In this document: positions 1 to 64,000 of the stretch, piece after piece | Numbering within the stretch: position 1 is the stretch's first letter | Layout: every line of letters begins with the position of its first letter | Assembly: GCF_035083965.1 (NCBI RefSeq) | Contig: NC_089724.1 | Coordinates: 8,596,501 to 8,660,500 of the forward strand | Origin: Branchiostoma lanceolatum | Taxonomy: Eukaryota; Chordata; Leptocardii; Amphioxiformes; Branchiostomatidae | Direction: 5' to 3' | DNA length: 64,000 bases | The notes under the pieces: generated by a model | What the model saw: only the letters and a program-made list of their open reading frames with translations | Told to the model about the DNA's origin: nothing | Database searches by the model: none | Program-made: the position numbers and the translations under genes

Positions 1-120
1 AAGTATCAGTTACGTTTGCTGATCAAACAGCAAAACCGGATGCTAACATATGTATGATCGATCATTTGGTGCCCCCCTCCCCAAAAAATTCTTCTCAGAC
101 AATATCCAAACATTTCTCAC

Positions 121-180
121 CTCTTTCTCGGCATTCTTCTGCTTCTGGGCAGCGATATTTAGTAGGTCTTCGAAGTTCAT
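121..180 (-). CDS. First coding exon of a probable SPT2-like (SPTY2D1-like) gene; partial, continues off the left edge
   Basis: On the minus strand an ATG at 180 opens a 20-codon exon reading MNFEDLLNIAAQKQKNAEKE. It is followed at once by a GT splice donor (gtgaga, from 120 downward). The start resembles that of vertebrate SPTY2D1, a histone-binding chromatin protein, as I recall it (MDFREILMIASKGQ at its start, and an internal copy near MNFTDLLRLAEKKQ). Only 20 residues are visible and the rest of the gene lies outside the window, so this rests on a short match. The 5' leader would occupy roughly 181-300 and begins near a YY1-type site. The gene would be divergent from Dbx, about 1.8 kb away. 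In human, SPTY2D1 and DBX1 both lie on 11p15.1, which supports the call. The alternative is an unrelated gene with a similar short start. Confidence 0.5.
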
Positions 181-288
181 GGTTTCTTCAGTTGTATAGT
201 TCTTGTTTGATGATCAAAAGAAAGAGAAATTTCGAGAAAAATAGCAACAATTTGGAAGAGGAACGTGAGTTTCTAATTCTACTTTCCC

Positions 289-301
289 GTCGCCATCTTG
301 G
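289..301 (-). promoter_or_regulatory. YY1-like initiator motif upstream of the SPT2-like exon
   Basis: The minus strand reads CCAAGATGGCGAC here, a close match to the YY1 core AAGATGGCGGC that often sits just downstream of housekeeping transcription starts. It lies about 110 bp upstream of the ATG at 180, a sensible place for a transcription start. CRE-like TGACGC repeats follow at 311-326. Promoter function is inferred. Confidence 0.4.
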
Positions 302-1298
302 GGAACCAGCTGACGCGTGATGACGCAACTAGGACCGGAATAGCTCATAAGCGACACCTAGCGACAATTATCCGCGTACAACTGATGTTTTTTTTTTGCC
401 TACAGTAATCTGGCATAACTCCCATATCGGAGACTCTCTGATGGTGTAGAAGTTTCTGAGAACTTTCTGAGTTATCAGAACTCACTTCTGATTGGACAGA
501 AGCGCTACGACGTATGGAAGTGGCGGAAAATCCTTGCAGCGCAAAATGACTGCACCTCTCCTCTTGGACCAGACAGACCAAGTCCTTGCATTCCAAATGT
601 TGCTGATTTAACTTCCTTCCTGCACAGGATTAATAGAGTGGGTTAGCCAGTGTACCTTTTCGGTTTTATTGGTATGGATACCTTGGTCGGGACATAATGT
701 TATATATACGTAACGTTACGTACAAACTGATTTAAAAAAAATTTATTTTCTTATAACTGCAGACAATTCAGGTAGATATCAAGATTTTCCAACATACATT
801 TGTAGCTTTGATCATTATGCACATGGAAAACATAGTTATATTGCAGTGTTATGTACCAAAGTGCTGGAATTTCTCTTAGAAAAAATAACATTAGGGGCAA
901 TAGAATTTGATGACGTCATCCATATGGTCCAAAAAGTCGTATTTAGAATCTTTTCATGCCAAGCTATCAATATTTAGTACAACTTCATTATTGAGATAAC
1001 AATGAGAAGTCAAAATGCAAATTTAGCCAGGGTACAAACCTTAAAAGAGTGAGACGAAATTCAAGATACAACGTCAATTTTTCTTGTAGTTTTCTCCGAG
1101 ATAATATTCTACTGATGACGTAAGGCAGCGATGGAATGAAAGACAGAACGTCTAACGTTACCTGTATGACGATGGGTCCTGTTGAACAGTACTTTACCAT
1201 GGTAAGTTTATTGTAACTTGCTCTAACACATACCTTGATTTAGGGTAGCTTCTGGAAAAATATTTGGTCGAAACAAGGACGAAACAATGGTTGATGCA

Positions 1299-1386
1299 GT
1301 CGCCAGGTGGCGCTAATCTTCTTTTACTACAAAAGACAAGTGAGCCATCTTACGGCAGTACTGACAAGCGCCAACTGATGGCGCTC
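1299..1386. promoter_or_regulatory. Two CTCF-like motifs between the divergent SPT2-like and Dbx genes
   Basis: The sequence CCAGGTGGCGCT (about 1303-1314) matches the core shared by vertebrate and fly CTCF sites. A weaker copy, CCAACTGATGGCGCT, lies at about 1370-1384 in the same orientation. The rest of 302-2010 holds no convincing gene; the short open frames there have no recognisable similarity. An insulator role is inference. Confidence 0.3.
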
Positions 1387-2010
1387 GTCATATGGTGTGA
1401 CTTTAATGTAATTTGAATACGTATGAATGGAGAGCAGGGCTTGTCTTACCTTTCCTTTGTTTGTCATCCACTACATACATGTACCCAAATCTTAACATAT
1501 TTCTCACGCTTTAGCTGGTGCTTATAACTTCTTAGCAATGGGTACTTCATTTTACAACTTCGTTGATAAAAAATTTAGACCTGCCATTTTCGTCCCCAGG
1601 CCCATTGATTCCCGGGTTCACCTGTATTCAGGAACTGTGTGTACCCCGTCCCAACAAACCGCCAATCAAATGACGCTGTTGTTTATAGTGTGCCATGTGT
1701 CATTGAGAAGGGAACGTAGGATTGCAGCATACATCAGCGACAACTGGCACAGTACAGTACCCGCTCAGACATTGCCTAACCTATAGCCTTTTCTCTCACG
1801 TTACTGACTAGGACTGTTGTCGACAGTACGGTGTGGCGCCCGCCCACACGCATTCATTTTTGGACAGGAATGACCAGCGTCCGATCTTAGTTATTTTTCT
1901 TCCTTGACGTTTATTGCCGTTTTCTACACCAAGTATAAGTTACAGTAAAGGCGGGAGGACTAGAATTTACTTCCCAAGGTGGTGTGGACGTAGAAGAAGG
2001 GGTTTTCGCG

Positions 2011-4999
2011 ATGTATCAAGGGGTGTTCTCGCCCGTAGCGTTCCCGCAACCGACAGTTTTCCGGCCGACTATCACCTTTCCGCCGCCGGCCCTCCAGCCA
2101 GCCACCACCTGTTCCACCCCGTTCTACATGGATGACATCCTCAGGGGCTATCACACGCACGCCGGCGGCTGCTACCTCCCGTCTCTCCCGCCCATATCCA
2201 CAGCAAGCGGCCCGACCAGCCTACGGAGTTCGCCCTACGAACTGAGTCATAGTAATGGGTGTCTTTCTACGAGGAAATTTCCCGGCGTCAACGGAGGCTC
2301 ACCTCATCACAACGGAAATAACGGAACTTTCCTCAAGTTTGGAGTGAACGCAATCCTGTCAGGAAAGCAAGGTAAGGAATTGAATAAATCTTTTACCATT
2401 TTGATGACAAGAACATCTTTTAAAGATATTACCAGATATGTGCTATCCACAAAATGTTTTCAAAAAGTAGATATCAACAGGCGTGATGAGATTTAAAAAG
2501 GGAAATTTTTATTTATGAAAAAGACAGTTCATATTCGAAGCGACCCTTTTTTCTGACTTTTCCGTTCCAGTGCTTTGAAAGACCTTTGCTAAGTAACCGA
2601 ACAACAAAATTTCCGAGGCAAAACTGATATTCGCATTGTGCCTTGTCATAAACATGTAACAAACCGAAAATATCAGTTGACATTTATATACTATGAAACA
2701 GATGTTACATCTACTATCATAATTCCACCAGGGTACATAATTTCGCCACCCTGAAAAGATCCGTCCAAACAGATCTCCAACCTAACGTCCCCCAGTGTAA
2801 TACACTTCTGTCCTAAACTGTGCACACCCGGGGTGCTGCACTAGAGATCTCGCATTCCACTGTTTTTCAAAGTGGCGGATTTATGTAACCCAGCGGATTA
2901 ATGTTAACGGAGGTTACACCAGCGAATCACGCACACGCAAAGTGCGACAGAAAGTTAATGGGGGAGAATAGGTGATGAAAGTGTTGAGAGGCAAACAAAC
3001 TAGGTGACAAGTGTCGATGCTATCGCGCAAATCAAACACTCCACATGATATATATACTGTCAATCTCAGCGTAGCTAGATGCAAAACTAGGGCAGCTGAC
3101 AATGAAATATTACTCTTAAAATCGTTCTGAAATGACGCGAAACGTATAGCAATTATGATTTCCAATTCTAAACATTCCGAAAAAACAACATCAGGAAATG
3201 TTGGTATATGTTTACACAAGCGACCGGAGTTTTACAAAGGATTATGAATTGATTATCATTATGATTATCGTTATCATATTACAGGCAGCCCAACCAGCCC
3301 GAGTGTAGAAGGCTGTAGGTGTGCGTTCTGTCCCCCGCCTAGGAGTTACCCCCCGGCGGAAACATATCTGAGCCCTGTCAACAAGGTGCCGTATGCAGGT
3401 GAGTCAACAGGCGGTGTCAACCGTTCATTCGCCCAAGCAAATCACCGAGATGAGCCTTTCGATAAATTTGTGTTTGGGAGGGGAACTGTTGTTCGTTTGA
3501 GAATTCAGCCCACTAATGAAGAAGAGATGGGAAAATAATGACGTTTAAATCGTCACTCCAAGTGTTGGGGTTACCGTTTATTAGCTTGTTAAGTGTGTAC
3601 GTACCAAACTTCACATAACGCACAGTGTTGGCCGTTGTCATAGAGGAATTAATTAGTGATCCGGGCTATTTCTGTAGCCATTGTGTTATTTATAACAGCG
3701 ATTGATAGTTTTTGAATGTACTTTTAATCTTTATTGCTTTCTGAATGCTTTAACTGTAACGTAGCATTTGCTTACTAAACACCACAATAGAAAGTAGGTT
3801 TTAATCATTACCTACTCTCAGCTACTAAACGTCCTTGACGACACACAGAAGTGGCGTCAGCATTAAGTTTAAATTTTCTCATGATTGTGTTTAATCTTCA
3901 GAGTCACCAACAACCTTCCCTATCTTCAACGCGTGCCACTGGGGCGCTCCGCCGGGCCTGCATCGCGGGAAGCCCCGCCGAGGCATGCTCCGACGTGCGG
4001 TCTTCTCGGACTTCCAGCGGAAGAGCCTGGAGAAAATGTTCCAGAAACAAAAGTACATCAGCAAACAAGACAGGAGAAAACTGGCCGAGAAGCTAGGGTT
4101 GAAGGATTCACAGGTGCGTGCATGTTTCTCAATATCATTTTTTATTATTTCCTTTTATCTTGATATAAATAGTACTGCACTCTGCAAAAGACATGAAGAT
4201 ATAGGAGCGCCAAATCTATTTATAATTTTAGAATTTTGTTGTCCTTTTTAGTAGGTGAAGGTGAATGACCTTTGGAAACGATGACCGAGCATTTCTAGTT
4301 AGGGGTGACGTCAGTATTTTCGTGTTAGAACAGAGAAATACGTGCTGGGAGTAAGGGTATATCTAAGGACTGGTGCTGTAGGTGGACAAGGCACTAAGAA
4401 AGTGAAGACGAAAGAAGAAAATTAACAGAGAACAAAAGACAGGTATTTGCACAATCGGTCTGTTTTTCCAGCTATGCCACTGAACTAAGTGACATTGTCA
4501 AATCCACACTTTATTATGCAGTTTGTACAGTTTATTTTGGAACAATACAAAACCACTTTCCTGTTTTAACCAAATCTTCAGAAAGTATTGTTAGTAACTG
4601 GCATTTCTTTTCATATAATCATTTAGAATCTGTGTGTTAACATAGAAATTAAATTGTTCAGAAAGAACAAGATCTATAAGGTCGGAATGTCTTCGTTTAA
4701 CTCCTCATTATCTTGTCATGTTTGTCCTACAGGTGAAGATCTGGTTCCAGAACCGGCGGATGAAATGGCGGAACTCCAAAGAACGAGAACTTCTGTCCAC
4801 GGGAGGGTCACGTGAGTCCACCATCCCTAACAAGGCCAATCCCAACCCCGATCTCAGTGACGTTGGACAGCCGACCACAGGTGGTTCCTCTCCTCTGGTT
4901 GGTTCCCCCTCCCCGGGCGTCACAGACCAGAAAAGTCCCCCATCCAGCCCGGAAAGTCCTGGGAACGAGGAGGCAGCTGAAAGTGAGAACGAGAAGTAG
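2011..4999 (+). CDS. Dbx: Dbx homeobox transcription factor (4 exons, complete)
   Basis: Coding exons are 2011-2371, 3285-3398, 3902-4113 and 4733-4999 (317 residues). Phases agree and all introns are GT-AG. The start MYQGVFSPVAFP aligns with vertebrate Dbx1. FYMDDIL near residue 39 resembles an Eh1 Groucho-binding motif (FxIxxIL). Residues about 180-240 form the homeodomain; its start RRGMLRRAVFSD and KMFQKQKYISK are diagnostic of Dbx, and helix 3 reads VKIWFQNRRMKW. The third intron splits the homeobox just before this V. After it come ERELLSTGG and HPDLSDVG-like NPDLSDVG, also Dbx-specific, then a Pro/Ser/Glu-rich tail. The product should be a DNA-binding repressor that patterns interneuron progenitors in the neural tube, as Dbx does in vertebrates. 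An in-frame GTG at 1984 is not a likely start. Confidence 0.95.
2745..2930 (+). repeat. Dispersed repeat copy in Dbx intron 1
   Basis: This stretch, including AAAGTGGCGGATTTATGTAA and GGAGGTTACAC, closely resembles sequence at 25410-25800 upstream of the amylase gene, where it occurs twice in tandem. It is an interspersed repeat of unknown class. The rest of intron 1 (2372-3284) shows nothing else recognisable. Confidence 0.5.
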
Positions 5000-6700
5000 A
5001 TTTTGTCTCATAGACACCAACTTAAAAAAAGCGTTAAGTATAATTATAGTATAGAGTTATTGTATATTTGTGGTTGATAACTAGAGCTATTGTAACTTGA
5101 GTAAAAATATATATTATGCTTGATCCTTGTCTTGTCACGTTTATGTTAGAATATCGACCAAACACAAATACAGATTATGTAACATATGTTTTAAATGGTG
5201 CTTCGGTGAAGTACACGTAAGAAAGGTATTGGACATGATGTTACTTGAAAAGTAGATTATAGAAAAGATGAATGAAACAATATCTAATGAAACAAAATCG
5301 ATTGTAAATATGATAGCAAAGGAAGTATGAAATGTGATTTACTGTAGTATATGGAGCTATGTGCTCACTTTAAATTGTACAACTATTGAAGAAGTAAACA
5401 CCCTAAAATCTCACTTTGTCCTGCTGAAGTTTCATTTTTCATTCATCTCCGTCTTGGTTCGTTGTATGGAATTATCGCTGACTCTATTGCTACGTCAGGA
5501 CAGGATCTTTCTTAATATGAAAGGGTTGAAAACTATTCATTCATTGTCTATGTCGCAGCAGCAAAATTGATATTGTATGGAACAATGAAATACTGAAAAA
5601 ATACAGCAAGTCACATTTGTTTATTTTACATATCTTGAAATACAGTCAAACCTGGATTTGGTAACCACTCAAGGGACTGAGGAAAATGGTTACTGAGGAC
5701 AGGTGGTAGCTCAGGACAGGGTGGGATTAACTTTGTAAAAAGAAAATGGACGGGAGTGTTTTAATGTGGCTTGTGACTGGATATGGTTGCCTGAGCCTAG
5801 CGGTTAACCGACCAAGTTTGACTGTACGCTTGTCGACTGACGTTTTGCATCCGCCATCTCTCTCTCTCTGTCTGCCGGTAGAAGCTACTAAGTTAGACTC
5901 ACATTGCTGGTTCTTCTGACGTTCAAAGCCCAATAGTTAACACATAAAGGTCGAGCAGTGGCAAAGGTGAAAAAGGTTTAAGTCCAGAAGGGTGCCTATG
6001 ACTATTTGTAGAGGATTAACTTACAAAGTATGTGTTAATTGTCCAACTATCTGCGCAACCGAGGACCGGAGAAGGCACGTACCGATCCTGATAGCATAAC
6101 GTCGTTTTTCTTTATTGTCTTACAAAGGGAGAAATACGTGCGTGGACAAAAGGCAGGTTCTGAGTACAAATATTACTCTCATCTCTCTCCAATTAAACAA
6201 TTCTGATCGACACCCGAAGTTGGGAACACTTTTGTTCCTCCGCTGTTTTCAAACGGTTGAGTTTACGTTTCTCATGAACCGCCTTTGTCCATACAGATCC
6301 TGAAAGGGCAGTGCAAATGACAGCAATTATGACTCTATCAACTCTATGCAAGCGATTGAAATATCGAGTTTATTATCACACTTGTAACGCATCAAAGTCT
6401 TTTATCGAGGTGTGAAAGAACAGGACTTACGTTTATTTTCTCGTGGAACCAAATCCACCGTCCCGCAAATAAAGTGACGGGCCGTAGGGCTTGTATTGAT
6501 TCTTTCTTTTCAGCGCATGTCGCCATATTGCGGCCGAAGCACGTAGCCCAACTCACACGGCAAACATATCCCCCGCTGTTTATGTAGTCTTCAATAAGCG
6601 TCAATTGTATGCCTTGTACCTCCTTATTTGATGGAGGCTATTGAATTCGTATCTTGCTATCATTCAAGGCAGGGTTGCAATTGTCCGACGTCGGGGGCAC
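5000..6700. other. Dbx 3' flank, no gene seen
   Basis: AT-rich sequence directly after the Dbx stop codon, presumably including its 3' UTR, although no clear AATAAA stands out. Short open frames here show no codon bias or similarity I recognise. Confidence 0.5.
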
Positions 6701-6715
6701 TTTTAATTAGAGTCT

Positions 6716-7220
6716 CTATAAAGCGATGTTATGTTATAAGAAGTGGTGTGTGATTGAAGACAGAGTGTACAGTTCGTAAAGAAGTGTCAACGGAGGTGAG
6801 ACAAGACACGGTGAAAGGCTTCTTCTAACGAGGTCCTTGTAAATATACGTTCACTGTCGACGCAAATAGAGAGAACTTTGTAGTTTTGTCGTCTGTTTGA
6901 AACACCTCACACCTGTGGAACCGTCAGCACGTAGCGTGTCCAAACGGTGTCAATAGGACCGTTATTATTGTTTAATCGACTAAGCCTAGTAATAAACCGT
7001 TATGAGAATGTCGCTCCTCTTGTATGTAAGCTGCCACAATCTTGTAATGTAAGCGACAATGTTGAGAATGACTGTCCCTATGTATAGCGTTGAATATTGT
7101 GTAGTTGAAAGTTTGCAAATACATGTATTGAAGAAATGTTTGTCGTTATATGCTCAATGATTACTGTGGTATGCTATAGACGTAGTGTGTGGTACAGCAA
7201 TGCCAGGATCTGTCATACAG
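6716..7220 (+). ncRNA. Candidate non-coding first exon (TATA box to strong splice donor)
   Basis: A TATA-like CTATAAAG (6716-6723) is followed, about 500 bp on, by a perfect donor CAG|GTAAGT at 7218-7226. The interval has no long open frame. It could be the first exon of a long non-coding transcript or of a distant gene. This is inferred from signals only. Confidence 0.2.
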
Positions 7221-8238
7221 GTAAGTCGGTAATAATAAACCTCATTCATTCACTAAACCTTAGGCAACGCTTTTTTCATTAGATATCAAGATAAATTGGC
7301 AAATATAGCTTGAGTCCTCTTTTGTTCATTCCGATTGTGAAGCTTCAATCGTGAAGCATGATTTTGCTGACTTAGAAGAAAGATGGGGGAGTTGGAAATA
7401 GAGTGAGAGAGAGGGAGAGAGAGAGTACTGTACTGTAGATAACGGCGCGCCCCTCGGCTACACAACTCCCCCCCCCCCCCCTCCCAATATATATGCCGCC
7501 GTTAGAGGAAGCCTGCACAGGAGGCTATAGCACAGAGACACCATGCTAAAGATTAACATAATTCTTAAGTTTGTACATTAGACTTACAAAACAATCTATT
7601 ACGAATAAGAAGTGTTGATCAAGACGTACAAAGCGTTATTGTATTTTTCTAGACATATGATAATCATATTCATGGTCATCAATGAGGTATGTCTGGAACA
7701 TTTGGTACTTAATCGATGATGAGTCAGAACATTGCATGGCAAGATGGCGCCCTTACCTCTGGTGTTATCAGACAAATAGATTCGTTTCACACAAAAAAGA
7801 CACAGCTCGGACCGACCAGAAGGTACCAACCGAGTACAAAGAAGTAACCATCACAAAAGCCTTCGATCATAACCTCTTTAGATGTAAACCTTTTCTTCTG
7901 CAAGGTTTTTAGTGTCAATGCCGGCCTCTAATTGCGACGCCAGCTGTGTCATAATCCAAATTATTGGGTGCTAGTCGGGATCTTTCGGCTTTGTGAGCGT
8001 GTTTCTGTTGTACTGCCACCAACAGCTGTGGCGAATGGACCGACCGAAACATGGTCTGAATGGTCGTCAGGACCGGCACACGGTAGGACAATATTTGTCC
8101 GCAATGATTTTTAATAAAGAGGGCGTCAGCTGGAGGAAGTAGGGCTTTTGTATGGTCCGTTTCATTTGCAGTAAAGTAGGAATAACCTGCGTAAGTTCCC
8201 TCTTTTTGTTGACCGTTAGAGAGATTGGTGCGATGTAC

Positions 8239-8412
8239 TAGCCTCCACCAGGCCATCCTACGGGGTATGGATCGTAGAAATCGTCACAAAAAGGAATATT
8301 TGGCCAGTAGATTCAGTCCACTGTAATATTAATAATTCCCCCTGCAAATTTTACCCTGTGGTGACCAACCCCCTAGCAGATATCCTCCTGGCGTGGTTAG
8401 TCTGATAGAGAC
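8239..8412 (+). mobile_element. Small non-autonomous element, family 1 (GCCTCCACCAGGCC), copy 1
   Basis: It begins TAGCCTCCACCAGGCC and ends near GGTTAGTCTGATAGAGACT. Two further copies occur at 53686-53884 (plus) and 25050-25281 (minus), sharing GGTATGGATCGTAGAAATC, TTGGCCAGTAG and the right end. The termini are imperfect inverted repeats. It has no coding capacity and is MITE-like. Confidence 0.6.
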
Positions 8413-11400
8413 TACAAATATACCCCGACATGTTTGCAGGAAAATTACTTCTACGACAATTTATGAATTTTCAAACTCTGATCACCTTTTTTTTACATCC
8501 GGATCCATGAACTTTAAGAACATTTGACTTGTCTCGGTACCCCGAGAGGGAATAAAACTCCAATTTTAGGGTAAGAGAAAAGTTTCAAATCAGAAATTGC
8601 GATCGCATCGGGATTTCGATGTGTCTGAATTAAACGGGAGGCGATAAGGTACGCTTGTCTTGAACTGTTCTTTCTGGTGCGATTTCAGTCTCAATCTAAA
8701 TGTCTTCATAGATCTCGCCTTTTGAGATTGTCGGCAAATGGTTCAAAACGTACGTCGATGAAGGTTAGACATCCATATAATACGATAGGTAAGGTAACAG
8801 TTTTTCCCACATTTGTATTCAAACATACATGAGTACATAACATAAAAGCAATTTACACAACACATTTACAACTCCACAAATATACACAGTTACACATTGT
8901 TACAGGAGCTATATCCACTGGCTTTTTTGGTGGCTAGGGTGTGCTCCCTAGTTACATATATCTACAGGGGTCATTCCCATTGGCTTTTTTGGCTTGAGTG
9001 TGTAAGTTAACAGTTACCCAAGCAACTGGATAGATTTTGGAAACGGTCAAACGTTTCTACCATCCACTACCTTCCGGCAGTGACACTAGAACACGATCCG
9101 TATTCTATCCAGATCCTTGAGTAACTCTTACCGTGTAGTTTGAAACGTAGTATATTTTACCGCCATGCCGATGTTGTAAATTATTGTGTACTTTTCCCAC
9201 CCGAGACAGTGATGAAATAGGCGTTACAGCATATTTCTAAAGCCATGGAAATAAACACAAATAACACCCGTTTTACAAAAAGTCACGAAGACAAACAAGA
9301 AGAAATAGACGATAGCAACGTTAAATTTAATTAAACGGTCGGTTTCCTCTTTATCGTTTTCCTAATCCCCGTTTAGCTCGGCCAGGGGGAGTTGCTATAC
9401 GGTCGGCGACTAAGAAAGGACCACAAGCGACGGACTGTCTCAGACCCATTGCTCTTGAATACGGGGAAAGTCCTTGATTTATTTCTGTAGTCAGTTATGA
9501 TAAACCTCAAAACCGGAATCGTTCAAAAGCGCATTTTTCTCCTGTATGCGGAGCACTTTAAAAAGGTGCGGTTGGTTAGTTTTGTGACTAGGACGTGGCG
9601 AAAATCCTTCAATAAATACAAAGTACGATTCGGGGTGCTGCATTCTAAATGAGGCGCGAACTTGGCCTAAAACTAACTGTAGTTTAATTTTCTCCTTGTG
9701 ACTTTGTTCGTAGTGAAAACGCGTATACGATTACTTATTTGTCATATCATCATACTGGACATCGAAAAACTGACAAGATGCTCTTAAAACGTTGTTTTCT
9801 TTAAGGGGAGGGGCTAAGGGCACGTGCCTTCAAGAATGAACATATCTGAAATATCATACAAAGGTGCGCGCAATTTTGTAACGGCCTTCCCAAGTTGCAT
9901 TCATTATCAAGAAAAAGGTGCGTCGTTGATTAAATGTTACTTGTACAAAGGGGCTATAAAGCCGTATAAGGCCAGAAGGGACGGAGAAAAGTAGAGTAAA
10001 TGCTGATGGAAACGTAGTTAGTTTCCCATTTGTCAAAGTTTGACAAAATCCCGGTCTGCGTGGTGTGTGTGTGTGTGATGTCCCGACTGTACGGTAGTAA
10101 CGGCACGGCGGCGTAATCCTCCCGCAAACAACCACGGGGTGTTAACGCATAACTTGATGACTGTTTGTTTAACTCCTCTCGTCAATATTAGCGAGACGCT
10201 AAGCTCCTTAACACGCGGATAATTGGACATCAATGGAGCTCAAATACGGCTAGAATGGAGGGTGTCAGTGGGAGGGATGGGGGTTAAAGCTGACAAAGGC
10301 GCAACCCTGGCCAAGCCCTAGAGGGAGAAAAAAAGCATGAAGCTTGCACAAAGTTTTGAACACGAGCAGAACGGGGCGGCGTTGTGTTGTGGAGCATGGC
10401 ACATTGAGAAATCTTAAGTGGGATTAAGGTTATCTGATTAAGGTTGGAAATTGGCCGCGGCTTAATCGTTCTTGATCCAGGCGATGTCGCGAAAGTGAAG
10501 TAGAATTGGAGCCCATGATGTCACATTTCTCTGACGCGGAACACACAATGTGCCTTGGCGTTCTAATACACCGCGACTAGGCTGTAATTTTTTAAAGGTT
10601 TCTGCCCTAAGATAACGCCTGTACAGTGTTCACATATCTTTACTTTTCTATTTGTTTCTTCTTCACAATAGAGTACAACAGTTGGTATATCGGTCATAGA
10701 TTAGTCAGCATATCTAATGAGGATGAAATAAACTGCCTATCAAGTAGGCATTAGCTATTTCAAGCCTTAATTACACTGGACATATTAGCGATATCTATGA
10801 CAAGAATTTGTCATCAAACAATTGTTTCACTTCTTTATTCTTGACAAACTGCCCCAGAGATTGAATCTAACCGGATGTTTCTGCTTTCGGCGCTATGACC
10901 AGTATACGTACTTGAACATTAATCCAATATACGTCGATGAAGGTTAGGCATCCAGGTAATAATTTATAAGATTACACCATATGACATAATGTTAACCAAT
11001 TGCGTGTCATTGACTAACTGTCTTTTGGCATTATTCCAGTATAGTCAAGGAATTTGGGAGGCTAGCATGGTAGCGCTAGTCTCGCGTTTTCTGTCGATGA
11101 CACTTCATGACACTTTATTCGTGAGCGGATCAAACTGTTCCCCCTTTTGCGCTTGTCTCTGCGTAATTTTCATTAGGGCAGAGGAAGGAAAGGAACTTGA
11201 ATATTTCAGGAGAGATGTCGTTGCGGCTGTTGTAATCATGCATGGTACCTGCATAAATTGTGTCATGTGTCTGTCAGGTCATGGGTTCTATTCCCATGTT
11301 ATTCATACAAACCGTGCTGAACGCGTGTTTTACTTAGCATTTTCGCTGTATCTTGCGAGGTGTTGTGAGTTCGGCTGTGCTGATCATCACGTTTGCTCCC

Positions 11401-12945
11401 ATGTACACGTCAAATCTGAAGGCGTACGCGTACCTTCGTTAAACGTCATGACATCAAAGAGTGTCAAATCATGAAACGGCGCACTGTCTAGTAGTAACCT
11501 CGGGGGCAGTTGTGAAAAGTACCGCCTTCACCGCCGCAATAAAAGTCATCGGCAAACCTACGTGAGGCATACAAAGTCTGTCAAGTTCACCGTGGAGTTC
11601 TCGGTTATTATGTTCAACACAATGCCACAGTTGCGGATGCATATATATCATGACGTGGTATTATTGGGGTGGTGTACAAAAGAGGGGACTGTTTGCAGGG
11701 CAGAAGAAACTCATACTCAAGACTTCCCTACAAAAGAAATGTGATTTTTTGGCACTCAACCGCCCGACCTGATGCTAATACATCCGGCCAGAACTCCGGG
11801 ATGTGTCTCGACAAGACTAACACGGTATTACTTAGCCGACCCACGTTCCGTGGTCGAGGGGGAGAAATGTGGCCCTGGTCACGAAGTGACTTCCCCACAG
11901 TCTCTCAGTTGTTTGTCTCGCGGCTTTGAGCTCTGTACAGCAAGAACTGAGGCGGCACACATCATCGGATTCATGGTGTCTAAGGTAAACAACATCATCC
12001 ACTTAAGAGCAATTCTAAGGCCAATAAAGCACAACAAGGCACTTCTCAGATCCCCTCCATAGGCTCACACAAAGCTGCGGATTTAAAAATCCCTTTTTAC
12101 AACGAAGAACCCTCAGTCAACCTAGCCTCTCCCAACATTTACCGCTTCTAGCAAAGAAATCTGCTCTCAAAACAGCGTTTGGAAGGGCACAAGATTGTGA
12201 GCTTGAGAGAAGGTAGTCAAAGGAGAGACGGCATACCACCCCAGCGTTAAAAGCTTGTCCGTGGCGGTAAAGTCGGTAGCAGACGTGAGCTCGGGACAGG
12301 GGCTGAGATTAGCAGGTTGTTGGGCGGCTTAGACGGTGTTCTGTGGGGGAAGCTGTCTGGGTGAGCGATGATGGGACCATGCAAGGCTGCGGTGGATCAG
12401 TCTTAATGCCGTAATGCCGTGTTATTGTTCGGATTATCTGCACAATTACATCCTATTAGAATTCCAGGCACAGAGGGGACCGGCACTTTGGTCTTTCTAT
12501 GGGGACGGAATTAGAGGAAAGTGAAATTTGACACCTGTTGCCTGCAACAGCAGGTGGGTGCGGGATATACAGCATGCGTTACTGAAGAAATTCGCTAGAG
12601 GTCCTTCCTGAGAGCTAACCTGCGTATACGTCTTTGTTGGATGGATTTGCAAAAAGTAGTTCAACCTGCCTCTCTGCAACCATACTTTTACTGACAAGGT
12701 GTATAGTGTACTTAACAATAATTTTGAAAACGTGTTTCAGAAAAAAAATAAGAAAATGTCAGCGTCGAAAAAATTGTTCAATTGATCTGCATGGGCGTAA
12801 CTCACTCACTCACTCATGACCCATGACCTCAGTGGTCGTAACAGTTGAAATAAAAATAAAAATTTCATCAATTTCAAATGCAACTGTTGCACCAAATACG
12901 ACGTTACCCCTCCTTATGTAGTCGTTGCTGAGAGGTACCTACGGC
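8413..12945. other. Intergenic region, no convincing gene
   Basis: No recognisable protein gene or RNA. An imperfect tandem motif around TTGGCTTTTTTGG occurs at about 8915-8995. A dispersed motif ACGTCGATGAAGGTTAG appears at 8752 and again at 10931. The longest open frame (10989-11474, plus) has no similarity or composition suggesting a real protein. The region may hold Dbx regulatory elements, which need cross-species comparison to see. Confidence 0.5.
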
Positions 12946-13075
12946 TACCCCTATTCCACTAGGGCGGCGACCTCGCAGCGATCGCACTGCGATGTAAAAT
13001 TTGACAGAACGCTCAACGAATTTCATAGAAAAAAACCGAATATTTCTACATTGTGTGCTTCGTTGCCTTATTAGT
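12946..13075 (-). mobile_element. Fragment of the GGCCCCCATTCC fold-back family
   Basis: The left part reads ACCCCTATTCCACTAGGGCG. The stretch around CTCAACGAATTTCATAGA is the reverse complement of sequence inside the copy at 52781-53030. It is a diverged half-element. Confidence 0.45.
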
Positions 13076-13340
13076 CATACTTGTACACCTTGCATGATAT
13101 TCCAATTATGAAGTCAACGGTTACACAAAGTCAGTGTAGTTCGCAAAAGTGGATTGGGGTCCTAATCCGACTGTACGCTGCAAAAGGTAAGTACTGTAGG
13201 TCATCCAGTCGTGTCTTTCTGTGTAATCTAACATAACGTTAGCTACGCCGATTGCTTACATAGGAGGATAACCACGTTCCTCACTCGGCACTCACGTTTG
13301 AGTGTGTAATAGATTATAACCTGACTTGTATATTTCACAG

Positions 13341-13590
13341 GTTATGGATCAGCCCACAGCCACGTCTCTGATTTTGACCACCTAAAAACCTGGTGACTGC
13401 CCCATGATACCAACACATCTTCAATCTGAATCAAGTGAGCGACTTCGAAAACATGCTGGACATCCTGGCCAACCGCCCGTCACACGTTGTGTGCGTCAAC
13501 TTTCAGCAAAGCTAGCCACAGTGGAATTCGGGCTATCAAAACACCTCTTGTCGCATTGTGAAATAAAGGTTAATTTGATAAGAAGCTGAT
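13341..13590 (+). ncRNA. Candidate terminal exon of a spliced non-coding transcript
   Basis: A good acceptor (TATTTCACAG) ends at 13340. AATAAA lies at 13562-13567. A consensus donor AAAAG|GTAAGT ends a possible upstream exon at 13186. The joined sequence has only a 13-codon frame from the first ATG. The pairing of these sites is inferred, with no support beyond the motifs. Confidence 0.2.
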
Positions 13591-15030
13591 TTGCCCGTTT
13601 TTGTCGCATTTTGTGTTCGTTTTGCTTTACCTTACTTCAACTATACTTACCATATATGCTTTGTTTAAGGTCCTTGTCACTTTTACTCTGCTGACTAGAG
13701 TTTTAACCATTATTTGAATGATTGAACTTAAAACAAATATCACTGGTAACTTGCAGGTTGTATTCTGACACCTATTGATCGAAACGGCCCCGTGTAGCTA
13801 GAAACGACAGAGTTATACACAAATAAATGCAACTTATGCATATTAGGATTTAATTCATGAGGCATTTCTATATTTTCAGTGTTTTCCATTCGATATATGT
13901 AACATATGTAGTTTAGGGCAGGCGGAACATTAAGAGATACCAACTATACTAAAAGGGTCTAATCATCATTATCTATGCCAAAATGATTTCTTAGTAAATG
14001 ATGGGAATTTCATATAAGTGACATACGCCAATTAGTTAAAGGTAACATCACGATGCATAGGTTATAAAGAAGTACAAGGTATTTGGATAATTGATAATAA
14101 AATGTTGAAAATGCATTTTGCCAAAGGATAGCACTTAAACACATACAATACATGTAATTTGAGTAGAGGGGACCATTAATTGAAATAGACTATGCTAACT
14201 ACAGCTTTATTTCCATAATCAATGAGATAAGATAAAACGAAATTAAACTTAAGTACTTTAGTTCTAAACAAGTAGGTTTGAGGTCATCGAACTCTTATTT
14301 CATCAGTATTGCGGTCCTTAACAGTTATTGAACTACTATACTAACAATAAGGTTAAATCTATAACGTTAGAATACTTCTTATAACTAAAACGCACAAAAT
14401 TGCTTAGGGCTACATTAGCATTTCCCATGTCTAACTTCAATTGGCCGCTGTCGTTTGCACTGTTCACAACATAACCACCGATTAGAACAATAAATATTTC
14501 TTCATAAGGAAGATATTGATAAAATGTAAGAATCTTTTATCATAGTCATAGCTTGTTTCACAATTTCTAGTCTTTCTTATTTGTATTCAGTCATAACCCC
14601 AAGAAAAACAATAATCATGTTTCTTAAACTTTCTTGATAAGGAAAACAACTATAACATTTGGAAGTTAAATAACGTTAGTCATAGCTTGTTTTACATTTT
14701 CTTGCTTTTCTTGTTTTTCTTCATAGTTTTTAGTCAAGAAAGCCAACATTCAAGCTTGCAAGCTTTCGGCCACCCTTGCACATTTATATTATGATTTTAT
14801 TACTTGTATTGTTTTTAATTTGATTTAATTTGATATGTGCTAAATAAATAAATAAACGAACAAATGAACAAACTTGTACGCGTGTAGAATTTCAGGCGCC
14901 ACAAAACCTACGGCTGTTCTTTCAACAGTAATTACCATGATTTTTCTTGTCCATTTTCTTGTTTGTTTGTTTGTTTGTTTGTTTATCTGTTGCCTTGTTT
15001 AGTAATCATGAATTCAGCAGATAGGGGTAA
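13591..15030. other. AT-rich intergenic region with repeat remnants
   Basis: Positions 13820-14200 hold a diverged fragment of the element present at 31055-32092 (shared AGTGTTTTCCATT and TGTAACATATGTAGTTT). A (GTTT)n tract lies at about 14962-14987 and an AAATAAATAAA tract at about 14844. On the minus strand an AATAAA at 14796-14801 could serve the amylase 3' end. No gene is seen. Confidence 0.45.
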
Positions 15031-23780
<8,750 letters not shown>

Positions 23781-25049
23781 TTCTGGAAGGTATAAGGTTA
23801 CAGCGGACCAAGCAAACACGCAGTTGTTTCTTTAGTTCGCTCGTCGATTTAATGAAACAAGTTGGTTTTGTTGTTTACTTGGACATATGATACATACCAG
23901 TCATTTTAGGCTCTTTCTTATTGCTAGCTCGTGTCACATAATTCCTCACTGTCAGTTGCTAATTGCCCCCCCCCCCTTACTTGCTGGGGGATGCTTAAGG
24001 CGACCTGAGCCCTGAGGCCATCACTGCAATGGCTACTGATCGTCGAGCGTGGAGAGGACGTGTGATCGGCTGCTGCGCAGCCGACCGATGATTATGTCAT
24101 GATGATGAATTGGCCCCCTCTATTGTTACTGATCATATTCAACTATTCATAGTTCATATTAATCTATAGTACTATTCAATGAACATAAAGTTTTACACCT
24201 TCTGATGACCTAGACTTCGCAGATGCTAGCAGAAAAGATCAGCCACACGAACTGAGCTTGCGGATGGAGATTGAATACCGAGTTCTGCACGATATTTCAA
24301 GATTTTATTTGATTTTGATAATACTATATCAGGGTTGGATGTTATCAGAAAAATAAATAATGTTGAATTTTGGCACCATATTGGTGTCATGCTCCTAGGC
24401 ACAACTTATCAACTTAAACCTTTATTATATACTAACCAAAACATTTATTTTTTGTTTACTTTGTGCGCACTGTTATGAATGTTCCTGTTTTTTTTTCTTA
24501 TCCAGGCAACTTAAAGATAAGGGGTGGCCAGTTGAAGGCATGTGAAAATGTTCTACAGTTTTTGTTTTCGTGCCAGCTACTGACAGATTTTGCGCCATGT
24601 GCCTTTTATCATCAGCATCACTGTGCAAATTGATGTATTTTCATTTCATAGCTTGCAGTTTTGGGCCTACACAAACTGAGTCCTTCCTGGTCTAGCCTTA
24701 AGTCCGTGTTGTATAAGCACTAAGCAGCCAACATACACGATACATGTACGTAGACAGATCAAATTACTGAATTTTTGATTCCCACGTCCTAATTTTTGTA
24801 GTGCTGGAATACCACTAGCAGAGCCTGAACCTTTGTTAGGTCATGATTTGCAGCCTAAAGTGATGGAACATTACCTTGAAAAACTTGTCCAACAATAGAT
24901 TTGTTTTTATCAATTTAGACACTTGGAAGAAAGTTTGCTGTAGACGAACACTCCCCAAGACAGTTCATGTTCCGTTAATGCTTGCTGCAAAATATGTCGT
25001 TTCAACGTCTACTATAATGACACAATTCGCCTGGTCACATACATACGCT
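23781..25049. other. Upstream region of the amylase gene, no gene seen
   Basis: This should hold the amylase promoter and the untranslated first exon implied by the acceptor at 23783. I could not place them. Short open frames here look random. Confidence 0.4.
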
Positions 25050-25281
25050 AGTCTCTACCAACTTAACTACACCGGCTATAAAGGGAGAATATTTGCCAGG
25101 GAAGTTTGGCCACCATAGGGCGTCATTCACATGCGTAGCTATATCCGAAGGGGAGTTATTAATCTTCCCACGGACTGATTCTACTGGCCAATTATTCCTT
25201 TTTGTTGACGAATTTTGTTGACGAATTTTACTAATACTAATAGTATCCAATCCCCCCATAGGAAGGCCTGGTGGAGGCTAT
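25050..25281 (-). mobile_element. Small non-autonomous element, family 1, copy 3 (reverse)
   Basis: Reverse-oriented copy of the element at 53686-53884, which shares AAAGGGAGAATATTTGCCAG and TAGGAAGGCCTGGTGGAGGC with it. It contains a short internal duplication (TTTGTTGACGAATTT). Confidence 0.6.
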
Positions 25282-25289
25282 ATATACTC

Positions 25290-26032
25290 AACCTCTAAAA
25301 GATGCCCCGAAAGATATCTGCACTGCAATGAAATGTGCCCAAGTATAATGCTTTCCTACATAATCTGTGCATACCTGGGGCCAGCTGTGTTGCACAACAG
25401 ATCTCTAAAACACACTGTATCTCAAAGAGGCGGATTTATATTACCCCGCTGATGAATATCACTGTAATTTTCCCCATACGATACAGATCAAATAATGCTG
25501 AAAAGACAAGAAGGAAATATAGTCCTAATCTCTTTGAACTCAGTGTGTAGGGAGAAAAGAGTGATTATATAAGACGAAACTGACATACCCTTTGAGAAAT
25601 GTAGCTGCCCCTGGAGCCTGGTCCTTGTGCTGTGAGAAAATCTTGGAAATCAATCCGCAGGGCGGATGAACATACCGTTTTGTTGGTTTTGGGATGTCAC
25701 AGGTCACTACACTCACAACACACTGTGTCTCAAAGTGGCGGATTTATATAACCGCGCTGATAAATATTAATGGAGGTTACACGTACATGTACATGTTTAC
25801 TGTACGTTTTCCCCATCCGATTCAGATCAAATAATGCTGGACAGACAAGAGCGAATTACAGCCCTTATCTATTCGAATCCAGCGTAAAGTGTGATCTAAG
25901 ACATAACAGACATACCTCTGAAGAAATGTAGCTGCCCCTAGAGCCTGGTCCTTGCGCTGTGAGAAAATCTTTGAAATCAATCCGCAGGGCGGATGGACAC
26001 ACATTTCTGTTGGTATGGGGATGTCACAGGTC
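25290..26032. repeat. Tandem duplication of a roughly 310-bp unit
   Basis: Unit 1 (about 25410-25706) and unit 2 (about 25721-26032) share AATCAATCCGCAGGGCGGAT, ATGTAGCTGCCCCT and AGATCAAATAATGCTG. A related single copy lies in Dbx intron 1 (2745-2930). On the minus strand each unit has an exon-like stretch ending in GTATGT, but with no consistent reading frame between the units. Confidence 0.6.
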
Positions 26033-26234
26033 ACCAGTTTTACTAGAGGGATTTATTGTATGATATGATAGATAAGGAGTGTGCCAGTAGGAATAGATAA
26101 TTATGAAAATTGGCCGATTCAACTTCTTAGGCTTTATTATAGAGTTAAGCCCCGCCCTTTTACTGTTTTACTGTACCTTATCCGTCATTGATACATGGTG
26201 CAAGCTGATTGCGGTCTTCTAAAAACAACCTGGC

Positions 26235-26348
<114 letters not shown>

Positions 26349-26767
26349 AACATAGCTTAAGATACGATGGATTTGGCAAGTGGGTGACGGACAAAGTGAG
26401 TAGTTTTTAGCTTTCTATGGTACTGCAAAAGAACTTTCGGTTTTGAAATCTCTTACATGTTTTGGACTTTGTCATGGTCATGTCCATATATGTCTATGTT
26501 TGGACCCAAAATGTAGAGCTGTATCAACAGCTACGTCCATACACTAACGAAGATTATAAAAAAATAAACATTCTTACGCTGCCATACTTAAAGACCACAT
26601 TACACTTTTACTCGCCAAAATGTAATATACTCTATAATTCATATTTTGCTCTATACAAGAAGGTAAAGCCTAAACTTCTTCAGTTCTGGAAAAGTATAAT
26701 CAGGACGGTTTTTGCAACATGTTTTTTATTGAGAAACGAACGCACAAATACTGTTGGTAATGCTTAA

Positions 26768-27698
26768 TACCCCCATTCCACTGGGACGGCGATCTCACGG
26801 CGATACCACGGCGACCTCAATTTGGCCAGATCGCCATGAGAGTGCGGCGAGAGCGCCGTGAGAGAGCCCTGCGCGCCAAGCGCGCCGTCACCTCGGCGTT
26901 GGTTTTGGACAGGTCCAAAACAATCGCCGTGAGATCGCCAAGGATGGCGATGGGATCAAAGGGCCGCAGCGAGGGATCAAAGGGCCGCAGCGAGCGCTCA
27001 AGGACCGCAGCGAGCACTCTACGAGGATCGAATGGTCTTATCTGTAGTTCAAAGAAATTTCATTCTTGAAGTGGTGTATCTTGAATTTCTAGGAATTTTG
27101 TGGTCAAATCATATTTTTGCTCGTGGGTAATACAAATTGACGAATAACTACAAGTACTTGCTTCCATTCAAATTAAACTCCTTCCAATTCTTAATGTAAG
27201 TGGTTCAAAAAGCGTTTCAAAATTCTGTGATTTACGTTTCTTTTATAACGAAGAATGATAAAATATATTTATTGCTAACAGTGTACATGACATGTCGACA
27301 GACAACAAAGAAAAAACTAGTTGAACATATATATAACTTAAGACACACACTGAGCGACCGTGCAGCGACACAAATTGAATCTGTTTTCCCCTTGATTTTA
27401 TCATTCAAATATGATGCAAGAGGTAAAGGTTTGACTGAGAAGACAACAAAGCACACAAAACATTAAAAAAATTCGTTCTTTATCTCTGGAATTCGTTGAA
27501 TGATCTGTGAAATCTTTGGTCGCTCATAAAACGTTGCTGACATTTGACATTTTGGTCGCGCTAAGAGCGCACAAGGGTCGCCGTGGACATTCCACTTGAG
27601 CACATTTTCCAGGAGTTCGGCGCTCTCACGGCGATCTGGACAACTTTAGGTAGCCGTGAGATCGTCGTGAGATCGCCGTCCCAGTGGAATGGGGGCCT
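26768..27698 (+). mobile_element. Fold-back DNA element with CCCCCATTCCACTGGGACGG termini
   Basis: Left terminus CCCCCATTCCACTGGGACGG and right terminus CCGTCCCAGTGGAATGGGGG are inverted repeats that continue as GCGATCTCACGG. TAA flanks both sides, fitting a 3-bp target duplication. Inside are tandem 20-bp units (GGATCAAAGGGCCGCAGCGA, about 26955-27010) and a stretch (27344-27540) similar to other family members at 52781 and 60970. It has no transposase frame. It is Harbinger-like in style. Confidence 0.6.
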
Positions 27699-27791
27699 AA
27701 GAAATCATAAATCAGCATAACGTACAAATGTTGATCCTTACAACTTTTAACCTTGCATTAACCAATTTTTTTCTTTAATTAAGATTGTAAT

Positions 27792-27797
27792 TTTATT
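27792..27797 (-). terminator. Polyadenylation signal AATAAA for the receptor tyrosine kinase gene
   Basis: AATAAA on the minus strand about 90 nt past the kinase stop codon. Confidence 0.5.
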
Positions 27798-27885
27798 ATG
27801 TTAGGACACCCGAGCTCCTTTACCCTTGATGTAGTTCATAAGTTCAACCCTTATAAGGTGACTCTATTGTTATGAAATCCGTACG

Positions 27886-30591
27886 TCATCGAAGGTCATG
27901 ATTGACCAGGTGAGCATCATACGTCAGAGGCCCCAGATGTTCTATCTTTTGACACAGTTCTTCTGGGGTCGGCCGCTTCGACGGGTCGACTATCCAGCAG
28001 GACCTGATGATGCGGTACAGCGGCTGCGAACAGTTCGTTGGCTGCTGCAGGCGGACCCCTTTCCTCAGCAGCTCCAACAGTGTGCAGACGTCGGGGTGCA
28101 TGGGGCCACCAGCATAGCGCGGCTCCTCCCCAAAGCTGGCGATCTCCCACAGCAGCACGCCGTACGACCACACGTCACTCTCACACGTGTACACCCCGTC
28201 CCGTAACGACTCCACGGCCATCCACTTCAGCGGCAACAGTTCCTCCTCCCCGCCTTGGCTGGTACGTTCGTACGCAGACGACATGTAAACGTCTCGCGAC
28301 AGCCCGAAATCTGCGATTTTGGCCACCTTTCTGTCGCTGATGACGACATTACGAGCTGCGATGTCCCGGTGAACGATCTTCAGACGTGCCAGCTCTGTCA
28401 TCCCGTTGGCCACGTTAGCTGCAAAACAAAGCCGTTCTAACAGTTTAGTGTTTCCTGTAGTCTTACACTGTTCTCTTACACTCCACAGGTACCGTCGCAG
28501 GTCCTCATTGCTCGCGTACTCTACCAGGATGTACTGTGGGTCCGATTTGGTCACAACTCCATGAAACCTCACCACATTCGGGTGTCCGTCTTTGTTCTCG
28601 TGTATCCTGGCGAGGATGTCCATTTCGCGGCGAAAGTCGCGGACAGCCGACGCTGTCATTCGGTCGGGTCGAATACTTTTAGCGGCCACCAAAACTTCGT
28701 AGCCTTCGGGCACGCGCAGTCTTCCCCGTACGACATGCCCGAACTCCCCCTCACCGACCATGTGCTCGAAACAAATGTCCTTTTTCTCCACTTCCCAAGA
28801 CGAAAGGGATCCCAAGATGGATAAAACTTCTAAGCCAACATCTGTCTGCTCTGTGTTCGTTGGACGCCGGCGACTTCGTTTTACGAGGACTCCAGTCACG
28901 ATACAAGCGATTACAAGAACAGTCGGTAAGACGGATGCAACCACCACAACAACGACTTGATTATTTACAGGGATGGATACGATCTGGCAAAACACGCCCG
29001 ACTGCCCTTCAGCACAAATACAGCTCCCATTTACTGCGTCACATGAAGCGTTGTTCTGACAGTTACAGTTCATGCTGCAGTTCAGCCCAAAAGTGCCAGG
29101 TGTGCAGATGTGTTCACACCTGACTCCCTGACGACCGGGAGGACACAGACAACCCTCCCACCTGTCACACGTCCCTCCGTACTGACAGTCACACACTTGG
29201 CTGCAAACCTTCCCGTAATAGTTGGGTGGACATTCGGTGGCGTTTAATACATAGGCGGCACTGATAAGTTTACCGTCTTCAGCCTCTACCACACAGGTAT
29301 ATTTCCCATTGGTTGAGTCAGAGATCGGTTGAAAGTTGATAGAATTGTTCTGAACCACTCTTTCGATGGTTTTTGTTTCGGTGTATTCGTTTCCTGCTTG
29401 GTACAACCACGTCATATTCGCTACGTGAATGTGTGGAGTCAGACAGGTCAGAGTCAGATTGGTACCGATGTAGTTGATGACAGAATCGCCAGGTGTCTCT
29501 ATGATGAGGACCTCGGGCCACGGAATATCACAGGCCCTCCCTCTCCAGCCCGGACGACACTCACAGGCACCGTTAAAGCCATGACAACGAGCCCCGTTCT
29601 GACAAACACAGTCCTTGTCACAGTACAACCCGTACCTGCCCTCAGGACAGCCTGTAATGTTGTACTCAGCTGTGGCCTCCCCAAATAGCGGGCCGTCGAA
29701 TGAAGTAACCTTAGCACTACAACGTATCCAATATGGCGATGTGGACCATATATCATTCATCTCTATCACAAAGACATAATGGACACTTTCGTCCATGTTG
29801 AACCCGCCATTTGCTACCCATTTGGGCAGCTTATGGTCAAGGGAAAGATCCAAAACCGTACCTTTACCTTTATCCTTTCCCTTCTTGTCGTGACATGAAA
29901 CTTCAATCCTGCCAGCTGCAAACCCTTGAAGCCAAGGAACCAGGAAAGCTTTACGTCCGAGTAGTTCGGACGAACCGACCAGAAGTCGGAGGGAGCAGTC
30001 ATCTCTCATGACCACGAAATTATCCACAACATTTGGGTCCGCTCCATGCCACTTGATAACGTCGGTGCCTGTTATGACGTGTTCGCCATTAATAGATACA
30101 GTAATGTATCCGTCACTACTAATCACAGTAGAGTCCTCAGTACTTCCTACGGCGGGTAGGACTGGTGTTTCACACCGTTTGTCGTACAGTGGTGGGTATC
30201 CCGGAACGTCCGTGACCGCAATGACGAGGTTCACATACCAAACCTTTACATGTAGCTCTTCGGCATTTGTCAGCTCCACCGTCAAGTTGTACCGCGAGTT
30301 CAACTCGTAGTCCAGCGGAGCCGCAACGGTCAACGCCAAGTTCGCATCAAGACCCTTAAACAACCCGAAATCGTCCCCTGTGGTGATGTTTACTGACAGA
30401 AACGTACCATTTCCGTCTTCTGCAAAACAATCCTTTGTATGAACAAGATCTCGCAGCAAAAGTACTGTGGTACCAACTGACACATCCTCGGGTACCTCGA
30501 TATTTTCTGAAATGTTTTGACAAGCCTGAAATCCGGACAGCAGCCCGGTCAACAGAACTACAACAGGAAATGTCACAGTCCTCACCGCCAT
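27886..30591 (-). CDS. Intronless receptor tyrosine kinase with cadherin-like, EGF, Ig, EGF, EGF ectodomain
   Basis: A single open frame of 901 residues. The frame extends to a GTG at 30624, but the first ATG is at 30591 and begins a signal peptide (MAVRTVTFPVVVLLTG). Approximate order: a cadherin-like module (25-135, with PLDYELNSRYNLTVELT), a region of unknown fold (to 314), an EGF-like domain (315-355), an Ig-like domain (360-450), two EGF-like domains (455-535), a transmembrane helix (546-570) and a tyrosine kinase (605-890). Kinase motifs are complete: GEGEFG loop, Lys in VAAKSI, HRDIAARN, DFGLSRDVY, PLKWMAVES. It should therefore be an active cell-surface receptor. The EGF modules resemble those of Tie receptors, but the order does not match Tie, RET or another vertebrate family I know. 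The tail after the kinase is very short. The missing introns suggest origin by retroposition, or intron loss. Confidence 0.9.
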   Translation of the reverse strand: MAVRTVTFPVVVLLTGLLSGFQACQNISENIEVPEDVSVGTTVLLLRDLVHTKDCFAEDGNGTFLSVNITTGDDFGLFKGLDANLALTVAAPLDYELNSRYNLTVELTNAEELHVKVWYVNLVIAVTDVPGYPPLYDKRCETPVLPAVGSTEDSTVISSDGYITVSINGEHVITGTDVIKWHGADPNVVDNFVVMRDDCSLRLLVGSSELLGRKAFLVPWLQGFAAGRIEVSCHDKKGKDKGKGTVLDLSLDHKLPKWVANGGFNMDESVHYVFVIEMNDIWSTSPYWIRCSAKVTSFDGPLFGEATAEYNITGCPEGRYGLYCDKDCVCQNGARCHGFNGACECRPGWRGRACDIPWPEVLIIETPGDSVINYIGTNLTLTCLTPHIHVANMTWLYQAGNEYTETKTIERVVQNNSINFQPISDSTNGKYTCVVEAEDGKLISAAYVLNATECPPNYYGKVCSQVCDCQYGGTCDRWEGCLCPPGRQGVRCEHICTPGTFGLNCSMNCNCQNNASCDAVNGSCICAEGQSGVFCQIVSIPVNNQVVVVVVASVLPTVLVIACIVTGVLVKRSRRRPTNTEQTDVGLEVLSILGSLSSWEVEKKDICFEHMVGEGEFGHVVRGRLRVPEGYEVLVAAKSIRPDRMTASAVRDFRREMDILARIHENKDGHPNVVRFHGVVTKSDPQYILVEYASNEDLRRYLWSVREQCKTTGNTKLLERLCFAANVANGMTELARLKIVHRDIAARNVVISDRKVAKIADFGLSRDVYMSSAYERTSQGGEEELLPLKWMAVESLRDGVYTCESDVWSYGVLLWEIASFGEEPRYAGGPMHPDVCTLLELLRKGVRLQQPTNCSQPLYRIIRSCWIVDPSKRPTPEELCQKIEHLGPLTYDAHLVNHDLR

Positions 30592-30769
30592 CTTCTCTAC
30601 GTGCAGAAATGACCTTGACTCCACGTCATGATGTTGTGTTCCTCTTTCCGAGTTCCCCTTTCCAGAGGCATTAGATTAGGTGAAGTATGCAGCACACAAT
30701 AGTCGGGGACGGAACTGGGATTGTGTTGGTAACGGGATATGTTTATATTCACGATCATAGGCATTCTCT

Positions 30770-30895
30770 GTGAGCTGAACCCGGAAATACTAAGTTCTGT
30801 TGTTCAGGGTTTTCCCAGATAATTGCGTCTGTGAGCTGATCCCGGAAATACTAGGTTTTGTTCAACGGTTCAGGGTTTTCCCAGATAAGGTCGCA
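30770..30895. repeat. Imperfect tandem repeat of about 60-65 bp upstream of the kinase gene
   Basis: Two units share GTGAGCTGA-CCCGGAAATACTA and CAGGGTTTTCCCAGATAA. They lie 180-300 bp upstream of the kinase ATG and may belong to its promoter. The Rel- and GATA-like motifs in them (GGTTTTCCC, AGATAA) are only pattern matches. Confidence 0.5.
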
Positions 30896-31054
30896 GAACA
30901 GAGTATTAATGGCTACCCCCGCCCCCAATAGTAGTTCGGGTATAAAGTAGTGCGTCACATTGCTTGCAAAAGAGCAAGTTTGCATATTTCTTCGTTTTCA
31001 GTTTAAACGTAGATTCAGGACCCGGTCAAAAACCTTATCTGAGCAAGTCAGTTA

Positions 31055-32092
31055 TTATCTCCATGAAAAATGGAGATATTGTTTTTGGTGTGTCTGTGTG
31101 TGTGTGTGTTTGTGTTTCCGGACTACTGTAGTCAGCATAACTCAAGAACCCCTGGATGGATTACGATGATATTTGGTATCTGGGTGGGTGTTGTGAAGCC
31201 GAAGGTCAGGGTCGATTTTGGGCCCCCTGGTATGTGACCTTGGTACTGCAGCAGAACTTCAATTTTTGTATCTTTTGACTTGGACGTGCTGTGGTCTTGA
31301 TTTTTGGGTGGCAGATAGCCTGTGATGTAATAAAGAAGTGGTGTAGGTTTGGGCCCCCTAGCAGCTTTCTCTGGAACTGCAAGGGCGTTTTCGTGAAAAT
31401 CTTCTATGGAGAATAACTGAACAAAGGAACAACGGATTTCCATGATATTTAGTATGTACGTAGCTTAGATAGAGATATACACAATGAAGTACAAATTATG
31501 CTAATTGGGACTTAATTTGCATATCTAATGAGGAAAATCTTTATTTACAGTGTTTTCCATTATCAGACTCAAATACATGTAACATATGTAGTTTATGGAA
31601 AGTGGATCATCAACAGGTACCAATTATGCAAATAGATTCCAAATTTGCATAATTAATGCAAAACACCATGTCTCATCTAATTGGAAAATTATAGGACTGT
31701 CAATATGATACTTAGTATGCAGGTAGCTTAGACAGAGATATGCATAATGAAGTGCAAATTATGCTAATTGTTCCTTAATTTGCATAGCTAATGAGGATTA
31801 TCTATATTTGCAGTGTTTTCCATTATCAGACTCAAATACATGTAACATATGTAGTTAATGAAAAGCGGAGCATCAACAGATACCAATTATGCAAATAAAT
31901 TCCTAATTTGCATAATCAATGCAAAATACTATAATTCATCTAATTTCAAAATTATAGGACTGTCAACATTGCAACATGTAAGGTAGATAAAGGTGTTCAT
32001 GACCAAGCATATAGTATGCAAATGTGTAAGTCATTTGCATGAATAGAATTGTTCATGGAGATTTGAGGTCGTGGAACTCTTGTTGTTTTTGT
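31055..32092 (+). mobile_element. Non-autonomous element, ATCTCCATGAAAAA family, with two internal 263-bp tandem units
   Basis: The left end ATCTCCATGAAAAATGGAGA is itself a hairpin. The right end reads TTCATGGAGATTTGAGGTC...AACTCTTGTT. The copy at 16306-17180 has the same ends. From 31442 and again from 31705 the sequence repeats with a 263-bp period (ATGATA-TTAGTATG, TGTAACATATGTAGTT, TTTGCATAATTAATGCAAAA). It is non-coding and MITE-like. Confidence 0.65.
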
Positions 32093-32568
32093 GCTGCCCG
32101 TGTATGTTTGCATTCTGTTATTCCGAGAGCCATGACCCATCAATGCTGCGATATGAATACCGTATGCATTAATCAAAACAAAATGTAAGTAGTAATTTTG
32201 TCTTTACTACTAAAATGATATGTTACACACACACTTCGAGTTTGCGGGGGCCTTTCTGACATGTAGTTTAATTGATGTCCGGTAGATTTGTGTCCAATCT
32301 GTCAACCGTTGCGTGCATGGACGAGTTAGACGTCTGCATCTATTGTTCAGAAAGAATGGCATCAATGCCAGGGCAAAGAAGTGATTCATTGAGACTTAAT
32401 CAGTATCCAAGGCTTGCTTATATCAACCCAATGCTGTGTATTAGTAGCATGAGGCTGAAACACATGCAGGTTATTGTATGAAACGTCCTGTACGCTAGCA
32501 TGTTTTATCATTGCTTGTGTAAAGTTGATGAAATATGTCAAATCTTCAAAACATTTTGTTGTTGTTAG

Positions 32569-32814
32569 GTATATAGCCTCCGGGAACCAGTGTGAGCGTC
32601 ACTTAGCAACGCCAGTATCCTACGGCTTTATTCCCAAAGGGCTAATGATTGTCCTTGTAGTCTCATACCATAATCAGTTGGTTTGTTTTATTGTACAATC
32701 AGACCGTAAAGCACTATTGACTACAAACTATCCTGAGGGAAAGGAGAGGATTTTCAGCATTGTATCCCAACATGTGGCTGATCTTAACATCTCGTTAGAC
32801 AACACATTGAAGGA
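32569..32814 (+). other. Exon-like open stretch of unknown identity
   Basis: Bounded by a TTGTTGTTGTTAG acceptor and a GAG|GTAAGA donor, this 82-codon stretch reads YIASGNQCERHLATPVSYGF, then IPKGLMIVLVVSYHNQ and later IFSIVSQHVADLNISL. I do not recognise it. A preceding ATG frame (32275-32469) ends CAG|GTTATT but is in a different phase, so the two do not join simply. It could be an exon of an unannotated gene, a decayed gene, or transposon sequence. Confidence 0.3.
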
Positions 32815-33204
32815 GGTAAGAGCGTTGTTTCTTTGCGTTATATGTGATGTGTGTGTGATACTGAAACACTTGTCACTATTTTCCTAAATTGTTATGCAGT
32901 ATGCAAATCAGGGGTCCTTGATTGTGTATTCCGGCCACTGTTAACGTTATTGTTCTTATGGCTAACCACGTATTTACCGATGCCCCCCTCCCCACCCTTC
33001 TATATACAAGTTCAGTCTAAACACGCCACAGCCACGGCCGGGTTACCGATCAGTTTGACATGATTTATTGCACACCACTTTTATTCCTCAAGCAACATAT
33101 TCTACAACAGGAGACGACAGATTTGGCGAGTCGACTACATCTGTATGATGTCAATTGATGGAATAACTCATCACTTTTTATAAGTACCATAATAGCCTTG
33201 TAGT

Positions 33205-33561
33205 TATAAACTCGAGAGTTGCCCCCACCCCTGCGGCACCATCCCGCTCGTCCAGACATTTGCACTCAGCAGCGTACAGAGTCCCTACGGCCAGAACTGA
33301 GTACAGAAGACAGTCCTTCTTCCCCAGGACAACCAGAGAATGGAATAGCCTTCCAGCCTCCGTCGCCTTCAGTTCAACTCTCGACAGTTTCAAACAACAG
33401 GTTTAACAGGTTTAACTCCCCACCCCTCCCATTCCCAACCCCCGGTTTGTTACATCTCACATCCTCACTCCCAACTTGCAGTAGACTTCCAGTAAGTTGA
33501 AAGGCAGCAAAATCTTCACCACGTTGAAGGCGGCTGCCTAAACCGAAAGAAGAAGAAGAAC
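33205..33561 (+). mobile_element. 5'-truncated LINE, 3' end of ORF2
   Basis: One plus-strand frame reads YRVPTARTEYRRQSFFPRT, then TREWNSLPASVAFSS and TLDSFKQQV. This is the standard C-terminal ending of CR1/L2/RTE-type reverse transcriptase ORFs (SFFPRTxxEWNSLP...LDSFK). A short 3' UTR ends in an AAGAAGAAGAA tail at about 33561. Confidence 0.7.
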
Positions 33562-33871
33562 TCCCTGCTTATGATTGTTATAATTAGTACCCCGCGTTTG
33601 ATATAATTGCCAACAGAACGCGGATCCATTGAGGGACCAACGCCATCCTACGCTAGGTCCACATAGACGTGATGTTTTACAATTGCGTGTTCATTGTACT
33701 GCAAGACAATGCTGAAGGTCGTTACTATGATGAATGCTTCAGCTCATGCTAATACTTTACACTATCAGGGGTGCAATTCTCCTTTCAAATTGAAGTGAAA
33801 TCGTACATGAAATACGAAGATAAGGAAATAGTTTCTATATATATATTCCACTACTGAATTAGCATCACAAA

Positions 33872-36800
33872 CTAAAAGCTGTAGTCGTCGATGTCCAACA
33901 TCTTCTTGGCCTTAATGGAGTCATAGATGAACTCTTCAAACACGATGGGGATCTGTGAAAATAGGGGATGAAGAAGTAAAAAAAAAACATTTTAAAAAGC
34001 GCAGAATCGGTCCACAAACAGCAGATGTCCATCTCTTCAATGATTCAAAGGCATCAGCCGCAAAAATTCAACAACAGTTCGTTGCATCAATGTTATGCAC
34101 ACCTTAGGTAGTGGATGTTTAAAGATATTGACTAGTGGGCACTTAATGTCAAAGCATTTACCTTGTGGGTGATGGCGTCCCTGACCTTCCCAGTCTTTTT
34201 CTTATACTCAGACTTGGTGCAGACGAGAACGGAGTTGTGTACAAAAGGAACTATCCGGCCAAGAGAATATGTCAGTAATAAAAAAAAAACTGTGTCACGT
34301 CTATCGCGTTTAACTGCATGGACTTGTACGATACATGTAAGAACTTTGCTAGAAACTATCATGTCTCAGACAGGCCATCTAAAACTCACATTCATTCATT
34401 CTTTCATTGCTTATCTTGTAAAAACTGGTAGAAGAAGCCAAAGCTACTCAGGTGGAATATTATATGCTGGCTGGGTGTTTCCCCAACAGTTCCTAAAATT
34501 TGCACAATAGCCACGTTTTTTTTTGTTTAAAGCATTCCAGGTCAACGACATATAGTTCATAATGTTTCCGTCACAGCACCAGCTATATAAACAATATAGG
34601 GGTACACCCACCGGGAGTTCCTCCATGTTTGATGACGAGTTCCTTGATGGTTTCCGTTGAGTTTTTGGCTATCTTCCCGGCAACGAGTTTCTCCGACAAA
34701 GTGAAATTTTGATTCTTAAACGGCCTGCATGGGATAGATAGATAGTTCATACAAAAAATCTGTATGTACCAATAAAGTATAAGTGATATGCTTTGAATAA
34801 TGTAACTGAGAGCACATACCCTATTATGTAATAGGACATATAACGTAATGATACATAGAATTCTTTATCTATTTGATAAAAGGTGTCGGTATCTAACAAA
34901 CATATTAATCAGTAGCCTACTTATTTAATATCTGGAATTGACGCTGTCTTTAGAGTCAATGGTTCTATGTTTAGGACTTTGACTCTTCAGCCTATTTACC
35001 TGGCTATGGGCACGACTTTGGCACTTTTAGCCTCTCTGTACAGCCTCTTCACTGTTTCTGGGGACTTCGGCTTGTTCTTGGGTTTCGGCTTTAAGGGTGG
35101 CGCAGGGGCAGGCGGCGGTGGTGGTGTTTCGCTGCGCTCTGGCTCAGGCTCAGGCTCAGGAATGTATTGACCCTTCTGCTTCGCGACTTCCTACAGACGC
35201 CCAAATATATGAAATATTAGTTTTAATATAGTCTGGGAACTTAAAAATGAAATATTCAACGGCAAAAAATATATATCAGCTAAAAATATATCATAAATAT
35301 GAAAGTTAAAGTGTCTGTGTCTTGTCATATTATGTATATCATATGTACTCCGTCATGGAAATGCAGCGCACAGTTACATATAAAACATATAATCCTGTCA
35401 TGTAACGGCACGTGTCTAAATCTGATATCTACCAAAACACCCAAAACAGTCCTCTGACATGTAATGAGCATTGAACTGTTTGATTCTCTTGAATCTTGTA
35501 AAAGTTTGTAACATAAAGTTTGACACTTACCACTGTGACTTCGTGGATTTTCGTGGCTAGTTTCGGTGGAACGAAAGGCTGTCTGTTCTTGCCGAACACT
35601 TTCCCTGCTGTGGGCGTCTCATTGGCTAGAGACGAGACCATCGCTTTCATTCGCGCCCAGTGACTAGGGTCAAAGTTCTCCGGGGCCAGAAGTGTTACAC
35701 AGTAGTCAAGGTTTTCTTTCATCGACGTAGTGAAATCAGTCACCTTGAGGCAGGCTTCTGGACTCACCAGCGTCTTCACCTCGTCCTGTGTTTTTGTGAT
35801 GATGTTGATACCTTCCTTAAGATGGCGTGTTGCATGTGGTACCCACGATTTGTCTTCCCCCTTTTTGATCCAGGTGGCAGCTTTGTTGATCGAGTTCGCT
35901 GTCAGGACGCGACTGTCTTCTTGCAATGTTGTGACGATGGCGATTTCCGCCCGTTGGACCTTGTTTAACTCCTGCTGGTATGGGAGATCTGACGTGTGCG
36001 CGATGATATAGCTGCACGCTTCTGGAATGTCTATGTCATCTTTGGTAACCGAGGTCACGTCTGGGATGTCTTCGCCATCTTTGCTTATTACCAAGGACCC
36101 TTCTGGGATGTCTTCGCCATCTTTGCTTACCGAAGTCGTTTCTGAGATGTCTTTGCCATCTTTGCTTACCGAAGTCGTTACTGGGATGACTTTGCCATCT
36201 TTGCTTACCGAGGTCGCTTCTGGGATGTCTTCGCCATCTTTGCTTACCGAAGTCGTTTCTGGGATGTCCTTGCCATCTTTGCTTACCGAAGTCGTTTCTG
36301 GGATGTCTTTGCCATCTTTGCTTACCGAAGTCGCTTCTGGGATGTCTTCGCCATCTTTGCTTACCGAAGTCGTTTCTGGGATGTCCTTGCCATCTTTGCT
36401 TACCGAAGTCGTTTCTGGGATGTCTTTGCCATCTTTGCTTACAGTGGTCGCTTCTGGGATGTCTGTTCCATCTTTGCTTACCGAGGTCGCTTCTGGGATG
36501 TCTTTGCCATTTTTGCTTACCGAGGTCGCTTCTGGGATGTCTCTGCCATCTTTGCCTACCGAGGTCACTTCTTGGATGTCTTTGCCAACTTTGCTTACCG
36601 AAGACCCTTCTGGGATGCCTGTTTCATCTTTGCTTACCAAGGTCTCTTCTTGGATGTCTTTGCCACCTTTGCTTACCGAGGGATCTTTGTGCGTGCTGGC
36701 CGTTATCATCGACAATGTGTGTCCTTTTTTCAGACTAGACCTTTGTCCATAGCTGTTCTTGCTTCGCTTGATGTCTCGGTCCCTTGCTTCTTCCCTGATC

Positions 36801-38751
36801 AGGTCTCCCACCGTATCGTGGTAGAACGGTATTGTGGCGTGTAGCTCTCGTTCAACGTGATCAGTCCCCACGTATGTGACGATGGCTTGCACGACGTCCT
36901 TTCCTGACAGACTTGTTTCCCAGTCACCCGGCAGATTCAGGACACACTGGATGTGCTTCTTCATGTCCTCGGAAATGTCGTGCACGAAGTACTTAGATTC
37001 TGTTCCCGCCCCCCGCAGTTGAGATGTTTCAGCTGTCATCAGAGGGCTGACCATGGATTTGAACTCAAACGTGAGTCCGTTGAGCGCATGTAGGGTTACA
37101 CGGACGTTGGAAACAAGGCATGTCTCCCGAAGGAAGATGGGAATCATCATGTCGGCCTCGAAATTGCTGTCGTCGCTGAGCCAGAAAAACGCGTCACTCC
37201 CGAGTTTCTGGCTGACTTCGTACAGAAGATGTGGCCTGTATTGCCCTATTGTGAATGTTGAGATAGGTAGGCATGCCTCTCCACAAACGGACGCTTTCTT
37301 CTCGTTGAATGCTTGTATCAATCCGTTGGTATTTGTAATGCCCTGGTTTGCTTGACCATCCGTGAAGAGAATGATGCCGTTGTGGAAGGACCCCCTGAGG
37401 TAAAATTGCAAATGAATATCGGAACAATCTTTTATGATCTTCAATCACTAAATGCTACCACTGTCCTGTTGCAATTTGTACTCTGAACAGGTATGTGAAT
37501 GCCCAAGTTGTGCACTCGCGTTCATAACCCTTTCCACACAAGAAGGTATGCACATTTTGTTATTGCCTATTTAGCATACGTTATACATCACAAGGGAAAT
37601 AGATTTTATAACATCTTGAGCGTACCCTGACTGAAACATGTCTAATGCTGCGAGGAGGCCATCACTGAGGTTCGTTTGTCCACGGGTGTCCAGGGTCTTG
37701 ATCGCTTCCAAAGCTTGAACCTATAGAATGTCATAGAACCAAAATGATCGCTGATGTCAGAACAAAACAAACTGAAAACTATATCATGATTATACAAAAA
37801 TGAAAGCTCTTAGATTTACCCTCCCGTCCTTGTCTAACTGAGTCATCGGTAGTTTAACTTGAACGTCAGTAGCAAATGTGACGATTGCCATCTGGTCATC
37901 CTCCTTTAGGTTTTGAACCATCAGCTCAGCAAAAAGCTTCATTCTTTGGATCAAACTCATGTCATCATCACCAACACTGTGAAAACAAATTGTGCACAGT
38001 CTTGTATTGAAAATCACATCAGCATATGAATTGCGAAATATGTAATACTAATAGTGTTCGGAAATAAAAAAAACGAAGTTCTTCATTCACAACCAGAAAA
38101 TTAAAACAACCGACGTTTTGGTGACGGCCTGTTACCTTTCTCATGACAATAGTGACTGGAGCTAGGAGTCACTGCAGCTAGGTTAAGAAACAATAACATC
38201 GCAGTGCTGTCATATATGAATGTTATAATACTTCAAGAACAATTTATGTTTTCTTGATCTGTACTACCAAGCGTTATCTAGAATACTATCTGGAACCACT
38301 GAAAAAACAACAGAGGGACAATATCTTACTTATCGTCCATACTGAAACTCTCGTCAATGACGGCAACGAAACGTAAAGGTGTTCTGCTCATGGATACCGC
38401 ATCGAATATTTTGTCTCTTGAAATCAACTCCCAAACGACATTCATTCGTGGCGGTTGCTGCAAGGCGAAAGGAAAGAAGACCTTGTCTTTAATAAAAACA
38501 AACTACTTATTTATCGAATGAGCTACATATGTATCAAGAAAATAAACAGTAATTTACAAATAATTTAAGTGTCAAGAACATAGCTGTTGAGGCATGTAAT
38601 TTGACAATTTAATAATCCGATAGCCCACGTAATCTGTTATAACAATTTTAGGCCGAAAAACAAAGGAAATTTGTACCAGTTTTTTGTCCACAGTGTAAAA
38701 GTAGACCAAGTCCAGCTGGCTCCGATCCTCCTGATGCCCAGCTTCTGCCAT
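33872..38751 (-). CDS. vWA-BRCT protein 1 (9 exons), with an in-frame 13-residue repeat array
   Basis: Exons on the minus strand: 38751-38677, 38457-38330, 37976-37820, 37720-37626, 37394-35531, 35190-35000, 34724-34612, 34250-34162, 33952-33872 (930 residues, phases consistent). The N-terminal half is a vWA domain with a complete metal site: DESFS, Thr in GQTNLSDG, Asp in LFTDGQ. A beta-rich region follows, then a repeat array, a conserved block (WARMKAMVSSLANETPTAGK), a Pro-rich exon (PEPEPEPERSE, PPPPPAPAPP) and a C-terminal BRCT domain (KLVAGKI, IKHGGTP, NSVLVCTKSEYKKK, VFEEFIYDSI) of the PARP1 sort. vWA domains bind ligands through a metal ion and BRCT domains often bind phosphopeptides. 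No signal peptide is visible, so the protein is probably intracellular. The tandem paralogue lies 2 kb away on the same strand. Confidence 0.85.
36030..36695 (-). repeat. Coding minisatellite: about 17 units of 39 bp (13 residues)
   Basis: Within exon 5 of vWA-BRCT 1, units follow the pattern SVSKDGKDIPETT. Units near the middle are almost identical and form a 117-bp higher-order unit (KDIPETT, KDIPETT, EDIPEAT) occurring at least twice in a row. Edge units are diverged (SVSKVGKDIQEVT, SVTKDDIDIPEAC). The unit is a multiple of 3, so the frame is kept and the opposite strand is also open (36027-36752), which is not a gene. The paralogue has a non-repetitive acidic linker at this place. Confidence 0.95.
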
Positions 38752-38865
38752 GGTTGTGCTCCGTTAGTGTTAAGTTTTAGTCAGCTACTTGAGACGCAAT
38801 TGCAGAACATAAGAAAGAAATGAATTGTACATTAAGCCTCTCTCAGTGCTGAACTTCGTTTGTCT

Positions 38866-38893
38866 GTCTGTTTGTTTGTTTGTTTGTTTGTTT
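38866..38893 (+). repeat. (GTTT)n microsatellite
   Basis: Short tetranucleotide run about 115 bp upstream of the vWA-BRCT 1 start codon. Confidence 0.8.
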
Positions 38894-38945
38894 AACTTAC
38901 TTTAAATGTATGTGAAATGTACACATCAAGATTCCGAGTAACATC

Positions 38946-39064
38946 TACCCTGGGTACCATTCTTCGTAGTAGCCGCTGGCTCAACTTGATGATCTTTTCC
39001 AGTGGTTGGCAAGCGAAAATATTGAGCCAGCGGTTACTACGGAGGATGATACCTAGGCTAGGTA
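38946..39064 (+). mobile_element. Short palindromic MITE upstream of vWA-BRCT 1
   Basis: The two halves are inverted copies: left TACCCTGGGTACCATTCTTC and GTAGCCGCTGGCTCAA, right TTGAGCCAGCGGTTAC and GATACCTAGGCTAGGTA. Length is 119 bp with no coding capacity. The rest of 39065-40828 (the intergenic space between the two vWA-BRCT genes) shows no gene. Confidence 0.65.
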
Positions 39065-40828
39065 AAACCATTTTAATGCATGCATTTCTGCGTCACGTCC
39101 GAATCGACGATCTGCGCCATACGTGTTCTCTCAACATCCTATGTTTTTTTTTAGCATTAACCTGTTGCCCCCTCTTCGATAAGCACCTGTCAAGAGTTAA
39201 AGTTTGTTCTTTGACCTCCGGATAAATCATTCATCAACCTGAGTTAATTAATCTTCACTATATGCACTTCGCGTTAACGTTACTACTGGTTGAAAAGGGC
39301 ATTGAGTGGAATGAAGGTGGTTCGGGATTCAAACTCTAGAAAAAGTCTATGCGCCATGAGAATATATAATAGGATCAATGCAAACTTCGAACTCTGGTTA
39401 TATGTTTATGTTCACACAACACTTCGTAACTTTGCGCCTTCGCCATTAGATAGAAATCTAAACTTCTCACTGGCATCTACATTTCCTGCCGTCATTTTTT
39501 AGGGTCACTACTACAGTCTGAAAGCAATCTACAATTTACTATGACATATGAAATAGTTTTTCACCTTAAATCCCTTTTCGCTGCTTCAAAAATGAAAGTG
39601 GTTGGCCTCCCGGATATTCAACACGGCGACAAAGTGTAGAATCAACTTTCAACCACACATTATTCAATAGTTACTATAAGTATGCGAACATAAAAGCATT
39701 GTTTACCTGTATTATTCTGATGACAGAGTCCACTGCTTAACTCAGTCTTGACTTTCTGTAATAAGAATACTTCAGCCCAAGACTAGAGGAACAGGCCAAA
39801 TCTATGGAAGGGGGGGGGGGGTAGCGTTCCTACTCAATATATATGTGAAACATATGGCATACCTCTTCTCCTATAATTCATTATCAAACAGTTTGTAATT
39901 TACCCTTACTTGTACTTACTTGCCCTTACTCTATCGAAAGCTTTTTATTTGCAAATTTCTAAAGACAAGTTTTGATAACACATTTTGAATTGGTTTCTCC
40001 CTTCTTCTGACCACGTAGTCACATTTTGTCACTATGACTACAAATGGGAGGTACAAACACGTAGCCTGTGGTTCAGTTGGCCCTGCCGTATGAAGTGTTT
40101 GTTTAAGTTCTTTTGTCCCTTAGATTGACTTTAGACTCAGTAGGCTTCTGGAGGGACGAAAACAACTCAGTTCCAAGAAAGTTTGGTTTCGCTCCTAGAC
40201 AGACGTGTTTTCGTCGTTCCATCGTCGCTAGGAAACTAAAACTTGATAACATCTTCTGCATGTAAAAACTTTTGATAACCCACCATCAGTTATCTCAAGC
40301 TAAGACGACATTTCAAAGAAAAAACTGTTATTCTACTGGTTTTAAGAGTTTGCATTGTGTAATTGTAAGATAGTCTTGGTACAGGAGTTCACTTCCCGTG
40401 TTTGCGTCGAGTAATATAGATTATAGATGCGACCGATGATATAACCTATATTCTTATCCCGTCTGTATGTGAAGTTACTAACTTCTTGACTACCGTAAGA
40501 AGGAAAAAAACGTACAAAATTAAGGCTGTTGTAAAACTTGTATTTACTGCACTTCAGACAAATTATTATTGTTAATTACAACATTATATACATAATCACG
40601 TTGATTGCTACAATTCGTCTCCAATACGTTCTGAGCTGATGCTGCAATCACATGTCATTATTGCAACAAACCTCCATCTTTTTGAAATACATTCAACCCT
40701 GAGTGATTCTGCATTCGATGCTATGTTCTAATTTGAAGATAGAATTATACGTGTATACAGTTAACACCTCTCATAGAGGCAATCTAAGACCGTTGCTTGT
40801 GTGTTCATCTTAGCAAGGCAGTGCATGA

Positions 40829-43800
40829 TCACCAGAATCTGTAATCTTCAATGTCTAACATCTTTTTCGCCTTGATGGAGTCGTAGATGAACTCTTCGAA
40901 AACAATCGGCGTCTGAAAGACATGTAACAACACATTGATCACAAAGTAGCTACATGGTGTATCAATTTCCAAAATTTGATATAATCAAGGTGGAAAATCT
41001 TCAACAATCTTCAACTATCAAATTTAGCTATATATTGTTAAGTACACTGTATAAGATTAATGTAGGAATTGTGGTCTCATGTTGTGAAGTACTGATAGAT
41101 TGTAATGATTATCATATTGTTCTGTTAGCCAAATTAATAGTTCTGTGTTACTCAATGACGTTATGCTATATATGTCTTCATGAAGTAGATACATATAACG
41201 CAGCGGGTGCATTAGGTTTACAGTTCAGTCAATATAAGCAAAGCATCATACAACCTTGTTTGCTTTGGCGTCTCTGACTTTGGCCGTCTTCTTCTCAAAC
41301 TCTTCCTTCGTGCATACAAGGATGGAGTTTTGGATGAAGGGAACTGAAAATAGGTGAAAACAAAACAACAATCACTGTTTAATACTTGGTACCTAGCTCA
41401 TATTGAATGCAATGGGTAGCAAAATCTAATTAGCTAGCTTACAAATAGAAATCAACACCCATAACTTTGTCAGAAGAACTAATTCAATGAAAATCAAATC
41501 AATATGATGATGTCTTACCCGGGGTTCCCCCATGCTTTATGATGAGGTCCTTGACAGGCTCTAATGATTTCTTTCCAGTTCGTCCGGCAACCAGTCTTTC
41601 CGACAGCGTGAAATATGTATTCTTGAATGTTCTGTCGTTAAAAACAATTGTCTATAAGTTAGCATAAAGTGCATCATTCAGACAGTGTGAAGTATGTGTT
41701 ATTGAATGTCCTGTCGGTGAAAAAACAATTACTTATAAATAAGCATAAAACGCAATTGATGATTTGACACCTGAGCCAGTTTAATGTATAATAGAGTCGT
41801 CATGCATGATGTCGTCAACTTCATTCAAGGGGGGTTAGGTGAGATATGAACTTTTCAGGAACTTCTATGAAATTTTACGATGATACTTTACAATTAAATA
41901 ATGTCTATACCTTGTGGTGACTGCCTTCGTTCCCCCCTTTGCCTCCTTGAAAAGTTTCTTGACGGTCTCCGGTGACTTTGGCTTGTTGGCTGTCTTTGGC
42001 CTCACTGGTTGTGCTGTCTTCTTTGTGACTGGAGCGACCTACATTTGCCATTGAGGAATTATTTGTATTTATGCCAACATACAGTGGAGTACAGAATAGC
42101 TTCTAAGAAAAAAATGCTTATTTGACCAGTGTGATAATAATCAATCAGTATCAATCTACCAAGCTTTCTCAACAGTAATAAAAAAAGAGTACTCACCGCA
42201 TGCGATTTGGGCCTCACCGGTTCCTCTTTTTTCTTCTTTGCTGCTTGCTTGGCCTTGGTATCTTGAACGATCTAAGTTTATACCAATTCAAAAAAGCATT
42301 TAGCCGCATTGATGCTGGGGTCAATAACAATCGTTTACGGATGTTTTACCTTTCAGACAAAGGCCATCAAAAAGCCATTTATCTAAACATGTGTGTCTTT
42401 GTGTAGTTCATCTTCAAAGTTATTCCATTGAAAAGTTAAAGAAGCATAGCAGCTGTACTGATTAAAGAATAAAATTGCAAACATGAACATAAAATAGTGA
42501 CTGTAGAAATACGCACCTTCTTGTATTTCTGCATCTCAGTTTTCATCGCTGGCGGGGCGAATGGTCTGTCTTCTCCGTGGAAGATCTTACCGCTGGTAGG
42601 GCTCTCATTTGCGATGGACGAGGCCATGGCCTTCATCTTCTGCCACATGACTGGGTTTGGATTATCCACTAGCTCGAAACACACATCCAGGTGGCCAATC
42701 ATGGAATCTGCATACTGTGTCAGCACTACCACCGCCTCTTCAGAAAGAATGGTGTTGACGTGCGTCTTTGTCTGGTTGATGCTGTTTTTGGTCTCGTTGA
42801 TGGTTGTTTTGGATTCTTCGAACTCGTTGGCTTCGATGAAGTCGGCTGATATGTTGATGGCGCCCACCGTCATGGTTCTGCACTCCTCCTGTGCAATCTT
42901 CGCGATGGTCCGCTCGGCTCTGGTCACCTCGTCCAACTCGGAGGCAACGCTCGGAGACATGTAGGCGATCGTCTGGAGTTCCATCTCAGTGGGAATGTAC
43001 TCATCTGGTGCCTGAAGACTACTGGTGACAGCCAGCTCGTCTTCGTTACACGTTGTGTTAGCTTTCATCGACATGTTCTCCAGATCCCGTTCTGCTTGGG
43101 CACTGGACCTCAGTTTTGGATTTTCGGCGTCCGACATTTCCCTTCCTACCCCTTCCGTCTGTTCACTACCCTTTCTTCCCTCTTCACCATTGACGTCTTT
43201 GACCTCTTGTGTAGATCCAGATGTTTTGATGCTCTCTTCCTCTTCTGTAATCGCCTGCTGTGATGCATCTCCTTTCTGTGATTGGCCATTTTCTATCGTG
43301 GTTGTTGTTTTCTTGGTTTGGTCTTCAATTCTCTTATCTTCATCACTGTTCTTTCCATCTCTTGCCTCATCATCTGCAATTCCTTCGTTTCTCTTGTCAA
43401 GGCTCGTCGCTTCCCCTGTCACCTGGGACGTGTTACTACCATCAACGGCACGACCTTCTTCTGAGCTGGATTCCTTTTTCACAATGACCTGGTCGTTCTT
43501 TTCCCTTTTGTCGCCAGCAGTCGGTTTCTCCCTTGTTCCTTCAGACCTCTTTTCCTTTCGGCATTTGTCCTTCTTTAGGTCTGCGAGTGTGATGAGTTTG
43601 AGTGGAATGACAGCATTGATTTCTCTCTCAATGTTGTTAAAGTCGCGGTAAGTGATGTGTACTTCCATGATGCCCTCGTCTCCCAATGCGTCTTCGTAGT
43701 CGTCCGGTATGTTCAGGTAACACGGGATGTGTTTGAACATGTCGGCAGAGATGTCGTGAAAGTAGTACGCGATGGACACGTAGTCTGAAGTGCCGTCAGG

Positions 43801-45577
43801 AGGATCCACCATCCTGCTACTCTTCATCTGATCTATGTCAAAGGTCACGCCGTTGATGGCCCGAAGATTGACGAGGATGTCCGTAACGAGCGAAGTTTCC
43901 CGAAGGTAGACCGGGATCATCATGTCGGCCTCGAAGTTGTCAAAGTCGTTGATCCAGAAGAACGAGTCGCTGCCGAGCCGTTGGCTGATTTCGTAGAGGA
44001 GGTCGGGACGGTAGCCGCCAATGGTAAAAGTGGAGATGGGAAGACTCACACTCGATGAGAAAGACGCTTCTTTTGCAGCGTTGAAAGCAGCAACGATTCC
44101 ATCCGCGTCACAGATACCTTCATTTGCTACCCCGTCCGTAAATACGATGATTCCATTGCGGAAATGTGACCTTGAAAAAAGAATGCCTTATCATAAACAT
44201 GAACAGCCTCTAAAAGACTCTAAGTTAGACTATATCTTACGTTATTTGAGTTTTCATATCCATATTTTGGCATTTTACGGCTGTTTTGATAAAGGTGGTA
44301 CTAAATTTAAAAATATTTTACTCACTCTTGGTCTGAATCCTTGAAGAGCTCCACACCACTAATGATGCCGTCACTGAGGTTAGTTCGCGACCAAGCACGG
44401 ATGTTCTCGATTCTTTTGGCAGCATTGGCCTGTATAAGATAATCATTAACATTAATCTGAGGTTGGAAATGAAGTCAATATTGATATGAAATAGTGATTT
44501 CCTGGCTTATAAAGGCGTTGGGTTTGTTTTGTTTTAGTTTACAATGTATTGATCAGTCTTAAGAGACATATAGTGTCCAAACACGCCCTGTTTACAAATT
44601 GCATTGAAATGACATAATATACTTACTGAGTTTCTGTCAGATGTTTTTTCTGAAGTTGTTATTCAACGTGTGCACAAACATGTATCATATTCTATATAAT
44701 ATGCTCCTTATATCGATCGAATATTCACAAATATTATACCTTCCCATCCTTGTCCATTTTGGTGATTGGCAGAATGATGCGGATTTCGCTATCGAAACCC
44801 ACAATGCCAAGCAAGTCATCTTCTTGGAAACTCTTCACCAGAAGTTCTGCAAAAACCTTCATCTTGTCGATTAGTGACTCATCGTTAATCCTGCAAATAT
44901 AGATATCATTTAGCATAAATTATCATAAAAAAATTCTTAAAGCGCATTATATTTCTGAAAGCTAGTTTTCACGAGACGTTCAAGGAGAGAAACATGGCAG
45001 CTTACGTGCTTTCCATACTGCCGCTCTCATCAATGACCGCAACGAAACGGAAAGGTAGCCTCTTTTTGGTTTCTTTGTCCGTCTCTAACTGCTGTGCTTT
45101 CAGCTCCAGTAAAGTCTTCACCTGAAGTGGAGACTATGACAAAGAATTATAATTATATGCATGTAAAAGATATGTGCTATACAGCAAATAAACGACACAA
45201 TGCTGTCACGCTTAGCTTCCCACAACTACTAAACCCGTATACTAACCACAGCTTACAGCCCATAGCTACTACTGACCGATATACCATCCAGCTTACCCCG
45301 TATTGTCCTTTCTGTGTCACTAAAAGAATGACTAAATAATGAATGAAGACCTTTATTGTACATTCGTTCCCCGAGGGGCTAGATATCGCTCGTCTAACGT
45401 AAACCTTAACTAAGATGTTAAATCTAACTAAAAGAATACAATGATTGCTACTTGGCAAATTGCACAAACAAGAATACAAGAGAATGTGTTCTTTACCTTG
45501 TCTTTCGCCAGCACACAGTAGTAAGACAGTTGCAGTGGCTCTGTCGTGTCGTCTCTCTCATCAGTGCAGTCTGCCAT
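40829..45577 (-). CDS. vWA-BRCT protein 2 (10 exons), tandem paralogue
   Basis: Exons on the minus strand: 45577-45497, 45133-45006, 44890-44740, 44429-44326, 44170-42517, 42271-42197, 42038-41911, 41631-41519, 41343-41255, 40912-40829 (868 residues). Phases match the neighbour exon for exon, except that one Pro-rich exon of the neighbour corresponds to two Lys/Pro-rich exons here. The vWA metal site is intact (DESGS, Thr in SRTNLSDG, Asp in VFTDGV). The linker (about residues 330-490) is rich in Glu, Lys, Ser and Thr and is probably disordered. The block WQKMKAMASSIANESPTSGK is shared with the paralogue. The C-terminal BRCT reads LVAGRTGKKS, IKHGGTPG, NSILVCTKEEFEKK, VFEEFIYDSIKAKKML. I know no named vertebrate protein with vWA then BRCT in this order; PARP4 has both but in the reverse order and with a PARP domain. 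Confidence 0.85.
45338..45420 (-). repeat. Probable LINE 3' end in intron 1 of vWA-BRCT 2
   Basis: On the minus strand the sequence CCCCTCGGGGAACGAATG and ACAATAAAGGTCTTCATTC runs into an ATTCATT tail. The same GAATGAAGACCTT end occurs at about 60336. This resembles the 3' terminus of L2/CR1-like elements. Confidence 0.35.
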
Positions 45578-48500
45578 CTTTGGATTTCAAGGGTTTACAC
45601 CTACAGTGTGATATCCATAGTTGTTACTTTTGTGTGCTGTTTCAAACAATTCGGATATGACTCAGACACGGCTTAGCTGAGCAGGATTCGTTTCTAATCG
45701 CCCCCCTCCCAGATGCATTACAGAGAGGATTGTGTATGTTTCACAAATCACCATTCAAAACAAAGACCCATCCATTTTTAAACCACCACCAGTTCACAAA
45801 TTGAATCGCACTTTGATTGAGCTGACAGCATATGATCGATCTAGAATACAGGAAAGGTTAACTTTTGAGAACGGAGAATTGGCCTTATAACAATAGGCCT
45901 ACGGAATGGTATTCTAATCACACGGGATAATTGACAGTTGGTAACAAAATATTGAGACCGCTAATCAAATTCAGACGCAGATTAAACACACTTCAACCCA
46001 CGCAAGGTTTGGCCTTCACACTCAACGTTTACATGTTATCAGTGAGGGTCATATACGTGCGGTTACAAAAGATAAAACAGCACACGAACCTGCTATTTAA
46101 AATATAGAACAATCAATGACTGCCCGCCCCCATTTGTAGTAAACAATGAAAAGCGTGCCGTAGTCTCAGTAGAATACAATATAAAATTGTAATAACATTG
46201 TGCTTGAACGGCCGTGAAGTATACGTAAAAAAACTAAGCTGTCTGCCTGCACCTAAAAGCCTTTCCGTGGCATACTACGTTCGAAGTAATTCTAGAAGGG
46301 ACCCTATGCTCCTTCATTATGACGGTAGGCATAGAAATGTACTCACTTGCCCCCCCCCCCCCTCCATCTACACAGACCAATATTTACCTCACAAGTGACA
46401 ATTGAAAAGCCACTGACCCACAATCTACAATTAGAGGCTGTTAAAGTATGTTAAAGACTTCCGAATAGACTTTATAAGTAATAAAAAAACACACCAGCCT
46501 CAATACAGTATACATATGGTAGGTCTGTGCTCTATTTCAGTATAGCGGCTAGTTTTCCGAAACAAATTTTTGAAACCTAAGTCGACCTACAGCTAAAGAG
46601 TCTCTAGATCTGAACCCATCATTGCAATATACGTATATATACTCCATTACTTACCTATAGATTATCCAATCCAGGAGCCTTCAGAGTTAAACATACACTT
46701 CATCGCAGAGGGCGGTCTTTAGATGAAATGTTACTCAGCCAACAGAGCCCGTCTTTTCATTGCTATGGGCACACGAGATCGTGTAAATATGCCGTACCTT
46801 ACAAGTGCAGTATAATGCACCTATTCATACGACCCCTGTATCGACGCTTGTTACGTAAGCAAACCTACCTGAAAGGCGCCGCGCAACTATGGAACGTTAA
46901 AGAAACCAAGGTGCGATTTCCGAGAAAGGGTTTGGCGCAGTACAAATTACATGGACCTGTTATTTCTAGCTACAAAATGTTGTTGTTGTTGCATGGGTTT
47001 AACCTTTAACGAACTCAAGACATTCTTTGTAATTACATTAGTAGCCTGTCAAACCACAAATCATAAAAACACACTGGCAAAACTAATTAAGTTTGATAGA
47101 CCATGTGCCGATTTTCAATACGAATTCGACCTTGAAGCTTCTGAACTTAAGTCTACACGTAGCCACGGGTTGAGACGTTGTCTACTTCTATCGGTATTTT
47201 GGCACGGTTAAGAATATACCGAATGTCTGAAATAGAGAAGGGACACTTGTGCGATAGACCAAGTAAATCCGTTTCTTAAGTAGCTCCTATTATCATAAGA
47301 AACGTTTCGTACAAAACTGGTGTTAAGTTTATTGGCCATGGTGGTTCACAGGTTACACTACATAGCGTTAGATATGCAGCAGCTAAGAAACATGGGGCAT
47401 TGACTTCGGGTGTTGTCGTCTGAAGCTCTGTGTAATAAGTAACCAGAGCGTCTTTGACTAAATTGTGTACACCTGTAACTATGTGTACATGACCTCTAGA
47501 TAAACAGTGCAAGTCAACCCAGTCCAACCGTGTCATTTGTAGTGTGCGCAGAATTGTTAATCAATGGGCTTTTCATTCAGGAGTCAGTCTGAGGGCATAT
47601 TGCGACGATTTCATTTGGAAGGGTGGAAAAGACTTACATCTTTACATGTATGAATTACGCATACTAAAAGTCCTGCGTGTCGTCCACATAATATTTTCAA
47701 TTATTCTGTCTGGTCTGTATAGCTAGCAACTTCAAAAGTTTTTTTTGAGTGGAAGAGAGTCTACTTACCACATATACCTACAACAAAGCGAATTTGTACA
47801 CCCCTACTCTTCAGATTGGAAGCGCCCCTTTGCCCCACAAGGTGTATGATCACGTGACCAAGCCCTTTGTGCCCTTTTCATGTGCAACAGGTTGGATGAC
47901 ACTGTTTGGGAACTATTTGTGTACGGAGCTTATGGTAACGGGGTGTGTTATTTCAGCACTGTAGTATATTATTTCACCACACTTTGGGCACAGGTACGGA
48001 CATTCCTTCTCTTAGATTCGATCGAGATATTCTAGGTCTAGATAAGGTATGAACACACATTTGAACGATACGGACACTACAACCTGGCTCTGAACGTACT
48101 TTATGTTTGCGTGGGATCGGTAAGTACATATAGAAGTTGGTATGCGTGTTAAATTTGACTCTAGACTCTGTCAAAGGTTGACTATAGTTAACGATAAAGG
48201 GAAGTCTGCATCTGCATAGTTTATATGTAAACAATGTATACGCGTACGCGAAGGTAGGGGCGAAGTATATGATTAACTAGGAAGTAGACAGACACTGACA
48301 GCTAGCTGTAACATGTAGGTACGGTTACGTCTAAGTGTTAAATCAGTACTGATTGCTCTAGATTACCAGTTATCCACTGTGCATGCTCTAACGGTTATTT
48401 GGGAAGTGGTTGTCTCTATGGCCAACAGGTTAAGAGTATAATGTTTCGTACTCTGTTTGTACACCTTGAGGGCTCACATCTGTATGTGCATATATCTCCT

Positions 48501-49379
48501 GAATAAAACATATGGCTTTGTAGGGCGAACCTAACTTAAATTAGTCCGAAAACTGCTTACATGTATGATATTTCAAACCGAGAAACCCACCAGAATTTCA
48601 CATATACTAGGCTAGAGTATAATATTTCAAAATTGCGACTATACTAGTATTAGAATGCTTTATTTTCACTTCCTCCTTTTCCTCTGAGTAAATAAACGAT
48701 TCATCCAAATGACCTGCAATAACGACCCTTTCAAAACCTACAACAGCATTACAAAGAGATCTAAGAAGAGAGGAGACATGCTGAAAAGATTATGTTATTT
48801 TGTGCAGAATAATTAAGGTCATACTATTGTGGCAAGACTTGTCGATTTACGGGCTTAGTTTACTGGGAATGGGAGGGGGGCCTGCAAACCCAAACAACGT
48901 CTTATAAATACTTCTAAATGTCTTTTTACCTGATAGTAAGTGTATGGCCAAATCAATCTCATTTGCAAGAGCCTCTTTCCCGGAAAGGTGATGTCTCTTA
49001 TTGAAAGGAGTCTATTTTCGTGTCTGATTTATATATATGTACACATCACCTTTTGAAGTTATTAACTTGAGAATGATGAGGGCGTGTATTTTGAAAACTT
49101 TGGATCCTTTATTAAGTACATCAGCCGACATGCAAGATGTGCTAGTGGCCAATCTTTCTGAACATAAAACATACAAACATAAGTCGTACAAACTAGACAT
49201 AAAAGGCATTACAGCTAGTGATTACATTCTACATCTAATCTACTGATGAGAAGCTCTTGCCGAAACTTAGACTAGCAAATTGAACGCAAGCTGCTCCATA
49301 TTATATATAGTCTTTTTGATGCCATTAGTTTTTGGTTTGAATATTGGATTTGTAATTGTCGTTTATCCTCTGTCCACAG
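45578..49379. other. Intergenic region between divergent vWA-BRCT 2 and KY-like 1
   Basis: No convincing gene. It should contain both promoters and an untranslated first exon for the KY-like gene, whose coding exon begins after an acceptor at 49378-49379. A poly-C tract lies at about 46350. Confidence 0.4.
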
Positions 49380-49444
49380 AGCCCATCTGTAGTTGTTGAT
49401 CACGAGGGCATACCGCGCCGGTGTTGTCATCTCTGCAAGGCATC

Positions 49445-52400
49445 ATGGGATCGGGCGCGTCAAAACAGATGGCGCCCGTCGCCACGAGGACGATCGAGAC
49501 ACAGACTGACGTCAGCAACCTGGAAGACGTCACGTCACTAGCTCCGTCACAAGTAGAACCAGGGACGATGTACTTTCAATCTCGAAGCACTTCCGGTTCC
49601 GGTACAAGAGCACACCTTCCGACCGCTACCGTTATACCGGTAACAGCCAACGGGCAGCGGAAACGCGCTGGGCATGACGGGAGCCATGAGGGAGATCTGC
49701 CGGCGCCCAAACCTCCATCAACGTCCAAGGACCAGCTCATGGCCAATCAGAACTATCAAGAGATGGATGAACGCGCTAGAAAGGTAAATGGGCCACCACC
49801 TTTATCTACGAATCTGTACATATCAAATTACAAATTTGCTTGTATTTGAGATCCCATGTTAATGTAGATATAACTTTCATCCAGACATTATGTCAATCCC
49901 TGTTCTAGCCACTTTCATGTTTCCTATGTCTTAACTACTTGTATCCGTCCCAAGTCCACGTCGCTTGAGCATAAATTTGTAGAATAAAACTTTCTATTAT
50001 AATGCAGCAAGAGTATATACGTTTTGGATTCAGTCAATCATAAGCAAAATTTCCTTTCTTACCCATTCCAGGCAGGAGCGTCTGACGCTAATTCCTTCGG
50101 TGGGCTTAACCAGTATCTAATGGAAGGAAGGAAAGAAACCGTTGCTGTGGAAAGCAACCATGGAGGTGAGGGTGAGACAGCCGTGCAAGATAGTGGCCAA
50201 CATGGCACTGTCGGACTCGGGACCTCTCAAGCTCAGCCGCAAGCGAACGGCGAGACAGGAGAAGTTGAAAAGCCGAGAATCACTGCCGAAACAAACACCA
50301 ACACAATCCATCAGGACGCAGGAACGACTGGAGGAACACTTCAAGAAGATGTGGAGAGGCAAATAGAGGAGGCAAAAGCCACAGAGGCGAAGATTGGCAT
50401 GCAGCGAGAAATGTCCAAAAAGAGGCAACAGTTATCCCTGCAGGAAAAGTTGGAGGCACGAAAAAGGAAGAGACAAGAAGACGTCCAGAGACAAGAGGAG
50501 AAAAGAGCGAGGGCCGAGCTAGAGGAAAAACAGGGAGCACTGGTGAGTCCAAAGTCAATAGCGTATTATACTATTTTCATTTCATCAGAGACATTTTCTT
50601 TATAGTACAACAAAACGTAAGAAGCCGCTGTCCACGGGGGCTCAAAAATCTAATCATTTCTAGGTCTCATCAAGACGTACCAATGTACTAAATATCAAGA
50701 CAATTCATCATGTAGGCATTCTCGAGTTATGTTGTTCAACCACACACATACTTCAAAACGCTACCAAAAACATAACCTTCTTGGCGAAGGTAATAAATTT
50801 AGCTTTTGTTACAGGCTTTTATAATTTATACCGTTGACACATGTAGCTGGAATCACAACTACTAGGTTTAGCCACTTGGTTCTCACTGGTTTTGTATTAC
50901 ATAGATAATCAGATATTCATTTCTGTGCAGCTATACATATTTTCATCCTCTCATGGTATAATAACACATGTAAATCAAATATTGCAGATTGACAGTTCTA
51001 ATATCTTAATCAAAACACATTTTGTTTTTATTAGATGCCAGAGCAGGCCCTCGGCCAGCAATCCCAGGTGACCGACGTGAAGGAAATCCCAAAGGGTACT
51101 ACCGAGGGTAAAACCGTGAGGTTTGCCGACGACACCGCTGGAAATTTAGACGAGAAGCAAGAAGACATCATTATGCCTTCAGAAGAGGTAAGATGGTTGG
51201 AATGTGCAAGAAAGAGTCTACTCAAGACACAATCACGTGTTCTTGCGTTAGAAATTAACAACTTCATATTGCATAGAACAAAGTTTCAAGAAGGATTAAA
51301 ACGTAGTGTAATAGAGACATAAGATAGCTATATGAATCTATTTAAACGTATTGTGATGGCCATGGGCAAAATATGTTATACAATTTCCCAATGGGACAGT
51401 GAAAACACTATATAAACTGTAAGCATTGGGGATGACAATAACGTTTTAACGTTAAAACAAGACTAAAATTTACTTTTATGACGAAAACACAAACTTACCT
51501 GAACAATTACTGTTTTCAGCCTGTTCTGAAAGGAATAGATAGACACGAAGAGATCAAGAAGGCAGAGGAAGCTGCTCCGTTGATGCCGAAGATGCCCGTG
51601 ACGAAGAAGGCGTCCGTGTACAAGAAAGAGGACATCTCACTCTTCAAGGACTTGGAGGACCACGCCGTGTCACTTGCTCTTGTGGTAAGAAGCTTTCCAA
51701 TTGATATTGGTGTTTAAATGGTGAGAAGTATCTATATGACAAGGTACAACAAGAAAGATATAACGTTACATGGCCTACGAGGTATCTTTACTTTCTCAAA
51801 ATATTTACTGTAAAAATGATATATTTGGATAGGACAAACTTAAATGCAGAAGGCGATGCTTTCAACTGACAGGTCCTAAGGCCTAGATTGGGAAGATGTA
51901 AGATGAACGTAATTAAGGGCACACGCTAAGGAAACCGCCATCTAGCATTACATACCAGACCCTAATCTAGAGTACAGGGCAGGGGGATAAGAAGAAGGCC
52001 TAGAACAGCTGGCAAAGAGACACGAAAGAAGAGATGAGGAGTGTAAACAACAACTGGTTCGACCTATATAAGGGCTCTGTCACACTTATGTGTACGTATA
52101 TTCACTACAAGTGCGTATGAGAAGCGCATTAGCATTTTCTTGGTTTAAGTAAGGTTTGCGGGGAAGAAGCTGTTTTCTACTTTGACCCACCGTTGTGCAA
52201 CCTGGTTATCGAACCAAATAAATTACTTCTTCGGCTGCAAACTTAACCTGAACCAAAAACATGTTAATACGCAGCGCATGTAGACTTGTATAGGTACGCA
52301 CAAGTGTGAAGGGGGCTTAAGAAAGAAGGCCAAGAGACAGGAACAATAGAGGGATATCATCTGTGGTCTATGCTCTGCTAGGGGCAAAGGGCCTATATAA

Positions 52401-55400
52401 GTAATTATGAGTAAATGTAACGCCTTTCTTCTTGCTTCCTTAATGACAGAAACCCAAGACGACGGACACGTTCGCCACCCTGATGGAGGTCCTCCTCATC
52501 CATGACCTCTCTGACCTGGAGAAGGTGCGCATGATCTTCCACTGGGTTACTGCGCAGAATCTGAACGAGATGACGTTCGGTGGTGACGTAGAGGACGACT
52601 CCCCGGCTGGGTACCTGATGGCCATCAAGGAGGAGAGACAGACGTACGCAACGCTGTTTGAACGTCTCTGCAGGTGAGTAGAACTAAGATGATGGCGTCT
52701 TCCGCCGTCAAGTAATAAACAACAAGAAATGATAGGTGCATGTAGCTCATGTACTTAGGAATTAATCTAACTTTGTCCGTTAGGCCCCCATTCCATTAGA
52801 CTGCGCTCTCACTGTGACCTAGCTCGCTGCGACCTAAGCTGGATTTGTTTAACCCTTGATTTCATGACTGGAAAATTATGCAATATGTAAACGCATACGA
52901 AAAGACTACAAAACACACAAAGCGTAAAAAGATTCCTTTTTTATCTATGAAATTCGTTGAGCTCTCTGGTCAATTTTAGGTCGCGGAGAGAGCGCGGCGT
53001 GGTCACCGCCCTATCGGAAGGGGGGTGGGGGGGGGGTGGTAGCAGCTTTAGTCCATATAATTTCAGGAGCAGGTTCTTTATTCTGAACGGATTCTTGAAT
53101 GACATGAATAGAACATTTTAGGTTACCTATCTGATTAGAACAGACAAACATGACGCTAAAAGATAAATGTAGTTGCTAACGATGAATTAGCCGGGGGGTA
53201 GTCTATGTTGAAATCAAATGTATGAAATGGAGGGCGTATCTGATTTAGATGTTTGAAGTTGTTTCACATCTTCGTTTTCTTTTCACTTATTTCATCTTAA
53301 GTGCGGCTGGACTCTTCTCTAAGACAGTCCACGGCTACATGAAGGGAGTCCGGTACAACCCCGACCACCACTTCGAGGGCCCAGGGGACCGACACCGCGG
53401 GACGTGGAACGCCGTACTGGTGGACGGGGAGTGGCGCCTCATCGACTGTCACTGGGGATCCAGACACGTCACTGGTAGGTGGTCTTTGAAATGCACATAG
53501 AATGTAACGTCTATTGGCCCGATTTACACATGCATTTTGGAGTCGACTTAGAGTCGCTGAGTCGACTTAAATTTACTAAAAGAACGCGTATCTGCATCAG
53601 GCCAGAATTCATCCAGGTAACGACAGTACGCCAACCTGATAAAAAGAATGCATACCTACATAATCTTAGTGTGTATACTTCGAATGTAGCCTCCACCAGG
53701 CCTTCCTACGGGGGTATGGATCGTAGAAATCGGGGGATAATTGGCCAGTAGGGTCAGTCCACAGGGAGGGTCAATATTTCGCCCGCGCTTGCATTAAAAC
53801 TTCCCTTCAGGTTGCCAAACTTCCCTGGCAAATATATTCTCCCTAAAGCCTATGGCTAACTGGCGTAGTTAGTCTGGTAGAGAGTACCAAGGATGTTGTA
53901 TTAGCTATAGAGATCTCTCAAACACATTCTTTTTCTTAAAGTTGTGGATATACGGACCAGTCGTATGGATGTTAAATTGACATCTTGTGGAAAAACAATC
54001 GACTAGACTTATGTAGTAGTTTTATAATTGTTAGCCTTAAACCTTGCTCAGTGTATAATAAAAATGCGATGGCGCCGTGTTTTAAGGAAATGGTAAAGGG
54101 GGCATGCCATTGTAGTAATCAACAATAATAATACATTTCTTTTGTAATAATCAATATATGTAATTTGCTTTACAGGCGACGACCAAATCGACATCGAACA
54201 ACTGACCACCGTGTACAAATACGAAGAGTTCTACTTCCTTACCGACCCTGAACAACTGATCGACACTCACTTCCCAGAACAGCCCGAGTGGCAGCTGCTC
54301 GACTCACCCATCTCCCTCGCCGACTTCGAGGCAGGCGTCAAATGCTGGCCTCTATTCTACAAGCTGGGCGCGTCCCTCGCCAGCCACAAATCCGGAATGG
54401 TTCACACAGAAAACGGCACGGCCGAAATACGCGTCGGTTTCCCGAAAGACGACTTCACCAAAGTTCGCTTCTCGTATCGACTCAAAACGAAGGATAGAGA
54501 CAATACAGTCGACGATGTCGACCTGAACCGTTACGTTCTGCAAGAGACCAAGGAAGACTGCGAGAGTTTCACAGTTGAGATACCAATAAAAGGGCGATAT
54601 CTCATTGAGATATACGGAGGGGAGGATACGGGAGAGACGGATCAAACAGAGACCTCGAACGTCTGTCTCTACATGATAGTTTGCGAGTCCGCGAAGCAAA
54701 ACTGTACCCCGCTCCCCGAGTGTCCCATAGCGTGGGGGCCTGGTAGGGACGTGGTAAAAGCAGGGATGACGTCACTGAGTCACAAGGAGGCAGTGATTAA
54801 AACAGAGACGGGTCACGTCGAGATCAAGTTCAGAAGGCCAAGCAACCTTGACTTTAGGCAAAACTTGTACAGGGTCAAGTGCGAAGAGACCGAGCTGGCG
54901 GGGTTCGCGGTTAACGTGTTGAAGACTGACGAGGTGACGTTCCATGTCAGGACACCAAAGAAAGGGACGTACGGACTCATCATCTACAGCAAAAACGGAG
55001 GAGAAGAAAATAAATTCTCGCAGCTGTGCTACTATGTCATAGTTTGTGAGACGGATCCGGAAGGTATCGTTCCTTTCCCACAAGCTGCAAATAACCAGTT
55101 CGGTCCGTTAGAACCTCAGTTTTCGAAATTCGGACTCGTTCAGACAGAAAATGCCGACTATCACCTGAAAACGGAAAACGGCGAGGTTAATATGGGTCTT
55201 AAGCTTACCAGCGAAACGCTATTGGCTCTCAAACATATCGTATCGTCTAGAGCACAAGAAGGGAACGAAGGGTTGGATCAGTACGTGTTGAGACAGACGG
55301 TGGACAACAACACATCTATATTGTTCTGCCCTCCCCATGCCGGGGAGTACAGTCTCGCGTTGTATGCAGGAACAGGTACAGAGTTGAAGAACGTGGTGAA

Positions 55401-56106
55401 TTACCTCATCACGTGTGACGAGCCAAAAGATAATGTCCAGCCATTCCCTGTCATTGGAGACGCTAGCTGGGGACCGGTCCTTCCTCCGTTCTCTGACATT
55501 GGACTCTCACTAGTAGCACCTAAGACTGCATACATCACAAGCGACAATGGGGAGGTTACCATCAACCTTGGTTTGTCGAAACCTGTCGGGTTGCGAGTCC
55601 GTATGACCCTCCACAAAGACGGTGCAAGTGAGACCATGGACCAGTACAGTTTCTACGAACTAGACAACGAAAAAGGAACAGTCAAAGCCTGTCTACCGAA
55701 GGAAGGCAGCTACAGAGTTGAAATGTTTGGAAACGACCTATCGTCATCGTCGGAGGGCGTTCCCTTGGTTGCCAATTTATTCGTAGAATGTACGAAAGCA
55801 CTAAAGGACGCGACGCCGTTTCCAAAAATCGTAGGCGGCAAATGGGGACCGGGATGTCGTCTGCATGAGCCAACATCCGGGGTCTTGTCACGTGATAAGG
55901 TTGTCAACTTCAGGGTAGATGTCCCGGATGCGTTCAAGGCTGTAGTGAAAGGAGACTCTGTGCAGCTGATGAACAAGGTGGAAGGAAACACGTGGGAAGG
56001 GAAGTACGCCATCGGGAAGGCGGAGAAATCGGTGGCCGTTCTGGCAAATTTCGAGGAAAATTCGCAGAAATTCTCGGGCCTGCTGGAGTTCGCCGTCGCA
56101 GACTGA
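49445..56106 (+). CDS. KY/hillarin-like protein 1 (7 coding exons); transglutaminase-like domain without the canonical Cys and His
   Basis: Exons: 49445-49783 (preceded by leader from 49380), 50072-50542, 51035-51187, 51520-51684, 52450-52673, 53302-53474, 54176-56106 (1151 residues, phases consistent). The start MGSGASKQ is a strong N-myristoylation motif. TIETQTD near residue 20 fits a dynein light chain (LC8) site. A Glu/Arg/Lys coiled coil fills exon 2, and KTVRF in exon 3 fits a PP1-docking motif. Residues about 377-510 form the transglutaminase-like domain of KY (kyphoscoliosis peptidase) and hillarin (FHWVTAQNL, LCSAAGLF, GYMKGVRY, WNAVLVDGEWRLIDCHWG). Where active relatives have a Cys before the LF motif this has RQTYATLF, and HxWN is replaced by GTWN; only the Asp remains. 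The last exon holds four Ig-like KY repeats of about 125 residues (PFPxxxxxxWGP starts) and a partial fifth. It is probably a membrane-tethered cytoskeletal scaffold. Confidence 0.85.
52781..53040 (+). mobile_element. GGCCCCCATTCC fold-back family, copy in KY-like 1 intron
   Basis: The left end TTAGGCCCCCATTCCATTAG is followed by TGCGCTCTCACTGTGACC. The interior AACCCTTGATTTCATGA and TATGAAATTCGTTGA is shared with 12946, 27344 and 60970. The right end CACCGCCCTATCGGAAGGGG is an inverted match, followed by a poly-G tract. Confidence 0.5.
53686..53884 (+). mobile_element. Small non-autonomous element, family 1, copy 2 in KY-like 1 intron
   Basis: Starts GTAGCCTCCACCAGGCC and ends GTAGTTAGTCTGGTAGAGAG. 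It is 199 bp and homologous to copies at 8239 and 25050. Imperfect inverted termini (ACTCTCTACCAGAC against GTAGCCTCCACCAGGC) are visible. Confidence 0.65.
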
Positions 56107-56616
56107 GGAGTAACAATAGTACTGCATGGAATGCATTCTACAAAAAAAACAAACTATTTTCATTTAAATTTGATTGTGAACAAGCCATCCAATGTGTTTA
56201 AGTTGATGCAGTTTATGCAGTACTGGCATTCTTTAATGATGGGAAATGTTCTTCAGATGTATATTCACCGGATAAACATCTGAAAATAAGCCAGTGTATG
56301 CATGTGTGTAAAATACACACATCGAACTTCTCATGAACAATGGCCTCTGTAATATATATATATATATAGTATACCGTTTTGAACATATTGCATGAAACCT
56401 AAGATAACTGGTTCTGCATTAGAATTCAATATGTCCTATGTGCCCCTGTAACTTCTGTATACATGTATCATACAAAGTTTTGTAATCATGTAAAACAGCG
56501 ACACCTTGCGGACTTTACGGTCTAACAGACCACCTGTTAATTGTAATACGCAAATTGTACATATTTTTCGTTGTAAGATTTTCATTTGCATCCTGTGCGT
56601 GTTATTCAAGAATTTG

Positions 56617-56622
56617 AATAAA
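56617..56622 (+). terminator. Polyadenylation signal of KY-like 1
   Basis: AATAAA about 510 nt after the stop at 56106, giving a plausible 3' UTR of 0.5 kb. Confidence 0.6.
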
Positions 56623-57199
56623 CGGATAAACGTCTACTGATCGTGAGCATGTTGTTTTTGAGTGAACGTTGTGCCCAGATGTTTACCCTTTTCTCATTGA
56701 CAACTAGATTTTGAATAACATGGATACCTTTATTTTCTTTACAACAAAACACGTGTAGTCTTCACGTGAAATACTGTAAGTGACAATACCTAATATACCC
56801 TGCTGTCATCAAAACTTTGACTATCTTTAAAGAGTATGAGGGATAAAACACTTATTGATTCGTGGGGGCGCTGACAAACATCTCCGTCTGCCACTATATG
56901 TCTTTGTTACTACCGTTATATTGTACTGAAAGATGAAATTTCATAAACCATATTTTTCTCAAACAAACAGTTGCCTGGCTAACGCGTTTCAAAAGATTTT
57001 GTATTGAAAAACTGTGGACGACCCTCAAAGGTGAACTTAGGACATGTCTAGTTGACACATAATCCCGAACTTATTTACCCAATAAACATGCGAACATGTA
57101 GTCAGTTCAATTACTCGTGAGCCATATTGTGGGGCTGCTATTGTTTTCATAAAATCAGAAAATAAAATCTAAACTAACATTTTGGTCCCCCCATGCTGC

Positions 57200-57516
57200 G
57201 TCGAGGGTGTCGTTAAGTGAAACATTGTACGCCATATTGATTGCCGCCACTGGAGCACTCGTCCGTTTCCTTTGTTTCCCTTATTGATTGGAACATATTG
57301 TTTACATGCTGTTTGGCAACACCAGGATTACGTTTCCTCAAACGGCTCGGCGGCGCGATATCAGATGTAGTCGCCCGGGGGATGGACGCACACACGCCGC
57401 TGAAGCTGTGCTGGAGATTTAACACACATGTACATGGAGCAGAGATCTGTGAGGCCTTATACTGCGAGCTTCAGCGTTAACATTTCGAAGCATTTAGGAC
57501 ATTATCATCTTTAAAG
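57200..57516 (+). promoter_or_regulatory. CpG-rich candidate promoter and untranslated first exon of KY-like 2
   Basis: A locally CG-rich stretch (CTCGGCGGCGCGATATC, about 57345) is followed by a good donor AAAG|GTAAGA at 57516/57517. The coding exon of KY-like 2 starts after an acceptor TTCTTTACAG at 59660, so the two could be joined. The open frame 57241-57480 has no similarity I recognise. The rest of 56623-59660 shows no gene. Confidence 0.3.
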
Positions 57517-59778
57517 GTAAGATTTTCAACAACAAAAATGCCACCTACATGGTAAAGTCATGCTTCAGATTACACGCGTTTGTGGCGACAAATTCTAGTC
57601 AGATTTGCAATATTATATAGTCAAATCTGTACAGGTGACCACCCATACATAAGGACTACCTGGCCAGTGTGACTTCCTTTTGGTGTTCCCTTATGTAAGC
57701 TTCCCAATTGACACAAGAATTGTCTATATGTAGTAACCACCTGTCCACATAGACCAGATCTTATCGTTCTCCTGAATGGTATTCTTGGTCAGTGTTGACT
57801 GCATTTGCAGCTTGCACAGTATGTTCTTGACATGAATAAGTTGTTCCTTTGCTGACAAGCCTTAGGATTGTCATTGAACGAAATTTTGCGGCGAAACTAT
57901 ATGGGAATATGGTCAGACGGACATGTCAACGCAGGTGAACATTCAATACCTATACAACCGCAATGTTGTTAAGTATGCTCACAGTTGGATTGGCATTGCA
58001 CTTGAATCATGTATATTACGTAATCTGCTCTGAACCATATGCATGGCCAGGGGAATACTTCAAAATGTGAAACTGTGTGTGGTATAATGGATGGATTTGA
58101 CGCTCGACTACTCTATGAAATATGAATGACGTATCATATGAATATTACCTAATCAACTACGGTGCTTTCAGCATAGGTTGGAACATACATGTATATGACA
58201 ACAATTTGCGTTATCCCAGCTATCAATAGTATGCTTTGTTATCACTGTATAAAATTTATTGATTAAGTAGCCGACTAAATGTCAATTCACGTTAGTATTT
58301 ACAAAATGCTTTTCAAACATAAGTCGCCAGCACTGCATAAAACGTTTTATAAGTATCTGAAAATCAGCACCAGAAATGGGAACAATCTTGGCCGGCAAAT
58401 TTGAGTCTATCGCCTGTATACTCATAAGATCGCATACATTTGTATGGTTGGTACAATAGGGGTATTTTTTTTTGTCCTTTATCAGTCATATTATTTCGTG
58501 CTATGTTTACTTTCACAACAAAGGTTATAACCTCCGTTACCTGATAGCGTGGGAGAATAACACACTAGAACTAGGCGTGTTCTATAAAGACATTTTGTGT
58601 AATTATCTATCATCCGCAAGTATTCACATGTGGGGGAAGCTTATAAAAGGCTATCAGAATATTTAAAAAAATGTACTGTATTTATGTAAGTTTCAATGTT
58701 ATCAAATGCATATTTATAATTCGGCGACCACTCTCTGTATAAGACGATTTCGACACAAACACCCACGTCTACAATGATAAAAAAGATCGTGACTTTATTT
58801 CAACAGAACAGAATTATGAAAAATAAGTCTCCTTTTTCGTGTTCGCCACAATGCTACGAAAGTATGCAAACAATTACAAGAAGGTGTCGTCAAGTATTTC
58901 GTAGTGTCAGCGTATTATTGATTTTGTTGCTTTTCAAAAATCAAGGACATTCGTTGTGAATAAATTGTTTACAGAGTAAATGAAAACTGACGCCATGAGC
59001 TCAAGAGCTAGCACCTCTCAACCTATAGCACCAGATCAAAATATTTTCAAGGCTGGGACAAAACATTTCATCAGAGAGAGGTGCTTGGCTGAGAGCTGTT
59101 TTGTTCTTATCTGTTACAAGTGGTGCCTGAGTAGTAAAGTGCTCCGGTTTACACAAATTAGTAACAAAAACGTGTATACATAGTGGGGTACAAACTCTGA
59201 TATTCTATAGTAATGTTAATTTTGTACTCTCTAGACAGGCGTTCTAATATATCCTTATGCAACTACAGAAGAACACTTGTACAAAGATACATGTTTGCCT
59301 ATATGTTAAAGCTGACATTGCCAATTCAAAAACAGTTTCAACTGTATCTTGTTGGACATGATGTTACGTTTATGAGGATTTCTTTTTTGAAAATGACTGC
59401 TAAAATTGTCTATATGGGCACAATCTACAGACATTTGAGAGTATTTTTTGTATGCTGAAAACAATGGCTTGACCTTGGTCTATTGTTTGCGCATGCGTGC
59501 GTTAGGTAAGCACAAACAAGCTGAACAAGCACACGCTTGCTGCACGTACATGGAAGGTTTTGTTATGCCAGAGAGGTGGCTACTCCTTGTCAGTTATTAT
59601 GTCCCACTCTCCAGTGCCATGTTGAGAGCCTTACGTCCAATATCGGCCTCTTCTTTACAGGATGGATGACCCCATGTGACCGCTGGCTTCTGATTGGACA
59701 GTTCTTGCCGAAGCTCTGCGAACGTATCGAACATAACGCGTGCTGCTGAGATCGTCAGCGGGTGAACTAGGTACCAGG

Positions 59779-62700
59779 ATGGGTTGCGGTACATCCACCG
59801 CCGCGGTCCCCAGTGGTACGACGATCGGAACTCAGACAGACAGGAGTTTCGTTGCTCGACAAAAAGACAAGGAAGCCATCGAAGCCTCCAGCGGGACTTC
59901 GAATCTCCCCCGCCGCCAGCTCCGCCCGCTCGGTCGCGGTCCCGACCTCAACGCCATCGAGGCTGACGCGAGGAAGACTCTACAGCCTGCAAACGTCTTG
60001 CCTTCCATCAAACATAAAGACGGAACGACTCAGAAGAATCCAGTGCTACCTCTGTACCATCCACCGCTACCTCAGATACCCAGCGAGCGAAGAGCTGGCG
60101 GCTCAAGTCAAGAGGTATCTGCACATTTTCTTTCATGCGACGTGTATAGCTTTACGTCCGGTACGTTATTCAAGGACATAAGTATTCACCCGTTGCATAA
60201 ATGTTATATGATGTTGTTCTGCTCTAATTACTACAAAATTGCTACTTGAACTGCGTCCTGTTTATCCGCCATCTGTTAAGCACAGAAAGTTCTCTCATTA
60301 GTTGGATCAGCAACGTTCATCAGTAACGTTGAATCATGAATGAAGACCTTAATTTTGCACATATACTCACTGGGTTAAGTACAGGACACAACAAAAGAAT
60401 CGTATACACTGCCAGATGCGACTTTATATTGTCAAATTACTACAAGAATTATAAACTACATGGTTTCGACTTCTCCTTGCTTCTTTGTAATGGTAGAAAT
60501 GTAAGGGAAGATAAAATGCGTATTTCGCTTCTTTCACCACTTATTTTCAACGACTCAAAACATACTGAAAATGTCTCCGGTGCGATGTTGAATACTTCTG
60601 TTTCCAGTATCAATATTTTTCTGGCGTTCTCCAGTGGTGTGTGTCGAGAGTGGTTCAAACCCGTCTGGTGGTAAACATATTTTGTCAGCAGAGTTTGGCA
60701 TTGTTTATGGCGGGAGAAGTGTGTGTCAGCTGTTTCTGGAACGTGGTCTTTTGTTGATGTCCGTCTTGAGTAGTCAACAAGACCCTTTTATGTCAGGTAT
60801 GTCGAAACATGAGCAGCCAAGGAACAAAAGGAAAGGTAACACAGCCAAAAGCAAAGATTCCGTCTCGACGTGCCATGATATAACCCACATTGAAACTGCC
60901 AACCCTTTCTCTAGCCTAAGCCTATTTTATGGTATCAAAAAGCAAGGCCCCTTTCTACTACATGTATAAGTACGGTGATCGCTGAGCGACCGTGCAGCGA
61001 CCAAAATTGGATTTGTGTGACCCTTGATTTCATAAAAGTAGGATTTGAAAGACAACAAAACATCCAATGTAAGAAAAAATTTGTTCTTTATGTCTATCGA
61101 CTTTGAAAAACAATCTGTCAAATATTTGGTCACCCAGCGGTCACAGCGCGGTCTCAGCTTATAGTGAAAAGGGGTTGTTACAATCTACACCCCGACCAAT
61201 CAAACCACTTGAATCGCATTGAAAGCGACCTCGATTTAACGCGATTTAACGTTTAGAGAAAAATAGTAGAAACTATTTTTTTCTAAACGTTAAATTGCCG
61301 TCGCTTTCAATCACTTCCAAACTGCCAATCTGAAAATTAAAGCCACCGCGAACACTCCATTTGATCCTTAGCGCGAAACTAAAACCATGCTAACTTAAAT
61401 GCATTTACAGTATATCCATTCAAGTATGCAAAAAGAGTCACATAGAGCTAGTATATAAATGTTTTTATTACCCGCTTCTTTCATCACAGGCGGCGGGAAG
61501 CCAGAGTAAGGCTGTCGTAGCGAACGGCACAGAAACTCTCATTGTCATCCCAGACGAAACATTCGACTCGAGCGACGATGACCTGAGTTCTTTAGACGAT
61601 AACAATCCGGACGAGGCGTCAGGGTACGCCTACGGTAACGGCGCAGAAAAGGTGGGGATCGCCAGCATTGTAGGCACGAGGGCAGGGATTCAGCAAAATG
61701 GTGCCGAAACAGAAGGACACCAATTTTCGACTGGGAGCAAACTTGCACAAAATGGAAAAAGAGATAATGGAGAGAACAGCACAGACGTTTCTCCGACAAA
61801 AATGTTCTCGTTAGGTGCCAGTGACACTGTCATAACCAGTGAGGAGCTGATACGTAATTCAAAGGTGGACAAAAATGCGGCAGCGGCCGAAAGTGCCGCC
61901 TCAGGAGCGACGAACGATGCAGCGGCGGTTGTGGTCGCGAAAACGGAAGAATCTCCGACAACACAGGATGCAGCTCAGCTAGTGAACGCACCAAGTGAAA
62001 ACGGTCCGGCACCAGAAAGAAGTGAAAATGCCATTAACAACCCACCAGAGGACAATGCACCTGTTCAAGAGAACAACAATAACCCATCTCCAAAAGGACC
62101 GGTGGAACTCCTTTTACAAAACGGAAATGGGGACACTCTCAAGAAGATTCATGTAGGGGATAATTTCAGCGTAGCAGTTAACATCGTATTACAGGCCGTG
62201 GACCCTGCAAGCGTGTTACAGAATAATCAAGCCGGAGCAGGTGTTATGAGTCCTCGGGCGGAACAAAATGGAGGTGTCGTTGAAAACAGCGTCTCTTTAG
62301 CGGGAGATGCTGTAAAGGTTGGGAACAAAGATCAGCCTGGGGCGACGACAAACACATCTGAGGAGGACAATATACCGGTAGCAGGGAAGAACCTGTTAGA
62401 ACTTACGGACAAAGAAGAATGTACAGAAACTACTGTTGTCTCTGACAGAATCACAAGCAGCACAACAGATGGCAACGTAAACATGAATGGAAACAATGCT
62501 AAGGGTCTTCCTGAAGTCATCGTGACTGATCACGAAGAAGACAGCGAAGAACAAACGCAGGAGAATATCACAGATCATGCTCTTGATGATACAACAACGG
62601 GCAAACAAAGAAGAATGCTTCAACTGCTCCGGGACTTTGACTTGAAGAAAAGGTTACAGGAAAGGAGAAAAAAGCGCGCGGAAGAGCATCGTAGTAACGC

Positions 62701-63789
62701 AGAGGAGCCCTCAAGCAATGGAAACGCTAAGGAACAGAATCTATCCAATGAAACAATTGAGAGGAAAATACCCGAGCCTAACGCCCCACAGAGGAAAAAG
62801 ATAGCGGTTCTGGGCAAAGAGGAGACCTCGCTGTTCAAGCACATAGAAGTGCATGCTGTGTACCACGCACTCGAGGTAAGATGAACTTTGATCTTTTCAT
62901 TGAGGTTCTATGAAGCATCTCTTTGGAATAATTGCCCTTTAACCCCATTCACTCCCACAGCAGCTTTGTAGGCTTTTATCAATAAGTGTTGGTAACATAT
63001 TTTACATAACGATGTCACGATCAGTTGAGTCATGTTATGTTCCACACCTATTACTTGGTGATAAGGGGAATATTGTGTCATGACCCTGCATTGGTGGTAC
63101 CAAATCATTGTGCATGACTTGTAGCCTCCTTTGCAGGCCTCCCGGGCGGCGCCGGCGATTATTTTGTGGGGGAGCGCGCTGATTGGCGATTGCCAACTTA
63201 TCGAGACCAGGTTCTTTGGCTGGGGGACCGTATCTGCTTGGGGGACTGTATCTGCTTGGGGGACCTTATCTGCTTGGGAGACCGTATCTACTAAGGGGAC
63301 CGGTGCGGCAGCCAAAGAGCCTGGTCCCGATAAGTCCCGAAAATCGCGAATCAACGCCCCCCCCCCCCCCCCCCCCCCCAAAAAGCCGGTGCCGCCCACA
63401 AGGCCTGCAAAGGAGGCTACATGACTTGCCATGGTACATACATAGAATAGAATATATCTTATCATCATTTGAATTTGTCATAGGAGATGTATTTTAGCAG
63501 TAACCAATGATGGAAAGTGTCAAGTTTGATTTACATGCAATTTGCATAAATTTGTCTTTCCAAAGCCCCCGAAAGCAGCTGACACCTTCGCAACGCACGT
63601 GAAGTCCCTCCTCGTCGATGACCTCTCTGACCTTGAGAAAGTGCGCATGTTCTTCCACTGGGTCACTGCGCAGAATCTACAGGATATGACGTTCGGCGAT
63701 GACGTAGTTGAAGAATCCCCACTCGGTTACCTGAAGGCCATTAAGGAGGGAAAAGGCACCTGCGCTAAGCTCTTCGAACAGCTCTGCAG
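59779..63789 (+). CDS. KY/hillarin-like protein 2, partial (3 exons visible; continues off the right edge)
   Basis: Exons: 59779-60114, 61490-62875, 63566-63789; the last donor (GTATGT) leads out of the window. The start MGCGTST has the Gly2 and Ser6 of a myristoylation motif plus Cys3 for possible palmitoylation. TIGTQTD matches the TIETQTD of the upstream paralogue. The 462-codon second exon is Asn/Glu/Ala-rich and probably disordered. It ends in a basic coiled coil (LKKRLQERRKKRAEEH) and EETSLFKHIEVHAVYHALE, matching the region spread over three exons in paralogue 1. The third exon starts the transglutaminase-like domain (DTFATHVKSL, FHWVTAQNLQDMTFG) and has GKGTCAKLFEQLC, with a Cys where paralogue 1 has Tyr. 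The exon length (224 nt) and phase equal those of the paralogue. His and Asp lie beyond the edge. Confidence 0.85.
60330..60410 (-). repeat. Probable LINE 3' end fragment in KY-like 2 intron 1
   Basis: Minus-strand AATTAAGGTCTTCATTCATG resembles the 3' terminus seen at 45338-45420. Confidence 0.3.
60970..61170 (+). mobile_element. GGCCCCCATTCC fold-back family, internal part, in KY-like 2 intron 1
   Basis: GAGCGACCGTGCAGCGAC and CCCTTGATTTCAT match 27344-27400 and 52850. The right part ends in GTCACAGCGCGGTCTCAGC and AAAAGGGG. The true ends are diverged. Confidence 0.45.
61203..61322 (+). mobile_element. Short palindromic element (120 bp)
   Basis: An imperfect inverted repeat: left arm ATTGAAAGCGACCTCGATTT and AACGTTTAGAGAAAAATAGT, right arm ACTATTTTTTTCTAAACGTT and GCCGTCGCTTTCAATC. 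MITE-like and non-coding. Confidence 0.5.
63121..63420 (+). mobile_element. 300-bp fold-back element with clean target duplication in KY-like 2 intron 2
   Basis: The ends are inverted repeats (GTAGCCTCCTTTGCAGGCCT / AGGCCTGCAAAGGAGGCTAC), continuing as GGGCGGC-CCGGC. Inner arms ACCAGGTTCTTTGGCTG / CAGCCAAAGAGCCTGGT also pair. ATGACTT flanks both sides (63114-63120 and 63421-63427), or 8 bp if a shared C is counted. The centre has four 18-bp units (TATCTGCTTGGGGGACCG). A run of over 20 C lies near the right end. Confidence 0.75.
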
Positions 63790-64000
63790 GTATGTATTAT
63801 GACATTATTTGAATCAACGCAACTTACTCGTAAAAATGTTATAGCAGTTTGTATTTGAGTTATGTCTTAGTATTAAGTATTTCAAGGGGTCCATTCCGTC
63901 GTGAATAGTAATTATATATATACAAAAGGATACAAAGTTACATTTCATTAATTTCATGAAGTTCGAATAATGTAAACATTTATCATAATTTCTATAGCAT

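Follow-up and report, generated by a model that had tools for sequence, protein, structure and literature searches.

Two tandem genes on the minus strand of the amphioxus Branchiostoma lanceolatum, here called A and B, appear to encode proteins that begin with a vWA domain and end with a BRCT domain. We place the probability that this architecture is real at about 0.92. The two genes represent a new combination of known domains and not a new kind of system. In the literature searched for the combination, which consisted mostly of titles and the openings of abstracts with few subscription papers, no protein with vWA first and BRCT last was named, and the term BRCT is absent from the main texts of the lancelet and domain-shuffling papers that were searched for it.

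Results

Gene structures

Both genes were modelled by splicing within a 64,000-nucleotide stretch of genomic DNA (the window):

Gene A: 45577-40829, minus strand, 10 exons, 864 aa, open frame through every exon, GT-AG introns
Exons of gene A: 45577-45497, 45121-45006, 44890-44740, 44429-44326, 44170-42517, 42271-42197, 42038-41911, 41631-41519, 41343-41255, 40912-40829, minus strand
Gene B: 38751-33872, minus strand, 9 exons, 930 aa, spliced from start to stop
Exons of gene B: 38751-38677, 38457-38330, 37976-37820, 37720-37626, 37394-35531, 35190-35000, 34724-34612, 34250-34162, 33952-33872, minus strand

Every one of the 17 introns in the splice models, 9 of them in A and 8 in B, is bounded by GT-AG, and an in-frame stop lies upstream of each start codon. 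AATAAA occurs 3' of A (39949) and 3' of B (33085 and 33069); one more lies within A, at 45357 in intron 1. A and B are paralogues that align end to end with 38% identity and have common intron phases at matching introns (0,2,0,2,0 ... 2,1,0); A contains one extra small exon (42271-42197, 25 codons) without a counterpart in B. An initial sequence-only reading of this DNA had set outer limits that are exact, as the models place the start of A at 45577 and the stop of B at 33872. It had also assigned the BRCT to the three terminal exons at phases equal in both genes, and the models match this. The neighbours of the pair are a homeobox that on inspection resembles Dbx, a KY-like gene and an alpha-amylase exon slightly under the Pfam cut-off.

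The vWA half

The N-terminal half of each protein consists of a vWA domain and the segment that follows it:

A vWA domain: 43933..45055, minus strand, aa ~50-230, exons 2-5, Pfam VWA_2 E 2.9e-12
B vWA domain: 37157..38379, minus strand, aa ~52-231, Pfam VWA_2 E 4.9e-16
A post-vWA segment: 43585..43932, minus strand, aa 231-346, bacterial-type profile alignment (hhalign) extends through it
B post-vWA segment: 36791..37156, minus strand, aa 232-353, bacterial-type profile alignment (hhalign) extends through it

Only about 50 residues stand ahead of the vWA domain in either protein, and the VWA_2 scores of 47.6 bits (A) and 59.7 bits (B) are above the Pfam cut-off of 27. The MIDAS motif comprises DxSxS, T and D, and its residues are complete in A (D58/S60/S62, T132, D163) and in B (D60/S62/S64, T136, D164), which agrees with the earlier proposal of an N-terminal vWA with a complete metal site in both genes. 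B also matches Ku_N: searched as a whole, the protein scores 15.7 bits (E 0.013), short of the 20.6-bit cut-off, and its N-terminal half gives E 0.00095. The match overlaps the vWA and would be expected from a fold related to vWA.

By profile comparison, this half resembles widespread bacterial vWA proteins and is no lineage novelty in itself. A tblastn search of plasmids with the first 350 residues of B matched 9 of 72,556 records, and the best, from Deinococcus deserti, reached a query coverage of 83%. Genome contigs were then scanned with an alignment that combined A and B with two bacterial vWA domains; 148 loci were confirmed, and the 80 listed include many bacterial phyla and one Methanolobus. 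For the profile, 86 vWA ORFs were taken from L001-L086; the 53 with 255-310 residues after DGxAN were kept and 33 omitted. Hhalign aligned A and B with these 53 bacterial-type proteins over 273 columns with an E of 1.9e-29 for that single profile pair, a value that mainly restates the vWA similarity because the set was preselected by vWA similarity to A and B, both of which were in the query alignment. The post-vWA segment alone aligned with the bacterial-type profile at E 0.059, which is not above chance, 2 of 50 shuffles being as good; in A, this segment is perhaps a beta-sandwich of the sort that accompanies cytosolic vWA domains. Bacterial cytosolic vWA proteins such as Deinococcus deserti WP_012695227.1 (L001 2381-3637) have, like A and B, a vWA followed by a further segment. 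However, the three bacterial vWA proteins read whole (418-437 aa) end shortly after the post-vWA segment, whereas A and B continue.

Linker, central helical block and basic tail

Beyond this point A and B contain three further regions before the BRCT domain:

A linker: 43003..43584, minus strand, aa 347-540, acidic and of low complexity by composition, very low pLDDT in a poor whole-exon model
B linker: 36032..36790, minus strand, aa 354-606, largely a 13-aa repeat (KDGxDIPEATSVS)
A central helical block: 42517..43002, minus strand, aa 541-702, W-MKAM-SS-ANE-PT-GK, helices predicted by AlphaFold2
B central helical block: 35531..36031, minus strand, aa 607-773, 37.5% identical to the A block
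A basic tail: 41911..42271, minus strand, aa 703-769, two exons, pI 10.7, KPKSPETVK motif
B tail: 35000..35190, minus strand, aa 774-836, proline-rich and basic, pI 9.7, KPKSPETVK motif

Most of the B linker is made up of 17 copies of a 39-nt unit (36017-36681), as is expected of a tether under little constraint. The sequence-only reading had recognised no family in the central block and had called for a structure prediction. A Pfam search of the block indeed gave no family, PDB and viral fold searches yielded no clear match, and AlphaFold2, run with two sequences, predicts long helices for the A block at a mean pLDDT of 77. The block might correspond to the helical end of the bacterial-type vWA proteins, pushed away from the vWA by the linker. 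Against the profile of the whole bacterial-type vWA family, however, it gave no match (E 0.25), nor did it against a three-sequence profile (E 0.55). When it was compared with the helical end alone of the bacterial-type vWA proteins, its score was reached by none of 50 column shuffles but by 7 of 241 unrelated real segments; with the single A and B blocks, the scores were exceeded by 30 and 66 of the 241 unrelated segments, respectively. PARP4 and VWA5A are described as having a helical domain besides the vWA region (PMC10450202).

The BRCT domain

The last three exons of each gene encode the putative BRCT domain:

A BRCT domain: 40829..41631, minus strand, last three exons, aa ~770-864, Pfam BRCT_2 E 5.2e-9
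B BRCT domain: 33872..34724, minus strand, last three exons, aa 837-930, Pfam BRCT_2 E 3e-9

BRCT_2 scores of 36.7 bits (A) and 37.5 bits (B) are above the cut-off of 27.3, and the older Pfam BRCT model falls below its cut-off of 21.3 in both (17.8 and 19.9). The assignment as a probable BRCT is based on BRCT_2, the PDB searches and the agreement of both paralogues. In a PDB sequence search with the BRCT, the best four of 21 sequences are PARP1, with modest scores (E 0.0007-0.02); the fifth is a non-BRCT (0.032), and PARP4 (0.29-0.75) and Rad4 (0.9-1.1) come after it. For the BRCT of B, the best PDB match is the PARP1 BRCT at E 0.0026.

A GG motif is common to A, B and the PARP1 BRCT (PDB 2cok, 2le0, 7scy), and when A and B are compared with PARP1, EEF stands against EDF near the end of the domain, where many BRCTs have a Trp. 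The remainder of PARP1 is absent from A and B. The phosphate pocket usual in BRCTs carries a Ser/Thr, which in A and B is apparently the Ala of LVAG; since the pocket residue appears to be Ala, phosphopeptide binding is doubtful. The PARP1 BRCT is reported to contact DNA via lysines and T420-G421-T422, and the PARP4 BRCT to bind nucleic acid (PMC12212138). In the alignment, V-P-F occupies the position of T420-G421-T422 in A and B. As a result, PARP1-style DNA binding is not carried over, and any nucleic-acid binding by this domain would have to occur through other residues. The earlier label of 'PARP1-type' thus holds in so far as PARP1 is the best match among solved BRCTs, but does not extend to the DNA-contact motif.

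Over 79 codons, the BRCTs of A and B are 72% identical, and the share of codons that differ is 13.9% at position 1, 11.4% at position 2 and 58.2% at position 3, a pattern of protein-level constraint. Since identity is 52.5% in the vWA domain, 43.5% in the post-vWA segment and 37.5% in the central block, constraint among these regions is strongest in the BRCT. This most constrained part is the part whose gene membership is most open to doubt.

Discussion

Proposed function of A and B

A and B may act as intracellular, non-enzymatic adaptors in which the vWA domain binds a protein partner while the basic tail and BRCT engage nucleic acid or a repair complex. We hold this reading tentatively, at slightly less than an even chance. 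First, the vWA, with its intact metal site, would provide a metal-dependent grip on a protein partner. The long flexible linker would serve as an arm and, together with the helical block, would separate the vWA from the basic tail and BRCT. Finally, the tail and BRCT would anchor the complex to nucleic acid or to a partner in DNA repair or chromatin; the nucleic-acid binding reported for the related BRCTs of PARP4 and PARP1 (PMC12212138) speaks for such a role. This mechanism is inferred from the anatomy of the proteins, namely the metal site, the linker and the charge of the tail and BRCT (pI 9.5-10.7). The charge contrast lies between the tail (pI 10.7 in A, 9.7 in B) and BRCT (pI ~9.5) on one side and the vWA half (4.4 in A, 4.7 in B) on the other. 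An intracellular location is suggested by the sequence, as no signal sequence is apparent by eye, and docking by the BRCT in the nucleus or on nucleic acid would be compatible with the proposed adaptor.

Alternatively, A and B could be protein scaffolds that make no contact with nucleic acid, with the BRCT, for example by pairing with another BRCT, and the vWA both binding protein. This is the main rival, and we regard it as possible though on balance doubtful. That the T-G-T motif of PARP1 is not conserved in A and B is in keeping with such a scaffold; however, the strongly basic tail and BRCT would fit nucleic acid better.

Relationship to PARP4 and other vWA proteins

The described protein that combines vWA and BRCT is PARP4, the vault PARP, and the sequence-only reading correctly described it as having the opposite order together with a PARP catalytic part: its order is given as BRCT, catalytic part, VIT and vWA (PMC2964712). 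PARP4 is further described as carrying WGR, HD and a C-terminal MVPID, as combining the region that holds its vWA with a disordered linker and a ~150-aa helical domain, and as having an ITIH-like central part (PMC10450202). Like A and B, PARP4 thus unites BRCT and vWA in one animal protein, with a disordered linker and a helical domain. In contrast to PARP4, where the BRCT precedes the vWA, A and B have the vWA first, the BRCT last and no match to VIT, WGR or the catalytic part. Branchiostoma is reported to have PARP4-like proteins with VIT, vWA and 14-3-3, an architecture that differs from that of A and B (PMC4245714).

Could A and B be degenerate derivatives of PARP4 that have lost the catalytic part and been rearranged? 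The shared BRCT, vWA, linker and helical domain (PMC10450202) speak for this, as does the N-terminal half, whose best PDB matches are ITIH vWA domains (E 6e-4), the central part of PARP4 being described as ITIH-like (PMC10450202). However, given that the domain order is reversed, that Pfam found no PARP, WGR or VIT match, with E limits of 1 for whole A and B and of 10 for their N-terminal halves, that the BRCT matches PARP1 (E 0.0007) ahead of PARP4 (E 0.29), and that the vWA half gives a 273-column alignment in a comparison made with bacterial-type vWA proteins only, we consider this origin improbable. The sequence-only reading had likewise seen no PARP catalytic region, and three regex patterns for PARP and WGR gave only two isolated matches in the six frames of the window (+2959 and -60883), neither of them near the genes.

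The inter-alpha-trypsin inhibitor heavy chains provide the best PDB match of the N-terminal half, through the vWA of ITIH4 (E 6e-4). ITIH proteins, however, are secreted and carry VIT, a domain for which A and B gave no match.

One gene or two

We infer from the splice models that the vWA and BRCT domains probably belong to one transcript. An improbable alternative is a gene-calling artefact, in which a vWA gene adjoins a separate BRCT gene and the pair was duplicated in tandem; the layout would be identical if a two-gene unit had been duplicated. The introns that separate exon 5 from the BRCT exons, three in A and two in B, contain 10, 3, 7, 10 and 6 ATGs. ATTAAA hexamers are present in A at 41785 and 41383 and in B at 35227 and 34929, and exon 5 can be read some codons beyond its donor until a stop is reached. 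As a signal, however, ATTAAA is weak and common by chance; AATAAA is found after each gene. Moreover, neither gene has a methionine in its tail exons or first two BRCT exons, the sole one being in the last exon, so that an independent BRCT gene would require an additional start exon in one of the introns, which are 158-340 bases long. The 21 residues past the exon-5 donor are dissimilar in A and B, whereas coding sequence up to the donor and from the next shared exon aligns, and the splice phases are consistent in A as well as in B. Gene-prediction errors have been identified as the source of differences between the architectures predicted for lancelet species (PMC6071037), which favours the artefact; many new domain pairs have also been counted in lancelets (PMC4284660).

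Implications

The joining of vWA and BRCT in A and B would document a new architecture in a lineage where differences in predicted architecture were traced to errors (PMC6071037). More speculatively, and in our view rather unlikely, A and B might represent a hitherto undescribed animal family in which an ancient cytosolic vWA of bacterial-like type was joined to a PARP1-type BRCT. Such a family would be a non-catalytic counterpart of the vault PARP, and without ADP-ribosylation it would bring the clients of its vWA, possibly vaults via the helical block, to chromatin or to DNA breaks. The literature examined shows vWA and BRCT united in PARP4, a protein in which it is not settled what either part does. 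Another joining of the two domains, non-catalytic and constrained in two paralogues, would offer a natural comparison for the joint role of vWA and BRCT.

Repeats in and around the vWA-BRCT genes

In exon 5 of gene B, the tandem paralogue of the vWA-BRCT gene A, a 39-base unit is repeated 17 times (36017-36681) inside the open frame, and these units encode a 13-residue repeat; for gene A no array of this kind was reported. Intron 7 of gene A contains a short duplication (41640-41754) that copies the start of exon 8 together with the stretch preceding it, as a 34-nt pair with a spacing of 81 and 79% identity.

By eye, the peptides at 16304-16609 and 31135-31464, both on the minus strand, are alike, and this likeness suggests that they are part of a dispersed repeat. 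At 31442-31967, a 263-base unit occurs as a tandem pair (88% identity).

Other genes in the window

3895-4996, plus strand: homeobox in two exons, with Homeodomain matches
27889-30675, minus strand: receptor tyrosine kinase-like single open frame of 929 codons
49400-49846 and 59737-60246, plus strand: two open frames, containing MGSGASKQ... and MGCGTSTA..., respectively, each then a TQTD motif (by eye)
54151-56103, plus strand: KY-like gene with a large exon, in which four immunoglobulin-like stretches are KY-like (Ig-like_KY, E 9.7e-104)

The homeobox appears Dbx-like by eye. In the receptor tyrosine kinase-like frame, the kinase and immunoglobulin matches exceeded the cut-off, and those to cadherin and EGF fell short of it; this is apparently a receptor tyrosine kinase without introns. 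Visual inspection suggests that a second gene resembling the KY-like gene may start near 59.7 kb, and the two frames at 49400-49846 and 59737-60246 look like the paired N-myristoylated starts of both KY-like genes.
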